This document shows, one piece after another, positions 1-64,000 of a stretch of DNA of 64,000 nucleotides (its first letter is position 1; the number at the start of each line of letters is the position of its first letter). This DNA is from Xenophilus aerolatus (GTDB lineage Bacteria > Pseudomonadota > Gammaproteobacteria > Burkholderiales > Burkholderiaceae_C), in contig QAIB01000001.1 in assembly GCA_030418545.1 (NCBI GenBank), forward strand, positions 620,001 through 684,000. Direction: 5' to 3'. Made by a program: the position numbers and the translations under genes. Under the pieces are notes generated by a model. It searched no databases. It saw nothing but the letters and a program-made list of their open reading frames with translations, and had not been told where the DNA came from.

Positions 1-1109
1 GTCATGTACGCCTGCGCCGACTGGCCGAACTTGTTGAGGTAGTTCATCGCGCCGCTGTTGGTCACGGTGCTGTCGAGCGTGCTGTCCGGGTTGGCGGTCA
101 TGACGCCGGTCGTCGGGTCCCATTCGGCCTTGGGGTTCGTCACCACCGTGGTCGACAGCGGCTGGGGGTAGGTCGGCCCGATGAAGCCCATGGCCGCGCG
201 CATCACCCCGCCCTGCGTATTGCCGTCGCTGGTGTAGAGGTAGGAGAACGCGCTGTAGCGGATCTTGTTGGCGTACTGCTGCATCAGCCCCTCGGGCTTG
301 TAGTTGGTGTCGCCGTACTTCACGCAGTTGGCTTCGACGCCGCCCGTGCCCGTCGACGGGTCGCAGACCTTCACGCGCACGTACACCTGGTAGACCGCGC
401 CGGCGTCGTTCTGGGTGGTGGTGCCGACCCAGTCGGCGCCGTTCTTGCTCGTGTCGCTGTAGGCGCTGTTGGTGCCGCTGAACACCATGCGGTTGCCGCG
501 CTTCCAGATGCTCATGTTGAAGGCGCTCCACGCGAAGGGCGTCACCGACGCGATGAGCCCGCTCGCCAGCTTGTGGCCCGTGCCGGCGGAGGTGCCGCGC
601 AGCGGGAAGTTCGACTGCGAGCCCTGCGCCGAGCCCCAGGCCTTCTCCAGCACCGTGGTGCCGGCCGTGTCGACCGAGCGGTAGCCGCCGGTCAGCGCCC
701 AGCGGAAGGGGTCGATGGTCTGCATCGTCGCCCAGTTCATGAAGTTGCCGCTCCACTTGCCCGAGCAGCTGTGGCTGTTGGTGCCGCTGGCGGCGCCCGC
801 CGGCTGGAAGTAGCCCTGCGCGGGCGCGGCGGTGTTCGCCTGGTAGGTGTAGCACTTCCTCGGGTCGAAGTAGCCCAGGTACTCGCTGGCGTCGGCATAG
901 TCGCCGAGGTTGGCCACGCTGATGGCGGTGGGGTACTCCACCGACAGTGCCAGCGCGAGGTTGCCCGGCACGTCGGAGGAGGCGAACACAGGCTGGTCGG
1001 CCAGCGTGACCGCCGAGGCCGTGCCGACGGCGGCAGCCGCCAGCAGGAGCGCCATGCAGGGCGCGAGGAACCGGCGCGACGCCCGTCGCAGGCATGAAGG
1101 AATCGGCAT
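1..1109 (-). CDS. pilY1: PilY1 type IV pilus tip/biogenesis protein, N-terminal part
   Basis: Only the first ~369 codons lie in the window; the gene runs off the left edge. The ATG at 1107-1109 opens a Sec-type signal peptide (arginine-rich start, then an Ala/Leu stretch ending near residue 33, ..GTASA). The mature start has the PilY1 signatures QPVFASSDVPGNLALALS and YLGYFDPRKCYTY, and the frame is still PilY1-like at the edge (GAMNYLNKFG). PilY1 is an outer, pilus-associated protein that promotes pilus extension, adhesion and surface sensing; its calcium-binding beta-propeller would lie beyond the window. It is the last visible gene of the minor pilin operon, 20 bp after pilX. The identification is firm; nothing can be said about the C-terminal half. 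Confidence 0.9.
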   Translation of the reverse strand, partial: MPIPSCLRRASRRFLAPCMALLLAAAAVGTASAVTLADQPVFASSDVPGNLALALSVEYPTAISVANLGDYADASEYLGYFDPRKCYTYQANTAAPAQGYFQPAGAASGTNSHSCSGKWSGNFMNWATMQTIDPFRWALTGGYRSVDTAGTTVLEKAWGSAQGSQSNFPLRGTSAGTGHKLASGLIASVTPFAWSAFNMSIWKRGNRMVFSGTNSAYSDTSKNGADWVGTTTQNDAGAVYQVYVRVKVCDPSTGTGGVEANCVKYGDTNYKPEGLMQQYANKIRYSAFSYLYTSDGNTQGGVMRAAMGFIGPTYPQPLSTTVVTNPKAEWDPTTGVMTANPDSTLDSTVTNSGAMNYLNKFGQSAQAYM

Positions 1110-1129
1110 GGTGCGTGTCCCCTGCGGGT

Positions 1130-1726
1130 TCAATCGGGTTTGGTGATGGACGACTGGACGAAGACCTGCGTGTTGCGCGGGCCGGTCACGCGGGCGCTCA
1201 GGCGGTACACGGTGGCCGTGGGCGGGCTGGGCCGCAGCGTGCCGGCGGTGCCGCCGGGCGGCGCACCCACCGACTGGATGCAGCCGGTGCTCACGGCGGC
1301 GCCGGTGGCCGCGCACAGGCGGTCCACCACGTAGCGGATCGTCACGCCCGGTGTGGCGCCGGGCAGGTCGGCGGCGGTGCCGACGGATGCGAAGGTGGCG
1401 TCGTCCAGCAGCACCGTCGGAATGCCCTGGGCATTGGCCGCCAGCATCGAGGACTTGTAGTTCAGCGACGGCTGGTCGGCGCCGGTGGCGTTCGCCAGCG
1501 CACCGCCGGGGCCGAACTGCGCGAGCACCGTGGACAGCGCCTGTTCGCCCTGGTTCACCAGGTCGCGCTTGAAGGCAAGGTTGCCCGCGGTGAAGAGCGA
1601 CGCGTTCATCGAGCGGATCACCGCCACGCCGCCGGCCATGAGGATGACCAGCACGACCAGGCACAGCAGCAGCACGACGCCGCGCTGACGGGTGCGAGCC
1701 GGTAGGCGAAGAGGACGTGCATTCAT
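1130..1726 (-). CDS. pilX: PilX-type minor pilin assembly protein
   Basis: A 198-residue protein with a basic leader (RTRQRG) followed by a hydrophobic helix VVLLLCLVVLVILMAGGVAVIRSM, the class III signal peptide/N-terminal alpha-helix layout of minor pilins, processed by PilD after the glycine. The position between pilW and pilY1 is that of pilX. Minor pilins prime pilus assembly at the inner membrane and lie at the fibre tip with PilY1. The start overlaps the pilW stop by 4 nt (ATGA), so translation is probably coupled. The C-terminal region is poorly conserved, so PilX is assigned by position as much as by sequence. Confidence 0.85.
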   Translation of the reverse strand: MNARPLRLPARTRQRGVVLLLCLVVLVILMAGGVAVIRSMNASLFTAGNLAFKRDLVNQGEQALSTVLAQFGPGGALANATGADQPSLNYKSSMLAANAQGIPTVLLDDATFASVGTAADLPGATPGVTIRYVVDRLCAATGAAVSTGCIQSVGAPPGGTAGTLRPSPPTATVYRLSARVTGPRNTQVFVQSSITKPD

Positions 1727-2928
1727 GGCGCGGTGAGGATCAGCGTGTTGCGCAGGGGGATCGTGGTTTCGACCACGCGGTAGCGGTAGTGCCGTGCGTC
1801 CACGTCGGTGCTCGCGTTGGCGGCCAGGGTGGTGGTTCCCGCGAGGGAGGCCCCTGCCGAGTTCTTCAGGTCAGCGAAATAGGTGAGCGCCGTCGGTGCG
1901 ACCATGTCCTTCTCGTAATTGGTGTCGCGCAGCACCAGGGCCAGTCGGACCGCGACGATGCGCTTCATCTTGGCGGGGGTGGCCATCACGGTGTCGATGT
2001 CGTAGCCGGGCGCGGGGGTCTCGGCCGGGTTGCCGGTCGCGTCCGGGCTTGCCCAGCTGTCCAGGATGCCGTCGCCGTTGCTGTCCAGCCCGTAGAGCGC
2101 GTGCAGCTCCATGACGTCGTTGGCCAGTGCCTGCGACGTCGGCGTGGCGCCGGAACTCAGCAGGTCGTAGGCGAAGAGGGTGTTGTCGTCGCCGACGCCG
2201 AACAGCTGGAACAGTGCGTTGCCGGCACCGCTGCTCCCCAGTTGGGTCACGTAGGTGCTCAGGTCGGTCGCGAAGCTGCTCATGGCCGTGGTCGGGCCGC
2301 TCGCGGCATAGCCGGCGCCGCCGAGCGTCAGCGTGCCGGTGCCCACCGAGCTGATCGGCTCAACCAGGCAGTCCGGCGTGCCGGAGCGGCTCACCAGCAC
2401 GAGGTCGTTGGCGTTGAAGCCCGTCGAGGTGTCGAGCTTCAGCGTGGTGGCATCCCCAGCGCTGGTGACGCGGCGCGGCACGTCGCCGGCGGCGCCGTTG
2501 CCGCTCATGACCACCAGCACGTCGGAGCCGGCGTCGGACTGGTTCTTCGCGATCAGCACGGGCGCCAGGCGCAGGCTCGCCGTCTTGCCCGCCAGGAAGC
2601 TGTTCTTGAACGGCGCCGGAAAGGCGGTGGCCCGCGGCAGCACGGCACCCGCGCTGAGCTGGCAGCCGAAGGCCCCCTGGTCGGCGGCCTGCACGAAGCC
2701 CGAGCCGGCGCTGCGCACCGCGAGGTCCAGCACCGAGGCGGCGTAGGCGCCCGACTGGTTGGCGTCGTTCACTGCCGTCGTCGAGCGGCGATGCGATTCG
2801 CTCACGACGACGATGCCGGTCACGGCCAGCGTGAGGACCAGACCGATGGTGATGGCCACGAGCAGCTCGATCAGCGTCAGGCCGCGGATGGATCGGCGAT
2901 GCGGGTGGAGGACGGCCGGGCAATTCAT
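1723..2928 (-). CDS. pilW: PilW minor pilin assembly protein
   Basis: A 401-residue protein with the prepilin motif RSIRGLTLIELLVAITIGL near the N-terminus: Gly at the cleavage site, then Leu-Thr-Leu-Ile-Glu with the conserved Glu5. The long C-terminal region is typical of PilW, which is larger than other minor pilins. The ATG at 2926-2928 is chosen because the prepilin leader should be short (about 17 residues) and because it overlaps the pilV stop by 4 nt. The open frame continues upstream to 3468, but that part shadows pilV. It acts with PilV, PilX and FimT/FimU as the initiation complex for type IV pili. Confidence 0.88.
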   Translation of the reverse strand: MNCPAVLHPHRRSIRGLTLIELLVAITIGLVLTLAVTGIVVVSESHRRSTTAVNDANQSGAYAASVLDLAVRSAGSGFVQAADQGAFGCQLSAGAVLPRATAFPAPFKNSFLAGKTASLRLAPVLIAKNQSDAGSDVLVVMSGNGAAGDVPRRVTSAGDATTLKLDTSTGFNANDLVLVSRSGTPDCLVEPISSVGTGTLTLGGAGYAASGPTTAMSSFATDLSTYVTQLGSSGAGNALFQLFGVGDDNTLFAYDLLSSGATPTSQALANDVMELHALYGLDSNGDGILDSWASPDATGNPAETPAPGYDIDTVMATPAKMKRIVAVRLALVLRDTNYEKDMVAPTALTYFADLKNSAGASLAGTTTLAANASTDVDARHYRYRVVETTIPLRNTLILTAP

Positions 2929-3335
2929 GGCAGCGTCACCCGGGTCTGGAAGCGGCTGCCGGTGTTGTTCGGGTCGCCGGCGTGGCCCGGCTCCTGCCAG
3001 GCGATGACGATGTCGGCGCTGTTGGCCGAGACGGGGGTGATGGTGCCGCTGGCGCCGGGCAGGCCCCCGGCGGCGGGGTTGCCGACCTTGGCCTGCCAGG
3101 CCGAGAGCAGGGTGGCGGGAATCGTCACCGACCGGTAGACCCACATGTCGGTGGCCGCCTCGTTGGCCAGCAGTGCGGCGCGGTTGCGGTCCTCGGCGTC
3201 GACCGAGAAGTTGATGGCGCGGGCCTGCAGACCGACGATGCCGAGGATGCCGAAGGACAACAGCAGGATGGCCACGAGGACTTCGAGCAGCGCGAAGCCT
3301 CGTGCGGCATCGGGGTTGGGGCGTTCCGCAGTCAT
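2925..3335 (-). CDS. pilV: PilV minor pilin assembly protein
   Basis: A 136-residue protein with prepilin motif ARGFALLEVLVAILLLSFGILGIVGLQ, characteristic of PilV. Two ATGs are close, at 3339-3341 and 3333-3335. The inner one is preferred because GGACGG lies 6 nt before it, whereas for the outer one the same motif would touch the start codon; the inner start also makes an ATGA overlap with the stop of the preceding pilin gene. It is a minor pilin of the type IV pilus priming complex at the inner membrane. Confidence 0.85.
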   Translation of the reverse strand: MTAERPNPDAARGFALLEVLVAILLLSFGILGIVGLQARAINFSVDAEDRNRAALLANEAATDMWVYRSVTIPATLLSAWQAKVGNPAAGGLPGASGTITPVSANSADIVIAWQEPGHAGDPNNTGSRFQTRVTLP

Positions 3336-3940
3336 GGGCATCCGTCCGGATGGGTGGACGACAGGGTCTTGGCGGGGTCGCACATGCGCACCTGGCCGCC
3401 CAGGCTGACCAGCACGCGCAGTGGCCTCGCGTCGGGCCCGTCCAGTTGGATGTCGTACTGCGCCGCACTAGCCGTCACATTGCAGCTGGCCCCCGTCACG
3501 CCCGTGTTCGTGTTCACGACCACGCGGCCCAGTGCACTGAAGCACAGTGCGGCAGGGCCCGTGATCTGCACGTTGGCGGCCGTCCCGCTCAGCGTGCCGC
3601 TTTCGATGAAGTCGGCCGTGTCGCTGCTGCCCGTCGTCAGCCGGATGGTCTTCGTGGCCCAGTAGCCGCCATTGGCCACCGCCGTCAGGCTGGTGGCGGG
3701 CGTCGGACTGTTGGTCAGCACGAACACCACCTGGCGGCTGCGGCGCGTGGCTTCGACCTGCGCGACGCGCAGGCCGTTCTCGAGCGCATCGGCGACCGTG
3801 CGCACCTTGTTGTTGCGGATCCAGGCCGCCATGCTCGGCATGGCGAGCAGCACCAGCACGCCCAGCAGCGTGACGGTCACCATCAGCTCGATGAGAGAGA
3901 AGCCGCGCGAGCGTGCACGGGGCAATGGTTGCGTCAGCAT
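3332..3940 (-). CDS. fimT: GspH/FimT family pseudopilin
   Basis: A 202-residue protein with prepilin motif SRGFSLIELMVTVTLLGVLVLLAMPSM and the GspH/FimT-type continuation (AAWIRNNKVRTVADALENGLRVAQVEATRR). The C-terminal beta-rich half contains paired cysteines (LCFSALG, ASCNVT and MCDP), as in other FimT/FimU proteins. The ATG at 3938-3940 gives a leader of normal length and overlaps the pilE stop by 7 nt. It is a minor pilin; some FimT proteins also bind DNA for uptake, but nothing here distinguishes that role. Confidence 0.85.
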   Translation of the reverse strand: MLTQPLPRARSRGFSLIELMVTVTLLGVLVLLAMPSMAAWIRNNKVRTVADALENGLRVAQVEATRRSRQVVFVLTNSPTPATSLTAVANGGYWATKTIRLTTGSSDTADFIESGTLSGTAANVQITGPAALCFSALGRVVVNTNTGVTGASCNVTASAAQYDIQLDGPDARPLRVLVSLGGQVRMCDPAKTLSSTHPDGCP

Positions 3941-4413
3941 CCCCCGGCCCTCGTCACCCAGTCGTTGGTGCAACTGCTCCAGCCGGACACGCCGGTCACG
4001 GTGGTGGCGCGTGTGTTCTTCTCGTCCACCGTGTAGACGAACCCGGAGACGGGCCCGGTGCCTTGCGCCTGGAGGACGTAGCCGGTCGCCGTCAGGGTGG
4101 CGCTCGGGCAGCTCAGCTGGAAATAGCCGGAGGTGGTGGTCGTCGCGCAAGGCGGGGTGAAGGTCCCTGCTGCCAGGTACGTCCGGTTGTCCTGGAAGTA
4201 CCGCTCCATGTTGGCGCGCAGCGTGGCCAGGCCCGTGGTTGCGTCCACCAGCCGCCCGCGCAGCACGTAGTCGCGGTACGACGGGTAGGCGATCGCGGCC
4301 AGGATCGCGACGATGGCCACCGTGACCATCACCTCGATGAGCGTGAAGCCGCCAGCGGGTCGGCGGCGGAGGCGGGCGCTGTGGCGCGCCGGTGTTCGGT
4401 CGGGGTCGTGCAT
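3934..4413 (-). CDS. pilE: Type IV pilin, PilE-type
   Basis: A 159-residue prepilin. After an arginine-rich leader comes GGFTLIEVMVTVAIVAILAAIAYPSYRDYVLRGRL, the canonical N-methylated pilin helix with Glu5. The C-terminus holds a cysteine pair (SSCTNDW...GGC) consistent with the D-region disulphide loop. It is the promoter-proximal gene of the minus-strand cluster, so pilE comes first here, not last as in Pseudomonas aeruginosa fimU-pilVWXY1Y2E. The PilE minor pilin of such clusters links the priming complex to the major pilin; whether this one is major or minor cannot be decided from sequence alone, but the operon argues for minor. Confidence 0.85.
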   Translation of the reverse strand: MHDPDRTPARHSARLRRRPAGGFTLIEVMVTVAIVAILAAIAYPSYRDYVLRGRLVDATTGLATLRANMERYFQDNRTYLAAGTFTPPCATTTTSGYFQLSCPSATLTATGYVLQAQGTGPVSGFVYTVDEKNTRATTVTGVSGWSSCTNDWVTRAGGC

Positions 4414-4505
4414 GGGGTCCTCGCAGGTCGCCGCTTCATGTGGAGTCGGCTGGAGGACCTAGGGTCTCGATCGCGGCTGGGCGCCACCTGACCGCGGCAA
4501 CATTT

Positions 4506-4522
4506 ATTGACAAGCGGTCAAT
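4506..4522. promoter_or_regulatory. 17-bp palindrome upstream of the pilin operon
   Basis: ATTGAC and GTCAAT form perfect 6-bp inverted arms around a 5-nt centre (AAGCG), 93 bp upstream of the pilE start. The size and symmetry fit a dimeric repressor operator, but no regulator is identified. The 4414-4620 gap otherwise holds only the terminator of the next gene. Confidence 0.35.
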
Positions 4523-4558
4523 TTCGTCACGCGGACGGTTGGCGGCTCACCTGGATTG

Positions 4559-4588
4559 GAAGAAAGAAGGGGTCCCGAAGGACCCCTT
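4559..4588 (-). terminator. Rho-independent terminator with UUCG loop
   Basis: Nine-base arms AAGGGGTCC (4567-4575) and GGACCCCTT (4580-4588) are perfectly complementary. Read on the minus strand the loop is TTCG, the extra-stable tetraloop, and the stem is followed by a pyrimidine-rich tract TTCTTTCTTCC. It sits 32 nt after the stop of the Bug gene at 4621 and should end that transcript before the pilus operon. Confidence 0.8.
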
Positions 4589-4620
4589 GCTCAGGAAGGC
4601 GGATGCGGCCGAAGGGCGGA

Positions 4621-5631
4621 TCACTGCGGCTGGAAGCCGCTCGCCTTGATGATCCCCGCCCAGGTGTTGGTGTAGCTGCGCACGCGGCCGGCGAACTGGC
4701 CCTGGGGCTCGTAGGCCACGTTCAGGCCCAGGTCGGTGAGCTTCTTCTTCACGTCGGGCATGGCCAGCACCTTCTGCAGCGCAGCGCCGAACTTGTCGAC
4801 CACCGGCTGCGGGGTGCCCACGGGCGCGAAGACGCCGTACCAGGGGTAGTCGGTCAGGTTCTCGAAACCCAGCTCGGTGAAGGTGGGGACGCTGGGCAGC
4901 AGCGGGTCGCGCTTGGCGCCGATGGTGGCGACGATGCGCACCTTGCCGGTCTTCTGGTATTCGATGAAGTCGGGCACCGAGGCGATGCCGGCGGCGATCT
5001 GGTTGCCCAGCATGTCGGCCGTCATGGGTGCGCTGCCGCGGTAGGGCGCGGCCTGCACGTCGATGCCGTACTTCTTGGCGATCAGCTGCACGAGGAAGAC
5101 CGGGATCGAGCCGGGCGCCGGCACGCCGATGGTGTCCTTGCCGGCCTTCTGGGTCTTCACCCAGTTGACGTACTCGTTCATGGTCTTGGCCGGCGTGGCG
5201 CCCGAGACCGCCAGCACATTGGCGAAGGTCGCGAAGCCCGCCACCGGCGTGAAGTCGGTGGCCGGGTTGAAGCCGGGGTTCTTCGTCACCAGCGGCAGGA
5301 TGGAGATGCTGTGGTCGTGGGTGAGGAAAAGCGTGTGGCCGTCGGCCGGCGCGGCGCGCAGGGCCTGGGCGGCGATCTGTCCGCCCGCACCAGCGCGGTT
5401 CTCGACCACCACGGCGGTGCCGAGTTCGTCCTTGAGCTTCTCGGCCAGCGTGCGGGCGATGGCGTCGGTGCCCGCGCCAGCGGGAAAGCCCACCAGCAGG
5501 CGGATCGGCGCACCGGTGGGCTGGGCCTGGGCCAGGCCCGCCGCGGCCAGCAGGGCGCCGACGGTGAAGGTCCGGCGCAGCAGGCGCGTGCCGCCGGCCA
5601 GGAAGGTGTTCGGGAAGGAAGAAGCAGGCAT
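4621..5631 (-). CDS. Bug/TctC family tripartite tricarboxylate transporter substrate-binding protein
   Basis: A 336-residue periplasmic binding protein. The signal peptide runs over roughly the first 37 residues (LLRRTFTVGALLAAAGLAQAQ). Bug signatures follow: IRLLVGFPAGAGTDAIAR, VVENRAGAGG, and the later LPSVPTFTELGF. The start at 5629-5631 is preferred over the upstream ATG at 5715 because it gives a normal signal peptide; a GGAG lies about 11 nt before it. No TctA/TctB membrane genes are adjacent, so it is an orphan, as is usual in Burkholderiales. Ligand unknown. It is divergent from clpB. Confidence 0.85.
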   Translation of the reverse strand: MPASSFPNTFLAGGTRLLRRTFTVGALLAAAGLAQAQPTGAPIRLLVGFPAGAGTDAIARTLAEKLKDELGTAVVVENRAGAGGQIAAQALRAAPADGHTLFLTHDHSISILPLVTKNPGFNPATDFTPVAGFATFANVLAVSGATPAKTMNEYVNWVKTQKAGKDTIGVPAPGSIPVFLVQLIAKKYGIDVQAAPYRGSAPMTADMLGNQIAAGIASVPDFIEYQKTGKVRIVATIGAKRDPLLPSVPTFTELGFENLTDYPWYGVFAPVGTPQPVVDKFGAALQKVLAMPDVKKKLTDLGLNVAYEPQGQFAGRVRSYTNTWAGIIKASGFQPQ

Positions 5632-5830
5632 GGAAGAGGAAACTCCGGTGGGAAAGCTGCAATGAGGCGCAACGCCATGCAGGAACTGCGCCCGCAACGG
5701 GCGGCCGGGCCGCATTGTGGGCCTTCGCCCCTGGCGCCATCACAGGGATCGCCCGCAGTGCGCCGCCGTGCCGTGCCTGATCCAGCGCAAGCCTTCGCCC
5801 GAAAAAAGCGGCTGCCGCCGATGGAAGCGC

Positions 5831-5858
5831 CTTGATTTCGCGGGTAGAAACCGCAAAT
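5831..5858 (+). promoter_or_regulatory. Possible heat-shock (sigma-32) promoter of clpB
   Basis: CTTGAT (5831-5836) and CCGCAAAT (5851-5858) are separated by 14 nt and resemble the sigma-32 -35 (CTTGAA) and -10 (CCCCATNT) elements. They lie just upstream of the clpB ribosome binding site GGAGG. ClpB is a classic RpoH target. The -10 match is imperfect. Confidence 0.4.
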
Positions 5859-5885
5859 GGGCGGCAGTCCGGAGGTTTATTTTTC

Positions 5886-8507
<2,622 letters not shown>

Positions 8508-8513
8508 TCGGGC

Positions 8514-8867
8514 ATGTTCAGCTTTTTGCTCCGCGTCATCCTGTTCTTCATGGGCCTGCTGGTCGCGGCCAGCTTGGCGGTGGCCGCCCTGCTGCTGGTC
8601 GCGGTGTGGATGGCCCGCGCCGGCTGGGCCCGGCTCACCGGCAAGCCGTTGACGCCGTGGACCGTGATGTTCGGCAACCGCTTCGACCCGCGGGCCGGCT
8701 TCGAGCGCTTCCGTGCTGCGGCCGCCCGCCAGAGCGGACCGACGGCCGCCGACGTGGCCGGCGCGCGTGCGCGCGGCGAGTCCGTGAAGAGCCCGGTGGC
8801 GAACATCGGCCGCGGAAGCGACGAGGTGACCGACGTGCGCGCCCGCCCGGTCACGGGCCGGGACTGA
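8514..8867 (+). CDS. Small membrane protein of unknown function
   Basis: A 117-residue protein beginning 6 nt after the clpB stop. One or two hydrophobic segments occupy residues 1-~40 (FLLRVILFFMGLLVAASLAVAALLLVAVWMA); the rest is polar, Arg/Ala-rich and probably cytoplasmic. I do not recognise a named family. The close spacing suggests co-transcription with clpB, but no ribosome binding site is obvious. Continuous good coding composition supports a real gene. Confidence 0.6.
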   Translation: MFSFLLRVILFFMGLLVAASLAVAALLLVAVWMARAGWARLTGKPLTPWTVMFGNRFDPRAGFERFRAAAARQSGPTAADVAGARARGESVKSPVANIGRGSDEVTDVRARPVTGRD

Positions 8868-8935
8868 CCCGCGTTCTGCATCGAGGGACTTCCTGCGCCG
8901 CTGCCGGCCCTGCCTGCAGCGGCGTCGTTCTACTT

Positions 8936-8995
8936 GCTCCTGATTTCATAGCGGGCCGCGCAGGCTGGGCGGGCGCTGCTGGCCGATTCGGTGCC
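8936..8995. repeat. Interspersed palindromic repeat, copy A
   Basis: This segment, with the core GGGCGGGCGCTG preceded by TTTCATAGC, aligns with copies near 15515 and 48033. The family has a GCTA..ATAGC head, a GC-rich hairpin core and an A/T-rich tail. Here it is intergenic, between the small membrane gene and bktB, within the 260-bp gap 8868-9127, which holds nothing else recognisable apart from the bktB ribosome binding site. Confidence 0.6.
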
Positions 8996-9127
8996 AAAAA
9001 CGCCGTGCACTCGCCGGGCCGGCCGGTTGATGCGGCGCAACGCGTCCGGTCGGCGGCAGTCGCCTCGCGGATTTCGCGGCATAGTCGGCGCTGACCTCGC
9101 TGTTCTTTCCATCCCAGGAGTTTGCTC

Positions 9128-10315
9128 ATGACCTCTCGCGACATCTTCGTGGTCGGCACCGCCCGCACCGCCATCGGCACCTTCGGCGGCTCGCTCAAGG
9201 ACGTGCCCAACACCCAGCTCGCCACCACCGCCGTCAAGGCGGCCATCGAACGCGCCGGCGTGGCGCCGGCCGAAGTCGGCCATGTGGTGATGGGCAACGT
9301 CATTCCCACCGACACCAAGGACGCCTACCTCAGCCGCGTGGCGGCCATCGACGCCGGCTGCCCGATCGAGACGCCGGCCTTCAACGTCAACCGCCTGTGC
9401 GGCTCGGGCCTGCAGGCCGTGGTGTCGGCCGCGCAGGCCATCGCGCTGGGCGACTGCGAGGTGGCCATCGGCGCCGGCTCCGAGTCGATGAGCCGCGGCC
9501 CGTACTTCGACACCGCCGCACGCTATGGCGCGCGCATGGGCGACGTGCAGCTGGTGGACTACATGCTGGGCATCCTGCACGACCCCTGGCAGAAGATCCA
9601 CATGGGCATCACGGCCGAGAACGTGGCCGCGCGCCACGGCATCACGCGCGAACAGCAGGACGCGCTGGCCGCCGAAAGCCATCGACGTGCCGCAGCCGCG
9701 ATTGCCGAGGGCCGCTTCAAGGAGCAGATCGTTCCGATCGAGATCAAGACGCGCAAGGGCGTGGTCGTCTTCGACACCGACGAGCATGTGAAGGCCGCGA
9801 CCACTGTCGAGGTGCTGGCCGGCATGAAGCCCGCCTTCAAGAAGGAGAACGGCACCGTCACCGCCGGCAATGCCTCTGGCATCAACGACGGCGCCGGCGC
9901 CGTGGTGCTGGCCGAGGGGGCACGCGCGAAGGCACTGGGCCTGAAGCCGCTGGCGCGCCTGGTGGGATATGCGCACGCCGGCGTCGAGCCGGCCTACATG
10001 GGCATCGGCCCGGTGCCCGCCACGCGCAAGGTGCTGGAGCGCACGGGCCTGAAGGTGAGCGACCTGGACGTGATCGAGTCGAACGAGGCCTTCGCGGCCC
10101 AGGCCTGCGCCGTGATGAAGGAACTGGATTTCGACCCGGCCAAAGTCAACGTCAACGGCTCCGGCATCTCGCTGGGCCATCCGGTGGGCGCCACCGGCGC
10201 GATCATCACCGTCAAGGCGATCGCCGAACTGCACCGCGTGCAGGGCCGCTATGCGCTGGTCACGATGTGCATCGGCGGCGGGCAGGGGATCGCGGCGATC
10301 TTCGAGCGGGTCTGA
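9128..10315 (+). CDS. bktB: Beta-ketothiolase (acetyl-CoA C-acyltransferase), BktB-like
   Basis: A 395-residue thiolase, close in recalled sequence to Cupriavidus BktB ([24 protein letters not shown], SLGHPxGATGA, [14 protein letters not shown]). It condenses or cleaves 3-ketoacyl-CoAs, working in beta-oxidation or in supply of C4/C5 precursors for polyhydroxyalkanoate. Catalytic residues are visible: nucleophile Cys91, His351 and Cys381. The ATG at 9128 has AGGAG 8 nt upstream and is preferred to the TTG two codons earlier. No other PHA genes are nearby, so a monocistronic role is likely. Confidence 0.93.
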
Positions 10316-10324
10316 AAGGGAGCG

Positions 10325-10450
10325 GACATCCGTACGCGAAGGGCGCGAAGGTTTCGCGAAGGTCGCAAAAGAGACATCCAAAAAAGTTTCTTGGAGCCTT
10401 CTGCGTCCTCTGCGTGACTTTGGTTTTTCCTCTGCGTCCGGTAGTCCGTA
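10325..10450. repeat. Low-complexity CGCGAAGG-type intergenic repeat
   Basis: CGCGAAGG occurs three times between 10334 and 10363, followed by an A-rich stretch and by CTTCTGCGTCCTCTGCGTGAC in the opposite sense, giving an imperfect inverted arrangement. This layout matches a family of interspersed intergenic repeats I have seen in many proteobacterial genomes, often mis-annotated as small proteins. It fills the gap between bktB and arfB. Confidence 0.5.
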
Positions 10451-10454
10451 TTCC

Positions 10455-10856
10455 ATGACCTCCACCCTCGTCGACGAGCGCGACGTCGAGTTCACCGCCA
10501 TCCGTGCCCAGGGCGCGGGCGGGCAGAACGTGAACAAGGTGTCGAGCGCCATGCACCTGCGCTTCGACGTGGCCGCCAGTTCGCTGCCGGAAGCCGTGAA
10601 GGCGCGGCTGCTGGCGCTGAGCGACGCGCGGCTGACGCAGGAGGGCGTGATCGTCATCAAGGCGCAGCGCCACCGCACGCAGGAACTCAACCGCGCCGAT
10701 GCCCTGGCGCGGCTGCAGGCGCTGGTCGACAGCGTGGCCGTGCCGCCGCGCGTGCGACGCGCCACGAAGCCCACGCTCGGGTCGGTGCGGCGGCGGCTCG
10801 AAGGCAAGACGCAGCGCGCCGAAGTCAAGAAGCTGCGCGGGCGCGTGCAGGATTGA
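10455..10856 (+). CDS. arfB: Alternative ribosome-rescue factor ArfB (codon-independent peptidyl-tRNA hydrolase)
   Basis: A 133-residue class-I release-factor-like protein with the catalytic GGQ at residues 22-24 (RAQGAGGQNVNK) and a basic C-terminal tail (RRRLEGKTQRAEVKKLRGR) that inserts into the empty mRNA channel of stalled ribosomes. It hydrolyses peptidyl-tRNA on non-stop ribosomes. Size and architecture fit ArfB/YaeJ and it lacks the codon-recognition domain of RF1/RF2. The ATG at 10455 is chosen because upstream in-frame sequence is the repeat described above. Confidence 0.9.
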   Translation: MTSTLVDERDVEFTAIRAQGAGGQNVNKVSSAMHLRFDVAASSLPEAVKARLLALSDARLTQEGVIVIKAQRHRTQELNRADALARLQALVDSVAVPPRVRRATKPTLGSVRRRLEGKTQRAEVKKLRGRVQD

Positions 10857-10860
10857 GCGG

Positions 10861-12111
10861 CTAAGGCGCTGCCCGAGGCACGCCCAGCCGGCCCAGCGCG
10901 ATCGCCAGCGCCACGGCCGAACAGGCCGCGATGCCGGCGACCATCGGCAGCGGCGTGCCGTCGGCGAAGGGCGACACGGCCGCCATGACGATCGCGCCGC
11001 CGGCGAAGTTCGCGGTGCCGATCAGCGCCGATGCGGCACCCGCCAGCCCGGCATGGCGTTCCATCGCGAGCACGAAGGCGGAGGGAAGAATCAGCGCATT
11101 GAGCCCGAACCCCGCCATCAACAGCAGCACGAGCCACCCCAGCGCGTCGCCGCCGGCAAGCTGCATCAGCAACAGCGCCAGCATCAGAGCCGCCTGCGCC
11201 GCCACGGCACCCCGCAGCAGGCGCCGCAGGCCGAAGCGGGCGACCAGCCGCCCGTTGAATCGCGACATGCCGATCACCGCCAGCGCGTTCAGGGCGAAGA
11301 GCAGCGCATAGCTGCGCGGCGAGACGCCGTAGTGGGCCGTCATCACGAAGGCGGAGTTGGCGACGTAGACGAAGAAGCATCCCACCGCGCAGGACGCGAT
11401 CAGCGCCAGCGCGAGGAACTGCCGGTCGGCCAGCGGCGTGCGGTAGCCGTCCACCGCGGCGCGCCAGCCACCCAGGCGCCGCACAGAGGCGGGGCGGGTC
11501 TCCTCGAGCAGCCACGCGACCATTGCCAGCGCCGCGACCGCCAGGGCGCACAGCACGGCGAAGACGCCGCGCCAGCCGAAGGCCGATGCCACCGCGCTGC
11601 CGGCCAGCGGCGCCAGGATCGGCGACACGCTGTACACGGTGAGCAGGCTGGCCATCAGGCGCGCCGCGTCCGGCCCGGTATAGAGGTCGCGCACGACGGC
11701 ACGAGGGGTGACCATGGCCGTGCACGCTCCCAGCCCCTGGATGAAGCGCAGCACGACCAGCACCTGAAGGCTCGGCGCCAGCGCGCAGCCGATGCTCGCC
11801 AGCCCGAAGACCAGCAGCCCCAGGTACAGCGGCCGCTTGCGCCCGAAGCGGTCGGACAGCGGCCCGGCGATCAGCTGGCCCGCGCCCAGCGCGAAGAAGA
11901 AGCTCATGAGGCTGGCCTGGGCGCCATGCGCGTCGGCATGCAGCGCGCGCGTCAACGCGGGCAGCGCCGGCAGGTACATGTCGATCGCGAACGGGCCGAT
12001 GGCGGTGAGCAGCCCCAGCACCATCGCGTGGCGTGCGGTGCCTGGGGACGGACGCGGCGTGGAGAGAGGGGGCGACGGTGGCGAGGTGGAGGCTGAAGAC
12101 ATGGGCGGCAT
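10861..12111 (-). CDS. Bcr/CflA family drug resistance MFS transporter
   Basis: A 416-residue, 12-helix major facilitator. The N-terminal Bcr/CflA signature AIDMYLPALPAL is present, followed by SDRFGRKRPLYLGLLVF (motif A) and GACTAMVTPRAVVRDLYTG. It probably exports a hydrophobic drug or metabolite by proton antiport across the inner membrane. The first ~28 residues are Ser/Pro-rich, so a slightly later ATG (12102) is equally possible. It is divergent from the AraC gene at 12175 with only 63 bp between them, suggesting that regulator controls it. Confidence 0.85.
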   Translation of the reverse strand: MPPMSSASTSPPSPPLSTPRPSPGTARHAMVLGLLTAIGPFAIDMYLPALPALTRALHADAHGAQASLMSFFFALGAGQLIAGPLSDRFGRKRPLYLGLLVFGLASIGCALAPSLQVLVVLRFIQGLGACTAMVTPRAVVRDLYTGPDAARLMASLLTVYSVSPILAPLAGSAVASAFGWRGVFAVLCALAVAALAMVAWLLEETRPASVRRLGGWRAAVDGYRTPLADRQFLALALIASCAVGCFFVYVANSAFVMTAHYGVSPRSYALLFALNALAVIGMSRFNGRLVARFGLRRLLRGAVAAQAALMLALLLMQLAGGDALGWLVLLLMAGFGLNALILPSAFVLAMERHAGLAGAASALIGTANFAGGAIVMAAVSPFADGTPLPMVAGIAACSAVALAIALGRLGVPRAAP

Positions 12112-12174
12112 CTTGCGCGCGCCTTCTGCATTACTGAATAATCAGGAGGCCGCATTTCCTATTCATTCGTACAG

Positions 12175-13137
12175 TTGGACCCGCTGTCAGACGTCCTGTC
12201 GATGCTGCGCGTGCGCAGCACCGCCACCACCCGCTTCGAAGGGCGCGGACGCTGGGCGATGTCGTTCCGGCCCTACGAATCGCACGTCAAGTTCGGGTGC
12301 GTGCTGTCGGGCAGCTTCCTGCTGCAGATGGACGGCGCCGCCGAGGCCGTGCGGCTCGAAGCGGGCGATTTCTACCTGCTGCTCAACGGAGCGCCCTTCA
12401 CCACCTTTGCCACCGCAGCCGACCTGCGCGGCCCACGCCACAGCGGCTCGGAGATCTACCGCTCGCACCGCGGCAGCGACGGCGTCGTGCGCTTCACCGG
12501 GCGCGATGGCCCGGCGAGCCGTGCGGGCGCCGTGCCCCATGTCGCCCTGGCCAGCGCGCGTTTCGTCTTCGAGGGCGAGGCGACGGAGCTGCTGCTTCGC
12601 CACCTGCCGCCGATGCTCCATCTGCGCGCCGACGCCGCGGCCGTGCGCCCATTGGCCGGCCTGTTGCAGCTGCTGCGCCTCGAGCTCGAGGCGCCGCATG
12701 CCGGTGGGGCGCTGGCGCGCACGCACCTGGGCGGGCTGCTGCTCATCCAGATGCTGCGCGCCCACCTGGCGGAGGCCGACAGGCCCCGAGGCTGGCTTCA
12801 TGCCCTGGCCGACCCGCGCATCAGCGCCGCGCTCGCAGCCGCGCATGCCGACATCGCCCGCCCCTGGACGCTCGACGAACTGGCCGGGCAGGCCCACATG
12901 TCCCGAACGGCCTTTGCCGTGCGCTTCAAGGCGCTGGTCGGCATGACGGCCCTCGACTACCTCACGCACTGGCGGATGGCGGTCGCCCGCGATGCGCTGC
13001 GGCGCGGCGACGAGAACATCGCCCGCATCGCCGAGCGCGTGGGCTACCAGTCGGAGACGGCGTTCAGTGCGGCCTTCAAGCGATCGACCGGCGACAGCCC
13101 GGGGCGCTACCGCACGCGGCAGCAACCGGCCGCCTGA
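12175..13137 (+). CDS. AraC family transcriptional regulator with N-terminal AraC-binding-like cupin
   Basis: A 320-residue regulator. The N-terminal half (about 20-190) is a cupin-type ligand domain (KFGCVLSGSFLLQMDG, EAGDFYLLLNG). The C-terminal ~100 residues hold two helix-turn-helix motifs, the second ending ENIARIAERVGYQSETAFSAAFKRSTGDSPGRYR. The first in-frame start is TTG at 12175, with no close ribosome binding site; AGGAGG at 12144-12149 is 25 nt away but 4 nt before an in-frame ATT (12154), so the true start may be non-standard. The divergent Bcr/CflA gene is the likely target. Confidence 0.82.
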   Translation: MDPLSDVLSMLRVRSTATTRFEGRGRWAMSFRPYESHVKFGCVLSGSFLLQMDGAAEAVRLEAGDFYLLLNGAPFTTFATAADLRGPRHSGSEIYRSHRGSDGVVRFTGRDGPASRAGAVPHVALASARFVFEGEATELLLRHLPPMLHLRADAAAVRPLAGLLQLLRLELEAPHAGGALARTHLGGLLLIQMLRAHLAEADRPRGWLHALADPRISAALAAAHADIARPWTLDELAGQAHMSRTAFAVRFKALVGMTALDYLTHWRMAVARDALRRGDENIARIAERVGYQSETAFSAAFKRSTGDSPGRYRTRQQPAA

Positions 13138-13152
13138 ACGCCGTGCGGCGGC

Positions 13153-13830
13153 TCAGCGTGGCCGACCCGAGAGCGCCGCGAGGCGGTGCCGCGCGCGCGC
13201 CAGCAGTCCGCGTGGCGCCGTGCCCGCATCGGCCTGGGCCTTGTCCGGCGCGACCAGCTCGATGCAGCCCTCGCCCGACAGCTGGCTCCTGAGCGGCTCG
13301 ACCTGGCGCTGCCTGCGGAAGGCGGCCTCCGACAGCACCTGCACCTCCAGGTGCATGCGCATGCGGCCCGACTTGAGCAGCTTGCGCAGGGCAGCGTCCA
13401 GCTCGTCCGGCTCGGGCATCTGCTCGCCGTGCACGACCAGCACCGAAACCGTGCCGGCGGCGACGTTCTCGCCCAGGATCCAGGCCTGCCGCACCGCGCG
13501 GCGGAATTTCGTGCGCAGCATCTGGCGCAGCGGCTCCGCGGCCGCGAAGGACTTCAGCGCCATGCGGCGCAGCTCGGGGTAGAAGATGAAGTCGGTGTTG
13601 GCCTGGTACGTGGCCGGCCGGGTGTCACCCTCGTCGCCGTCCTTCGGTGCCGGGCCCGTCAGCAGGACCCGCTGCGCGAGCAGGTGCTCCAGGGCCAGTT
13701 CGAAGGCGGCCGGATCGACGCGGCCAGCCTTCGACACCTCGCTCGCCGCGAAGGGCTCGGCGGGCCGGGCGTAGGCGGTCTTGAGAAGTTCCTGGACCTC
13801 GAGGGACAGCAGGAAGTCGGCACTGCCCAT
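13153..13830 (-). CDS. Winged-helix protein with degenerate nucleotidyltransferase-like domain
   Basis: A 225-residue protein starting 6 nt after the SulP stop, so probably in its operon. Residues ~1-65 look like a winged helix (LLKTAYARPAEPFAASEVSKA). Then QANTDFIFYPELRRMALKSFAAAEPLRQML resembles the linker of HTH-plus-MNT-type nucleotidyltransferase proteins, and WILGENVAAGTVSVLVVHGE sits where those have GSxxxG...DxD. Here the serine and both metal-binding aspartates are missing, so catalysis is unlikely. It may be a regulator of the transporter. The family assignment is from memory of motif layout and is uncertain. Confidence 0.55.
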   Translation of the reverse strand: MGSADFLLSLEVQELLKTAYARPAEPFAASEVSKAGRVDPAAFELALEHLLAQRVLLTGPAPKDGDEGDTRPATYQANTDFIFYPELRRMALKSFAAAEPLRQMLRTKFRRAVRQAWILGENVAAGTVSVLVVHGEQMPEPDELDAALRKLLKSGRMRMHLEVQVLSEAAFRRQRQVEPLRSQLSGEGCIELVAPDKAQADAGTAPRGLLARARHRLAALSGRPR

Positions 13831-13836
13831 CGTCGT

Positions 13837-15528
13837 TCAGTCCGCGGCTTGGCGGCGCAGGGCGGCCAGCGCTTCCGAGTCGGTGCGGTAGGTGAACAGC
13901 AGCGGCCCGGGCTGCAGCAGCCCGGCGCGCTCCAGCACCTGCATCGCGGGCAGCTTCAGGCCCGACACGTGCAGCCGGATGCTCTGGCCTTCGAGCGCGC
14001 GGCGGATGCTGCCGAACACCTCGGCGCCGGTCAGGTCCACGCGGTTGATCGGATGGGCGAAGAGGCACACGTCGGTGAGGCCCGGCCGCTCGGCGATGGC
14101 CGTGGTGATCGCGCGCTCCAACGTGCTGGCCGACGCGAAGTCCAGTTCGGCGTCCATGCGCAGCGCGTACAGATTGGGCGCCAGCGCCGGCAGGTTCAGC
14201 AGGTGCCGGTCGCGCAGGCTGCCGTCCGGGTGCAGACCGACCTCGACGATGCGCGGGTGCAGGTGCCGGTACATGTAGTGCGCCAGCGCCGCCAGCAGCC
14301 CACCCAGCACGCCCCAGTAGATCGAGGGTGCGGTGGCGATCGTGAGCACGAAGGTGCCGAAGGCGATGGCCGCCTCGATGCGCGAGATGCGCCACAGCGC
14401 CACGAAGGCCGAGGGCTTGAGCAGGCCGAGCGTGGCCGTGGCCACGATGGCTGCCAGCACCGCCTGCGGCACGTGGTAGAGCAGCGGCATGGCCCACAGC
14501 AGCGCGGCGGCGACCACCGCCACGCTGAACAGCGTCGACCATTGCGACTTGGCACCCGCATACAGCGTGATGGCCGAGCGCGAGAAGGACGAGCTGGTGG
14601 GAAAGGAGCCGCTCAGGCCCGAGGCGATCTTGCCCAGGCCCTGGCCGATCAGGTCCTGGTTCTCGTTCCACAGCTTGCCGGCGCGCGCGTTGTCCACCTT
14701 GGCGCTCGACGCGGTCTCCAGAAAGCTCACCAGGGTGACCAGGAAGGCCGGCAGCAGCAGCGCGCCCAGTTCGTTCCACGACAGGCCCATCGGCAGGTAG
14801 AAAGAGGGCAGGCCCGAGGGCAGGGCGCCGATCACGGCACCGCCGCGCAGCGCATAGCTCACGGCAAAGCTCAGCGCGGCGCTCAGCGCCACCAGCGCCA
14901 TGGTGGTCGGAAAGCGAGGCGTGAAGCGCTTGCCCGCCCACAGCATCGCCATGCTGCCCAGGCCGAAGGCGATGGCGATGAAGTCCGGCGGCGGGCCGTG
15001 CAGCGCCTGCGCGAAGCTGCGTCCGGTGAAGCCCAGCAGGGCCGGCAGCTGCGACAGCGTGATCAGCACCGCCGCGCCCTGCGTGAAGCCCATCAGCACC
15101 GGCGAGTTGACCAGCCGCAGCAGCCAGCCGAAACGCGCCGCGCCCAGCAGCACCTGCATGGCGCCCGACAGCAGCGTGAGCCACACCGCCAGCGACACCC
15201 ACTCGCGGCTGCCCGGCACCGCCAGCGGCGCCAGCGACGCGCCGACCAGCAGGCTGGTGAGCGCGGTGGGGCCGACCGACAGCCGCGCCGAGGAGCTGAA
15301 CAGCACGGCGATCAAGGCCGGGAACAGCGCCGCATAGATGCCGGTGATCAGCGGCATGCCCGCCAGCGCCGCATAGGCCACGCCCTGCGGGATCACCATC
15401 AGCGCCACGGTGATGCCGGCCGAGGCCTCGTTGAGGAGCAGTGCGCGGTCGGGGCGGGGCCAGCCGAGAAAGGGGAGCCAGCGCGCGAGGCGCTCGCGGC
15501 GGGCGGCGGTCGTTGCTATCGAATTCAT
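13837..15528 (-). CDS. SulP family anion transporter with STAS domain
   Basis: A 563-residue inner-membrane transporter. The SulP signature (ITVALMVIPQGVAYAALAGMPLITGIYAAL) is near residue 30, followed by about 11-12 hydrophobic segments and a cytoplasmic STAS domain in the last ~110 residues (LYALRMDAELDFASASTLERAI...NRVDLTGAEVF). SulP proteins carry sulfate, bicarbonate or dicarboxylates; the substrate is not evident. The start is uncertain: ATG 15526-15528 (MNSIATT) and ATG 15562-15564 both lie inside repeat copy B and neither has a clear ribosome binding site. The next gene downstream is probably co-transcribed. Confidence 0.85.
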   Translation of the reverse strand: MNSIATTAARRERLARWLPFLGWPRPDRALLLNEASAGITVALMVIPQGVAYAALAGMPLITGIYAALFPALIAVLFSSSARLSVGPTALTSLLVGASLAPLAVPGSREWVSLAVWLTLLSGAMQVLLGAARFGWLLRLVNSPVLMGFTQGAAVLITLSQLPALLGFTGRSFAQALHGPPPDFIAIAFGLGSMAMLWAGKRFTPRFPTTMALVALSAALSFAVSYALRGGAVIGALPSGLPSFYLPMGLSWNELGALLLPAFLVTLVSFLETASSAKVDNARAGKLWNENQDLIGQGLGKIASGLSGSFPTSSSFSRSAITLYAGAKSQWSTLFSVAVVAAALLWAMPLLYHVPQAVLAAIVATATLGLLKPSAFVALWRISRIEAAIAFGTFVLTIATAPSIYWGVLGGLLAALAHYMYRHLHPRIVEVGLHPDGSLRDRHLLNLPALAPNLYALRMDAELDFASASTLERAITTAIAERPGLTDVCLFAHPINRVDLTGAEVFGSIRRALEGQSIRLHVSGLKLPAMQVLERAGLLQPGPLLFTYRTDSEALAALRRQAAD

Positions 15529-15572
15529 AGCTGTCTGCGCCCGGTGGGCGGGCGCTGCAGGCATTTTTTGCT
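15515..15572. repeat. Interspersed palindromic repeat, copy B
   Basis: GCTATCGAATTCATAGCTG, then CGCCCGGTGGGCGGGCGCTG, then an A/T-rich tail. It matches copy C (48033-48087, opposite strand) over about 54 bases with few mismatches and copy A more loosely. It overlaps the 5' end of the SulP gene, so the repeat supplies that gene's start codon. Confidence 0.7.
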
Positions 15573-15709
15573 CAAGGCGAAGATGTGGCGGCGCGTGGGC
15601 GATCCGGCCGCGCGATGTCGCCGATTGTGCGGGATGGGCCCGGTCCGGCGAGGGAGGGCAGGCGGTCGGCACTTACCATCGCCCATTCACAACCGGAGAC
15701 AAAAGAACC

Positions 15710-16111
15710 ATGTTCAGCCACGTGATGCTGGGGTCCAACGACATCGAGCGCTCCAAGCGCTTCTACGACGCGGTGCTCGCCGTGCTCGGGGTGGGGGCAC
15801 CCGTGCGCAACCAGAACCTCACCGGCCAGACGCGCCTTTTCTACCGCCACGAGGGCGCGAGCTTCTGCATCAGCGAGCCGATCAACGGCGAGTCGGCCTG
15901 CGGTGCCAACGGCGGCACCATCGGCTTCAAGTGCAGTTCGCCCGAGCAGGTCACCGAGTTCCACGACGTGGCGGTCGCACACGGCGGCACGTCCATCGAG
16001 GAGCCGCCGGGCCTGCGCGAGGGCAAGCTCGGCGCCATGTACCTGTCCTACGTGCGCGACCCGGACGGCAACAAGCTGTGCGCGCTGCACCGGCCGAAGA
16101 CGCCGGGCTGA
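15710..16111 (+). CDS. VOC (glyoxalase/bleomycin-resistance) family protein
   Basis: A 133-residue single-domain VOC protein (MFSHVMLGSNDIERSKRFYDAVL at the start; LSYVRDPDGNKLCALHRP at the end). His4 and a C-terminal position where Glu is usual (here Cys/Ala) are candidate ligands, so the metal site may be altered. The family includes isomerases, dioxygenases and resistance proteins; the reaction is unknown. CCGGAGA lies about 10 nt upstream of the ATG. It stands alone between divergently arranged neighbours. Confidence 0.8.
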   Translation: MFSHVMLGSNDIERSKRFYDAVLAVLGVGAPVRNQNLTGQTRLFYRHEGASFCISEPINGESACGANGGTIGFKCSSPEQVTEFHDVAVAHGGTSIEEPPGLREGKLGAMYLSYVRDPDGNKLCALHRPKTPG

Positions 16112-16132
16112 CAGGCGCCGGCGGTTGCGCCG

Positions 16133-17041
16133 CTAGGGGCGCTTCTTGTGCTGGAACGCCGTGGGGGATTGCCCGGTCGCGGCCTTGAACATCGCGCAGA
16201 AGGCGCTGTCGGTCGCATAGCCGCTGGCGGCCGCCACCTGGCTCACGGCCATGCCGCGCGCGAGCAGCGGCAGCGCGTGGGCCAGCACGGCCTGCTGGCG
16301 CCATTGCTGCCAGCTCATGCCGAGCTGGTCGCGGAACAGGCGCGCCACCGTGCGCTCGCTGGCGCCGATGGTGGCCGCGCGCTCGGCCAGGGTGGCGCGG
16401 TCGGCCGGGTTGCGCAGCAGCGCCTCGCACAGCTGACGCAGGCGCTTGTCGGCGGGCAGCGGCACGTCGATGCGAATCTGCGTGGCGCGCTCCAGTTCGT
16501 CGACCAGCAGCGGCGCGATCCACCGCTCGCGCTGCGCCGCATGGGGGTCGGCCGGCGGCAGGCCGTCGGGCGTGGTGTCCAGCGCCAGCATCAGCGCACG
16601 CAGCAGGGGGCTGATCTCCAGCACCTCGCAGCGCTCCCAGGCCGGCCCCAGCCAGCTGTGCAGGTAGACGGTGCGCAACTCCGCGTCCTCGATCAGCGTG
16701 ATGCTGTGCGGCACGTCTGCCGGCACCCACAGCGCGCGCGAGGGCGGCACGATGTAGCTGCCGTCGGCGGTGCTCAGGCGGATCACGCCGCGCGTCGAGA
16801 AGGTGAGCTGCGGCCACGGGTGCTGGTGCAGTTCGACGAAGGTGTCGGCCGTGAGGAAATGCTCCTTGGCGCGCAGCGGCCGCATGGCGTCGGGCGCGTA
16901 CAGGTGCGGCGTCAGCGGGCCGACGCTGGTGGTCGGCGCCTGCAGCCGGCCGGGCGCGCCGGGGCGGCGCTGTAGGGTCGGCGGGACCTTCGCAGCGGTC
17001 GCCTGTGAGGGGGGTGGCTGGTTTTCGGCAAATGTTGGCAA
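16133..17041 (-). CDS. AraC family transcriptional regulator with N-terminal cupin
   Basis: A regulator with an N-terminal cupin (FVELHQHPWPQLTFSTRGVIRL...IVPPSRALWVPADVPHS) and two C-terminal helix-turn-helix motifs ending VSQVAAASGYATDSAFCAMFKAATGQSPTAFQ. This is the layout of AraC proteins that often control an adjacent exporter. The 302-codon frame opens with TTG at 17041; the first ATG is codon 53 (16885), close to the usual family start, and no ribosome binding site decides between them. It is divergent from the MFS gene at 17107, its likely target. Confidence 0.82.
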   Translation of the reverse strand: MPTFAENQPPPSQATAAKVPPTLQRRPGAPGRLQAPTTSVGPLTPHLYAPDAMRPLRAKEHFLTADTFVELHQHPWPQLTFSTRGVIRLSTADGSYIVPPSRALWVPADVPHSITLIEDAELRTVYLHSWLGPAWERCEVLEISPLLRALMLALDTTPDGLPPADPHAAQRERWIAPLLVDELERATQIRIDVPLPADKRLRQLCEALLRNPADRATLAERAATIGASERTVARLFRDQLGMSWQQWRQQAVLAHALPLLARGMAVSQVAAASGYATDSAFCAMFKAATGQSPTAFQHKKRP

Positions 17042-17106
17042 GGTGTCGCTATTCTGCCGCGGACGACGCGCCTAGGATCGGGCAGTCCAGTCTCCCGGCC
17101 ACCCCG

Positions 17107-18357
17107 ATGTCTGCTTCTTCCGACACTTCCGCCTCCACCTCCACGTTCCGCTCCGACGCCTCGCTCATCGGGCTGGTCGGGCTGGCGCACGGCATCAGCC
17201 ATTTCAGCCAGCTGATCCTGGCGCCGCTCTTCCCGTGGCTGAAGGACGCCTTCGACGTCAGCTACACCGAGCTCGGTGCGGTGCTCACCGTGTTCTTCGT
17301 CGTCTCGTGCGCGGTGCAGGCGGCCTCGGGCTTCATCGTCGACAAGATGGGTCCGCGCCCGGTGCTCTTTGTCGGGCTGGGCTGCCTGGGGCTGGCCGCC
17401 TTCGGCTATGCAATGGCGCCCAACTACTGGGCGTTGCTGCCGTGTGCCGTGCTGGCGGGCGTCGGCAACGGGGTCTTCCACCCCGTCGACTACACGCTCT
17501 TCAACCGCAAGGTGGCGCCCACGCGGCTGGGCCATGCCTACAGCGTGCACGGCATCACCGGCAGCCTGGGCTGGGCGCTGGCGCCGGCCTTCGTGGTGCC
17601 GATCGCCATCGCCTACGGCTGGCGCGTGGCGCTGGCCTCGGCCGGTGTGCTGGCGCTGGCGGTGCTGGTGGTGCTGTGGTTCAACCGCGGCGCGCTGGCC
17701 CTGGACGTGAAGGCGGTGCAGAAGGCCACGGGGCAGGGCGCCGCGGCGCCGGCGGGCGGCGAGTTCGACTTCCTGCGCATCCCGGCGGTGTGGATGTGCT
17801 TCGGTTTCTTCTTCTTCTACGCGATGGTCATCAGCATCGTGCAGACCTTCGCGCCGGTCGCGGCCGGCAAGCTGCATGCGGTGCCGGTGGCGCTGGTGGC
17901 GATCTGCCTCACGGTCTACATGGTGGCGAGTTCGGCGGGCATGGTGGTGGGCGGCTTCCTGGCGTCCGACCCCTCGCGCTGCGAGCGCATCGTGGGCATC
18001 GGCTTCGGCATCGCGGCGCTTTTCGCGCTGGTGATGGCGCTGGCCGACTTCCCGCCGGTCGTGGTGCCGGTGCTCTTCGGTGCCATGGGCTTCGCCTCGG
18101 GGATCGCGGGGCCCTCGCGCGACCTGCTGGTCAAGCGCTCCACGCCGGCCAATGCCAGCGGGCGTGTGTACGGCGTGGTCTATGCCGGGCTGGACATCGG
18201 CCAGGCGGTGGCGCCGCTGATCTTCGGCCGCCTGATGGACGCTGGCCAGTACACCAGCGTGATCGTCGGCCTGGCGCTGGTGCAGGGCGTGCTGATCGCC
18301 AGCGCCTTCAACGTGCGCCGCGCCCGGCGCGAGGCCTTGCCGGCGGTGCCGGCTTGA
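17107..18357 (+). CDS. MFS transporter
   Basis: A 416-residue, 12-helix major facilitator (LIGLVGLAHGISHFSQLILAPLFPWLKDAF at the start; the loop-2 motif appears as DKMGPRPVLFVGLG). The HGISHFSQL opening recalls the fosmidomycin-resistance/Fsr-like branch. The ATG at 17107 follows a run of non-family sequence in the longer open frame and starts a Ser/Thr-rich cytoplasmic tail. The substrate is unknown; the divergent cupin-AraC regulator suggests induced export of a small molecule. Confidence 0.85.
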   Translation: MSASSDTSASTSTFRSDASLIGLVGLAHGISHFSQLILAPLFPWLKDAFDVSYTELGAVLTVFFVVSCAVQAASGFIVDKMGPRPVLFVGLGCLGLAAFGYAMAPNYWALLPCAVLAGVGNGVFHPVDYTLFNRKVAPTRLGHAYSVHGITGSLGWALAPAFVVPIAIAYGWRVALASAGVLALAVLVVLWFNRGALALDVKAVQKATGQGAAAPAGGEFDFLRIPAVWMCFGFFFFYAMVISIVQTFAPVAAGKLHAVPVALVAICLTVYMVASSAGMVVGGFLASDPSRCERIVGIGFGIAALFALVMALADFPPVVVPVLFGAMGFASGIAGPSRDLLVKRSTPANASGRVYGVVYAGLDIGQAVAPLIFGRLMDAGQYTSVIVGLALVQGVLIASAFNVRRARREALPAVPA

Positions 18358-18433
18358 CGCGCGACGGCGCCGACGCCGCCGCGGGCGGTGCCGCGGCAGC
18401 GCGGTCGAGGCGGCCGGGCCGCACAATCCGCGC

Positions 18434-18901
<468 letters not shown>

Positions 18902-18943
18902 TCGCGGCGCTTCGCTGAAGCGCCTGGGCGCGATGCGGGGGCG

Positions 18944-19675
18944 TCAGCGTCCGCGGCCCGCCACCAGCTTCATGCCGGGCATCAGTTCCGCGGCCAGCTC
19001 GGGCCGTTCGAGCGCGTAGTCGAGGTTCATGCGGGCGATCTCGACATGTTCCTCGCCCAGGGCCTGTGCGCGCGAACCCTGGCCGCGTTCGATCGCCTGC
19101 ACCAGCGCGTGGTGGGTGCGGTGGGCCTGCTGCATCCACTGCTGGCCCTCGCGCATCGACGACTGCATCGGCAGCATGGCGCTGGGCGCCGCGAAGGGCT
19201 GGCTGTCGAGCATCTCCATGATGCGCCGGACCGATGCGTTGCCGCAGCCCTGGATGATGAGGGCGTGGAAGCGGTCGTTCATTTCCACGTAGCCGGCGTA
19301 GTCGTCCAGTTCCATGGTCGGCTTGTTCACGACCTTGTCGCCCTCGTCGAGGCAGTCGTGCAGTTCGCGCAGCAGCTGCCGGGGCGCGCCGTCCTCGGCG
19401 AGCAGGCGGGCTGCGAAGCCCTCGATGACGCCCCGCACGCGGATCGCATCCGCGATCTCCTGCGAGGTGAAGCGCCGCATCTGGTAGCCACCGGCGGGGG
19501 AGGGCTCGATGAGGCCTTCGTGCTCGAGGCTTGCGAGCGCGAGGCGCACGGGCGTGCGCGAGGCCCCCAGCTTCTCGGCCAGGGGGATCTCGGCCAGCCG
19601 CTCGCCGGGGCCGAACTCGCCCTTGAGGATCAGGTCGCGCAGTTGAACCAGGACACGTGACTGTTGGGAATCCAT
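18944..19675 (-). CDS. GntR family regulator, FCD subfamily
   Basis: A 243-residue regulator. The N-terminal winged helix (LRDLILKGEFGPGERLAEIPLAEKLGASRTPVRLALASLEHEGLI) is followed by an all-helical FCD ligand domain (VRGVIEGFAARLL, NDRFHALIIQGCGN). The ATG at 19673-19675 has AAGGAG upstream and is preferred over the ATG ten codons earlier. It faces the Rieske oxygenase operon across a 262-bp divergent region that carries candidate binding sites, so it very probably controls that operon in response to the substrate or a pathway intermediate. Confidence 0.9.
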   Translation of the reverse strand: MDSQQSRVLVQLRDLILKGEFGPGERLAEIPLAEKLGASRTPVRLALASLEHEGLIEPSPAGGYQMRRFTSQEIADAIRVRGVIEGFAARLLAEDGAPRQLLRELHDCLDEGDKVVNKPTMELDDYAGYVEMNDRFHALIIQGCGNASVRRIMEMLDSQPFAAPSAMLPMQSSMREGQQWMQQAHRTHHALVQAIERGQGSRAQALGEEHVEIARMNLDYALERPELAAELMPGMKLVAGRGR

Positions 19676-19683
19676 GGCTCTCC

Positions 19684-19914
19684 TTGTATGCAGTAGCCGG
19701 AGCAAATTCTAGGCGCGCGGTTCGATGTACGCATTGGGCGTGTGTTGGCCCGGATCATGCATGCATCAATAGGTGAAAACCACGGCACGGCGCATTTTTT
19801 ACCTTATTAAGTGCGCCATTCTCCGAACCGGTGCATTGATTTCACGCAAAAAATAGTTAACCCGGCCGAGCATTTCACGACAATGCATCCCATTGCATAC
19901 AACTGAATGCATTG
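19684..19914. promoter_or_regulatory. Divergent control region with candidate GntR sites
   Basis: The nonamer TTGTATGCA (19684-19692) lies just before the gntR ribosome binding site, and its exact reverse complement TGCATACAA is at 19894-19902, 36 bp before the oxygenase start. The second copy lies inside a larger inverted repeat with arms CAATGCAT (19881-19888) and ATGCATTG (19907-19914). The whole 262-bp gap is A/T-richer than its surroundings and holds no gene. Confidence 0.55.
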
Positions 19915-19937
19915 ACTGAAAGGCTTGGAGCTTCACG

Positions 19938-21260
19938 ATGATCAGCGCCGAACAAAACGACCTCATCACCCGCGTGGGACGCGGCACGCCCGCAGGCACG
20001 CTGCTGCGCCGTTACTGGCAGCCGGTGGCCCTGTCGGAGGAGTTGCGCGGTCCGCGCCCGCTGCGGCCGGTGCAGCTCATGGGCCAGCACTTCGTGCTGT
20101 TCCGCGACGAGTCGGGCCGTCTGGGCCTGCTCGACCGCGACTGCCCGCACCGCGGGGCCGACCTGGCCTACGGCCGTCTCGAGAACGGTGGCCTGCGTTG
20201 CGCCTTCCACGGCTGGCTGTTCGACGCCAACGGCCAGTGCCTGGAGACCCCGGCCGAGCCGGCGGGCAGCAAGCTGTGCACGCGCATCCGCCAGGGCGCC
20301 TACCCGGTGGTGGAAAAGAGCGGCATCGTCTTCGCGTACATCGGCGAGGGCGAGCCGCCGGCATTCCCCGAGTTCGACTGCTTCGTCGCGCCCGACAGCC
20401 ACACCTTCGCGTTCAAGGGCCTGTGGGAGTGCAATTGGCTGCAGGCGCTCGAGGTGGGCATGGACCCGGCGCACGCGTCCTTCCTGCATCGCTTCTACGA
20501 GGACGAGGACACCGCCGAGAGCTACGGCAAGCAGTTCCGCGGCGCGTCGGCCGACTCCGACCTGGCCATCACCCAGGTGCTGCGCGAGTACGACCGGCCC
20601 GACATCGCGGCCGAGCCCGCACCCTACGGCATGAAGCTGACCACGCTGCGCAAGCTCTCCGAAGAGCAGACGCACGTGCGGGTGACCAACGTCGTCTTTC
20701 CGCAGGCCTTCGTGATCCCGATGAGTTCGGAGATGACGATCTCGCAGTGGCATGTGCCGGTGGACGACACGCACTGCTACTGGTACGCGATCTTCACCAG
20801 CTTCACCGGTCCGGTGGACAAGGCGCAGATGCGCGAGCAGCGCCTCAAGACCATCGAGCTGCCGCTGTACACCTCGCGCAAGAACAAGCGCAACGAGTAC
20901 GGCTACAGCGTCGAGGAACAGCTGACGCAGACCTACACCGGCATGGGCGAGGACATCAACGTGCACGACCAATGGGCCTGCGAATCCATGGGCCCGATCC
21001 AGGACCGCACGCGCGAGCACCTCGGCACGACCGACAAGGGCATCATGCTCTACCGCCGGATGCTGGTGAAGGCCATCGAGGCCGCGCAGGCGGGCGAGGC
21101 ACTGCCCATGCGGCCCACGGCGCAGGAAGCCGGCACGCTGACGGGGCCGCCGTCGATCGACGGCGTCGCGGCCGCCGACAAGGCCGCCAGCTACTGCGAA
21201 GAGGCCGACCTGGCCCGCCGGCAGGTTTCGGACTGGGCCTCGGCCCGCCTGGCGGCCTGA
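19938..21260 (+). CDS. Rieske non-heme iron oxygenase, alpha subunit (phthalate-dioxygenase-like)
   Basis: A 440-residue oxygenase. The Rieske [2Fe-2S] site is C69-x-H71 and C88-x2-H91 (CPHRG, CAFHGW). The mononuclear iron site is D176-x2-H179-x4-H184 (DPAHASFLH). The start resembles phthalate 4,5-dioxygenase-type homomeric oxygenases, and no beta subunit gene follows. It would use O2 and two electrons to hydroxylate or dealkylate its substrate. The next gene starts 1 nt after the stop, and ferredoxin and reductase genes follow, giving a complete electron chain. The substrate cannot be read from sequence. Confidence 0.92.
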   Translation: MISAEQNDLITRVGRGTPAGTLLRRYWQPVALSEELRGPRPLRPVQLMGQHFVLFRDESGRLGLLDRDCPHRGADLAYGRLENGGLRCAFHGWLFDANGQCLETPAEPAGSKLCTRIRQGAYPVVEKSGIVFAYIGEGEPPAFPEFDCFVAPDSHTFAFKGLWECNWLQALEVGMDPAHASFLHRFYEDEDTAESYGKQFRGASADSDLAITQVLREYDRPDIAAEPAPYGMKLTTLRKLSEEQTHVRVTNVVFPQAFVIPMSSEMTISQWHVPVDDTHCYWYAIFTSFTGPVDKAQMREQRLKTIELPLYTSRKNKRNEYGYSVEEQLTQTYTGMGEDINVHDQWACESMGPIQDRTREHLGTTDKGIMLYRRMLVKAIEAAQAGEALPMRPTAQEAGTLTGPPSIDGVAAADKAASYCEEADLARRQVSDWASARLAA

Positions 21261-21261
21261 G

Positions 21262-22710
21262 ATGAGCACCTTCGCCGAACGCTTCGGTCTCTGGAGCGAC
21301 GAACAACAGGCCCAGGCCAGCGAGATCGTCGGGCGCATCGACGCCGGCGAGCTCGACGTGCTGCGCTTCGCGTGGGCCGACCAGCACGGTGTGCTGCGCG
21401 GCAAGACCCTGGTCGCCGAAGCTGCCCGGGGCGCGCTGGCGCGGGGCGTGAACCTCACCACCACGCTGCTCGCCAAGGACACCTCGCACCGCTCGGTGTT
21501 CCCCGTGTTCTCGGCCGGCGGGGGCTTCGCGCTCGAAGGGCTGCAAGGCGGTGCCGACTTCACGATCCTGGCCGACCCGTCCACCTTCCGCATGCTGCCC
21601 TGGGCGCCGCGCACGGGCTGGGTGCTGTGCGATGCGTTCATGAAGGACGGCCGGCGCTGCCCCTTCGACACGCGGCAGATCCTGCAGCGCGCGGTCGGCC
21701 GGCTGGATTCGCGCGGTCTGGACTTCGTGGCGGGTCTGGAGGTCGAATTCCACGTCTTCAAGCTCGACGACGCGCAGATGCGCCTCGCCGATGCGGGCCA
21801 GCCGGGCACGCCGCCGGCCGTGTCGCTGCTCACGCACGGCCACCAGTACCTGACCGAGCTGCGCTACGACCGCGTGGATGCGCTCATGGAGCTGCTGCGC
21901 ACCCAGCTGCAGGCTCTGGGCCTGCCGCTGCACTCGCTGGAGATCGAGTTCGGCCCCAGCCAGTTCGAGCTGGTGTTCGGTCCCACGGTGGGAATGGCGC
22001 CCGCCGACACCATGGTGCTGCTGCGCAGCGCGATCAAGCAGATCTGCCAGCGCCACGGCTACCACGCCACCTTCATGTGCCGGCCGCGCATTCCCAGCGT
22101 CATGTCCAGCGGCTGGCACCTGCACCAGTCGCTGCGGCACGCGAAGGGGGGCGACAACGCCTTCATGCCCGACGCTGGCGGCGATGACGCAATGCCGCTG
22201 AGCCCGCTCGGCATGCAGTACCTGGCCGGCCTGAAGACCCATGCCCGCGGTGCCGCGGCGCTGGCGAGTCCGACGCTCAACGGCTATCGCCGCTACCGGC
22301 CGTTCTCGCTCGCGCCCGATCGCGCCATCTGGGCGCAGGACAACCGCGGCGCCATGCTGCGCGTGCTCGGCGCGCCGGGCGACAACGCCTCGCGCATCGA
22401 GAACCGCATCGGCGAGCCCACGGCCAACCCCTACCTCTACCTCGCGTCGCAGATCGTCTCGGGCCTGGACGGCGTCGAGCGCGGGCTGGATCCGGGGCCG
22501 TCCGCCGACGCACCCTACGAGACGCCTGCCGAGGAACTGCCCCGCACCCTGGAGGCCGCACTGGCCGCCCTGCAGGCGGACGCCGCGCTCGTCGACGGGC
22601 TCGGGAAGGACTTCGTCGACTACTACTGCCACATCAAGCAGGCCGAGATCGCGCGCTTCAACCTCGAGGTGACCGAGTGGGAGCACCGCGAGTACTTCGA
22701 CATGTTCTGA
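21262..22710 (+). CDS. Glutamine synthetase-like gamma-glutamyl-amide ligase
   Basis: A 482-residue GS-family enzyme. Catalytic core residues are kept: E160-x-E162, E229 and E236, H286 (GWHLHQSL), N340-R343, R362, and E380/R382 (SRIENRIGEPTANPYLYLA). The N-terminal loop that in true GS holds the ammonium-site Asp is different (TTTLLAKDTSHR), and no adenylylation-type C-terminus is seen. Such proteins (PuuA, IpuC, TdnQ) ligate glutamate to amines with ATP. It lies between the oxygenase (1-nt gap) and the ferredoxin, so it probably forms a gamma-glutamyl amide that is oxygenated, as in aniline or isopropylamine catabolism. The substrate is inferred only to be an amine. Confidence 0.85.
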   Translation: MSTFAERFGLWSDEQQAQASEIVGRIDAGELDVLRFAWADQHGVLRGKTLVAEAARGALARGVNLTTTLLAKDTSHRSVFPVFSAGGGFALEGLQGGADFTILADPSTFRMLPWAPRTGWVLCDAFMKDGRRCPFDTRQILQRAVGRLDSRGLDFVAGLEVEFHVFKLDDAQMRLADAGQPGTPPAVSLLTHGHQYLTELRYDRVDALMELLRTQLQALGLPLHSLEIEFGPSQFELVFGPTVGMAPADTMVLLRSAIKQICQRHGYHATFMCRPRIPSVMSSGWHLHQSLRHAKGGDNAFMPDAGGDDAMPLSPLGMQYLAGLKTHARGAAALASPTLNGYRRYRPFSLAPDRAIWAQDNRGAMLRVLGAPGDNASRIENRIGEPTANPYLYLASQIVSGLDGVERGLDPGPSADAPYETPAEELPRTLEAALAALQADAALVDGLGKDFVDYYCHIKQAEIARFNLEVTEWEHREYFDMF

Positions 22711-22735
22711 CCGCCGACGACATCCCGAAACTCAA

Positions 22736-23059
22736 ATGCCCACGATCCACTACATCCTCAAGGATGGCAGCACGCGCAGCGTCGACGCCAAGCTCGGCGC
22801 CAGCGTGATGGAGACCGCCATCCAGCACAACATTCGCGGCATCGACGCCGAGTGCGGCGGCAGCTGCTCCTGCGCGACCTGCCACGTCTATGTCGACGAG
22901 GCCTTCGTCGACCGGCTCACGCCGCCGGACGAGATGGAGGACGAACTGCTGGACGGCACCGCCAGCGAGCGCGCGCCCAACAGCCGCCTCAGCTGCCAGA
23001 TCCCGGTGACGGCCGAACTCGACGGCCTCACGGTGCGCGTGCCGGAGACGCAGGTCTGA
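22736..23059 (+). CDS. [2Fe-2S] ferredoxin, putidaredoxin/adrenodoxin type
   Basis: A 107-residue ferredoxin with cluster ligands C40-x5-C46-x2-C49 and C87 (ECGGSCSCATCHVYVDEAF; LSCQI). It should carry electrons from the reductase encoded next to the Rieske oxygenase. The stop overlaps the reductase ATG by one base (TGATG), implying coupled translation. Ferredoxins of this type usually serve P450s or Rieske systems; only the Rieske enzyme is present here. Confidence 0.93.
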   Translation: MPTIHYILKDGSTRSVDAKLGASVMETAIQHNIRGIDAECGGSCSCATCHVYVDEAFVDRLTPPDEMEDELLDGTASERAPNSRLSCQIPVTAELDGLTVRVPETQV

Positions 23060-24309
23060 TGGCCGACGCGCTGGTCATCGTCGGCGCCTCCTACGCCGGG
23101 GTGCAACTCGCTGCTTCGGCTCGGGAGCTCGGCTTCGATGCGCCGATCGTGCTGCTCGGGGACGAGCGTCACGCGCCGTACCAGCGCCCGCCGCTGTCCA
23201 AGGGGCTGCTCGCCGGCAAGACCGCCGCCGACCAGCTCGCGCTGCGCGGCCCGGACTTCTACGCCCAGCAGCAGATCGAGTTGCGGCTGGGCACGCGTGT
23301 CACAAAGGTGGATCTCTCGACGCAGCGCGTGGAGCTGGCCGACGGCGGCCAGCTGGACTACGGCTGGCTCGCCTTCGCCACCGGCGCGCGCTGCAGGCCG
23401 CTGCAAGTGCCCGGCGCCGATCTGCAGGGCGTGCACCAGCTGCGCACCCTGGACGATGCCATCGCCGTGCACGCGGCGCTGGGCCGCAGCCGGCGGGCCT
23501 GCGTGATCGGCGGCGGCTTCATCGGGCTGGAGGTCGCAGCGGCGCTGACGGCGGCAGGCGCGAGCGTCACCGTGGTCGAGGGCCAGCCGCGCCTGCTCGC
23601 ACGCAGCTTTCCCGCCCTGATGTCCGACTACGTCGCGGATGCGCATCGCGCACGCGGTGTCGCGCTGGAACTGGGCCGGGGCGTCGCGGCACTCGTGGGC
23701 GACGCGCAGGGCCATGTGGCGGCGGTGCTCCTGGACGACGGCCGCCAGCTCGAATGCGACCTGGTGGTCCTCGGCATCGGCGTGCTGCCGAACGTGGAGC
23801 TGGCCGAAGCTGCGGGCATCGCATGCGAAGGCGGCATCCTCGTCGACACGCTGGGTCGCACCAGCGCCCCCCGGGTGCTGGCAGCAGGCGACGTCGCCAA
23901 CATGGCGTTGCCGTCCGCCGCAGCGCCGGGCACGGTGCGCATGCGGCTCGAATCCATCCAGGCCGCCAACGACGGCGCGCGCGCCGCGGCATCGGTGCTG
24001 GTCGGCCGGCCCCAGCCGCTCACGGCCGTGCCCTGGTTCTGGAGCGATCAGCACGACCTGAAATTCCAGATGGCCGGGCTGCCAGCGCCGGGCGACCGCA
24101 CGGTGCTGCGCGGCGAGCTCGCCGACCACCGCTTCACGCTCTTCTACCTGCGCGAGGGGCGCGTCGCCGCGGCACACTCGGTGAATCGTCCGGCCGAGCA
24201 CATGCTCGCCCGCAAGCTGATCGCCCATGGCGCCGACATCCCCGTCGAGCTGCTCGCCGACCCGGCCAGCGACCTCAAGCCTTTTTCCATCCCCCGGCCT
24301 GCGGGCTGA
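23059..24309 (+). CDS. FAD-dependent ferredoxin reductase
   Basis: A 416-residue glutathione-reductase-fold flavoprotein of the putidaredoxin/rhodocoxin reductase class. The FAD Rossmann motif VIVGASYAGVQLA is at the N-terminus, YQRPPLSKGLL is the class signature, the NAD site is CVIGGGFIGLEVAAAL near residue 150, and VLAAGDVAN is the second FAD contact. It transfers electrons from NADH to the ferredoxin. Start ATG 23059 follows directly from the ferredoxin stop. Pairing a GR-type reductase with a phthalate-like oxygenase is less usual than the FNR-type single reductase. Confidence 0.92.
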   Translation: MADALVIVGASYAGVQLAASARELGFDAPIVLLGDERHAPYQRPPLSKGLLAGKTAADQLALRGPDFYAQQQIELRLGTRVTKVDLSTQRVELADGGQLDYGWLAFATGARCRPLQVPGADLQGVHQLRTLDDAIAVHAALGRSRRACVIGGGFIGLEVAAALTAAGASVTVVEGQPRLLARSFPALMSDYVADAHRARGVALELGRGVAALVGDAQGHVAAVLLDDGRQLECDLVVLGIGVLPNVELAEAAGIACEGGILVDTLGRTSAPRVLAAGDVANMALPSAAAPGTVRMRLESIQAANDGARAAASVLVGRPQPLTAVPWFWSDQHDLKFQMAGLPAPGDRTVLRGELADHRFTLFYLREGRVAAAHSVNRPAEHMLARKLIAHGADIPVELLADPASDLKPFSIPRPAG

Positions 24310-24331
24310 GTTCTTCCCACGGAGTTCCACG

Positions 24332-25510
24332 ATGAAGATGACCAAACGTACCCTGCTCGCCGCCGCGGCACTGGCCTGCGTGGCCGGCGCGGTGCAAGCC
24401 CAGGACGCGCTGAAGATCGGCCTGATCGGCACCTATTCCGGCCCCTATGCCGATTACGGTCGCCAGTTCGACGCGGGCGTCGCGCTGTACCTCAAGGAGC
24501 ACGGCAACAAGATCGCCGGCCGCCCGGTCGAGATCATCAAGAAGGACACGGCCGGCCCTGCGCCCGATGCCTCCAAGCGCATCGCGCAGGAACTGGTGGT
24601 GCGCGACAAGGTGCAGATCCTGACGGGCCTGGACTTCAGCCCCAACGCGTATGCCGTCGCGGCCGTGGCGACCCAGGCCAAGATTCCCACGGTGGTGATG
24701 AACGCCTCGTCCTCGGCGATCACGACCAGCTCGCCCTACGTCGCGCGCCTGTCGTTCACGGTGCAGCAGGTGTCCGACCCGATGGCCCGCTGGATGCTGC
24801 GCAACGGCACCAAGGAAGCCTATGTGGTGGTCGCCGACTACGCCTCGGGCACGGACTCGCTGACGGCCTTCAAGAAGGCCTTCGAGGGTGGCGGCGGCAA
24901 GGTGGTCGGGGAACTGCGCACGCCGATGAACAACCCCGACTTCTCCGCCTACGTGCAGCGCATCAAGGATGCCAAGCCGCAGTCGGTGTTCTTCTTCTTC
25001 CCCTCCGGCGTGATGCCGCCCGCCTTCCTCAAGGTGTGGAAGGAGCGCGGCATGGACGAGGCCGGCATCAAGCTCTACGCCACCGGCGAGGCGACCGACG
25101 ACAGCTACCTCGACGCCACCGGCGACGTGGCCCTGGGCCTGGTGACCAGCCACCACTATTCCTACGCCCATCCCTCGGCCAAGAACCAGAAGTTCGTGAA
25201 GGACTTCGAGGCGCAGTTCGGCACCGGCCTGCGTCCGAGCTACTTCGCCGTGACGGCCTACGACGCCATGGCCGCCATCGACCTGGCCCTGAAGAAGACC
25301 GGCGGCAATGCCGATGGCGACAAGGTGATGGACGCCCTCAAGGGCCTGGCCTTCGAGAGCCCGCGCGGCCCGATCGAGATCGATGCCGCCACGCGCGACA
25401 TCGTGCAGACGGTCTACATCCGCAAGACCGAGAAGGTCAACGGCAAGCTGGTCAACGTGGAGTTCGACAAGTTCGACCGCGTGAAGGACCCGGCCAAGGA
25501 AGCCAAGTGA
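24332..25510 (+). CDS. Branched-chain amino acid-type ABC transporter substrate-binding protein
   Basis: A 392-residue periplasmic binding protein (Peripla_BP_6/LivK-like). Signal peptide 1-23 (MKMTKRTLLAAAALACVAGAVQAQ); the mature start is IGLIGTYSGPYADYGRQFDAGVALYL, typical of HAAT-family receptors that often bind aromatic or other catabolic substrates instead of amino acids. GGAG lies 8-11 nt before the ATG. Co-transcription with the oxygenase genes upstream (22-bp gap) and the permeases downstream suggests it captures the pathway substrate. Confidence 0.9.
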   Translation: MKMTKRTLLAAAALACVAGAVQAQDALKIGLIGTYSGPYADYGRQFDAGVALYLKEHGNKIAGRPVEIIKKDTAGPAPDASKRIAQELVVRDKVQILTGLDFSPNAYAVAAVATQAKIPTVVMNASSSAITTSSPYVARLSFTVQQVSDPMARWMLRNGTKEAYVVVADYASGTDSLTAFKKAFEGGGGKVVGELRTPMNNPDFSAYVQRIKDAKPQSVFFFFPSGVMPPAFLKVWKERGMDEAGIKLYATGEATDDSYLDATGDVALGLVTSHHYSYAHPSAKNQKFVKDFEAQFGTGLRPSYFAVTAYDAMAAIDLALKKTGGNADGDKVMDALKGLAFESPRGPIEIDAATRDIVQTVYIRKTEKVNGKLVNVEFDKFDRVKDPAKEAK

Positions 25511-25515
25511 CGCTT

Positions 25516-25565
25516 GCGCCCACCGGGCGCTGACTCCGGCACGGGGCGCACGCCAGGGCGCCCCG
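25516..25565 (+). other. Two intercistronic hairpins between receptor and permease genes
   Basis: Hairpin 1: GCGCCC (25516-25521), 3-nt loop, GGGCGC (25525-25530), starting 5 nt after the receptor stop. Hairpin 2: CGGGGCGC (25542-25549) with GCGCCCCG (25558-25565). Neither is followed by a T-tract, so they look like mRNA-stabilising or attenuating structures that could raise receptor over permease expression. Confidence 0.5.
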
Positions 25566-25585
25566 CGCCTCGCATCGGGAATCCA

Positions 25586-26446
25586 ATGGGAATCGTCCTT
25601 TTCGACGGGGTGGCCTACGGCATGCTCCTCTTCCTCATGGCGGTGGGCCTGTCCATCACCATGGGCTTGATGAACTTCGTCAACCTCGCGCACGGCAGCT
25701 TCGCGGTCGTGGGCGGGTACGCGGCCGCGGTGCTCATGAACCGGCTGGGCCTGCCGTACGGGCTGGCGCTGGTGGCGGCCTTCGTGGCCGCGGCGCTGCT
25801 CGGTGCCGTGCTCGAGTTCGTGTTCTACCGCCGCCTGTATCGCGCGCATCCGCTGGACCAGGTGCTGCTGTCGATCGGCGTGGTGTTCGTCTCGATCGCC
25901 GTGCTGACCTACTTCTTCGGGCCGACCATGCTGCCTTTCAACCTGCCGCCGGCGCTGCAGGGGCAGTTCTCCTTCGCCGGCGTCGGATTGGGACGCTACA
26001 GGCTGTTCCTCATCGTCTGCGGCGTGGCGACCCTGGTGTTGCTGCTGCAGCTCATGAACCGCACGCGCTACGGCGCGATGGTGCGCGCGGCCGTCGACAA
26101 CCAGCGCGTGGCCGGCGGCACGGGCATCCATGTGCAGCGGCTGTTCTTCCTGACCTTCTCGCTGGGCTGCGGGCTGGCGGGGCTGGGCGGCGCGCTGAGC
26201 CTGGGCATGCTCGGCCTGGAGCCCTCGTTTCCGCTGAAGTACCTGGTGTACTTCCTGATCGTGGTCTGCGTGGGCGGGGCGGGCACCGTCACCGGGCCCT
26301 TCATCGCCGCGCTGCTGGTCGGCGTGGTCGACGTGGCCGGCAAGTACTACCTGCCCGAGGCCGGCGTGTTCCTGATCTACGTCTTCATGATCGGGATGCT
26401 GCTGCTGCGCCCGAACGGCATCGTTCCCAAGAAGGGGCTCGCATGA
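25586..26446 (+). CDS. Branched-chain-type ABC transporter permease, LivH-like
   Basis: A 286-residue inner-membrane permease with about 8 hydrophobic segments and LivH features (ITMGLMNFVNLAHGSFAVVGGY near the N-terminus; GLGGALSLGMLGLEPSFPLKYLVYFLIVVCVGGAGTVTGPFIAALLVG). The ATG at 25586 begins directly with the first transmembrane segment; the frame is open earlier but lacks similarity. Its stop overlaps the next permease start (ATGA, 26443-26446). It forms the channel with the LivM-like partner. Confidence 0.9.
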   Translation: MGIVLFDGVAYGMLLFLMAVGLSITMGLMNFVNLAHGSFAVVGGYAAAVLMNRLGLPYGLALVAAFVAAALLGAVLEFVFYRRLYRAHPLDQVLLSIGVVFVSIAVLTYFFGPTMLPFNLPPALQGQFSFAGVGLGRYRLFLIVCGVATLVLLLQLMNRTRYGAMVRAAVDNQRVAGGTGIHVQRLFFLTFSLGCGLAGLGGALSLGMLGLEPSFPLKYLVYFLIVVCVGGAGTVTGPFIAALLVGVVDVAGKYYLPEAGVFLIYVFMIGMLLLRPNGIVPKKGLA

Positions 26447-27408
26447 AAGCCATCACCCTGTCGCCGGGCCAGTCGCGCGCGGCCGAAATCGCGTTCTGGC
26501 TGCTGCTGGCCTGCAGCTACTTCATCGCGCCCAACCATCTCACGCTGCTGAGCCAGATCCTGATCTTCGGCCTTTTCGCCGTGGCGCTGGACATGGCGCT
26601 GGGCTATGCCGGCATCCTCACCGTGGGCCATGCGGCCTTCTTCGGTGCGGGTGCGTACACCGCCGGCCTGCTGGCCAAGCACGGCTGGGGCGAGCCCTTC
26701 AGCGGCCTGCTGGCCGCGCTGGTCGTGGCCGGCGTACTGGGCTACCTGCTCAGCTACCTCATCGTGCGCGGCGCCGACCTCACGCGGCTGATGATCACCA
26801 TCGGCGTGTGCGTGCTGCTGGCCGAGCTGGCCAACCGGCTGTCGGGCATCACCGGTGGCACCGATGGCCTGCAGGGCATGGTCGTGAAGCCGGTCCTGGG
26901 CCTGTTCGAGTTCGACCTGTTCGGCAAGACCGCCTTCGTCTATGCCTTCGCCGTCGTGCTGGCCATGTTCCTGCTCGTGCGGCTGGTGCTGCGCTCGCCC
27001 TTCGGCCTGGCGCTGCGTGGCATCCACGACAACCGCAAGCGCATGCTGGCCATCGGTTCGCCGGTGGAGGCCCGGCTGCGCATGGCCTACGCCTTCTCGG
27101 CCGCAGTGGCCGGCGTGGCGGGCGCGCTGCTGGCGCAGACCACGCAGTTCGTGGGCATCGAGTCCATCGGCTTCAACCGCTCGGCCGAGATACTGATCAT
27201 CCTGGTGCTGGGCGGCACGGGGCGGCTGTACGGCGGCCTGGTCGGCGCGATCGTCTACATGCTGGTGCACGACTGGTTCGCCGACATGAACCCGGAGTAC
27301 TGGATGTTCTGGCTCGGCATCTTCCTGATCGCGGCCGTGATGCTGGGCCGCGGCGGCATCATGGGCGCGCTGTCGCGCCGCATCCGCATCAAGGAGCATG
27401 CACGATGA
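26443..27408 (+). CDS. Branched-chain-type ABC transporter permease, LivM-like
   Basis: A 321-residue permease with about 9 hydrophobic segments and LivM features (GYAGILTVGHAAFFGAGAYTAGLLA; LRGIHDNRKRMLAIGSPVEARLRMAYAFSAAVAGVAGALLAQ, containing the EAA-like loop that contacts the ATPase). It overlaps the LivH-like gene upstream by 4 nt and is followed by the small ORF that bridges to the LivG-like gene. It is part of the same importer. Confidence 0.9.
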   Translation: MKAITLSPGQSRAAEIAFWLLLACSYFIAPNHLTLLSQILIFGLFAVALDMALGYAGILTVGHAAFFGAGAYTAGLLAKHGWGEPFSGLLAALVVAGVLGYLLSYLIVRGADLTRLMITIGVCVLLAELANRLSGITGGTDGLQGMVVKPVLGLFEFDLFGKTAFVYAFAVVLAMFLLVRLVLRSPFGLALRGIHDNRKRMLAIGSPVEARLRMAYAFSAAVAGVAGALLAQTTQFVGIESIGFNRSAEILIILVLGGTGRLYGGLVGAIVYMLVHDWFADMNPEYWMFWLGIFLIAAVMLGRGGIMGALSRRIRIKEHAR

Positions 27409-27467
27409 GCGCGCTCTCGCATCGCGGTGCCCGCGGCGCACGGCGCAAGACGGGGAGTGGGGCATGA
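27405..27467 (+). CDS. Possible 20-codon coupling ORF between livM- and livG-like genes
   Basis: ATG at 27405 overlaps the permease stop as ATGA, and its TGA (27465-27467) overlaps the ATPase start as ATGA. The product would be 20 residues, Arg/Gly/Ala-rich (MSALSHRGARGARRK...). It bridges the 55-nt gap exactly, which suggests a role in translational coupling; chance cannot be excluded. Confidence 0.3.
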   Translation: MSALSHRGARGARRKTGSGA

Positions 27468-28237
27468 CCGCACTGCAGACACAGGGCCTGGGCATCAGCT
27501 TCGGCGCGTTCCAGGCGGTGGCCGAGGTCGGGCTGTCGCTGGAGCCCGGCGCACGCCAGGCGCTGATCGGCCCCAACGGCGCGGGCAAGACCACGCTGAT
27601 CAACCTGCTGACCGGCATCTACCGCCCCAGCGCCGGCAGCATCCGCATGAACGGCGAGGACATCACGGGCTGGGCGGCGGACCGGCGCGCCCGCGGCGGT
27701 CTGGCGCGGACCTTCCAGATCAACACGCTGTTCCCGAGCCTCACGCCGCTGCTCTCCGTCGTGCTGGCCATCCACGAGCGCGAAGGGCAGGGCGCGACCT
27801 GGTGGCGCCCCTTCGGGCGCAGCAAAGCGGCCTTCGACGAGGCCCATGCGCTGCTGGATCGCCTGCGGCTGGGAGCCCTGGCCGACGTGCCGGTGGCCGA
27901 GCTGGCCTACGGCAAGCAGCGGCTGCTCGAGATCGCCCTGGCGCTGGCCGCGCGGCCGCGCATCCTGCTGCTGGACGAGCCGGCCGCCGGCGTGCCGGTG
28001 GACGAGAGCGGCGAGCTCTTCGAGGCGATCGCCGAACTGCCCGAGGACATCAGCGTCCTCTTCATCGAGCACGACATGAACCTGGTGTTCCGCTTCGCGC
28101 GTCGCATCTCCGTGCTGGTGGGCGGACGCATCCTGACCGAGGGGACGCCGGCCGAGATCGGCCGCGATCCGCGCGTGCGCGAGGTCTACCTGGGCAAGAC
28201 CCACGTCAACATCCGCAAGGAGGCGACCGATGCCTGA
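27464..28237 (+). CDS. Branched-chain-type ABC transporter ATP-binding protein, LivG-like
   Basis: A 257-residue ATPase. Walker A is GPNGAGKTT near residue 38; Walker B is ILLLDEPAAG, followed by the switch histidine in FIEHDMN. The signature loop reads LAYGKQRLLEIALAL, a LivG-type variant of LSGGQ. The LivG-specific RTFQINTLFPSLT is present. GGGGAG precedes the ATG at 27464. The stop overlaps the LivF-like start by 8 nt. It energises the importer together with LivF. Confidence 0.92.
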   Translation: MTALQTQGLGISFGAFQAVAEVGLSLEPGARQALIGPNGAGKTTLINLLTGIYRPSAGSIRMNGEDITGWAADRRARGGLARTFQINTLFPSLTPLLSVVLAIHEREGQGATWWRPFGRSKAAFDEAHALLDRLRLGALADVPVAELAYGKQRLLEIALALAARPRILLLDEPAAGVPVDESGELFEAIAELPEDISVLFIEHDMNLVFRFARRISVLVGGRILTEGTPAEIGRDPRVREVYLGKTHVNIRKEATDA

Positions 28238-28940
28238 ACTGCTGGCCTTCGACGCCGTCACTGCCGGGTACGGCAATGCGGTCGTGCTCCACCGCCTCGG
28301 CTTCGCGCTGCAGGCCGGCCAGAGCCTGGCCGTCCTGGGGCGAAACGGGGTGGGCAAGACCACCACGCTCGAGACGCTGATGGGCAACACCCGCATCACG
28401 GGCGGCGAGATCCGCTGGCGTGGGCAGGACATTACCCGCCTCCCGGCGCACCAACGCGTGCGCGCCGGCCTGGGCTGGGTGCCGCAGGAGCGCGAGGTCT
28501 TTCCGTCGCTGACCGTGGAGGAGAACCTGGGCGTGGTCGCCCGGCCGGGGGCCTGGAACCTCGACCGTGTCTACGGCCTGTTCCCCCGACTGCGCGAGCG
28601 CCGCGCCAACTACGGCAACCAGCTCTCGGGCGGTGAACAGCAGATGCTGGCCATCGGCCGCGCGCTGATGACCAACCCCACGCTGCTGCTGCTCGACGAA
28701 CCCATGGAGGGCCTGGCGCCCATCATCGTGGAGGAGCTTGCCCGGGCCATCCGCCACCTCTGCGAGAGCGAGGGGCTGGCCTCCATCGTGGTCGAGCAGC
28801 ACCCGGTGCTGGCACTGGAGATGACGCATCAGGCGATCGTGCTGGAGCGCGGCACGGTGGTGCATGCCGGGCCCAGCGCGGCGCTGGCTGCGGATCCGGA
28901 GCGCCTGGACCGGCTGCTCGGCGTGGGCATGCCTGCCTGA
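28230..28940 (+). CDS. Branched-chain-type ABC transporter ATP-binding protein, LivF-like
   Basis: A 236-residue ATPase with Walker A GRNGVGKTT, the LivF signature GWVPQEREVFPSLTVEENL, the ABC signature LSGGEQQMLAIGRAL, Walker B LLLLDEPMEGLAP and switch His in VVEQHP. AAGGAGG precedes the ATG. It completes the five-component importer of the Rieske/GS-like cluster. Confidence 0.92.
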   Translation: MPELLAFDAVTAGYGNAVVLHRLGFALQAGQSLAVLGRNGVGKTTTLETLMGNTRITGGEIRWRGQDITRLPAHQRVRAGLGWVPQEREVFPSLTVEENLGVVARPGAWNLDRVYGLFPRLRERRANYGNQLSGGEQQMLAIGRALMTNPTLLLLDEPMEGLAPIIVEELARAIRHLCESEGLASIVVEQHPVLALEMTHQAIVLERGTVVHAGPSAALAADPERLDRLLGVGMPA

Positions 28941-29032
28941 GCAGCACCGCGCGTCCCCATTCGCCATGAGAGTCCCGGTTCGCCGGACCTCCTCAGGCAG
29001 CCCCTACCTGAAACGACAAGGAGACAGTCGAC

Positions 29033-30784
29033 ATGAAGACCCACGCATCCTCCCCACCCGATCGCACGGCCCGCACCGCGAGCACCCGTGCTCGCCAGCT
29101 TGCAATCAGCTCCCTGGCGATCGCCGCCGCCGTGCTGGCGGCGGGCTGTGCGCATCGCCCCGCCGCTCAGCCCGACGTGGCCTACGTCAACGGCCGGATC
29201 ATCACCGCCGACAAGAGTTTCTCGATCGCACAGGCCGTCGCGATCAAGGACGGCGCCTTCGTGGCGGTCGGCACCGACGAGCGCATCCGTGAACTGATCG
29301 CCCCCCAGACCCGGGTCGTCGATCTGCAGGGACGCACGGTCGTCCCCGGCCTGATGGATGCGCACACGCACATGGACGGTGCCGGGACCGTCGAGACCAC
29401 GGCCCAGGTGATCAAGGCACGGACCGTGGCCGAGGCGCAAGCCATCATCGGCGACTTCATTCGCACCAAGTCCATCCCCGCGGGCCAGTGGGTGCAGACG
29501 AGCCGCTGGCACCCGCCGTCGCAGTTGAAGGAGCAGCGCTACCTGACGCGCCAGGAACTCGATGCCGTGGCGCCGAACCACCCGGTCTACGTGCAGACCG
29601 TCGGCCACTTCGCGATGGCCAACAGCAAGGCCCTCGCCGCCGCGGGCATCACGCGCGACACGCCCGACCCGGTGGGCGGGAAGATCCATCGCGACGCGAA
29701 CGGCGAGCCGACCGGCGTCGTCGAATCGAGCGCGCTGCAGCTGGTCGAGAAGATCATTCCGCCACCCAGCTTCGAGCAGCGCGTGGCGCAGAACATCGCG
29801 GGCCAGCGCGTGTACAACCGCTCGGGCATCACCAGCACGGTGGTCGCCGGCCTCAACGAGGAGCAGATCAAGGCGTACTACGCCGCGGCCGAGCGCGGGC
29901 AGTCGACGGTGCGGGCCGGCATGTTCTGGCTCTTCCCCGCGGCGGCGGCGCCCGACTTCGAGGCCAGGCTCAAGGCCGCGCCGTTCAAGGACGGCCAGGG
30001 CAACGACTGGGCGCGGGTGGCCGGCATCAAGCTGGTCTCCGATGGCGGCATGACCCTCAAGTCCGCGTACATCCGCGGCAACTATGCCAACGAACCCAAC
30101 AACCACGGGATGGTCGCCGTCGATCCGGAGTCCTACGTGCGCATGGTTCGGGTGGCCAACCGCAACGGATGGCGGGTCCACACGCACGCGGTGGGCGACG
30201 CGGCCGTGGACCTCACGCTGAAGGCCTACGCCGCCGCCAATGCGGACAGCTCCATCGCGGGCCGGCGCTTCAGCGTCGTGCACGGCAGCCTGGTCGCGGC
30301 CGACCAGATCGAGACCGCACGCGGCCTCGACGTGCGCATCGACGCCCAGAACGCCTTCCTGTGGGACAAGGCGGCAACCGTCGAGCGCTACATGGGGCCG
30401 CTGCTCGCCAACCGGGCGGTTCCCACGCGGCGCCTGATCGACGTGCTGGGCATGGAGCGCACGTCCGCCGGCACCGACAACGAAGTCAACCTGCTCAACC
30501 CTTTCATCGGCATGTACCTCATGGTGACGCGCAAGGACCCGCGCGGCGTCGTGTACGGCGCGGACCAGAAGATCTCCCGCGAAGAGGCACTCCGGCTGTA
30601 CACGAACGCGGGCCCCTACCTGACCTTCGAGGAAAAGCGCAAGGGCTCCATCGAGGCCGGGAAGCTGGCCGACATGGTGGTGCTGTCGGCGGACTATCTG
30701 GGCGTGCCCGAAGAGAAGATCAAGGACATCGTGGCGCTGGAAACGATCGTCGGCGGCCGCTCGGTGTACCGCGCAGCGCCCTGA
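29033..30784 (+). CDS. Amidohydrolase family 3 lipoprotein
   Basis: A 583-residue metal-dependent hydrolase with an N-terminal lipoprotein signal; lipobox LAAGC with the acylated Cys at residue 39, so it should be membrane-anchored and face the periplasm. The amidohydrolase core begins VAYVNGRIITADKSFSIAQAVAIKDGAFVAVG; the metal motif is H111-T-H113 (DAHTHMDG), with further histidines in RVHTHAVGDAA and SVVHGS, and the closing GKLADMVVLSADY. The YtcJ/NfdA-like class hydrolyses amide, formamide or cyclic amide bonds. AAGGAG precedes the start. It may release the amine or acid substrate outside the cytoplasm before uptake. Confidence 0.85.
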   Translation: MKTHASSPPDRTARTASTRARQLAISSLAIAAAVLAAGCAHRPAAQPDVAYVNGRIITADKSFSIAQAVAIKDGAFVAVGTDERIRELIAPQTRVVDLQGRTVVPGLMDAHTHMDGAGTVETTAQVIKARTVAEAQAIIGDFIRTKSIPAGQWVQTSRWHPPSQLKEQRYLTRQELDAVAPNHPVYVQTVGHFAMANSKALAAAGITRDTPDPVGGKIHRDANGEPTGVVESSALQLVEKIIPPPSFEQRVAQNIAGQRVYNRSGITSTVVAGLNEEQIKAYYAAAERGQSTVRAGMFWLFPAAAAPDFEARLKAAPFKDGQGNDWARVAGIKLVSDGGMTLKSAYIRGNYANEPNNHGMVAVDPESYVRMVRVANRNGWRVHTHAVGDAAVDLTLKAYAAANADSSIAGRRFSVVHGSLVAADQIETARGLDVRIDAQNAFLWDKAATVERYMGPLLANRAVPTRRLIDVLGMERTSAGTDNEVNLLNPFIGMYLMVTRKDPRGVVYGADQKISREEALRLYTNAGPYLTFEEKRKGSIEAGKLADMVVLSADYLGVPEEKIKDIVALETIVGGRSVYRAAP

Positions 30785-30835
30785 GCGCCATCCCGCTGGC
30801 TACGGCGATCCCCTGGACCCACCTTCGGTCAACGC

Positions 30836-31201
30836 ATGCCCCATATCGTCATCGAATACACCCCCAACCTAAAAGGCCTGCCACTGGACGCGATGCTGGC
30901 GGCCGTGACGCGGCGGCTGGCCGACAGCGAGGAGGTCGCCGACGAGGCGGACCTGAAGGCACGGGTGATCTGCGTCGAGGCCTTTCGCGTCGGGCTGGCC
31001 GAGTCCGCGCGGGCATTCATCCACGTCACCGTGCGCATCCTGGCCGGCCGCGATGAGCAGGCCAAGAAGGATTTCAGCGATCGGGTCACCGAGGGCATGC
31101 TCGAGCACCTGCCGAGTCTGCCTCCGGGCCTGCAGGCCCACCTGAGCGTCGAGGTCGTCGACATGGACCCGGGCAGCTACCGCAAGACACGCCTGGCCTG
31201 A
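30836..31201 (+). CDS. 5-carboxymethyl-2-hydroxymuconate isomerase-like protein
   Basis: A 121-residue tautomerase-fold protein resembling HpaF/HpcD, with the conserved N-terminal proline after the initiator Met (MPHIVIEYTPNL) that acts as catalytic base. The C-terminus LSVEVVDMDPGSYRK fits the family. The classical enzyme isomerises the ring-cleavage product of homoprotocatechuate. No other homoprotocatechuate genes are here, so the substrate may differ. It is the last plus-strand gene of the cluster, 51 bp after the amidohydrolase. Confidence 0.8.
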   Translation: MPHIVIEYTPNLKGLPLDAMLAAVTRRLADSEEVADEADLKARVICVEAFRVGLAESARAFIHVTVRILAGRDEQAKKDFSDRVTEGMLEHLPSLPPGLQAHLSVEVVDMDPGSYRKTRLA

Positions 31202-31222
31202 GGCGCTCCTCGCCAGGCCCGC

Positions 31223-32116
31223 TCAGTGCCGGTGCGACTGCGCCTGCAGCAGGGCCGCGAAGGCCTGCGCGGCCGGCGACAGCGCCAGGCTGCGGCGCTG
31301 GTACACGAAGAACTCCCGGTTCAGCGCGGGCGACCGCAGCGCGAGGAAGCGGATGCCGAAATTGCCTGCGAAGGATCGCGCGTAGTCCGGCACCATCGCC
31401 ACGCCCAGCCCGGCGCCGACCAGGGCCAGCGCGGTGGTCAGGTAGCGCACCTCGGTCGCCGTCTGCATCGACAGCGATGCGTCGTGCTCGTGCAGCCGCT
31501 GCTCGACGTAGCGGCTGAAGTCGCCCGAATACACCACCCAGCGCTGGTCGCGCAGATCGCGCCATGAGACGGTCTGCCGCCCCGCGAGCGGGTGGCTGGC
31601 GGCGCACACCAGGCGCATGGGCACGTGCATGAGGAAGCTGCGCGTCACGTCCTCGCCCGTCACCCGCTCGGGGCCGATGCCCAGCTCGGCGTCGCCGCGG
31701 CGCACGGCGCCCACGATGTCGTCGGCCGAGCCGTCGACGATCCGCAGGCCCACGGTGGGGTGGGCCTGCTCGAAGCGCGCCAGCACGCCGGCCACCCAGG
31801 TGCAGGCCATCAACTGCGGCGCCACCACGCGCAGCACGCCGCTCCTGAGCAGGCGAAGGTCGGTGGCGCCTTCCTCGATCTGGCGCAGGTCGTCCAGCAT
31901 GCGGCGCGCCAGCGGCAGCAGCTGCTGCCCGCCTTCGGTGAGGGTGACGGCATGGCGCGAGCGGTCGAACAGCTTCAGGCCGAGCTCCTCTTCCAGTTGC
32001 TGCACCAGCATGCTGACGGCCGACTGGGTGAGGTTCAGCTGCCTGGCGGCCAGCGTGAAGCTCGCGGTGCGTGCCACCACGGAGAACGCACGCATCTGGC
32101 GGAGGGTGAGGTTCAT
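31223..32116 (-). CDS. LysR family transcriptional regulator
   Basis: A 297-residue LysR protein: winged helix in residues 1-~65 (LRQMRAFSVVARTASFTLAARQLNLTQSAVSMLVQQLEEELGLKLFDR) and a type-2 periplasmic-fold ligand domain after residue 90. The ATG at 32116 starts the usual MNLTLRQ. It diverges from the DadA-like oxidase gene at 32225, with 108 bp between them containing A/T-rich ATCAAAAATCC and ATCAATCAAATGAATTCG stretches where a LysR box would lie. It probably controls the 32225-37031 genes. Confidence 0.88.
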   Translation of the reverse strand: MNLTLRQMRAFSVVARTASFTLAARQLNLTQSAVSMLVQQLEEELGLKLFDRSRHAVTLTEGGQQLLPLARRMLDDLRQIEEGATDLRLLRSGVLRVVAPQLMACTWVAGVLARFEQAHPTVGLRIVDGSADDIVGAVRRGDAELGIGPERVTGEDVTRSFLMHVPMRLVCAASHPLAGRQTVSWRDLRDQRWVVYSGDFSRYVEQRLHEHDASLSMQTATEVRYLTTALALVGAGLGVAMVPDYARSFAGNFGIRFLALRSPALNREFFVYQRRSLALSPAAQAFAALLQAQSHRH

Positions 32117-32224
32117 GTCTGCACCATTGTGGCGCCGGCCGGCAGCAAAAATCAAAAATCCTCATGCATCAATCAAATGAATTCGTTGGATTGATGGACA
32201 TGGCGTGCCCACAATGCGCTTCCT

Positions 32225-33469
32225 ATGCATGTCGCCGTCATCGGGACCGGCATCGTCGGCACCTGCACCGCAGCATGGTTGCAGCGCGACGGTCAGCAGG
32301 TCAGCTTCTTCGATCCACTGCCGCCGGGCGAGGCCTGTTCGTTCGGCAATGCGGGGTCCCTGTCGCCCAGCGCCTGCCTGCCGGTGGGCATGCCGGGCAT
32401 GGTCAAGCGGGTGCCGCAGTGGCTGCTCGACCCGCTGGGACCGCTCACGGTGCGCTGGCGCTATGCGCCCGCCGTGCTGCCGTGGCTGGTGCGCATGCTG
32501 CGCCACTCCACGCGCGAGGAGGTCACCCGCATCGCGACGGCGCTGCGCAGCCTGCTGGAACCCATCTTCGAGTGCTACGAGCCCTTGCTCGAGCAGGCGG
32601 GGGCGCAGCACCTGGTGCGCCGCTCGGGTTGCCTGTACGTGTATTCCTCCCGCGAGAAAGCGGCCCAATGGAGCTGGGGCATGAACCTGCGCCGGTCGCT
32701 GGGCGTCGAGATGGTGGACGTGGGCCAGGACGAACTCGAGGCGCTGGAGCCCGACCTGAAGGGACGCTTTCGCTTCGGCATCCGCGCGCCCGAGAACGGC
32801 TCCACGCTCGACCCGTCGGCGCTGGTCAAGGTGCTCCATGCGCATTGCGTGGCGCAAGGCGCAGCCTCCGTGCGGCAGGCCGTCACCGGCTTCGAGCGCG
32901 AAGGCCGCGGCGCGCGGCAGGTCACGGCCGTGCGCACGGCCGACGGGCAGCGCACGCCGGTGGACGGTGTGGTGGTCGCGGCCGGGGCGTGGTCTGCCAG
33001 GCTCGCGGCGCAACTGGGTTCGCGCGTGCCGCTGGAAACGCAGCGCGGCTACCACGTCACGGTGCGCAGCTCCAACCTCAAGCTGCGCCACACGGTGATG
33101 GCGGTGGAGAACAACCTGATGGTCAACCCCATGGCGATGGGCCTGCGGCTGGCCGGGACGGTGGAGTTCGCCGGGCTGAAGGCGCCGCCGCGCTACGAAC
33201 GCGCGCAGGCCCTGCTGCGCCTGGGCCAGCAGCTCTTCCCGCACCTGGACACGAGCGACACGACGCAGTGGATGGGCCACCGGCCCTGCCTGCCCGACAG
33301 CCTGCCGGTCATCGGCCGTGCGGGCGCTACCGACAACGCCTGGCTCGCCTTCGGGCACGGGCACATGGGCATGTGCATGGGCGCGAGCACGGGGCGCGAA
33401 GTGGCGCACCTGGTGGCCGGGCGCACCACGCAGGTCGACCTCGGGCCCTTCAGTCCGGCGCGCTTCTGA
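32225..33469 (+). CDS. FAD-dependent D-amino acid dehydrogenase-like oxidoreductase (DadA family)
   Basis: A 414-residue DAO-fold flavoprotein. The dinucleotide motif VIGTGIVGTCTAAWLQRDG is at residues 5-23 and CSFGNAGSLSPSACLPVGMPG is the DadA-like signature; WMGHRPCLPDSLPVIGRA and the C-terminal GHGHMGMCMGASTGREVA are also typical. It oxidises an amine, probably a D-amino acid or a related imino acid, to the keto acid and passes electrons to the membrane. The hydantoinase-type gene and RidA that follow fit release and deamination of an amino acid derivative. Confidence 0.85.
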   Translation: MHVAVIGTGIVGTCTAAWLQRDGQQVSFFDPLPPGEACSFGNAGSLSPSACLPVGMPGMVKRVPQWLLDPLGPLTVRWRYAPAVLPWLVRMLRHSTREEVTRIATALRSLLEPIFECYEPLLEQAGAQHLVRRSGCLYVYSSREKAAQWSWGMNLRRSLGVEMVDVGQDELEALEPDLKGRFRFGIRAPENGSTLDPSALVKVLHAHCVAQGAASVRQAVTGFEREGRGARQVTAVRTADGQRTPVDGVVVAAGAWSARLAAQLGSRVPLETQRGYHVTVRSSNLKLRHTVMAVENNLMVNPMAMGLRLAGTVEFAGLKAPPRYERAQALLRLGQQLFPHLDTSDTTQWMGHRPCLPDSLPVIGRAGATDNAWLAFGHGHMGMCMGASTGREVAHLVAGRTTQVDLGPFSPARF

Positions 33470-33527
33470 TGCGCTGTCTGATCATCCCCGTCACCGAGAT
33501 GCGGCCCGCGCCAGCGGGCCGGTGCCC

Positions 33528-35540
33528 ATGAGCGACATCGCGCTGATCTGCACCCGCGGCTTCGCGGATGTGCTGACGCTGGCGCGGCAGAACCGTGCCG
33601 ACCCCTACGCGCTGCACGTGCCGGCCTCGCCCTGGCTGGCGTTGCTGCCGGCGCAGTGGCGCATCGAGACCGGCGGACGCATCGACGCCGCGGGCGTGGA
33701 AGTCGAGCCGGTCGACGCCCCGGAGGTGCTGCGGGCACTGGCGGCCCTGCCGCGGCTGCCGCAGGGCGTCGCCATCGCGCTCCTGTTCGCGCAGCGCAAC
33801 CCGGCGCACGAGCGCGCGCTGGCCCAGGCCATCCGCCAGCGCTGGCCGGACCTGCGTGTGCTTTGCTCGCACGAGGTGCTGCCGCAGGACGGCGAGTACG
33901 AGCGCACGCTGGCCACGGTGCAGGCGCTCGGACTGCGGGCCCCGCCGGTGGACGAGGCGACGCGCGAAGCAAACGACGCCGACCCGCTGCCGTACGAACT
34001 GGAGCGGCTGTGCGACCGGATGCAGCAGCGCCTGGTGGCCGAGGCCGTCTCCAGCGTGGTGCGCGAAGCCATGGACTGCGCGGCCGCGGTCTTCCTTCCC
34101 GACGGACGCTTGGTGGCCCAGGCGCGCACGCTGCCGCTGCTGCTGGGCAGCCTGTCGCCGGCCGTGGCCGGGGTGCTGGCGCTGTATCCGGCGGCCGCGA
34201 TGAAGGAGGGCGACGGGTACGTGCTCAACGACCCCTGGCACGGCGGCACGCACCTGCCCGACATCACGGTGCTGCGCCCGGTGTGCGTGGACGCCCAGGT
34301 GGTCGCGCTGGTGGCCTGCGTGCTGCACCACCAGGACGTCGGCGGCATCGCGCCGGGGTCGGTGCCCACGCACGCCACCTCCATCCAGCAGGAAGGCCTG
34401 CGCCTGCCGCCGACGCAGCTGTACCACGCCGACCAGGTCGACGCGGCGCTGTTGCGCCTGCTGCGCGCCAACAGCCGCATGCCCGACAACCTGCAAGGCG
34501 ACCTGGGCGCGCAATGGCAGTGCCTGGCGCAGGGTGCCTCCGAACTGGCCGGGGTGTGGCGGGCCACACCGGGCATGGCCGAGCGCTGCGCCGCTGCGCT
34601 GGCCGCCTCCGAAACGGCGGCTCGCGCCGCCCTGGCGGCCGCCCCCGATGGCGACTACGTCTTCGACGATGCACTGAACGGCGACGGCATTCATCCGGAC
34701 CCGGTACGGGTGTCGGTCTGCATCCGCAAACGCGGCAGCGGCGCCGAGCTCGACCTGAGGGCTTGCGCCGACCAGACCACCGGCCCCGTCAACGCGTCGC
34801 GCGGCGCGGTGCAGGCGGCGGTGGCGTACTTCGCCCGCATGCTGGCACCGCAGGCGGCCTGCAACGACGGCAGCCTGGCGCCTCTGACGGTGGTCACGCG
34901 GCCCGGCAGCATCGTGGACCCGGCGTTCCCGGCGGCGGTCAATGCCCGCACCAACCTCGTGAAGCTGCTGGCCAATGCGCTGCTGGGCGCATGGTCGCGC
35001 GCTCTGCCGGGGCAGATGCCGGCGCCGAATGCGGGTGAAGTGGTGGTGCTCTCTTTGGGCGGCGCGCGCGCCGACGGCACGCCCTGGCTGCTGACCGAGA
35101 TCATTGCGTCGGCCGCCGGCGGCGCGCCGTGGGCGCCGGGCGGCTCCGGCGTGTCCACCGACGTGGGCAACGCACGCAGCACGCCGGCGGAGGCGATCGA
35201 AGCCCAGGCGCCGCTGCGCGTGGAGCGCGTGGCCCTGCGCACGGGCTCGGGTGGCGCGGGCCGCCACCGCGGCGGCGACGGCTTGGTGCGCGTCTACCGG
35301 CTGCTGCACGGCAGCGGCACCATTTCCTATCGGGGCGAGCGCCACGAGACGGCACCGCAGGGCGCCGCCGGCGGAAGCCCGGGCGCATGTGCCGCCGCGC
35401 GCATCGAGCGCGCCGACGGCCGCGTCGACATCCTGCCGGCCAAGGCCCGCGCGCAATGGCAGGCCGGCGACCGACTCATCATCGAAACCGCGGGGGGCGG
35501 CGGCTGGGGACAGCCCGCCGACCTGGAGACAGCCGCATGA
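33528..35540 (+). CDS. Hydantoinase B/oxoprolinase protein fused to a fragment of hydantoinase A
   Basis: A 670-residue chimera. Residues ~1-132 match only the second half of the HyuA N-terminal domain (TRGFADVLTLARQNRADPYAL, GRIDAAG, HEVLPQDGEYERTLATVQALGL). The preceding HyuA ATP-binding segment (GTDxGGTFTD) and the whole HyuA catalytic region are missing. From ~154 to the end is an apparently complete HyuB (AVFLPDGRLVAQARTLPLLLGSL, NDPWHGGTHLPDITV, HHQDVGGIAPGSVPT, GGAGRHRGGDG, IETAGGGGWGQ). ATP-dependent hydantoinase needs both subunits, and no intact hyuA is nearby, so activity is doubtful or the role has changed. The ATG at 33528 is the first plausible start. Confidence 0.85.
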   Translation: MSDIALICTRGFADVLTLARQNRADPYALHVPASPWLALLPAQWRIETGGRIDAAGVEVEPVDAPEVLRALAALPRLPQGVAIALLFAQRNPAHERALAQAIRQRWPDLRVLCSHEVLPQDGEYERTLATVQALGLRAPPVDEATREANDADPLPYELERLCDRMQQRLVAEAVSSVVREAMDCAAAVFLPDGRLVAQARTLPLLLGSLSPAVAGVLALYPAAAMKEGDGYVLNDPWHGGTHLPDITVLRPVCVDAQVVALVACVLHHQDVGGIAPGSVPTHATSIQQEGLRLPPTQLYHADQVDAALLRLLRANSRMPDNLQGDLGAQWQCLAQGASELAGVWRATPGMAERCAAALAASETAARAALAAAPDGDYVFDDALNGDGIHPDPVRVSVCIRKRGSGAELDLRACADQTTGPVNASRGAVQAAVAYFARMLAPQAACNDGSLAPLTVVTRPGSIVDPAFPAAVNARTNLVKLLANALLGAWSRALPGQMPAPNAGEVVVLSLGGARADGTPWLLTEIIASAAGGAPWAPGGSGVSTDVGNARSTPAEAIEAQAPLRVERVALRTGSGGAGRHRGGDGLVRVYRLLHGSGTISYRGERHETAPQGAAGGSPGACAAARIERADGRVDILPAKARAQWQAGDRLIIETAGGGGWGQPADLETAA

Positions 35541-35628
35541 CGCCGCGCAGCGCACGCACCACGCCCCGACAGGCACGCCTCGTGCGCGTCGGCTCCGTTT
35601 CCCACCTCCCTCCATTCGCGACCGCCCC

Positions 35629-36630
35629 ATGAAAACTTCCCTGTCCCGTCGTCAATCGATCCGCCGCGTGGCGATCGGCGCCTCGTCCCTGCTGGCCGCG
35701 TCGTGGCTCGCGCCCCTGGCGGCCCATGCCCAGGGCGCAGCGAAGACCGTTCGCATCGTGGTTCCGTTTCCCCCGGGCGGCAGCACCGACCTGCTGGCGC
35801 GCCGGGTCGGCGAGAAGCTGTCGGCCGCGTGGGGCCAGACGGTGATCGTCGAGAACCGGGCCGGCGCCGGCGGCACGGTGGGTGCCGACTACGTGGCCAA
35901 GTCGGCACCCGACGGCACCACCTTGCTGATGGGCGTGACCGGCAGCAATGCGATCGCCCAGGCGCTGTATCCGCGCCTGCCCTACGACGTGCTGAAGGAC
36001 TTCGCGCCGGTGTCCATGGTCGTGAGCTCGCCGCTGGTGGTGACGGTCAACCCGGCCGTCAAGGCCAACACGCTGGCCGAGTTCGTCGCGCTTGCCAAGG
36101 CCAGGCCCGGATCGATCAGCTATGGGTCGGCCGGCAACGGGACCTCGATGCACCTGACCGGCGAGATGTTCAAGCAGGCCACCAAGACCTCGATGGTGCA
36201 CATCCCCTACCGCGGCAGCGCCGGCATGCTGACCGACCTGATGGGCGGACAGATCGACGCCACCTTCGGCGACCTGCTGGTCGTGATGCCGCAGCTGGAG
36301 GCCGGCAAGCTGCGCCCGCTGGCCGTCACGTCGAAGCAGCGCCATCCGCAGTTGCCCAACGTGCCCACGGTGGCGGAGAGCGGCTACCCAGGCTTCGAGG
36401 CGCTGTCGTGGCAAGGCGTGTTCGCGCCGGCCGGCACGCCGCCGGAGCTGGTCGAACGCCTGAGCGCCGATGTGAACAAGGCGGTGCGGACGCCCGACGT
36501 GCGCGACTATTTCGCCGCGCGCGGCTTCCTGGTCGAAGGCACGACCCCGGCGGCGTTCAGGACCTTCCTCGAGGCCGAGGTGAAGAAGTGGTCGGCCATC
36601 GTCAAGGTGTCCGGCGCCAAGGCGGACTGA
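35629..36630 (+). CDS. Bug/TctC family substrate-binding protein
   Basis: A 333-residue periplasmic receptor. It carries a twin-arginine-like signal (SRRQSIRRVAIGASSLLAASWLAPLAAHAQ), then Bug motifs VRIVVPFPPGGSTDLLARRVG, VVENRAGAGGTVGADYVAKSAPDG and LPNVPTVAESGYPGFEALSW. No TctAB genes are adjacent. Its stop overlaps the RidA start by one base (TGATG), so it belongs to the same transcript as the HyuA/B chimera and RidA. Confidence 0.88.
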   Translation: MKTSLSRRQSIRRVAIGASSLLAASWLAPLAAHAQGAAKTVRIVVPFPPGGSTDLLARRVGEKLSAAWGQTVIVENRAGAGGTVGADYVAKSAPDGTTLLMGVTGSNAIAQALYPRLPYDVLKDFAPVSMVVSSPLVVTVNPAVKANTLAEFVALAKARPGSISYGSAGNGTSMHLTGEMFKQATKTSMVHIPYRGSAGMLTDLMGGQIDATFGDLLVVMPQLEAGKLRPLAVTSKQRHPQLPNVPTVAESGYPGFEALSWQGVFAPAGTPPELVERLSADVNKAVRTPDVRDYFAARGFLVEGTTPAAFRTFLEAEVKKWSAIVKVSGAKAD

Positions 36631-37031
36631 TGGCGCAGCATCGAACGGACCTGGAGCGGATCGGCCCGGTGGTTCGGGCGGGGCAGCGCCAGCCCATCTC
36701 GGCCGCGGTGGCGTGGGAGCGGCTGGTGTTCGTCTCCGGCCAGGTGCCCATGCGCGCCGGCGCGCCGAGCGCACCCGACATCGCCGGCCAGACGCATGCC
36801 GTGCTGGACGGCATCGCCGCCACCCTGGCAGAGGCGGGGTGCACGCTGGCCGACGTGGTGAAGACCACGGTGTGGCTCACCGATGCGGCCGAGTACCCGG
36901 CCTTCAATGCGGCCTACGCGGAACGCTTCGGCGCCGACGCCGCGCCGGCGCGCTCGACCGTGATCGCCGGCTTGATCGCACCCGTGAAGGTGGAGATCGA
37001 GGCCGTGGCCGTGCGGCCGGGGCGTGCCTGA
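36630..37031 (+). CDS. RidA family enamine/imine deaminase-like protein
   Basis: A 133-residue YjgF/RidA protein (ISAAVAWERLVFVSGQVP; HAVLDGIAATLAEAGCTLADVVKTTVWLTD; PARSTVIAGLIAPVKVEIEAVA, carrying the conserved substrate Arg). It hydrolyses reactive imines or enamines such as those formed by amino acid oxidases, which fits the DadA-like gene in the same operon. Start ATG 36630 is coupled to the Bug stop. Confidence 0.9.
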   Translation: MAQHRTDLERIGPVVRAGQRQPISAAVAWERLVFVSGQVPMRAGAPSAPDIAGQTHAVLDGIAATLAEAGCTLADVVKTTVWLTDAAEYPAFNAAYAERFGADAAPARSTVIAGLIAPVKVEIEAVAVRPGRA

Positions 37032-37045
37032 GCTTGCGACCGCGC

Positions 37046-37459
37046 TCACGCGGCGAGCGCGCCGGGCACGCGCTCCGCGTCCATGTCGAAGTTGAGTTCG
37101 ACCTTGAGGCCCAGCGGGTCCTGCAGGAAGAGCTGGTGCAGCCGCGTGCCCTTGAGCGGCGTCTCGCTGAAGGGCACCTCGGCGTCGGCCAGCGCCTGCC
37201 GCGTCGCAGCCAGGCCGTGCGCCTTGAGCGCGATGTGGTCGACCGCGCCGCCCTGGGGCGCGGGCGATTGGGGCAGCAGTGCGTTCAGGTGCAGCACCGC
37301 ATGTCCGCCCGCGTACAGCCAGTGACCGGGATAGCGCAGCGCGGGCCGGTAGCCGTCCTGCAGGCCCAGCGTGCCCGCGTAGAAGGCCAGCAGCACGGGC
37401 AGGTCGTCTTGCGCGCAGCCGATGGTGATGTGGTGCAGGGCGGAGACATCGATGCTCAT
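37046..37459 (-). CDS. VOC family protein, possible ring-fission or isomerase partner
   Basis: A 137-residue single VOC domain with candidate metal ligands His (LHHITIG), His (VDHIAL) and Glu (KVELNF). The ATG at 37457-37459 overlaps the stop of the FAD hydroxylase by 4 nt, so the two are translationally coupled. The H-H-E set is shared by glyoxalases and type-I extradiol dioxygenases; with a hydroxylase beside it, action on the hydroxylated aromatic product is plausible but unproven. The length fits single-domain members. Confidence 0.8.
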   Translation of the reverse strand: MSIDVSALHHITIGCAQDDLPVLLAFYAGTLGLQDGYRPALRYPGHWLYAGGHAVLHLNALLPQSPAPQGGAVDHIALKAHGLAATRQALADAEVPFSETPLKGTRLHQLFLQDPLGLKVELNFDMDAERVPGALAA

Positions 37460-39081
37460 GCCCGGCTCCCGGCGCGCGCAGCGCCGCGGCACAGCACGAG
37501 CGCGAGGGCGTCGCGCAGCGCCTTCTCCGCGTCGGCGACGCCGGTGCGCGAGCGCCAGGCGACATGGCCATCGGGGCGCACGAGCACCGCCCCTTCATCC
37601 TCGAGTCCGTAGAGGCGCTGCCAGGCATCGTCGGCGGGCGCGATGCCGCCATCGCCCACCGAGGTGACGGCGACCTCCGGGGCCGAGACGCGGCGCGCAG
37701 CGTTGTGCCAGGCCTGGCCGCGCGCGCCGGTGAACAGCACGAAGCCGCGGCCGAAGAGGTCGAGCGTGGAGACGCGACGATCGCCGTCCTGGAGCCATGC
37801 GTGCGGCGCGCGGCAGCCCGGCTGAGCACTCGGGACATAGTCCTGCACCGCGTCGGCCGGTGGCGCCGACTGGCCGTCCTCGGGCACAACGGCGGCCGAA
37901 CGGTAGGTGGCGCCGAAGACCAGGCCGATCTCGTTGAGGAACTCCTTGCGCGGAAGCACGGGTTCGTCCTGCCGTGCGGTCCGGCCCATCGACAGGGCGT
38001 TGAGCAGGCTGCTGTGGGTCACGGCCTGCCCCACCGGGCGGCGCTCGGCGTCGTAGGTGTCGAGCAGTTCGTCGCCGGCCTCGCCATGCAGCACGGCGGC
38101 CAGCTTCCAGGCGAGGTTCTGCGCGTCCTGCACGCCGGTGTTCAGACCGAAGCCGCCGGTGGGCGGCATCTCGTGCGCGGCATCTCCGGCGAGGAACACG
38201 GCGCCGCTGCGGTAGGTGTCTGCGACCAGGGCCGAGGCTTTCCACGCGCCCACGCCGAGCACCTTCACCTGCAGATCGGTCGCTCCCACCGCGCGGCGGA
38301 TGACCTCGGTGCAGAACTCCGGCGTGAACTGCTCGGGGGTGAAGCCGTAGTGCGACAGCGAGGTGACCAGGAAGCCCCAGCGGTCGGTGCCGTTGATGGT
38401 GAGGAAGGTGCCGCGCAGCTCGGGCTGCTCGATCAGGTAGAGCGCCGCCGGCCGCTCCTGCACCCAGGGCGTGAGGTCGGCGTTGAAGTGGATGTTGACG
38501 CTGTCGTACACGTCGCGCTCGCCGCGCCGGCCGATGCCCAGCTGCGTGCGGATGCGGCTTTGCGAGCCGTCGGCGGCGATGAGGTAGCGCGCTCGCACCT
38601 CTTCGCGCCGGCCCTCGGCATCCTGGATCGTCGCGTGAACGCCCTCGGAGGTGCAGGCCAGTTCGACCAGCTCGGTGTGGAAGCCAACCCGACCGGCACC
38701 GGCTGCTTCCGCACCCCTGCGCAGCACGGGCTCCAGCAGGTCCTGCGAGCAGCCGCAGTTGCCGGCGACCGAGAGACCCAGGTTCGCGCCGGTGCCACGG
38801 CCCGGATGGAGCCGCTTGATCTCGGCGCCGGCCAGGCTTTCGGACCACAGGATCATCTCGCCGAATCGGGCCGGCATCGCGACCGCGCGGATCTCGTCCT
38901 CCAGGCCGATCTGCCGGTACATCTCCATGGTGCGCGCGTTGAGCGCCCGTGCCTTGGGCAGGATGGCGGTGCCGGGGTGGCGTTCGACCAGCAGCGACTC
39001 GACGCCGAACCGGGACAGGAAGATGGAAGCAGTGAGGCCGACCGGGCCACCGCCCACGATCAGCACGGGAACATCGATCAT
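37456..39081 (-). CDS. FAD-dependent aromatic monooxygenase (PheA/MhpA-type)
   Basis: A 541-residue class A flavoprotein hydroxylase. Motifs: GxGxxG in VLIVGGGPVGLTASIFLSRFGV; the DG motif in ARYLIAADGSQSRIRTQLGI; the GD motif in AVFLAGDAAHEMPPTGGFGLNTGVQDAQNLAWKL; and the C-terminal thioredoxin-like domain usual in ~540-residue members. It hydroxylates an aromatic ring using NAD(P)H and O2. It follows an alpha/beta hydrolase and Bug gene on the same strand and precedes the VOC gene, together an aromatic-degradation-like module. Confidence 0.9.
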   Translation of the reverse strand: MIDVPVLIVGGGPVGLTASIFLSRFGVESLLVERHPGTAILPKARALNARTMEMYRQIGLEDEIRAVAMPARFGEMILWSESLAGAEIKRLHPGRGTGANLGLSVAGNCGCSQDLLEPVLRRGAEAAGAGRVGFHTELVELACTSEGVHATIQDAEGRREEVRARYLIAADGSQSRIRTQLGIGRRGERDVYDSVNIHFNADLTPWVQERPAALYLIEQPELRGTFLTINGTDRWGFLVTSLSHYGFTPEQFTPEFCTEVIRRAVGATDLQVKVLGVGAWKASALVADTYRSGAVFLAGDAAHEMPPTGGFGLNTGVQDAQNLAWKLAAVLHGEAGDELLDTYDAERRPVGQAVTHSSLLNALSMGRTARQDEPVLPRKEFLNEIGLVFGATYRSAAVVPEDGQSAPPADAVQDYVPSAQPGCRAPHAWLQDGDRRVSTLDLFGRGFVLFTGARGQAWHNAARRVSAPEVAVTSVGDGGIAPADDAWQRLYGLEDEGAVLVRPDGHVAWRSRTGVADAEKALRDALALVLCRGAARAGSRA

Positions 39082-39141
39082 CGGAACACTCCAGGCGCCT
39101 TCGGGCGCATCACACGGGAAGAACGGAACGGGGGCATCGGC

Positions 39142-39918
39142 TCAGGCGCAGAAGGTGCGCACGTGCGCGGCCACCACCTCGGGCACCTGCGCCAGGCTCA
39201 GGTGTCCCACGCCGGGCAGCACCACCGCGCGGCTGTCGCGCAGCTGTCCGGCCAGCGAGAGCGTCAGCGCCATCGGCACCACGCGGTCCAGCTCGCCGGC
39301 GATCAGCAGCGTGGGCTGCGCGATCGTCCGGACGTCGAGCGCGGGCCGGTCCTCCACGGCCGCGGCGCGCCGCTCGGAGCGAGCCGAACGCGGCGGCGCG
39401 GCCTTGAAGTGCGCACGTGCCGCAGGGTGTGACTCCAGGAAGGCCGGTGGATGGAACAGCGCGGCCAGCGCCTCGGCGCTGGCGGGCAGCTCGGCGCGCA
39501 GGCGTGCGATCTGACCCGCCACCTCGGGGTTGGCCTCGCCGATCGACACCGCCAGCGGCCAGGTGTGGGCCAGCACCAGCCGGCGGATGCGCGCCGGGTG
39601 GCGCACGGCCAGCGCCTGCGCCACCCGTCCGCCGAACGAGGTGCCGAACACGAAGGCCGAGCCATGGCCCAGCGCCTCGAGCAGGGCGGCGGCGTCGTCG
39701 GCGAGTTCGGTCAGCGTGGCCGGCTGAACTGCGCCGGTGGTCTCGCCGCAATCGCGCTGGTCGTAGCTGATGACGGTGTAGCGGTCGGCCAGGTGTAGCC
39801 GCACGGCCTCGAACTGCCGCCGGCTGCCTTCGGCACCGTGCAGCATCAGCAGGGGCGGGCCATTCCCGGCGGCCTCGTAGGCCGTGCGGATGCCGCGCAG
39901 GTCGATGAAATCGGGCAT
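39142..39918 (-). CDS. Alpha/beta hydrolase
   Basis: A 258-residue alpha/beta hydrolase. Oxyanion region LMLHGAEGSRRQF, nucleophile elbow GTSFGG (Ser), acid in GELDRVV (Asp) and catalytic His in GVGHLSL are all visible. Lying between the Bug receptor and the FAD hydroxylase, it could be a C-C hydrolase or lactonase of an aromatic pathway, but haloperoxidase-like and esterase roles are equally compatible. It starts 10 bp after the Bug stop and ends 60 bp before the hydroxylase. Confidence 0.88.
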   Translation of the reverse strand: MPDFIDLRGIRTAYEAAGNGPPLLMLHGAEGSRRQFEAVRLHLADRYTVISYDQRDCGETTGAVQPATLTELADDAAALLEALGHGSAFVFGTSFGGRVAQALAVRHPARIRRLVLAHTWPLAVSIGEANPEVAGQIARLRAELPASAEALAALFHPPAFLESHPAARAHFKAAPPRSARSERRAAAVEDRPALDVRTIAQPTLLIAGELDRVVPMALTLSLAGQLRDSRAVVLPGVGHLSLAQVPEVVAAHVRTFCA

Positions 39919-39928
39919 GGCGCGGCCC

Positions 39929-40885
39929 TCAGCTCATCTGGATGCCCAGCGGCGGCAGCACCTTGCGATAGCGCTCGATCTCGCCGACGACATAGGGGCC
40001 GAACTGTTCGGGCGGCGTGACCGCGACTTCTCCGCCGTTCTCGCGCACGAAGTCCTTCACCGGCTGCGTCTGCGCGGCGCGTGCCAGGGTGTCGTACAGC
40101 CCACGGACCACCTCGGGACTCATCCGTGCGGGCCCGAAGATGCCCGACCAGGCGGGGATGTCCTGCACCTTCAGACCCAGCTCGGCGAAGGTGGGCACGT
40201 CGGGCAGCATCGGCGAACGCGTCGGGCCCGAGATGCCCAGGGCGCGGAGCTGGCCCGCGCGGATCTGGGGTCCCGCCACCGAGGGCGACAGGAAGGCCAG
40301 GTCGACGGTACCGCCGATGAGCTCGGTCGTCGGCGTGCCCTTGAAAGGCACGTGCAGCAGGTCCACGCCCACGCCATTGGCGAAGAAGACGCCCATCACG
40401 TGCGTGGTGTTGCCCACGCCGGAGGAGCCGAAGCTGAGCTTGCCGGGCTGCCTGCGGGCCGCGGCGATCAACTGGTCGAGCGACTTGTACGGCGACTTCT
40501 CGCTCACCAGCAGTGCGAAGCCCGACGAGCGCAGCACCATGGTGATCGGCGTGAAGTCGGCGACCGGGTCGTAGGGCAGGCTCTTCATCAACGCGGCGTT
40601 GGTCGTGTGACCGCCGGTGGTGTAGAGCAGCGTGCTGCCGTCCGGCCGCGAGCGCACCACCTCGAGCGAGCCGATGACGCTGCCGGCCCCGGGCTTGTTG
40701 TCGACGATGACCGTGCGGCCGGTGGTCTTGTGGATGGCCTGGCCGAGCACACGCCCCCCGAGGTCGGTGCCGCTGCCGGCACTGAAGGGCACGACGATGC
40801 GCAGGACCGGGTCCTGCGCGCGGACGGTGAGCGGCCCGGCGGCGGCCAGCGCGGCGGCGCCGAGAAAGCTTCTTCGATGCAACAT
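39929..40885 (-). CDS. Bug/TctC family substrate-binding protein
   Basis: A 318-residue periplasmic receptor. Signal peptide MLHRRSFLGAAALAAAGPLTVRAQ; Bug motifs LRIVVPFSAGSGTDLGGRVLG and VIVDNKPGAGSVIGSLEV. The ATG at 40885 has AGGAG upstream. It is first in the minus-strand set Bug-hydrolase-hydroxylase-VOC and probably captures the aromatic substrate. Its promoter lies in 40886-41074, a gap that holds no gene but has TGACC (41030-41034) and GGTCA (41050-41054) as an inverted pair. Confidence 0.88.
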   Translation of the reverse strand: MLHRRSFLGAAALAAAGPLTVRAQDPVLRIVVPFSAGSGTDLGGRVLGQAIHKTTGRTVIVDNKPGAGSVIGSLEVVRSRPDGSTLLYTTGGHTTNAALMKSLPYDPVADFTPITMVLRSSGFALLVSEKSPYKSLDQLIAAARRQPGKLSFGSSGVGNTTHVMGVFFANGVGVDLLHVPFKGTPTTELIGGTVDLAFLSPSVAGPQIRAGQLRALGISGPTRSPMLPDVPTFAELGLKVQDIPAWSGIFGPARMSPEVVRGLYDTLARAAQTQPVKDFVRENGGEVAVTPPEQFGPYVVGEIERYRKVLPPLGIQMS

Positions 40886-41074
40886 GCTTCTTGTCTCCTG
40901 CGTGGAGGCGTGCCGGCGCACCTTGCGTCCTGGCAGCCCTGAGGGTGTCGTCCGGCTGCAGCGGGTGCAGTGCCGGGCGAACGTCCGCAAGATTAGGGAG
41001 CGCTCGCCGGCAGGTCCAAGAGAATTTGCTGACCGATCCGATAACGGCAGGTCATCGGCGGCCGGCCCGGGCCG

Positions 41075-41998
41075 TCACGCGAGCTGCGCGTTGGGCCAGT
41101 GTCCGTCGCGCACATGGCGTTCGACCACCGTGCGCAGCACCCCCATCACGCCCTCGGTGGCTCGCGAGACGGGGCGGTCGGCGGCGCGCGCCAGCACGCG
41201 GTGCAGGTACAGGCCCTGGATGGGCACGGCGCGCAGCCGGCCGGCATCGACGTCGTCCTTGATCGCGGCGGCGAAATGCGCGGTGAGCCCGACGCCCTCG
41301 AGCACGAGCCGGCGTGCGACTTCGGCAGTCTCGACCTCGACCACATGGTTGAGCGCGATGCGAGCGCTGGCGGCGGCGGCTTCCAGCTCCAGGCGCACGC
41401 CGGACTTGACCAGCCCGGTCATGACCAGCGGTACGCCCGCCAGGTCGCGGATGTCGACCCCTGCCGCGCGCAAGCGGTGGTCCCCGGGTGGGCCGATCAG
41501 GCAGATCTGTTCCTTGAGCAGCGGCACGGCCTGCAGGTTGGAGCGCTCGAAGGGTTCGATGAGCAGGGCGATGTCGACTTCGCCCTGCGCCAGCATCGAC
41601 TGCAGCGAGGGCGCGAAGCCTTCGATGAAACGCAGTCGCACTTCGGGCAGTTGCCGGAGCACGGCCTGGGTGAGCAGCACCGTGAGCTGCTGCGCCAGGC
41701 CCGGCGACATGCCGATGGCCACGGGCCCGCGTGGCTCGCGCTGCATGGCCAGCAGGTCGGCCTTCGTCTGCTCGGCATAGCGCAGCAGGAAGAGCGCGCG
41801 CTCCAGCAGAAGACGCGCCTCGTCGGTGGGTGCTGCGCCTCGCGCATGGCGCTCGAAGAGCTTGACGCCCAGCTCCTCCTCGAGCAGCCGGATCTGGCGG
41901 CTGAGCGCCGGCTGCGTGACATGCAGCACCTCCGACGCCTTGCCGTAGTGCTGCTGCGTGGCGAGGGCGACGAAGTAGCGCAGCTGCCGCAGATCCAT
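41075..41998 (-). CDS. LysR family transcriptional regulator
   Basis: A 307-residue LysR protein of the CbbR/nitrogen-assimilation-like type: MDLRQLRYFVALATQQHYGKASEVLHVTQPALSRQIRLLEEELGVKLFER, then the ligand-binding domain. It is encoded on the same strand just upstream of the Bug-hydrolase-hydroxylase-VOC set (189-bp gap) and is the most likely regulator of those genes. Confidence 0.9.
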   Translation of the reverse strand: MDLRQLRYFVALATQQHYGKASEVLHVTQPALSRQIRLLEEELGVKLFERHARGAAPTDEARLLLERALFLLRYAEQTKADLLAMQREPRGPVAIGMSPGLAQQLTVLLTQAVLRQLPEVRLRFIEGFAPSLQSMLAQGEVDIALLIEPFERSNLQAVPLLKEQICLIGPPGDHRLRAAGVDIRDLAGVPLVMTGLVKSGVRLELEAAAASARIALNHVVEVETAEVARRLVLEGVGLTAHFAAAIKDDVDAGRLRAVPIQGLYLHRVLARAADRPVSRATEGVMGVLRTVVERHVRDGHWPNAQLA

Positions 41999-42007
41999 CG
42001 GCGGATC

Positions 42008-42376
42008 TTAGCGGGGCAGCACCTCCAGCACCTTCTCCTTGGGCCGGCCGAGCCGCGTGCCCAGCGGCGTGACCAGCACCGGCCGCTCCATGAGCACGGG
42101 GTGTTCGACCATGAAGTCCAGCAACTGCTCGTCGGTCCAGGCCGGATCGGCCAGGCCCAGCTCCTCGTAGGGCGTGGCCTTGGTGCGCAGCAGCGCGCGC
42201 ACCGAGCCGCCCATGGCATCGACCAGCTCGCGCAGGCGTGCCTTGCCGGGCGGGGTCTTGAGGTACTCGACGATGGTGGGCTCGATGCCGCGCTCGCGCA
42301 CCATGGCGAGCACGTTGCGCGAGGTGCTGCAGCCGGGGTTGTGGTACAGGACGATGGAGGGGTCGGCGGAAGTCAT
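42008..42376 (-). CDS. arsC: ArsC-type arsenate reductase (glutaredoxin-dependent family)
   Basis: A 122-residue thioredoxin-fold protein. The active Cys is at residue 16 (YHNPGCSTSRNVL), with the conserved LLRTKATPYEELGL and LVTPLGTRLGRP arginines of the ArsC/Spx family. The classical member reduces arsenate with glutathione and glutaredoxin. No other ars genes are nearby, and isolated homologues may have other roles. The stop lies 10 bp upstream of the LysR start, so the two could share a transcript. Confidence 0.85.
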   Translation of the reverse strand: MTSADPSIVLYHNPGCSTSRNVLAMVRERGIEPTIVEYLKTPPGKARLRELVDAMGGSVRALLRTKATPYEELGLADPAWTDEQLLDFMVEHPVLMERPVLVTPLGTRLGRPKEKVLEVLPR

Positions 42377-42421
42377 GGGGGATTATTGGCTCGCGGGGCG
42401 GGCGTCGCCATACTGCCGGCC

Positions 42422-43228
42422 ATGCCCCGTCGATCCCTTGCCCTTGCGGCCGTCGCGTTCGCTTCCGCCACCGCTCTCGCACAGTCCGACCCCACCTGGG
42501 TCGAGGAAGTCCCCTTCATCACCACGCCCGACCATGTGACGCTGGCAATGCTCGAGCTGGCGCAGGTGCGCGCGGACGACCACCTGATCGACCTCGGCTC
42601 GGGCGACGGGCGCATCGTCATCACGGCCGCCAAGCGCTTCGGCGCCAGCGGCCTCGGTCTGGAGATCGTGCCCGACCTGGTCGCCAAGAGCGAGCGCCAT
42701 GCACGGCAGGCGGGCGTGGCGGAGCGCGCGCAGTTCCGCGTGCAGGATCTCTTCGAAGCCGACCTGTCGCCGGCCACCGTCGTCACGATGTACCTGCTGC
42801 CCGACGTGAACCTGAAGCTGCGGCCGCGCCTGCTGGCGCTTGCGCCGGGCACGCGCATCGTGTCGCACGACTGGGACCTGGGCGACTGGGCACCGGACCG
42901 CACCGTCACCGTCGAGGTGCCGGACAAGGCCGTCGGCCGCGAGAAGCTCAGCCGTCTGCACCTGTGGCAGGTGCCGGCGCCGGTCCATGGCCAATGGTGC
43001 GCGGGCGCATCGACGCTGCAGATCGCGCAGACCTTCCAGCGCTTCGAGGCGCGCCTGGAGGCGACCGGATCGGTGCGCCATGCGTGGTCGGGCCGCATCC
43101 GCGGCAAGGCGCTGCCGGCACCGGTGGGTGGGGCCGTGCGCCCGGCCCTGACATGGGAGGGCGAGGCCTTGGCAGTTGCCGCCGGCGCCGCCGGCGTGCC
43201 CGCCGGCACGCGCTTCGTGCGTTGCTGA
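42422..43228 (+). CDS. Class I SAM-dependent methyltransferase with signal peptide
   Basis: A 268-residue protein. Residues 1-~21 form a Sec-type signal (MPRRSLALAAVAFASATALAQ). The Rossmann methyltransferase core follows, with motif I HLIDLGSGDGRIVITAAKRFG and acidic GLGLEIVPD, then MYLLPDVNLKLRPRLLAL. The last ~90 residues are a beta-rich tail. A methyltransferase apparently exported to the periplasm is odd because SAM is cytoplasmic; the hydrophobic start might be a membrane anchor or a mis-chosen start. It diverges from arsC with 45 bp between. Confidence 0.75.
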   Translation: MPRRSLALAAVAFASATALAQSDPTWVEEVPFITTPDHVTLAMLELAQVRADDHLIDLGSGDGRIVITAAKRFGASGLGLEIVPDLVAKSERHARQAGVAERAQFRVQDLFEADLSPATVVTMYLLPDVNLKLRPRLLALAPGTRIVSHDWDLGDWAPDRTVTVEVPDKAVGREKLSRLHLWQVPAPVHGQWCAGASTLQIAQTFQRFEARLEATGSVRHAWSGRIRGKALPAPVGGAVRPALTWEGEALAVAAGAAGVPAGTRFVRC

Positions 43229-43235
43229 CGCGGGC

Positions 43236-43919
43236 TCAGGCGCCGGTGTCTTCCCAGCCGTCCTCGAAGGGAAAGCGCGCGGCCCAGAAGGCCGCCAGGC
43301 GCGGGTCGGCGTCGACCCGGCGCACCACCTCGGCCATGCGCGGGGCCTCGCGGTAGAAGCGACGGCGGCGCGGCGTCCAGCGCGAGGCGACGGTGACGTA
43401 CAGGTCGAGGACGCTGAGGTCGTCGCCCAGCAGGTAGGGTGTGCCCCGCGGCAGCTGCTCGCGCACCTGGGCGTCCATCGTGCGCCAGCATTCGGCGATG
43501 CGTTCGGCGGTGCGCTCCCGCATCAGCGCGATGCCGGCATCGCCCGCCACCAGGCGCGTGGGCACATCGCGCACCCAGAACATCGAATAGATCGACGCCG
43601 GGATGAAGCACATCCAGCGCAGGAACTGCGCGCGCAGCGGCGCGTCCGGGGCAGGCGCGAGGTGGGCCTCCGGATGGCGGTCGGCCAGCCAGATCAGCAT
43701 GGCCGCGCTCTCCGTCATCGTCTGGCCATCGGGCAGACGGAGCACGGGCACCTGGCGCATCGGGTTCACGTCGCGCAGGCGTTCGCGCTCGTCCTCGCTT
43801 TCCCAGGGCGAGACGTCGATCACCCGCACCGGTGCGCCGATGAGGGTCAGCGCGGCATGGACGGGCACCGCGCCCGAGCCGGGCGCGCCATGGAGCACAT
43901 AGGGGGCTGCATCGTTCAT
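43236..43919 (-). CDS. Glutathione S-transferase family protein
   Basis: A 227-residue GST. The N-terminal thioredoxin fold (residues 1-~80) has a Ser/Gly active loop (LHGAPGSGAVPVHAAL), NPMRQVPVLRLPDGQTMTESAAMLIWLADR with the cis-Pro and the Glu-Ser pair that binds glutathione; the helical C-domain follows with LGDDLSVLDLY. Many bacterial members act in detoxification or aromatic catabolism. Its 3' end nearly meets the methyltransferase 3' end. Confidence 0.88.
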   Translation of the reverse strand: MNDAAPYVLHGAPGSGAVPVHAALTLIGAPVRVIDVSPWESEDERERLRDVNPMRQVPVLRLPDGQTMTESAAMLIWLADRHPEAHLAPAPDAPLRAQFLRWMCFIPASIYSMFWVRDVPTRLVAGDAGIALMRERTAERIAECWRTMDAQVREQLPRGTPYLLGDDLSVLDLYVTVASRWTPRRRRFYREAPRMAEVVRRVDADPRLAAFWAARFPFEDGWEDTGA

Positions 43920-43991
43920 GCAGCCAGTGTGGGTGCACCGGCGCCGCGCCGCAAGTCGGACTGCGGCGCGTGCACGGCCCTGGCAGTGGCG

Positions 43992-44495
43992 CTATGCGGC
44001 GACCAGCGCGTCGACGCGCTTGAGCCCTTCGATCGTCTTCACGCAGGCTTCGGCCGCCTCCGTGCCCTTGACGGCGAAATGGCGCTGGAAGTACTTGCGG
44101 TGCTCGATGTGCTCGTGGAAGTGGTGCGGCGTGAGTACCGCCGAGATCATCGGCACACCGGTCTCCAGCTGCAGGCTCATCAGCGTGCTGACGACCGCGT
44201 CGGCGACGAACTCGTGGCGGTAGATGCCGCCGTCGACCACCAGCGCGCAGCACACCACTGCCGCGTACTTGCCCGACTGGGCCAGGCGCTTGGCGTGTAG
44301 CGGGATCTCGAAGGCGCCGGGCACGTCGAGGATGTCGATGCGCGAGGCGGGCACGCCGAGGCGTTCCATCTCCGCGAGGAAGGCATCGCGTGCCTGGTGG
44401 ACGATGTCGGCGTGCCATTGCGCCTCGACCAGCGCGATGCGCCGGTCGTCGGCGGCGCCGAGGGAAGAGACAGGAAGGTCATTGAGCTGACTCAT
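43992..44495 (-). CDS. ribH2: 6,7-dimethyl-8-ribityllumazine synthase, RibH2-type
   Basis: A 167-residue lumazine synthase that makes the direct riboflavin precursor. Family motifs: LVEAQWHADIVHQARDAFLAEM, DVPGAFEIPLHAKRLA, VVDGGIYRHEFVADAV and the C-terminal HEHIEHRKYFQRHFAVKGTEAAEA. The sequence resembles the RibH2 (decameric, rhizobial/Brucella-like) branch more than the main pathway enzyme. GAGGAATCACC precedes the ATG. It is controlled by the FMN riboswitch directly upstream and is the only gene after it, so it is a stand-alone flavin-responsive unit. Confidence 0.9.
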   Translation of the reverse strand: MSQLNDLPVSSLGAADDRRIALVEAQWHADIVHQARDAFLAEMERLGVPASRIDILDVPGAFEIPLHAKRLAQSGKYAAVVCCALVVDGGIYRHEFVADAVVSTLMSLQLETGVPMISAVLTPHHFHEHIEHRKYFQRHFAVKGTEAAEACVKTIEGLKRVDALVAA

Positions 44496-44597
44496 GGTGA
44501 TTCCTCAAAGGAGAAGAAGGACGGACATGAATCAGGGCGCACGAGCGCATGGCCCGCGCGCGCCTTGCAGCAAGACGCACGCCGGCCCCGGCGATCG

Positions 44598-44922
44598 CGC
44601 TCTCTTTCATCCGGACTATGGGGGCTGGTTCACCGCTGTGGATACGCACATGCCGGCCGATTCGGGCGCATTGCGTCGTTGCCCGTCGCTTGTGTGGCCC
44701 AGCCACACGGCGCGCCCGGCGCCTCGCACTGCATCCCGAATCAACCGGCCTGCGCGCACCCGGAGCAGAGAACCAGCCCCTGAACCGTCGGCCCCGGGAT
44801 CGCACCGGGTCTGCTGACCCTTCCGCCCCTTGCGGGCGGAAGGCGCTCGCGGGCTTGTGCGCCGCGTGTCGCCACGCATCGCCATCACCGCCGGTGGGGA
44901 GTTTCACCCCGCCCTGAGAACG
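44598..44922 (-). ncRNA. FMN riboswitch (RFN element) upstream of ribH2
   Basis: Read on the minus strand the conserved RFN blocks appear in order: AGGGCGGGGTGAAACTCCCC and ACCGGCGGTGAT (about 44917-44884), GCCCGCGAGC, GGTCAGCAGA, CCGGTG.GATCCCGG, GCCGACGGT, and finally AGTCCGGATGAAAGAG (about 44618-44603). The last side arm is enlarged: GGGGCTGGTTC (44621-44631) pairs perfectly with GAACCAGCCCC (44770-44780), enclosing 138 nt. FMN binding should repress ribH2. About 100 nt separate it from the start codon. Confidence 0.93.
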
Positions 44923-44987
44923 CTTTGCGGCATGGCCCGAGGGCACTGCCGCGCGGCGATTCTAGGCAGCGTGGTGGCGGCGTGCTG

Positions 44988-45908
44988 TCACGCAGGCGGC
45001 GAGCCCGGCGCGCGCGTGGGGGCATGGCGTGCGCGCTCGCGGTGGGCGGCGTACACGCCCGAGCCCACCAGCAGCGCGATGCCGGCCCAGGCCCACGCGT
45101 TGGGCCACTGGCCCCACAGGGCGTAGCCCAGCAGCACGGCGAACAGCAGCGCCGTGTAGCGGAAGGGGGCGGTGAGCGAGATGTCGCCCGTGCGCAGGCT
45201 GGCGATGAGAAAGAGGTAGGCCGTGGCCAGGAAGCCGGCCGCCAGCGCCAGCAGCAGCAGGTGCCGCAGCGCCACGGGCGCCCAGCCCTGCGTGAGCGTC
45301 ATGGCGCCGGCCACCAGCGCGAGGAACGCGGTGGTCGACAGCGCGATCACCATCGAGGGCAGGGTGGGATCGATGCCGCGCGTGAGCAGGTCGCGCAGCG
45401 CCTGCAGCAGCGTGCCGCCGACGCACAGCAGCGCCCAGGCGTTGAAGCCGTCGCCCGTGGGCTGCACCACTGCGAGCACCCCGGCGAAGCCCAGCGCCAC
45501 CGCCACCCAGCGCGCGGGCGAGGCGCGCTCGCCGAGGAACAGCACGGCGAAGAGCGTCATGAACACAGGCGCCGCGAGATTGATGGCCGTCGCGTTGGCC
45601 AGCGGCAGGTGGAAGAGCGAGAGCAGGTACATCACGGTGCCGAAGGCGTCGCAGGCGCTGCGCGCCAGCACGCGCGGCTGCAGCGCGCCGGCAAGGCGGG
45701 GCATCACGCCCTGGTGCCGGATCATCAGCAGGAAGAAGCCGGCGGCGATCAGGCTGCGCAGAAAGATCAGCTGCGGCCCCGGCAGCGACTGGCTGACGAA
45801 CTTGACGATGGCGTCGTTGGCCGCGAAGCAGCCCGATGCGCCGATCATGAGCAGGATGCTGCGCCGGGCGGTGGCGCTGGCAGGCGCGGAAAGAAGAGAG
45901 GCGGTCAT
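44988..45908 (-). CDS. EamA/DMT family transporter
   Basis: A 306-residue protein with about 10 transmembrane helices in two EamA repeats (MIGASGCFAANDAIVKFVSQSLPGPQLIFLRSLIA near the start; LAAPVFMTLFAVLFLGERAS closing repeat 1; AVLLGYALWGQWPNAWAWAGIALLVGSGVY closing repeat 2). It probably exports or imports a small metabolite. It is the last gene of the long minus-strand operon, 32 bp after the isomerase-like gene. Confidence 0.85.
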   Translation of the reverse strand: MTASLLSAPASATARRSILLMIGASGCFAANDAIVKFVSQSLPGPQLIFLRSLIAAGFFLLMIRHQGVMPRLAGALQPRVLARSACDAFGTVMYLLSLFHLPLANATAINLAAPVFMTLFAVLFLGERASPARWVAVALGFAGVLAVVQPTGDGFNAWALLCVGGTLLQALRDLLTRGIDPTLPSMVIALSTTAFLALVAGAMTLTQGWAPVALRHLLLLALAAGFLATAYLFLIASLRTGDISLTAPFRYTALLFAVLLGYALWGQWPNAWAWAGIALLVGSGVYAAHRERARHAPTRAPGSPPA

Positions 45909-45940
45909 GGGCGCGGCGAGCGTACCCGATGCGCCGGGGC

Positions 45941-46825
45941 TCAGACGGCACTGCGGTGGCGTTCGATGCAGGTGTCGAGCACTTCGCCGCCGTCGCGCTG
46001 CCACCAGTCCAGCTGCGAGAAGATCTCGACCTCGCTGAAGCCCGCGAAGCCGGCGGCCTCGACCCAGCCGCGGATCTTCTTGAGCTCGACCACGCCGTCG
46101 CCCATCATCCCGCGGTCCGACAGCAGGTCGCGCGTGGGCGTGAGCCAGTCGCACACGTGGTAGGCCAGCAGGCGCTCCCTGCCGGCGCGTTCGATCTGCT
46201 GCTGCAGCTTCGGGTCCCACCAGACGTGATAGATGTCGAGCGCCACGCCCAGCATCCCGCTGCGCGTCGCATCGAGTTCGTCGCACAGGTCCAGCGCGTG
46301 CTCCAGGGTGTTGATGCAGGCGCGGTCGGCCGCCTGCATGGGGTGCAGCGGTTCGATGGCCAGCGGCATCCCGACCTCGCGCGCGTACTCGAGCGAGGCC
46401 GCGATGCCGTCGCGCACCTCGCCGCGCGCGCGGGCGATGTCCTTGTAGGCCGCCTTGCCCTCCAGCGCGCCGGGCAGGGCGCCGACGACCAGCACGAGGC
46501 AGGGTGCGTCGAGCGTCTTCGCCTCGTCGATGGCGCGGCGGTTGTCGTCCAGGGCGGCGCGCAGGCCTGCCGCGTCGGGCGCGGGGAAGAAGCCGCCGCG
46601 GCAGTAGCCCGACAGGCCGATGCCGTCCGCCTTCAGCTGTCGAGCCACCTTGTCGAGGCCCACCGCCGCCACCTGGTCGCGCCAGGGGCTGATGGCGCGG
46701 ATGCCGCGCTCGGCGCACTGGTCGATGATGCGGTCGAGCGGCACTTCGGTGCCGCGCTGCTTGCGCACCGTGGCGGTGTTGATGGACAGCCAGTCGTGGT
46801 TCTGCGAGAAGTCGCGCATCGTCAT
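45941..46825 (-). CDS. Sugar phosphate isomerase/epimerase-like TIM barrel protein
   Basis: A 294-residue AP-endonuclease-2-fold protein (IolE/xylose-isomerase-like). Visible features: RGIRAISPWRDQVAAVGLDK, AIEPLHPM with metal Glu, LGVALDIYHVWWDPKL with Asp and His ligands, and FSEVEIFSQLDWW with the last Glu. It probably isomerises or dehydrates a sugar or inositol-like keto compound. The ATG at 46825 overlaps the DUF993 stop by 4 nt; the longer open frame upstream shadows that gene. Confidence 0.85.
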   Translation of the reverse strand: MTMRDFSQNHDWLSINTATVRKQRGTEVPLDRIIDQCAERGIRAISPWRDQVAAVGLDKVARQLKADGIGLSGYCRGGFFPAPDAAGLRAALDDNRRAIDEAKTLDAPCLVLVVGALPGALEGKAAYKDIARARGEVRDGIAASLEYAREVGMPLAIEPLHPMQAADRACINTLEHALDLCDELDATRSGMLGVALDIYHVWWDPKLQQQIERAGRERLLAYHVCDWLTPTRDLLSDRGMMGDGVVELKKIRGWVEAAGFAGFSEVEIFSQLDWWQRDGGEVLDTCIERHRSAV

Positions 46826-48006
46826 TCCACGCCGTGCATGGCCAGCAGCGTCTTCATGCGCTGCACGGCCAGCTCCGGCTTCTCCAGCACGCTGGCCGCA
46901 TCCGCCAGGCGGAACAGCTCGGCGAAGTGCTGCAGCGAGCGCGAGCTCTGCTGGCCGCCCACCATGCTGAAGTGCGACTGGTGACCGTTGAGCCACGCCA
47001 TGAACACGACGCCGGTCTTGTAGAAGCGCGTGGGCGCCGCGAAGATGTGACGCGACAGCGGCACCGTCGGGCCGAGGATGGCGTGGAAGCTGTCGACATG
47101 GCCCTGCGCCAGCTCGCCCAGGGCCGAGCTCGCAGCCGGCGCGATGGCGTCGAAGATGCCCAGCAGCGCGTCGCTCTTGCCGTGCGTGGGCTCGCTGCCA
47201 TGGCCGTCGCCCGCGATCAGCTCGGCATAGTTGAAGTCATCGCCTGTGTACATGCGCACGCCCGAAGGCAGGCGGCGGCGCATGGCGATTTCCTTGTCCT
47301 TGTCGAGCAGCGAGATCTTGATGCCGTCCACCTTCTCGGGGTGAGCGGCGATGATTCCAAGCGCCGTGTCCATTGCGGCGTCGATGTCGGCGGTGCCCCA
47401 GTAGCCTGTGAGCGCGGGGTCGAACATGTCGCCCAGCCAGTGCAGCACCACCGGCTGCTTCGCCTGGCTCAGCACGCGGTCGTACACGCGCTCGTAGTCG
47501 GCCGGGCTCTTCGCGACGCGGGCCAGCGCGCGGCTCGCCATCACGATGAGCTTGCCGCCGAGCTTCTCGATGGCGGCCATCTGCTCCTCGTAGCCGCGGA
47601 TCACGTCGTCGACGCTCTTCACCTCGTCCAGGTTCAGGTGGTCGGTGCCGCAGCCGGAGGCCACCAGCGCGCCGGGCGCGTCCTTGGCGGCGTCGAGCGA
47701 GCGGCGGATGAGTTCCAGCGAGGTCGGCCAGTCCAGGCCCATGCCGCGCTGCGCGGTGTCCATGGCTTCGGCCACACCGAGGCCGAGCGACCAGAGGTGC
47801 TGGCGGTAGGCGATGGTGGTGTCCCAGTCGACGGCCGCCTGCAACCAGGGATCGACCGCGGCGAGCGGGTCGGCGACCACGTGCGCGGCCGAGTAGGCGA
47901 TGCGGTTGAATTGGACGTTGGCCGGCGGCTTCGCGGGCACGCTGCCACGCAGGGTGTAGGGGGCGAGCGAGCCGCCAGCGGTCGGGAGGGTGAGGGTCAG
48001 GGCCAT
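46822..48006 (-). CDS. DUF993 family protein (dihydrodipicolinate synthase-like)
   Basis: A 394-residue protein of the DUF993 type, distantly related to DHDPS-like TIM-barrel aldolases (FNRIAYSAAHVVADPLA near the start; VDGIKISLLDKDKEIAMRRRLP with the Lys where a Schiff base is expected; YTGDDFNYAELIAGDG). The reaction is not established to my knowledge; a retro-aldol cleavage is a reasonable guess. GGTGGAG lies upstream of the ATG at 48006. It is coupled to the isomerase-like gene and follows a Gfo/Idh dehydrogenase, a recurrent set in sugar-acid clusters. Confidence 0.78.
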   Translation of the reverse strand: MALTLTLPTAGGSLAPYTLRGSVPAKPPANVQFNRIAYSAAHVVADPLAAVDPWLQAAVDWDTTIAYRQHLWSLGLGVAEAMDTAQRGMGLDWPTSLELIRRSLDAAKDAPGALVASGCGTDHLNLDEVKSVDDVIRGYEEQMAAIEKLGGKLIVMASRALARVAKSPADYERVYDRVLSQAKQPVVLHWLGDMFDPALTGYWGTADIDAAMDTALGIIAAHPEKVDGIKISLLDKDKEIAMRRRLPSGVRMYTGDDFNYAELIAGDGHGSEPTHGKSDALLGIFDAIAPAASSALGELAQGHVDSFHAILGPTVPLSRHIFAAPTRFYKTGVVFMAWLNGHQSHFSMVGGQQSSRSLQHFAELFRLADAASVLEKPELAVQRMKTLLAMHGVE

Positions 48007-48032
48007 GCGGCGCTCCACCGGAAATTGAGAAG

Positions 48033-48087
48033 AAAAGTGCCTGAAGCGCCCGTCCAGCGGGCGCGAGCAGCTATCAAACTTGTAGCG
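48033..48087. repeat. Interspersed palindromic repeat, copy C
   Basis: Read on the minus strand it begins GCTACAAGTTTGATAGCTGC, continues into the GC-rich hairpin core CGCCCGCTGGACGGGCGCTT and ends in CAGGCACTTTT. It aligns closely with copy B. The head of the repeat encodes the last residues (ALQV) and the TGA stop of the dehydrogenase gene, so the element has set the 3' end of that gene. Confidence 0.7.
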
Positions 48088-49237
48088 CCGGAACGTCGAT
48101 CCAGCGGCGGTCCTTCCACGACTCGAGCGCGGCCTCGACCAGCTGCACGCCCTTGGCGCCCTCGGGCAGCGTCCACTTGTAGGGTGCGTTCTCCACCACG
48201 TGGCGAATGAAGTGTTCCCACTGGATCTTGAAGCCGTTGTCGTAGACCTGCGAGTCCGGGATCTCCTGCCATTGGTCGAAGAAGTTCATCGTCTGCTTTT
48301 CGTCGGGGTTCCACACCGGGCGCGGCGTGGCCACGCGCGACTGGGCACGGCAGCTCGACAGGCCGGCCACGGCCGAGCCGTCGGTGCCGTCGACGTGGAA
48401 GGTCACCAGGTCGTCGCGTCGCACGCGCGTGACCCAGCTCATGTTGATCTGCGCGATCACCGGCTCGCCGTTGTGGCCGACCAACTCGCAGGTGGCGTAG
48501 GCGGCGTCGTCGGCCGTCGCTTCGTAGGGCTTGCCGGCCTCGTCCCAGCGCTTGGGAATGTGCGTCGTGCCCAGGCAGCTCACGGACTTCACTTCCCCGA
48601 AGAGGTTGTCCAGCACGTAGCGCCAGTGGCACATCATGTCCAGGATCATTCCGCCGCCGTCTTCCTTGCGGTAGTTCCAGCTCGGGCGCTGGATGGGCTG
48701 CAGGTCGCCTTCGAACACCCAGTAGCCGAACTCCAGGCGCACGCTGAGCATGCGGCCGAAGAAGCCGGCGCGGCGCAGCATGTCGAGCTTGCGCAGGCCG
48801 GGCAGGAACAGCTTGTCCTGCACGGCGCCGTGCTTCAGGCCCGAGCCCTGCGCGAGGCGCGCGATCTCCACCGCCTCGTTGAGGTTGGTGGCGATGGGCT
48901 TTTCGCAATAGACGTGCTTGCCGGCGCGGATCGCCTTGGCCAGCAGGGTGGGGCGCATCTGCGTGGTGCCGGCGTCGAAGAAGATCGTGTCGTCCTTGTT
49001 CTCCAGGGCCTTGTCGAGGTCGGTGCCCCAGCGCGCAATGCCGTGCTTCCTGGCCAGGGCTTCCATCTTCTCGGCGTTGCGGCCGATGAGGATGGGGTCG
49101 GGCATGACCTTGTCGCCGTTGGACAGCGTGACGCCGCCCTCGGCGCGGATCGCGCAGATGGAGCGGATGAGATGCTGGTTCATGCCCATGCGTCCGGTGA
49201 CGCCGTGCATGATGATTCCGAGCCGTTGTTGTGCCAT
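48074..49237 (-). CDS. Gfo/Idh/MocA family dehydrogenase
   Basis: A 387-residue NAD(P)-dependent oxidoreductase. The Rossmann part starts LGIIMHGVTGRMGMNQHLIRSI (an unusual nucleotide loop with several Gly), contains the signature AGKHVYCEKPIATNLNEAVEIA with catalytic EKP Lys, and the C-terminal beta-sheet domain has GGGMILDMMCHWRYVLDNLFGE with the conserved D and H. It probably oxidises a sugar, inositol or sugar-acid hydroxyl. It lies between the enolase-like and DUF993 genes in the operon. Confidence 0.85.
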   Translation of the reverse strand: MAQQRLGIIMHGVTGRMGMNQHLIRSICAIRAEGGVTLSNGDKVMPDPILIGRNAEKMEALARKHGIARWGTDLDKALENKDDTIFFDAGTTQMRPTLLAKAIRAGKHVYCEKPIATNLNEAVEIARLAQGSGLKHGAVQDKLFLPGLRKLDMLRRAGFFGRMLSVRLEFGYWVFEGDLQPIQRPSWNYRKEDGGGMILDMMCHWRYVLDNLFGEVKSVSCLGTTHIPKRWDEAGKPYEATADDAAYATCELVGHNGEPVIAQINMSWVTRVRRDDLVTFHVDGTDGSAVAGLSSCRAQSRVATPRPVWNPDEKQTMNFFDQWQEIPDSQVYDNGFKIQWEHFIRHVVENAPYKWTLPEGAKGVQLVEAALESWKDRRWIDVPALQV

Positions 49238-49273
49238 GGGGGTTCCTCCGAAAGGACGGTTGGGGTCCGAGCG

Positions 49274-50701
49274 CTAGACCAGGTCGGCGGCGCGCTCGAG
49301 CGGTTGAAGGTGATCGAAGTCGGCATCGGCCGCATGCGCGAGGCCGGTCGCGGCGAGCAGGCTGCCCAGCTGCAGCCGGCCATCGTCGATGGCCAGGCGC
49401 ACGCGCCCGCCTTCGCGGCGGTACAGGTCGGGGTGTGCGGCGGCGAAGCGCTCGGCCTCGGCGTCCGGTGCCGGACCGAAGCCGTCGACATAGTGGTGGC
49501 CATTGCGCTCGCAGTGGCTCAGGCCCAGCAGCGCAGCGACCGCGAGGTCCTGCTGCACGGCGAGGCCGGCCTGGCAGGTGAGGTCTTCGGCCGACATGAA
49601 CAGGCCCTGTGCGCGCTCGCAGCGGGCGCGGTTGACGAGTGCCTTGTAGACCCCCTTGCAGCCCTTGCTCGACACACCCTGCCAGCCCTGCGCGACGGCG
49701 CGAGGGAACGCGTCGAGCGTGCCATCCCCCTCGTCGAGCAGCAGCGGCGCGGGTGCCTGGAGCACCGCGAGCGAGGTGTCGAGCGCCGCGTCGCGTGCGA
49801 GCGGCTGTTCGATGTAGAGCAGGGCGTCGGGCCGCGCAGCCAGCCGCGGCAGGGCGCGCAGGCCGCGGCACAGTGCGGACAGGGTGTCGAGGTCGGCGTA
49901 CTGCTCGTTCCCGTCGAGGCTGAAGCGGTGGCCCGGCGCCAGGCGGTCGAGCACGGCCAGCACGGCGTCGAGGCGGTCGAGGTCGGCGGCCGGGTCGCCG
50001 CCGAGCTTGATCTTGAAGCTGCGGTGGCCGTAGCGGCCGATCACGTCGGGCAGCCGTGTGGGTAGCGCGTGGTCGTCGGCGTCGGGATCGGCGTCCAGCG
50101 CATCGAGCATGCCGATGGTGTGGCGCGCTTCGATGGCGGTGGCCGGCGCACGGCCAGCGAGCCAGGCCGTCCAGTCGAAGCCGGCGAGCTCGGGCGCGAG
50201 CGGCGAGGGGCCAAGGCCGACGATGTTGCGCCGCATGCCGGCCGTGAAGCCTTCTTTGCAGGCGCGGAGCAGCGCGTCGAGCACGGCGCGGTCGAGCACG
50301 GCCTGCCCGTAGGCAGCGGACAGCGCGGTCTCGCCGGCCGACGCACCGGCCGCCATCAGCGCTGCATAGTGCCGCTCGAACAGGCCGAAGGCGGTGGCGG
50401 GTGCGTCGCGGCGGTAGGCGTCGGCGGCGCGCAGCAGGCTGGCCTGCAGGTCGCGCACGTTGTCGGCGTGGCTGCGCGCGGGCCGCTTGTCGAACCAGCG
50501 CGGCACCATCATCTCGGCGCAAAAGCCCGTGGCCATGCCCAGGCCAGGCACCTCGACGGTCGCGCGCACGAACAGTTGCGGGCAGCGCGTGAGCACGACG
50601 GCGCCGAACTTGAAGGGCAGGCGCAGATGCATGTCGCGCACGCCGGCTTCGACGGCCTGCACGCGCAGCAACGGCGCTTCGGCAACGATGGCAGTGGCCA
50701 T
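49274..50701 (-). CDS. Enolase-superfamily (mandelate racemase/muconate lactonizing-like) enzyme
   Basis: A 475-residue enzyme, longer than most members (360-400), the extra length being in the capping part. Active-site positions: FKIKLGGD (KxK base), SLDGNEQY (first metal Asp), YIEQPLARD (second metal Glu), LLLDEGDGT (third acidic ligand), and VSSKGCKGVYKAL (second-face Lys). Such enzymes abstract a proton alpha to a carboxylate; dehydration of an acid sugar is the common outcome. Its place before a dehydrogenase and an aldolase-like gene fits a sugar-acid pathway. Confidence 0.82.
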   Translation of the reverse strand: MATAIVAEAPLLRVQAVEAGVRDMHLRLPFKFGAVVLTRCPQLFVRATVEVPGLGMATGFCAEMMVPRWFDKRPARSHADNVRDLQASLLRAADAYRRDAPATAFGLFERHYAALMAAGASAGETALSAAYGQAVLDRAVLDALLRACKEGFTAGMRRNIVGLGPSPLAPELAGFDWTAWLAGRAPATAIEARHTIGMLDALDADPDADDHALPTRLPDVIGRYGHRSFKIKLGGDPAADLDRLDAVLAVLDRLAPGHRFSLDGNEQYADLDTLSALCRGLRALPRLAARPDALLYIEQPLARDAALDTSLAVLQAPAPLLLDEGDGTLDAFPRAVAQGWQGVSSKGCKGVYKALVNRARCERAQGLFMSAEDLTCQAGLAVQQDLAVAALLGLSHCERNGHHYVDGFGPAPDAEAERFAAAHPDLYRREGGRVRLAIDDGRLQLGSLLAATGLAHAADADFDHLQPLERAADLV

Positions 50702-50729
50702 GACGCGGAGAGTGGAGCCGGGCGGCGCG

Positions 50730-51578
50730 TCAGTGCGCGTCGAGGTTGCCCTGGGCGAAGAAGTGGGCGCGCAGCGTGCGGGTGTAGGCAGCGAAGCGTT
50801 CGTCGCCCATCACGTCGAGCGGGCGCGGGCGCGGCAGGTCGATGTCGTAGGTGGCGGCGATCTGGCCGGGGCGCTCGCTCATCACCAGCACGCGGTCCGA
50901 CAGGAACACCGCTTCGGGGATGCTGTGGGTGATCAGCAGCACGGTCTTGCCGGCGTTCATCCAGATGCGCTGCAGCTCGAGGTTCATGCGCTCGCGCGTC
51001 ATGGCGTCGAGTGCGCCGAAGGGCTCGTCCATCAGCAGCACCGGCGGGTCGTGCAGCAGGGCACGCAGGATGGCCACGCGCTGCTGCATGCCGCCGGAGA
51101 GCTGCCAGGGGTACTTGTGCTCGAAGCCCTGCAGGCCGGCCATGGCCATCAGCTCCTCGGCGCGCCGGCGGGCGGCGGCCATGGGCATGCGGCGGATCTC
51201 GGCCTGCAGCAGGATGTTGTCGATCACCCGCCGCCAGGGCAGCAGCAGCGCGTTCTGGAACACGATGCCGACGTCGGTCTGCGGCCCCTTGACGGTGTGC
51301 CCCGACAGTCGCAGGTCGCCGCCGGTGATGGGCAGCAGCCCGGCCACCATCTTCATCAGCGTGCTCTTGCCGCAGCCGGAGGGGCCGACGATCGAGACGA
51401 ACTCGCCCGCGCGGATGTCGAAGTCCAGCGGCTTGAGGGTCTCGACCTCGCCCTCGCGGGTGCGGTAGGTCTTGCTGACGCCGCGGCCCTGGATGAGCAC
51501 CTCGCGCAGGGACCGGTCGGCAGCGCGTGCGACGCCGGGCGCATCGAAGGGAACGACGTTCGTGGGGACGGCACTCAT
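50730..51578 (-). CDS. ABC transporter ATP-binding protein, nitrate/sulfonate/taurine type
   Basis: A 282-residue ATPase of the SsuB/TauB/NrtD class. Walker A GPSGCGKST near residue 66, Q-loop FQNALLLPWRRVIDNI, ABC signature LSGGMQQRVAILRAL, Walker B VLLMDEPFGALD and switch His in LITHSIPEA. The N-terminal ~28 residues precede the domain. It powers the importer formed with the permease and NMT1-like receptor just upstream. Confidence 0.92.
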   Translation of the reverse strand: MSAVPTNVVPFDAPGVARAADRSLREVLIQGRGVSKTYRTREGEVETLKPLDFDIRAGEFVSIVGPSGCGKSTLMKMVAGLLPITGGDLRLSGHTVKGPQTDVGIVFQNALLLPWRRVIDNILLQAEIRRMPMAAARRRAEELMAMAGLQGFEHKYPWQLSGGMQQRVAILRALLHDPPVLLMDEPFGALDAMTRERMNLELQRIWMNAGKTVLLITHSIPEAVFLSDRVLVMSERPGQIAATYDIDLPRPRPLDVMGDERFAAYTRTLRAHFFAQGNLDAH

Positions 51579-51614
51579 CGGGTCGGGCTTGGCAAAAGGA
51601 GCGGGAAGGGCGTC

Positions 51615-52613
51615 TTACTGCGGCAGGAAGTCGTTGGTGACCCAGTCGTCGGCCTTGCCGCGCAGCGAGGCGTCGAGGCCGCCGTACTGCACCAGCAGGT
51701 CGAGCGAGGCGTCGATGTCCTTCATGGAGGCGCGCAGGGGCCGCAGGTTCTTGGTCTCGGCCGTGTGATAGAGCGGCGTGGTCAGCTTGATGCCGATGAT
51801 CAGCGTGTCGCGCTGGCCGGCCTTGGCGTTGGCCTTGAGCATGGCGTCGATCGCGCCTTCGGGGTCCTTCTCGGTCGCCTCGAAGGCCTTGGTGGTGGCG
51901 CGCATGAAGCGCTTCACCAGGTCGCCCTTGTTGGCCAGCGTGTCCTTGTTGGCGACGATGCCCGAGCTGACCATCTCGATGCCGTAGTCGGCGAAGCGGA
52001 TCACCTGCACCGGCTTCTTCGTCGCGTCCTGGATCTTGATGTTCTGGTCCATCACGTAGCCGAGCAACAGGTCGGCCTGGCCGTTGATGACGGCGTTGAG
52101 CTTGGTCTGCCCGTCACCGGAGACGACCTTGTAGTCGCCCTCCTTGAGGCCGGTCTTCTTGAGAAAGAGGGGCCAGATCTGGCTCATCGAGTCGCCGGGC
52201 GTCATGGCCACCGTCTTGCCGACGATGTCCTTGGGGGTCTTGATGTTCTTCTCGGCCAGACCCATCACCGACATCGGGCTGACCTGCAGCGCGACGCCCA
52301 CCGCCTTGACCGGCGCGCCCTTGGTGGCGGCGCGGATCATGGTGGGAACGTCGACGTAGCCGAAGGTGGCGGAGTTCGCCGCCACGGCCTGGATCGACAC
52401 GGCCGAGCCACGTCCTTCCTGGATGTCGAGGTCGATGCCCTCGGCCTCGTAGAAGCCCTTGGCCTTGCCGATGAAGAAGGGCGCGTGTTCGCTGTACACG
52501 TACCAGTTCAGGAGCAGCGTCACCTTGTCGCGCGTCTGCGCCATGGCGCCGGTGGCCATGCCCAGGGCGAGGGCGGCGGCGCAGGTGGCGCCGATGAGTT
52601 TGCGTCGTTGCAT
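51615..52613 (-). CDS. ABC transporter substrate-binding protein, NMT1/THI5-like
   Basis: A 332-residue periplasmic receptor. Signal peptide MQRRKLIGATCAAALALGMATGAMAQ; then VTLLLNWYVYSEHAPFFIGKAKGFYEAEGIDLDIQEGRGS, the opening of NMT1/ThiY-like proteins, which bind pyrimidines, sulfonates or aromatic acids. Ligand not predictable. It lies between permease and ATPase genes of the same importer. Confidence 0.88.
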   Translation of the reverse strand: MQRRKLIGATCAAALALGMATGAMAQTRDKVTLLLNWYVYSEHAPFFIGKAKGFYEAEGIDLDIQEGRGSAVSIQAVAANSATFGYVDVPTMIRAATKGAPVKAVGVALQVSPMSVMGLAEKNIKTPKDIVGKTVAMTPGDSMSQIWPLFLKKTGLKEGDYKVVSGDGQTKLNAVINGQADLLLGYVMDQNIKIQDATKKPVQVIRFADYGIEMVSSGIVANKDTLANKGDLVKRFMRATTKAFEATEKDPEGAIDAMLKANAKAGQRDTLIIGIKLTTPLYHTAETKNLRPLRASMKDIDASLDLLVQYGGLDASLRGKADDWVTNDFLPQ

Positions 52614-52659
52614 GCGTGTCTCCAGGTCGTTGTGGTGCGGGAAAAAAATGAGAGCGGCG

Positions 52660-53442
52660 TCAGGCGGTGGCCTGCAGGTCGTGGCGTTGCGAGGCGTGCC
52701 AGGGCATGAGCCAGCGTTCCACCAGTTCGACGATCAGGAAGAGGATCACGCCCATCATCGACAGCACGACCAGCGCGGCGAACATCAGCGGCAGGTCGAA
52801 GGTGCCGGTGGCGCGCTGCAGCACGAAGCCCAGGCCGGAGTTGGAGCCCACGAATTCGCCGACCACGGCGCCGACCACCGCCAGGGTGACAGACACCTTC
52901 AGCCCGCTGAAGATCGCCGGCAGGGCCTGCGGCAGCCGGAACTTGAGGAAGATCTTCATCGGCCCGGCACCCATGGACCGCGCGAGGTCGATCACGTCGG
53001 GCTCGACCGACTTGAAGCCCTGCACCGTCGACACCACCACCGGGAAGAAGCCCAGCAGGAAGGCGGCGATCACCTTGGGCACGATGCCGAAGCCGAACCA
53101 CACCACGAAGAGCGGCGCCACGGCGACCTTGGGGATCGACTGCGAGAACACGAGCAGGGGGTAGACGAAGCTCTCGACCGTGCGCGAATAGGCGATCCAC
53201 ATCGCGATCGGCACGCCGATGAGGGCCGAGGCGACGAAGCCGCCGAGCGTCGCGTACAGCGTCGGCAGGCTCTGCTGTAGCAGCATGGACCAGTCGGCGC
53301 CCAGTTGCTTGATCACCGCCATCGGGGGCGGGATCAGATAAGCCGGGATCTTGAACAGGCGCACCAGCAGGTCCCACAGGACCAGCAGGACGAGCAGCAG
53401 CCAGAAGGGCCGCGCGGCGGGGTGGGTGATCCAGCGGGTCAT
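52660..53442 (-). CDS. ABC transporter permease, nitrate/sulfonate/taurine type
   Basis: A 260-residue inner-membrane permease with about 6 transmembrane helices and the BPD-transp-1 EAA loop (DLARSMGAGPMKIFLKFRLPQALPAIFSGLKVSVTLA). The ATG at 53440-53442 (MTRWITHP) is chosen over an ATG 17 codons earlier that lies close to the repeat. It pairs with the downstream receptor and ATPase. Confidence 0.9.
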   Translation of the reverse strand: MTRWITHPAARPFWLLLVLLVLWDLLVRLFKIPAYLIPPPMAVIKQLGADWSMLLQQSLPTLYATLGGFVASALIGVPIAMWIAYSRTVESFVYPLLVFSQSIPKVAVAPLFVVWFGFGIVPKVIAAFLLGFFPVVVSTVQGFKSVEPDVIDLARSMGAGPMKIFLKFRLPQALPAIFSGLKVSVTLAVVGAVVGEFVGSNSGLGFVLQRATGTFDLPLMFAALVVLSMMGVILFLIVELVERWLMPWHASQRHDLQATA

Positions 53443-53477
53443 GTCAATGGCGCCCGGCCGCCCGAAGGCATTGACGT

Positions 53478-53522
53478 GCCCCCTTGGGAGCAAGCGATAC
53501 GCGAAGCGATGAGCGTGGGGGC
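53478..53522. repeat. Intergenic palindromic repeat between PhyH and permease genes
   Basis: GCCCCC (53478-53483) and GGGGGC (53517-53522) flank an AGCGATACGCGAAGCGATGAGCG core with further internal symmetry. It fits a second class of short interspersed repeat seen in Comamonadaceae intergenic regions. It could form an mRNA hairpin within the operon. No T-tract follows, so it is not an obvious terminator. Confidence 0.5.
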
Positions 53523-53531
53523 TGATTCATG

Positions 53532-54269
53532 TCAGGAGACCTGGAACTTCAGCGAGTGGTCGTAGGGCAGCGCGGGGTTGTCGAAGCTGTTGGCGTTGCT
53601 CACGAAGTGCAGGGCGCAGGCGCGGCGCCATTGGCTGCTGTGGTTGGGGCCGGAGTGGTGGAAGGTGTTCCCGTGGTGGAAGCTCACCCCACCCTTGCGC
53701 ACCGGGGCCGGCGTCATCGGCTGCTTGTCGAGGATCTCCGGCGGGATCTGCAGGTTGTACGGCTCGTTCTCCGGCGCGAAGTGGGTGTAGACGGGGCCGA
53801 GGTTGGTGCCGTCGCCGAAGTAGAGGCAGCCGTTCTCGAGCGTGGCGTCGTCCAGTGCGATCCAGGCGGTCACCATGCCTTCGGGGTCGGCCGGGCCGAA
53901 GTAGAAGTTGTCCTGGTGCGCGGGCTTCGGACCGCCGCCCTCGGGCGGCTTGAAGAAGATCTGGCTGAAGTACACCGACACGCCCGGGCCGATCAGGGTC
54001 TCGACGTGGTCCAAGAGCCGCCGGTCGCGCGCCAGCGCCTGCACCGCGCTGCGGTGGAAGTGGGGGTTGTCGAGCTTGCGCAGCACGGTGCGCGCCTGCA
54101 CGCCGCCGTCGATGTACCAGGCGCGCTGTTCCTCGGGCAGTGCCGCCAGGAAGCTCTCGCCCCATTGCTCGATGTCGCGCACCACCGCGTCCATCTCGCC
54201 GGGCTCGAAGACGTGGTTCACCGTGAGGTGGCCGTGGTGGCGGTAGTAGGCGACGTCGTAGGCATCCAT
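53532..54269 (-). CDS. Phytanoyl-CoA dioxygenase (PhyH) family Fe(II)/2-oxoglutarate oxygenase
   Basis: A 245-residue oxygenase. Iron ligands HxD in KPAHQDNFYFG and a distal His in SFHHGNTFHHSGPN, with the 2-oxoglutarate Arg in WRRACALHF. PhyH enzymes hydroxylate alpha to carboxylates or cleave C-X bonds in small molecules. As the second gene of the operon, before the ABC importer, it may open the attack on the imported substrate. It starts 25 bp after the Bug stop. Confidence 0.88.
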   Translation of the reverse strand: MDAYDVAYYRHHGHLTVNHVFEPGEMDAVVRDIEQWGESFLAALPEEQRAWYIDGGVQARTVLRKLDNPHFHRSAVQALARDRRLLDHVETLIGPGVSVYFSQIFFKPPEGGGPKPAHQDNFYFGPADPEGMVTAWIALDDATLENGCLYFGDGTNLGPVYTHFAPENEPYNLQIPPEILDKQPMTPAPVRKGGVSFHHGNTFHHSGPNHSSQWRRACALHFVSNANSFDNPALPYDHSLKFQVS

Positions 54270-54294
54270 GGCGCTGTGCTCCTCGGAGGGGCCA

Positions 54295-55266
54295 CTACTG
54301 CTGGGCGGCGAGGCCGGCGGCCTTCACCACGTCGGCGTTGCTGGCGATCTCTTCCTTGATGTAGGCGTCGAACTGGCGCGGCTTGAGCGTCCAGGGATCG
54401 GCGCCCAGCTTGGCGAAGCGTTCCTTGACCTCCGGCGACGCGAGCGCCTTCTCGACCTCGGCATGCAGCCGGTCGACGATCTCGCGCGGCGTCTTGGCGG
54501 GCGCCATCATCCCGATCCAGAAGTTGAACTCGGAGCCGGGCACCCCGGCTTCGGCCGTGGTGGGCACGTCGGGCAGGGCGCTGGCGCGCTTGGGCGAGCC
54601 CACGGCCAGCGCGAGCAGCTGCCCGTCCTTGATCTGGCCGATGACCGGCGCGATGGGCGAGAAGTAGTAGTCGACGCGGCCCGCCAGCACCTCGGTCACC
54701 GCTTCGGCCGAGCCCTTGAACGGGATGTTGGTGGCCTGGATCTTCGCGGCAAGCTTGAACTTCTCGGCGTTCAGGTGCGTGGCACTGCCCTGGCCGGCCG
54801 AGGCGAAGTTCAGGCTGCCGGGCTTGGCACGTGCGGTGGCGAGCAGTTCCTGCAGCGACTTGATGTTCTTCGCGGGCGAGATGACGAGCGCATTCGACAG
54901 CGAGGAGATCGGGGTGACGCCGGCGAAGTCGTTCACCGTGTCGAAGGGCAGCTTCGCGAAGGTCGAGGGGCTGACCGTGTGCGAGGACGAGTGGATGAGG
55001 ATGGTGTAGCCGTCGGGTGCGGCGGTGGCGACGGCCTGCTGACCGATCGTGCCGCTGGCACCGCCGCGGTTGTCGACCACCAGCGTCTGCCCCATGCTCT
55101 GGCCCATCTTGTCGGTGATGGCGCGGGCAATGATGTCGGTGGTGCTGCCTGCGGCGAAGGGCACGACCACGCGGATCGGCTTGCTCGGGTAGGCGTTCTG
55201 AGCCTGGACGCCCAGGGTGCTCAGGCTCACGAAGGCCGCGGTGGCGGCCAGTGCGGCGATGCGCAT
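54295..55266 (-). CDS. Bug/TctC family substrate-binding protein
   Basis: A 323-residue periplasmic receptor with signal peptide MRIAALAATAAFVSLSTLGVQAQ and Bug motifs IRVVVPFAAGSTTDIIARAI, VVDNRGGASGTIGQQAVATAAPDG and LPDVPTTAEAGVPG. It is the first gene after the TetR regulator and has an operator 21 bp upstream. The operon thus encodes two different receptors (Bug and NMT1-like). CAGGAGACAAGAGC precedes the ATG. Confidence 0.88.
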   Translation of the reverse strand: MRIAALAATAAFVSLSTLGVQAQNAYPSKPIRVVVPFAAGSTTDIIARAITDKMGQSMGQTLVVDNRGGASGTIGQQAVATAAPDGYTILIHSSSHTVSPSTFAKLPFDTVNDFAGVTPISSLSNALVISPAKNIKSLQELLATARAKPGSLNFASAGQGSATHLNAEKFKLAAKIQATNIPFKGSAEAVTEVLAGRVDYYFSPIAPVIGQIKDGQLLALAVGSPKRASALPDVPTTAEAGVPGSEFNFWIGMMAPAKTPREIVDRLHAEVEKALASPEVKERFAKLGADPWTLKPRQFDAYIKEEIASNADVVKAAGLAAQQ

Positions 55267-55286
55267 GCTCTTGTCTCCTGTTCTTT

Positions 55287-55304
55287 ATTCACCAGAAAGT
55301 GAAT
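55287..55304. promoter_or_regulatory. TetR operator candidate 1
   Basis: ATTCAC-N6-GTGAAT, a perfect 6-bp inverted repeat with 6-nt centre, 21 bp upstream of the Bug gene start. The same half-site and spacing occur at 56026-56043 before tetR. Flanking bases extend the symmetry (TTAATTCAC on the minus strand). Confidence 0.75.
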
Positions 55305-55367
55305 TAAGGAATTCTAGGGAGACCGCTGCCGCGCCGTCAACGCGGCGTGTCTTGGTAGATACCCGGG

Positions 55368-56012
55368 TCAGCGCATCACGTAGCCGAGCACCAGCTCGGT
55401 CATGTGCGACAGGCGCTGCGCCATCGCCTTGGGGGCGCGCAGGTCACGGCCGAAGATGGCCGACAGGGTGGGGTTGTTCGAGAGGTAGAAATAGCACAGC
55501 GACGCGATCGAGATGTAGAGCTGGATCGGGTCGATGCCGGCGTGGAACAGGTGCTGGCGCCTGCCGCGCTCAAGGATGCCGTCGAGCAGCTGCACCAGCG
55601 GCGAGTTCATCTCCTGGATGCGCTCGGAGCGCTTGAGGTGCACCGCCCTGTGCAGGTTCTCGCTGTTGAGCAGCGTGATGAACTCGGGATGCTCCAGGTA
55701 GTAGTGCCAGGTGAAGGAGATGAGCTGGCGGATGGCCTCGACCGGTTCCACCTCGTCCAGGTGCAGGCGTTGTTCGGCCTCGCGGATGTCGGCGTAGGTG
55801 CGCTCGAGCACGGCCAGGAAGAGGTCGTCCTTGCTCCCGAAGTAGTAGTAGATGAGGCGCTTGTTGACGTCGGCGCGCTCGGCGATGCGGTCGACCCGCG
55901 CACCGGCCAGGCCATGGTTGGCGAACTCGTCGCGCGCGGCGAGCAGGATCGCCGCCTGCGAGCGGTCGGCATCGCGCAGGCGGGTTTCGACGACGGGGGC
56001 GGCGGCTGACAT
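55368..56012 (-). CDS. TetR family transcriptional regulator
   Basis: A 214-residue repressor. The N-terminal helix-turn-helix (AAILLAARDEFANHGLAGARVDRIAERADVNKRLIYYYFGSKDDLFLAVLERTY) is typical of the YcdC/RutR-like branch, and the C-terminal domain has the associated fold (WHYYLEHPEFITLLNSENLHRAVHLKRSE). It is divergent from the ThDP lyase and precedes the long catabolic operon; matching operators lie before its own start and before the Bug gene, so it should autoregulate and repress the operon. Confidence 0.9.
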   Translation of the reverse strand: MSAAAPVVETRLRDADRSQAAILLAARDEFANHGLAGARVDRIAERADVNKRLIYYYFGSKDDLFLAVLERTYADIREAEQRLHLDEVEPVEAIRQLISFTWHYYLEHPEFITLLNSENLHRAVHLKRSERIQEMNSPLVQLLDGILERGRRQHLFHAGIDPIQLYISIASLCYFYLSNNPTLSAIFGRDLRAPKAMAQRLSHMTELVLGYVMR

Positions 56013-56025
56013 GGTCTGGGCTCTA

Positions 56026-56043
56026 ATTCACTATATGGTTAAT
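56026..56043. promoter_or_regulatory. TetR operator candidate 2
   Basis: ATTCAC-N6-GTTAAT, differing from candidate 1 by one base in the half-sites and with identical spacing, 14 bp upstream of the tetR start and 62 bp before the divergent lyase start. It could control both directions. Confidence 0.7.
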
Positions 56044-56104
56044 TCTCGCGGGCCGCAATCGGCACTGCCGATAATCGCCGAACTCTGCAGCACCACTTTC
56101 TCCA

Positions 56105-57796
56105 ATGAGCACCCAGATCGCCGGACACCTTCTCGTCGAATGCCTGATCGCCCAGGGCGTGACCCATGTGTTCGGCGTGCCGGGCGAGAGTTACCTGGCG
56201 GCGCTGGACGGCTTCCACGACCATGCGGACGAGATCCGCTTCGTCATCTGCCGGCAGGAGGGCGGCGCGGCTTTCATGGCCGAGGCGCACGGCAAGCTGA
56301 CCGGGCGGCCCGGCGTGTGCTTCGTCACCCGCGGTCCGGGTGCCACGAATGCCTCCATCGGCGTGCACACGGCGTTCCAGGATTCGACGCCGATGGTGCT
56401 GCTCGTGGGCGATGTCGGCAGCGACTTCCGCGACCGCGAGGCCTTCCAGGAAGTCGATTTCCAGAGCTTCTTCGGCCCCAGCACCAAGGGCTTCGCCAAG
56501 CGGGTGGAGCGCGTCGACGAGGCCAGCCGCCTGCCGGAGTACGTGGCGCGTGCCTTTGCCGCCGCGATGAACGGGCGCCCCGGGCCCGTGGTGCTGGTGC
56601 TGCCCGAGGACATGCTGCGCAGCGCCGTGCAAGCGAAGCCCCTGCCGCGTGTGGAACCGGCGCTGGCGTGGGCCGACCCGGGCGGGCTGCGCGAACTGCG
56701 CCAGCTCCTGCTGGCGGCACGGCGGCCCTTCGTGATCGCCGGCGGCGGCGGCTGGACGCCGCAGGCGGCGCAGGCGTTGCAGCGCTTCGCGGAGAACTGG
56801 CAACTGCCCGTGGGCAATGCCTTCCGTTTCCAGGACACCTTCGACAACCACCATCCGCTGTACGCCGGCGACGTGGGCATCGGCATCAACCCGAAGCTCG
56901 CGGCGCGGGTGCGCGAAGCCGACCTGGTGATCGCGATCGGACCGCGCCTGGGCGAGATGACCACCGGCGGCTACGCCCTGCTGGAAGCGCCGCGTCCGGC
57001 GCAGAAGCTGGTGCATTTCCACGCCAGCGCCGAGGAACTGCATCGCGTGTACCAGGCCGATCTGGTGTTCAACACGACGATGAACGCCGCGGCGCGGGCC
57101 CTGGAGGTGCTCACGGCGCCGCCCGAGCTGCCCTGGAGCGACTGGGCGCAGGCGGTGCATGCGGATTACGAGGCCAACCTGGTGCCGCAGCCGCTGCCCG
57201 GCCCCATCGACATGCCGGCCATCGTGCAGTGCCTGCAGAAGCACCTGCCGGCCGATGCGGTGCTGACCAACGGCGCCGGCAATTTCGCGAGCTGGGTGCA
57301 CCGTTTCTATCGCCACCACGGGCTGGCCAAGGGCTTCAAGACGCAGCTGGCACCCACCAGCGGCGCCATGGGCTACGGCGTGCCGGCGGGCATCGCCGCC
57401 AGCATCACGACCGGGCGCGTGGCGTTCACCATCGCGGGCGATGGCGACTTCCTGATGAACGGGCAGGAGCTTGCCACGGCCGTGCAGCATGGCGGCAAGA
57501 GCATCATCGTGCTGCTCAACAACGGCATGTACGGCACGATCCGCATGCACCAGGAGCGCGAGTACCCCGTGCGGGTCAGCGGGACGGCGCTGCACAACCC
57601 CGACTTCTGCGCGCTCGCTCGGGCGTATGGCTATGCGGCCGAGCGAGTGACGGAGACGCCCGGCTTCGAGGCTGCGCTGCTGCGAGCGCTGGCGCACGAG
57701 GGCGGTACGCTGATCGAAATCCCGCTGGACCCCGAGGTCATCACGACGCGCGGCACCTTGAGCGCCATCCGGAGTGCCGCCCAGGAAAGGCGCTGA
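56105..57796 (+). CDS. Thiamine diphosphate-dependent enzyme, acetolactate synthase-like
   Basis: A 563-residue ThDP enzyme with three domains. The N-terminal pyrimidine domain has GVPGESYLAALDGF and catalytic Glu52 (CRQEGGAAFMAEAHGKLTG), the central domain binds a nucleotide-like cofactor, and the C-terminal diphosphate domain has GDGDFLMNGQEL beginning at Gly445 and the downstream NN of IIVLLNNGMYG. It resembles ilvB-like proteins but no regulatory subunit is adjacent, so it is probably a catabolic decarboxylase or carboligase. It is divergent from tetR and may belong to the same regulon. Confidence 0.88.
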   Translation: MSTQIAGHLLVECLIAQGVTHVFGVPGESYLAALDGFHDHADEIRFVICRQEGGAAFMAEAHGKLTGRPGVCFVTRGPGATNASIGVHTAFQDSTPMVLLVGDVGSDFRDREAFQEVDFQSFFGPSTKGFAKRVERVDEASRLPEYVARAFAAAMNGRPGPVVLVLPEDMLRSAVQAKPLPRVEPALAWADPGGLRELRQLLLAARRPFVIAGGGGWTPQAAQALQRFAENWQLPVGNAFRFQDTFDNHHPLYAGDVGIGINPKLAARVREADLVIAIGPRLGEMTTGGYALLEAPRPAQKLVHFHASAEELHRVYQADLVFNTTMNAAARALEVLTAPPELPWSDWAQAVHADYEANLVPQPLPGPIDMPAIVQCLQKHLPADAVLTNGAGNFASWVHRFYRHHGLAKGFKTQLAPTSGAMGYGVPAGIAASITTGRVAFTIAGDGDFLMNGQELATAVQHGGKSIIVLLNNGMYGTIRMHQEREYPVRVSGTALHNPDFCALARAYGYAAERVTETPGFEAALLRALAHEGGTLIEIPLDPEVITTRGTLSAIRSAAQERR

Positions 57797-57830
57797 GCGC
57801 GCGATGCGGCCGAGCGCCGCACGGGCAAAG

Positions 57831-57856
57831 AAAAAGCCGGCTTGCGCCGGCTTTTT
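57831..57856. terminator. Bidirectional Rho-independent terminator
   Basis: AAAAAGCCGGC (57831-57841), loop TTGC, GCCGGCTTTTT (57846-57856): 11-bp perfect arms with A-tract and T-tract on both sides. It serves both the plus-strand lyase gene and the minus-strand SWIB gene, which converge here. Confidence 0.9.
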
Positions 57857-57873
57857 CATGGGGCTGCGCCGTC

Positions 57874-58311
57874 TTACTTGACGTGCTTGCCGATCAGCGA
57901 GGCCAGCTCGAACATCGAGACCTGGGCCTTGCCGAAGATTTCCTTCAGCTTGGCATCGGCGTTGATGTTGCGCTTGTTCGCCTTGTCCTGCAGGCCGTTC
58001 TTCTTGATGTAGTCCCACAGCTTGGACACGATGGCGGTGCGCGGCAGCGGGGTCGAGCCCACCACGGCAGCCAGCGCGGGGCTGGGGGTCAGGGCCTTCA
58101 TGAAGGCGGCGTTGGGGGTGCGCTTCTTGGCGGGAGCCTTCTTCGCAGCGGCCTTCTTGGCGGGCGCTGCCTTCTTGGCCGGTGCAGCCTTCTTCGCAGG
58201 GGCCGCCTTCTTGGCCGGTGCGGCCTTCTTCGCCGGTGCTGCAGCCTTCTTGGCCGGAGCCGCCTTCTTCGCCGGCGCTTTCTTCGCCGGTGCTTTCTTT
58301 GCAGTTGCCAT
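57874..58311 (-). CDS. SWIB/MDM2 domain protein with lysine/alanine-rich histone H1-like N-terminus
   Basis: A 145-residue protein. Residues 1-~66 are about a dozen short PAKKA-type repeats (Ala/Lys/Pro), resembling histone H1 tails. Residues ~75-145 are a SWIB domain (LAAVVGSTPLPRTAIVSKLWDYIKKNGLQDKANKRNINADAKLKEIFGKAQVSMFELASLIGKHVK). It probably binds DNA as a nucleoid-associated protein. The ATG at 58309-58311 has AAGGAAATC upstream. Similar two-part proteins occur across Burkholderiales; the role is not well defined. Confidence 0.9.
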   Translation of the reverse strand: MATAKKAPAKKAPAKKAAPAKKAAAPAKKAAPAKKAAPAKKAAPAKKAAPAKKAAAKKAPAKKRTPNAAFMKALTPSPALAAVVGSTPLPRTAIVSKLWDYIKKNGLQDKANKRNINADAKLKEIFGKAQVSMFELASLIGKHVK

Positions 58312-58334
58312 GGTTGATTTCCTTGTGATTTCGA

Positions 58335-58433
58335 TAGAACGTTCTACCAATGAAAAACAGCGTCTCCACTGGCATTGCGGATGCTAAAGGAGAAAAAACG
58401 CGTTTCCAAGGGAGAAAGCGAATTTTTCATTGG
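58335..58433. repeat. Palindrome and long inverted repeat upstream of the SWIB gene
   Basis: A 12-bp perfect palindrome TAGAACGTTCTA is at 58335-58346. Directly beside it CCAATGAAAAA (58347-58357) pairs with TTTTTCATTGG (58423-58433), and pairing can extend imperfectly through GCGTCTCC and GGAGAAAGC. The stretch 58312-58495 contains no gene. It may be the SWIB promoter/operator or a small repeat element. Confidence 0.5.
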
Positions 58434-58495
58434 GAGTTGTTGTTTTTTTCGAGGGGTGTTTTCCCTCTGAAAACGGCCTCTGGCGCGGGTCTTCG

Positions 58496-59431
58496 TCAAG
58501 GCGGCGGCAGCGGTGATGCGCGACGCGATGGCCACGTGGCGAGCACCACGCCGAGCAGGGCGATCCCGAAGGCCACGATCTGCGTGGTGGAGAGGGGCTC
58601 GCCGAGGACGAGGACGCCGACCAGTGCGGCACTCACGGGCAGCATGACGGTGAACACGCCGGCCTGCGCGGCCGGCACGCTGCGCAGGCCGGTCATCCAC
58701 AGCCACACGGTCCAGATGCTGGCCGCCAGCGCGTAGAGCACGAGCAGCAGCCACAGGCCCGTCGAGACAGCACCGAAGTCGAAACGCAGGGCAAGCCACA
58801 CGCCGAAGGGCGTCGACAGCGCGAAGCCCCAGAGGTTGATGAGCGAGGAGATCCGCTTGGGGCCGAGCCGGCCGGTCAAGGACTTGCCGATGACGGCATA
58901 CGCGGCTTCGCACAGCACGGCACAGAAGACCAGCAGGTTGCCCAACCAGGGTGCCGACGTGCCTGCCGCGCCAGTGCCGTTGCCGCCGTGGTGCGGCGTG
59001 AGCGCCAGCAGGCCGATACCGACCGCCGCGCAGGCGATGGCCGCTGCAATGCGTCGCGTGATGCGCTCGCGCAGGAAAAGCCAGCTGGCGATGGCCACCA
59101 CCGCGGGGATGGACGCCATGATCACCCCAGCCGAGACCGCGCTCGTCAGGCTCACGCCGAAGAGCATGCAGATCGAGAACAGGAAGTTGCCGAGGAAGGA
59201 CTCGAGGAACACCAGGCCGCGGGTCCTGCGGGTCATCGGGGGTTCGTCGGCAGGGCGCCGCAGCCAGTGCGGCATGGCCAGGGCGGCGATGCCGAAGCGC
59301 AGCCAGGCCAGCAGCAGCACGGGGAAGGCCGCCGCGAGGGGCTTGGAGAGGGCGACGTAGCTGCCCACGAGCGACATGCTCAGCGCGAGGCAGCCGTAGG
59401 CGAGGAGGCGGGGTGGGGCGGCGGAGGTCAA
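58496..59431 (-). CDS. EamA/DMT family transporter
   Basis: A 311-residue protein with about 10 transmembrane helices in two EamA repeats (LALSMSLVGSYVALSKPLAAAFPVLLLAWLRFGIAAL; VSAGVIMASIPAVVAIASWLFLRERIT; QAGVFTVMLPVSAALVGVLVLGEPLS). It is probably a metabolite exporter of the RhaT/YdcZ-like superfamily. No ligand clue in the neighbours. It is divergent from the GGCT-like gene. Confidence 0.85.
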   Translation of the reverse strand: MTSAAPPRLLAYGCLALSMSLVGSYVALSKPLAAAFPVLLLAWLRFGIAALAMPHWLRRPADEPPMTRRTRGLVFLESFLGNFLFSICMLFGVSLTSAVSAGVIMASIPAVVAIASWLFLRERITRRIAAAIACAAVGIGLLALTPHHGGNGTGAAGTSAPWLGNLLVFCAVLCEAAYAVIGKSLTGRLGPKRISSLINLWGFALSTPFGVWLALRFDFGAVSTGLWLLLVLYALAASIWTVWLWMTGLRSVPAAQAGVFTVMLPVSAALVGVLVLGEPLSTTQIVAFGIALLGVVLATWPSRRASPLPPP

Positions 59432-59469
59432 TAGACTGCGGGCATTTGGAACGACACAGGCGCCGGATC

Positions 59470-59883
59470 ATGCCCGACCCAGAACACTCGTCTGCCCGTC
59501 ATGTCTTCGTCTACGGCACCCTGCGTGCGGGCGGCAGCAACGACATCCGGCGTTTCCGGCCGCTGCCGCGATGGGTGGGGCAGGGTGCCATCGCCGGCAC
59601 GCTCTACGACCTGGGCGCCTATCCGGGCATCACTCTCGGCGGCGAAGGGCGCGTGCTCGGCGAGATCTACAGCGTGTGTGCCGAGGTCGAGGCGGCCCTC
59701 GACCGGCTGGAGGAAGTGCGTGAGGACGACAGCGGCGAGTACCGGCGCCGCATGGTGCGCGTGCCTGTCCCTGGCATTGGCGAGGTCGATTGCCTGGTCT
59801 ACGAGATCCATCCCAACAGGGTGCGCACCGCCCCCGTGATTCCGGAGGGCGACTGGCTGAAGCACCTCCCGCTGCGCGGATGA
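59470..59883 (+). CDS. Gamma-glutamylcyclotransferase-like (AIG2 family) protein
   Basis: A 137-residue GGCT/AIG2 protein. The substrate-binding YGTLR motif is in VFVYGTLRAGGSNDIRRF; the catalytic-type acidic residue is in the LDRLEEVREDD region. The family cleaves gamma-glutamyl amides or amines to 5-oxoproline. It is an isolated gene. The ATG at 59470 begins just before the conserved beta-strand. Confidence 0.82.
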   Translation: MPDPEHSSARHVFVYGTLRAGGSNDIRRFRPLPRWVGQGAIAGTLYDLGAYPGITLGGEGRVLGEIYSVCAEVEAALDRLEEVREDDSGEYRRRMVRVPVPGIGEVDCLVYEIHPNRVRTAPVIPEGDWLKHLPLRG

Positions 59884-59962
59884 CTGCCCAGGACGGACAT
59901 GCTTTCATCCGCGGAAAATGCGTTTCTTATTATGGGAAACAGGCGTGCTGCGCCGCCGCATA

Positions 59963-60001
59963 TTTTCTCAATGCAAGAAATACGATTTTGCATTGAGAAA
60001 A
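59963..60001. promoter_or_regulatory. 14-bp inverted repeat upstream of aceA
   Basis: TTTTCTCAATGCAA (59963-59976) and TTGCATTGAGAAAA (59988-60001) are perfect inverted arms around 11 nt. It lies 135 bp upstream of aceA in an A/T-rich 250-bp gap. It may be an operator or an mRNA hairpin at the 3' end of the GGCT-like transcript. Confidence 0.5.
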
Positions 60002-60038
60002 ATGTGCTTTAAGTGGTTGATTTATAACGTCAAAAAAT

Positions 60039-60056
60039 ATGTCTTATATAAGACAT
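60039..60056. promoter_or_regulatory. 18-bp perfect palindrome upstream of aceA
   Basis: ATGTCTTATATAAGACAT is a perfect palindrome ending 79 bp before the aceA start. Its length and A/T centre are typical of a dimeric regulator operator, GntR-type being common in this setting. Control of isocitrate lyase by carbon source is expected. Confidence 0.65.
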
Positions 60057-60135
60057 AAGAGTCGATGCCTCGGCTACAGTTGATGCAACGGTTCCGCGCC
60101 GTGCCCGTTTTCATAACTGCACCCCTGGAGTGAAC

Positions 60136-61467
60136 ATGCCTCAGACCATCACCGAACAACTCAGCCGTGAACAGCAGATCGCCGCCCTCGAGAAGGACTG
60201 GGCGACCAACCCCCGCTGGAAGGGCATCAAGCGCGGCTACAGCGCCGCCGACGTGGTGCGCCTGCGTGGCTCGCTGCCGATCGAGCACACGCTGGCCAAG
60301 CGCGGCGCCGAGAAGCTGTGGGAGAAGATCAACGGCGGCGCCAAGAAGGGCTACGTCAACGCCTTCGGCGCCATCACCGCCGGCCAGGCCATGCAGCAGG
60401 CCAAGGCGGGTCTGGAAGCCGTGTACCTGTCGGGCTGGCAGGTGGCTGCCGATGGCAACACCTCCGAGACCATGTACCCTGACCAGTCGCTGTACGCGTA
60501 CGACTCGGTGCCGACGATGGTCCGCCGCATCAACAACACCTTCAAGCGTGCCGACGAGATCCAGTGGTCGCGCGGCGTGAATCCTGGCGACAAGGAGTTC
60601 ATCGACTACTTCCTGCCGATCGTGGCGGACGCCGAGGCCGGCTTCGGCGGCGTGCTGAACGCCTTCGAACTCATGAAGAACATGATTGCCGCGGGCGCTG
60701 CCGGCGTGCACTTCGAGGACCAGCTCGCGGCCGTGAAGAAGTGCGGCCACATGGGCGGCAAGGTGCTGGTGCCGACGCAGGAAGCCTGCGAGAAGCTGAT
60801 CTCCGCCCGTTTCGCGGCCGACGTCATGGGTGTCTCGACCATCGTGCTGGCGCGCACCGACGCGGAAGCAGCCAACCTGATCACCTCCGACCACGACGCG
60901 AACGACAAGCCCTTCCTGACGGGCGAGCGCACGCAGGAAGGCTTCTACCGCGTGAAGAACGGCCTGGAGCAGGCCATCAGCCGCGGCGTGGCCTATGCGC
61001 CGTATGCCGACCTGGTGTGGTGCGAGACCGGCACGCCCGACCTCGGCTTTGCCCGCGAGTTCGCGCAGGCCGTGCATGCCGCGTCGCCCGGCAAGCTGCT
61101 GTCGTACAACTGCTCGCCTTCGTTCAACTGGAAGAAGAACCTGGACGACAAGACCATCGCCCGCTTCCAGGAAGAGCTCTCGGCGCTGGGCTACAAGTAC
61201 CAGTTCATCACGCTGGCCGGCATCCACGTCAACTGGTACAACACCTTCAAGTTCGCCCATGCCTATGCCAACGGCGAAGGCATGAAGCACTACGTCGAAA
61301 TGGTGCAGGAACCCGAGTTCGCGGCTCGCGAGCAGGGCTACACCTTCGTGTCGCACCAGCAGGAAGTCGGCGCCGGCTACTTCGACGATGTGACCACCGT
61401 GATCCAGGGCGGCTCGTCGAGCGTGAAGGCGCTGACCGGCTCGACCGAGGAAGAGCAGTTCCACTGA
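60136..61467 (+). CDS. aceA: Isocitrate lyase
   Basis: A 443-residue enzyme of the glyoxylate shunt that cleaves isocitrate to glyoxylate and succinate in the cytoplasm. The catalytic signature [17 protein letters not shown] contains the KKCGH motif with the active Cys; [11 protein letters not shown]-like ([23 protein letters not shown]) and NCSPSFNW are also typical. The ATG at 60136 has CTGGAG 5 nt upstream and is preferred to the GTG two codons earlier. The length agrees with the short bacterial form (~430-440). Confidence 0.97.
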
Positions 61468-61501
61468 GTCTGCTGCCGGGCCGCCCGGCCTGCGACCCGA
61501 G

Positions 61502-61526
61502 AGCCCGGCCCTGGCCGGGCTTTTTC
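61502..61526 (+). terminator. Rho-independent terminator of aceA
   Basis: AGCCCGGC (61502-61509) and GCCGGGCT (61514-61521) pair around CCTG, followed by TTTTT. It lies 34 nt after the aceA stop. Confidence 0.88.
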
Positions 61527-61624
61527 GTGCGGGAGCGTCTCGGGCGGGCCATGGAGCGGCGAGCTAGAATCCTGCGCTTCGACCGTCATTCCACACCAAC
61601 AAGGGCGAGAAAGGCACTCTGGTT

Positions 61625-61687
61625 ATGACACCGCGAACTACCGGCACCGCATCGAGCGGCCTCTTTCCGAAGGGAATGGGCCGGTAG
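61625..61687 (+). CDS. thrS leader peptide (threonine attenuator)
   Basis: A 20-codon ORF starting MTPRTTGT: four threonines in the first eight residues, then a TAG stop at 61685. It precedes a terminator hairpin that ends just before thrS. Clustered Thr codons before thrS are what ribosome-mediated attenuation predicts: scarce charged Thr-tRNA stalls the ribosome and favours read-through. No strong ribosome binding site is seen, but the Thr content and position are persuasive. Confidence 0.75.
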
Positions 61688-61727
61688 CCCGCGCACGCTG
61701 GTACGCACCAGCCCATGAACCACAGCT

Positions 61728-61759
61728 AAGCGCGGCTCCCGGCCGCGCTTTTTGTTTTT
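61728..61759 (+). terminator. thrS attenuator terminator
   Basis: AAGCGCGGC (61728-61736), loop TCCCG, GCCGCGCTT (61742-61750), followed by TTTGTTTTT. It ends 17 nt before the thrS start. CCCGCGC at 61688-61694, just after the leader stop, can pair with the left arm and would serve as antiterminator. A smaller hairpin GCTGGTACGCACCAGC lies between. Confidence 0.82.
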
Positions 61760-61776
61760 CCGAACCAGGTTTTCAC

Positions 61777-63684
61777 ATGATCCAGATCACGCTCCCCGAC
61801 AACTCGCGTCGCGAGTTCCCCGGCCCCGTCTCGGTGGCCGACGTGGCCCAGTCCATCGGCCCCGGGCTCGCCAAGATGACGGTCGCCGGCAAGGTGGACG
61901 GCCGGCTCGTCGATGCCAGCGACATCATCGACCACGACGCGAGGCTCCAGATCATCACGCCCAAGGACGACGAGGGGCTGGAGATCATCCGCCACTCCAC
62001 GGCCCACCTGGTCGGCCACGCCGTCAAGCAGCTGTACCCGACGGCGAAGATGGTGATCGGTCCGGTGATCGACGAGGGCTTCTACTACGACATCGCCTAC
62101 GAGCGCCCCTTCACGCCCGAGGACATGGCCGCGATCGAGCAGCGCATGAAGGAGCTGATTGCCCAGGACTACGACGTCGTCAAGAAGATGACGCCCCGCG
62201 CCGAGGTGATCGAGGTCTTCAAGGCACGTGGCGAGGACTACAAGCTGCGCCTGGTCGAGGACATGCCCGACGAGCAGGCCATGGGCCTGTACTACCACCA
62301 GGAATACGTGGACATGTGCCGTGGACCGCACGTGCCGAACACGCGTTTCCTGAAGGTCTTCAAGCTGACGAAGCTGGCCGGCGCCTACTGGCGCGGCGAC
62401 GCCAAGAACGAGCAGCTCCAACGCATCTACGGCACGGCCTGGGCGGACAAGAAGCAGCTCGACGCCTACATCCAGCGCATCGAGGAGGCCGAGAAGCGCG
62501 ACCATCGCAAGCTGGGCAAGGAACTGGACCTGTACCACATCGACGAAGTGGCGCCGGGCCTGGTGTTCTGGCATCCGAAGGGCTGGGCGCTGTGGCAGGC
62601 GGTGGAGCAGTACATGCGGCAGGTGTACCGCGACACGGGCTACCAGGAAGTGAAGGGGCCGCAGATCCTGGACAAGAGCCTGTGGGAGAAGACGGGCCAC
62701 TGGCAGAACTACCGCGAGAACATGTTCACGACGGAGTCGGAGAAGCGCGACTACGCGCTGAAGCCGATGAACTGCCCGGGCCACGTGATCATCTTCAAGA
62801 ACGACCTGCGCAGCTACCGCGACCTGCCGATCCGCTATGGCGAATTCGGCCAGTGCCACCGCAACGAGCCCAGCGGCGCGCTGCACGGAATCATGCGCGT
62901 GCGCGGCTTCACGCAGGACGACGGCCACATCTTCTGCACGGAGGATCAGATCCTCGACGAGTGCGTGGCGTACACGGCGCAACTGCAGAAGGTGTATGCG
63001 GACTTCGGCTTCACCGACATCCTCTACAAGGTCGCGACGCGGCCGGACAACCGCGTGGGCTCCGACGAGTTGTGGGACAAGGCCGAGCATGCCGTGATGG
63101 AAGCGCTGCGCCGTTCGGGCGTGGACTTCGTCATTGCGCCCGGCGACGGCGCCTTCTACGGTCCCAAGATCGAGTACACGCTGCGCGATGCGATCGGCCG
63201 CCAGTGGCAGTGCGGCACCATGCAGGTCGACTTCAACACGGCGGAGCGCCTCGGCGCGGACTACGTGACGGAATCGAGCGGCCGTGCGCACCCGGTGATG
63301 CTCCACCGCGCCATCGTCGGCAGCCTGGAGCGCTTCATCGGCATGCTGGTCGAACACCATGCGGGCGCCTTGCCCGCCTGGCTGGCGCCGGTGCAGGTGG
63401 CGGTGCTCAACATCAGCGAAGGACAGGCCGACTACGCCGGCGAAGTTGCGAAAACGCTGCGGAATCAAGGGTTTAGGGTGGCGCTGGACCTGCACAACGA
63501 GAAGATCACGTATAAAATACGGAAGCATTCGTTGCAAAAGCTCCCTTACATCGTTGTCGTGGGCGACAAGGAAAAGGAAGCCGGCGCCGTCGCAGTGCGC
63601 GCCCGGGGCAATATCGACCTCGGTGCAATGTCGGTGGAGGCGTTCTCCCAAAAGATCGCCGACGACATCTCTCACAAGCGTTGA
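61777..63684 (+). CDS. thrS: Threonyl-tRNA synthetase
   Basis: A 635-residue class II synthetase that charges tRNA-Thr. Order: N-terminal TGS domain ([23 protein letters not shown]), editing domain with [16 protein letters not shown] and the [13 protein letters not shown] zinc/editing motif, catalytic core with [28 protein letters not shown] and [14 protein letters not shown] (motif 2), motif 3 in [25 protein letters not shown], and the anticodon-binding domain at the C-terminus. The length is normal (~640). It is preceded by the Thr attenuator and followed by infC, the usual order. Confidence 0.97.
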
Positions 63685-63792
63685 CCGGAGACGACCCGGG
63701 CCTCGGCCTGGGTTCCGAATCGCCGTTTGTGCGCGTGCCTGCTGCGGCATCCGCTACGTTTTTTGTAGCAAACAGACCAAAGGATCGAAGCC

Positions 63793-64000
63793 ATCGCTAC
63801 TGCATTTCGCGACCGCCGCCAGCGCGAGGAACGCCAACACCGCCTGAACCGGGAAATCATGGCCCCGGAAGTCCGCCTTTTCGGCCCCGACAACGAAGCG
63901 CTGGGCGTTGTCAGCCTGCAGGAGGCCTTGCGCCTTGCGGGGGAATACGACGTGGACCTGGTCGAGACGGTGGCTGCGGCCAATCCGCCGGTCTGCCGGC
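63793..64000 (+). CDS. infC: Translation initiation factor IF-3, N-terminal part, AUC start
   Basis: The first 69 codons are in the window. The protein starts (M)[21 protein letters not shown] and continues [46 protein letters not shown], the IF-3 N-domain. There is no ATG or GTG at the expected start; ATC at 63793 is used, preceded by AAAGGATCGAAGCC. Rare AUU/AUC starts are the known basis of infC autoregulation, since IF-3 discriminates against them. The gene continues beyond the window, probably into rpmI-rplT. Confidence 0.92.

Follow-up and report, generated by a model that had tools for sequence, protein, structure and literature searches.

A GntR-linked Rieske oxygenase and glutamine synthetase-like gene cluster in Xenophilus aerolatus, with a predicted role in the catabolism of an acidic aromatic amine

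Introduction

Which amine is handled by a glutamine synthetase (GS)-like ligase whose gene directly follows that of a Rieske oxygenase (RO)? This question is raised by a 64-kb window of Xenophilus aerolatus DNA (the whole stretch that was analysed), in which the first-pass annotation saw a possible uncharacterised system for an unknown amine, perhaps derived from an amide. The kind of enzyme pair is already known: sadA-sadB of Hydrogenophaga encode a 4-aminobenzenesulfonate dioxygenase and a GS (SadA, WP_009515254; SadB, WP_009515256; PMC5632844). As RO, GS and ferredoxin together correspond to the sad operon (PMC5632844), the term uncharacterised has to be dropped. According to Gan et al. (PMC5632844), this operon occurs commonly in Hydrogenophaga, and its natural substrate is not known.

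The X. aerolatus cluster is probably a GntR-controlled operon, catabolic for an acidic aromatic amine, predicted to be most likely 4-aminobenzoate. New here are the Lys72 and Arg248 acid-amine signatures, the protocatechuate-, PcaR/PobR- and 4-nitrobenzoate-type neighbours of related clusters, and the candidate operator TTGYATRCAA. The RO-GS family thus gains a predicted substrate, a residue that marks it off from ligases of the aniline type, and a putative operator for the GntR regulator. If the prediction is true, it identifies genes by which 4-aminobenzoate is turned over, a point of interest for the cycling of folate precursors and for the degradation of azo dyes and nitroaromatics.

Organization of the gene cluster

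All open reading frames of the first-pass annotation were found at its coordinates, and the families that it had named for the run, with the divergent GntR gene, were borne out. The regulator (18944..19675, minus strand; Pfam FCD 69 bits, GntR 50 bits) faces a plus-strand series. This begins with a single-subunit, phthalate-type RO (19938..21260; Rieske and LigXa_C) and a GS-like, predicted aromatic-amine glutamyl ligase (21262..22710; Gln-synt_C), separated by the 1-nt gap reported before (21260 to 21262). A [2Fe-2S] ferredoxin (22736..23059; Fer2) and a FAD/NAD ferredoxin reductase of the Reductase_C type (23059..24309; Pyr_redox_2 and Reductase_C) follow, their genes overlapping at ATGA. 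The importer comprises a periplasmic binding protein (24332..25510; Peripla_BP_6), LivH-type (25586..26446) and LivM-type (26443..27408) permeases, and LivG-type (27464..28237) and LivF-type (28230..28940) ATPases; the four Liv proteins were identified from Polaromonas counterparts, 80–82% identical, that carry branched-chain ABC annotations. An accessory lipoprotein of family Amidohydro_3 (29033..30784) and a CHMI-like tautomerase with N-terminal Pro (30836..31201) close the run. Likely starts were corrected by reading for GntR (from 19705 to 19675), the reductase (23059), the binding protein (24332), LivH (25586) and LivG (27464).

The genes from RO to tautomerase would form one transcript. 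The scan for sigma-70 promoters found no site (0.7 expected), and one terminator-like site was detected, on the minus strand (4.0 expected by chance). The set may extend as far as a LysR regulator (31223..32116, minus strand) and a DadA-like FAD amino-acid dehydrogenase (32225..33469, plus strand), both assigned by family scan. Neither a beta subunit nor a TdnT-like gene was found within the cluster, as the first-pass annotation had observed when it called the oxygenase single-component and phthalate-like.

Conservation across relatives

The family is widespread: at least 557 GS relatives were found, and the best 80 were examined as loci. In 79 of these 80 the RO gene immediately precedes GS; in the exception (L076) the sequence stretch starts 185 bases before GS. 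Because it recurs so often, the pair is not a chance association, and the lack of co-conservation named beforehand as a possible refutation was not seen. RO also adjoins GS in all 30 family loci returned, and the divergence of the two proteins is correlated (r = 0.91; 0 of 2000 permutations as high).

Other members are less constant among the best 80 loci. The GntR gene is present in 59, ferredoxin in 48 and ferredoxin reductase in 32. The binding protein and LivH each occur in 40, LivM, LivG and LivF each in 39, and the complete importer in 39. An amidotransferase-like or C26 hydrolase gene is present in 22 of the best 80, so the lack of TdnT, previously taken as a defining difference, does not define the family. 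A search of the host genome with the amidotransferase of the Polaromonas cluster, which is 29% identical to an aniline-type one, gave no hit at E 1e-10; it was run without a positive control. A C26 gamma-glutamyl-hydrolase relative is encoded on another host contig (40% over residues 45–221 of 249).

The accessory genes are rarer still. The amidohydrolase has an N-terminal signal sequence with a LAAGC lipobox (read from sequence) and is 66% identical to that of the Cupriavidus pinatubonensis cluster; its presence in 7 of the best 80 loci excludes it as a core gene and weakens the earlier idea of an amide-derived amine. The tautomerase (at least 60% identical) and DadA (at least 65%) are each found in 7 and LysR (at least 60%) in 8 of the best 80. 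Distant tautomerases (32–34%) are encoded immediately 3' of GS in Novosphingobium, Pseudooceanicola and Palleronia, and LysR adjoins DadA upstream of GntR-RO in four loci (L021, L034, L035 and L036). Tautomerase, amidohydrolase and DadA may have roles in the predicted pathway.

The GS-like ligase

The best match of the GS is the 1-naphthylamine ligase NpaA1 (8wwu; 415 bits vs 177 for the next), an arylamine glutamyl ligase demonstrated by experiment, and NpaA1 entries take ranks 1–13 in the fold comparison. Its position in the tree is far from the host GlnA. Best matches and tree exclude a GlnA or a polyamine enzyme, and the grouping with GlnA that would have spoken against the first interpretation was not observed. 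In NpaA1 the substrate tunnel includes F75, and GlnA Asp50 and Glu-flap residues are lost in arylamine ligases (PMC11335346). The amine-binding acid pair E232/E234 of NpaA1 is kept as E227 and E229 in 136 of 136 rows. The hydrophobic aromatic tunnel residues F75, M81, F86 and W235 correspond to K72, S78, F83 and F230, a lining that is partly aromatic and departs from the NpaA1 pattern.

Lys72, at the position of F75, is present in all 132 family GS rows and in all 72 representatives below 90% identity, vs none of 13 other GS (Phe in 11, His in one, Val in one); its placement in the tunnel comes solely from an ungapped alignment to NpaA1. The M81 position holds Ser or Thr in family rows, and Asn in one. 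The 13 other GS cluster together in the tree (support 97/98), and eight of them lie near alpha-beta ROs; the Lys72 enzymes did not resolve as a single clade.

The Rieske oxygenase

The RO has the full set of Rieske ligands (C69, H71, C88 and H91) together with a LigXa_C-type catalytic domain. Residues H179, H184 and D344 are taken by us to be the iron ligands, and D176 the bridging residue. R248 aligns with the carboxylate-anchoring Arg of phthalate dioxygenase (PDO, R244) and isophthalate dioxygenase (IPDO, R234) and is kept in 131 of 131 rows; replacement of R234 in IPDO abolishes activity (PMC12445078). The second basic residue of these enzymes falls near T212 of the RO for R207 of PDO, in a gapped region, and on Q270 for H257 of IPDO; the RO therefore retains only one of the two contacts to the carboxylate. 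The structure model of the RO has a mean pLDDT of 52.9, and no reading rests on it. In a sample of the phylum, the RO was present in 21 of 398 genomes and 12 of 213 genera. A split RO was noted on two marine plasmids; in Palleronia it comprises a small Rieske protein and an alpha subunit.

Regulator and candidate operator

A conserved motif, TTGCATACAA (19893..19902; consensus TTGYATRCAA), has its end 35 nt upstream of the start codon of RO and is the single exact match in the 64 kb (0.06 expected). Exact matches occur in 42 of 58 GntR-RO intergenic regions, vs a mean of 0.08 and a maximum of 1 after mononucleotide shuffling. The motif is a candidate operator that the GntR protein would bind. 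A second operator-like site, TTGTATGCAG (19684..19693), has one mismatch and is weak alone, because chance would give 1.7 sites of this quality in the window; its exact form is found at equal distance in one related locus (L013).

Gene neighbourhoods and host catabolism

Some related clusters carry genes of aromatic-acid catabolism. In Palleronia, GS and tautomerase are followed on the opposite strand by pcaB, pcaD, a BKACE gene, pcaG, pcaH and pcaC; this is a distant relative (RO 52%, GS 46%). No other of 105 loci has a clear pca set, and lone pcaH-like matches are of 27% (L059) and 33% (L184). IclR genes of the Methylobacterium and Bradyrhizobium clusters exceed the PcaR/PcaU/PobR cut-off, and marine IclR genes score below curated cut-offs. 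Caballeronia-type clusters contain PnbB, a nitroreductase and a PcaK-like transporter, the last below its curated cut-off. The more distant clade II is situated near genes resembling the gentisate pathway.

The host encodes the LigAB pathway (ligA, ligB and ligK above cut-offs), an unspecific marker. Both of its PnbB copies are encoded away from the cluster, and one of them adjoins a regulator of the benzoate type; PnbB is hence also unspecific. The Dioxygenase_C search of the host genome recovered two catechol-1,2-dioxygenase-like proteins, which score below cut-offs; there was no PcaGH pair among the hits.

Predicted substrate and mechanism

What is read from sequence comprises the enzyme families, their co-conservation, the Lys72/Arg248 signatures, the operator-like motif and the host lig genes. 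On this ground, gamma-glutamylation-dependent dioxygenation of an aromatic amine can be proposed with considerable confidence, and the import, gamma-glutamylation and oxygenation of the first-pass annotation stand, given a GS distinct from GlnA and the co-conservation, with its amide source weakened. Lys72 of GS at the Phe75 site and the carboxylate-anchoring Arg of RO point to an amine that probably bears an acidic substituent, and an anionic substrate is favoured. The choice of amines is thereby restricted to aromatic ones of this acidic kind, among which 4-aminobenzoate is the most likely candidate; that it is itself the main substrate has somewhat less than an even chance.

The best reading is probably a predicted route from 4-aminobenzoate, or a close analogue, by way of gamma-glutamyl-4-aminobenzoate to protocatechuate. 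The Liv-type importer would take the substrate in, and the GS-like ligase would use ATP and glutamate to convert the ring amine into its gamma-glutamyl amide. Electrons would pass from NAD(P)H by the FAD reductase and the ferredoxin to the RO, whose predicted regiochemistry is dioxygenation of the ring carbon that bears the amide, together with the adjacent one. This adduct would then shed the glutamyl-amide nitrogen, presumably as glutamine, giving protocatechuate for cleavage by the host LigAB pathway.

Several other readings have to be weighed. The GS could be an ordinary nitrogen-assimilation or polyamine enzyme located near an oxygenase by chance, and NCBIfam models for GGputSyn, GS III and GlnA do match it, all far below their cut-offs; given a separate GlnA elsewhere in the genome (28–30% identical), the RO adjacency in 79 of the best 80 loci and the co-divergence, this is extremely improbable. 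A substrate without charge, whether aniline-like or an aliphatic amine as for AtdA or Ipu, is improbable: aniline and naphthylamine ligases belong to the same GS family, but Lys replaces the tunnel Phe in all 132 rows, the M81 position holds Ser or Thr (Asn in one row), and the 13 other GS group together, eight of them near alpha-beta ROs.

The sulfonated aniline sulfanilate, converted to 4-sulfocatechol as by the Hydrogenophaga sad operon, is a rather unlikely candidate. The enzyme set matches sadA (RO), sadB (GS) and ferredoxin (PMC5632844), Novosphingobium resinovorum SA1, a listed sulfanilic-acid strain, has a relative on its plasmid pSA3, and Lys72 with Arg248 would fit a sulfonate equally. 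Against it, the host Dioxygenase_C search yielded no PcaGH pair able to cleave 4-sulfocatechol, and hosts such as Bradyrhizobium and leaf and root isolates suggest a natural substrate, as Gan et al. argue for sad (PMC5632844). Also unlikely is an aminoaryl compound of larger size, either an amide or an amino acid (e.g., 4-aminohippurate or p-aminobenzoyl-glutamate), which the lipoprotein amidohydrolase outside and the DadA-like oxidase inside would trim before the RO-GS step. The lipobox amidohydrolase and adjacent DadA of the window, DadA beside 7 of the best 80 related clusters, and an amidase-like ORF recurring (by eye) in three loci are in its favour, but amidohydrolase and DadA each reach only 7 of the best 80, and both together none at the thresholds used; many loci, including the near-identical copy of the window (L010), end too early to show DadA.

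For 4-aminobenzoate, no GS-RO pair assigned to this substrate was found in the open literature searched. Ralstonia has been assigned a 4-aminobenzoate pathway through 3-oxoadipate in a metabolic reconstruction (PMC10470067), and there may therefore be a different route. A wider and tentative proposal, more doubtful than not, is that a large, unrecognised Lys72-marked family provides the missing aerobic route for this folate precursor in Proteobacteria, with the xenobiotic sad operon as an offshoot and one marine lineage having the Rieske domain split into a separate protein.

Comparison with known systems

The 4-nitrobenzoate route leads through a nitroreductase and the PnbB lyase to protocatechuate. 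Clusters of the present kind in Caballeronia, Cupriavidus and Methylobacterium include members of its gene families, which are absent from that of the window. PDO (7fjl) and IPDO (9ina) share with the RO a single subunit and the carboxylate Arg; unlike in these enzymes, the second basic contact is lost, and the [2Fe-2S] ferredoxin and the FAD reductase are each encoded by a gene of their own. We know of no GS partner for phthalate-type ROs such as PDO and IPDO.

In AtdA, TdnQTA1A2B and NpaA1-A5, arylamine gamma-glutamylation precedes Rieske dioxygenation, as predicted here, and the GS is 42–47% identical to the ligases of the aniline and 1-naphthylamine systems (L132, L133 and L136). In those systems the RO is of the alpha-beta type, an amidotransferase gene is present and Phe takes the place of Lys72; the cluster is without the first two. 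In gene content and order, the cluster resembles the sad operon of Hydrogenophaga sp. PBC (4-aminobenzenesulfonate 3,4-dioxygenase), which joins RO, GS-like protein and ferredoxin, deaminates an acidic para-aminoarene, and is described with no beta subunit named (PMC5632844). It differs in that a carboxylate is predicted as the substrate of the present set, and that importer, tautomerase, amidohydrolase and an adjacent reductase belong to the X. aerolatus cluster.

The Gene Set and a Putative Operator

The open reading frames and families named in the first-pass annotation were found in the window, part of a 5.84 Mb genome, by ORF reading and family scans. By coordinates, the plus-strand genes are tightly spaced: the phthalate-type Rieske oxygenase (RO) and the glutamine-synthetase-like ligase (GS) lie 1 nt apart, followed after 25 nt by the ferredoxin (Fd), by the ferredoxin reductase (FdR), which overlaps it, and 22 nt further on by the binding protein (SBP) of the branched-chain-type importer. 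Gaps of 75 nt and 55 nt separate SBP from LivH and LivM from LivG, LivH overlaps LivM and LivG overlaps LivF, and the lipoprotein amidohydrolase and the CHMI-like tautomerase come after 92 and 51 nt, respectively. The tautomerase retains Pro-1, and distant relatives in another four records (L008, L134, L138, L181) directly follow GS. Behind the set, at 31223–33469, are genes for a LysR regulator and a DadA-like FAD dehydrogenase; this pair, also found upstream of GntR-RO in L021, L034, L035, and L036, may be part of the pathway.

The putative operator TTGYATRCAA occurs as an exact match once in the window (19893–19902). Of the 58 divergent GntR-RO intergenic regions, 42 contain an exact match (56 sites in all) and 55 a match with no more than one mismatch; mononucleotide shuffles average 0.08 and 1.75 regions, with maxima of 1 and 5. 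The shuffles leave the relatedness of these regions in place, although the regions cover GntR identities of 61–100%. All 1.19 Mb of the 58 loci hold just 57 exact sites.

Conservation of the Oxygenase-Ligase Pair

The GS alignment, scanned against genome contigs, retrieved at least 557 relatives, of which the best 80 were kept (61–100% identity). The GS of Xenophilus sp. E41 is 100% identical to that of the window, which makes the host probably a Xenophilus (Comamonadaceae). In 79 of these best 80, RO immediately precedes GS in the same orientation, at a gap of 5–344 nt; the stretch of the sole exception, L076, begins 185 bases before GS. With identity thresholds applied and genes missing from cut loci scored as absent, the 80 loci contain GntR in 59 cases, Fd in 48, FdR in 32, the complete SBP-LivHMGF in 39, the full series from RO through LivF in 25, an amidotransferase-like or C26 hydrolase gene in 22, and the amidohydrolase, the tautomerase, and DadA (65% or more) in seven each. 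In the Comamonas composti cluster, an ORF that is amidase-like by eye (L055:19265-20686; its ORF cluster covers three loci) is flanked by the amidotransferase gene and the gene for a second binding protein.

Pairwise RO and GS identities are correlated (r 0.91; 71 representatives below 90% GS identity), and none of 2000 permutations reached this value. Within the host's own family, RO was detected at E 1e-80 in 65 of 299 sampled genomes, at identities of either 74–100% (14 genomes) or 51–63% (51 genomes, clade II), and GS adjoins RO in all 30 loci listed out of 66 matches.

Substrate Site of the Ligase

The best solved relative of GS is NpaA1 (8wwu; 415 bits, next best 177), a ligase demonstrated to glutamylate 1-naphthylamine and anilines (PMC11335346). 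NpaA1 entries take fold matches 1–13 of the GS model (pLDDT 74.4; TM 0.84–0.86), and other GS among the first 50 have TM 0.71–0.76. A 53-row tree places the window GS with the GS of RO-GS loci and the host GlnA far off, and gathers the 13 other GS in a single group (97/98).

With chain numbers equal to the published numbers plus 15, the alignment places NpaA1 residues E232, E234, V201, W235, F86, M81, and F75 on E227, E229, Y196, F230, F83, S78, and K72 of the window GS. All 132 RO-GS-type rows carry Lys72 (120 are distinct, and all 72 kept below 90% identity have it), and none of the 13 other GS does (12 below 90% identity). The tree does not resolve the Lys72 rows as a single clade. Of twelve further loci, 11 gave a GS match, all with Lys; two of these 11 are from genomes counted before. 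In the alignment, Lys72 takes the place of the tunnel-bottleneck residue F75 of NpaA1 (PMC11335346), and a fixed positive charge there would fit an amine bearing a carboxylate or sulfonate.

The Oxygenase and Its Split Forms

RO has Rieske and LigXa_C domains, and its nearest relatives are phthalate-type oxygenases. R248, present in 131 of 131 rows, occupies the position of R244 in phthalate dioxygenase (PDO) and R234 in isophthalate dioxygenase (IPDO), described as arginines binding the substrate carboxylate (PMC12445078). The second carboxylate contacts are not kept: PDO R207 falls close to T212, in a gapped stretch, and IPDO H257 falls on Q270.

Split oxygenases occur in two species, on Pseudooceanicola algae p111 (L134:9837-11510) and a Palleronia LCG004 plasmid (L138:978-2645). 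Their alpha subunits have lost the Rieske ligands and kept the iron site and R248. A Rieske protein of its own, about 130 aa long and unannotated in Palleronia, is encoded directly upstream of each. The P. algae protein shares 53% identity with the Rieske domain of the Polaromonas RO and 71% with its Palleronia counterpart, and Pfam matches Rieske exactly once on each plasmid. Rieske motifs are intact in four nearer relatives (68–73%). Of 21 loci searched for the motif, one (L180) did not match the pattern, but the RO in L128, from the same genome, has the ligands. A literature search on split ROs found nothing.

Neighboring Genes as Substrate Clues

In Palleronia LCG004, RO is followed further on by GS and a tautomerase, and then on the opposite strand by pcaB, pcaD, a BKACE gene, pcaG, pcaH, and pcaC. 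IclR regulators (ORF cluster c11) occur in 16 of 98 loci; of four tested on TIGR02431 (PcaR/PcaU/PobR, cut-off 284.75), two exceed it, with 297.8 in L007 (Methylobacterium) and 312.2 in L084 (Bradyrhizobium), and the two marine ones stay under it, with 210 in L134 and 183 in L138. Caballeronia, Cupriavidus, and Methylobacterium clusters carry nitroreductase-family and DUF4863 genes. One DUF4863 gene was scanned, that of L006, and it is PnbB (201 bits), a 4-hydroxylaminobenzoate lyase; the same locus encodes a PcaK-like transporter that scores under cut-offs. PnbB is not specific as a clue, because the host has two such genes away from the cluster (L145, L146), one beside a benzoate (box)-pathway-like regulator.

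The host has ligA, ligB, and ligK above cut-offs, with ligC- and ligI-family genes alongside; a PcaGH pair was not found in this genome. Two further points weigh against the substrate reading: lig genes are common, and the 12 clade II loci (L120–L131) by eye lie near gentisate- or 3-hydroxybenzoate-pathway-like genes and a TRAP importer (2 to 8 loci, depending on the gene), with a small ABM-like gene in six.

A cluster relative with a tautomerase beside GS (L008), close to maleylacetate reductase and dihydropteroate synthase genes, is found on pSA3 of Novosphingobium resinovorum SA1, a strain recorded in connection with sulfanilic acid.

Proposed Mechanism

After import of the substrate, the amine would be joined to glutamate at the expense of ATP, giving a gamma-glutamyl amide. 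Electrons would pass from NAD(P)H via FdR and Fd to RO for dioxygenation at the amide carbon and its neighbor, the product would collapse to a catechol (protocatechuate) with release of nitrogen, expected as glutamine, and LigAB would cleave the ring. Conversion of gamma-glutamylanilide to catechol is described (PMC4539516, PMC11335346); beyond this precedent, we infer the mechanism for the substrate considered here.

Comparison with Known Systems

The set resembles the sad operon of Hydrogenophaga in combining RO, a GS-like ligase, and a ferredoxin. Gan et al. reportedly found in 2012 that sadB is essential in E. coli. Azo-dye strains of Xenophilus and Pigmentiphaga grow on carboxylated dyes yielding 4-aminobenzoate, for which a literature search found no confirmation. 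A metabolic reconstruction credits Ralstonia with a 4-aminobenzoate route (PMC10470067). The products of sadA (RO) and sadB (GS) and the ferredoxin are described as acting on 4-aminobenzenesulfonate and as conserved in Hydrogenophaga, and the authors expect a natural analog as the original substrate (PMC5632844). Because of this precedent, the enzyme system is already known in kind, and the substrate prediction is the new part.
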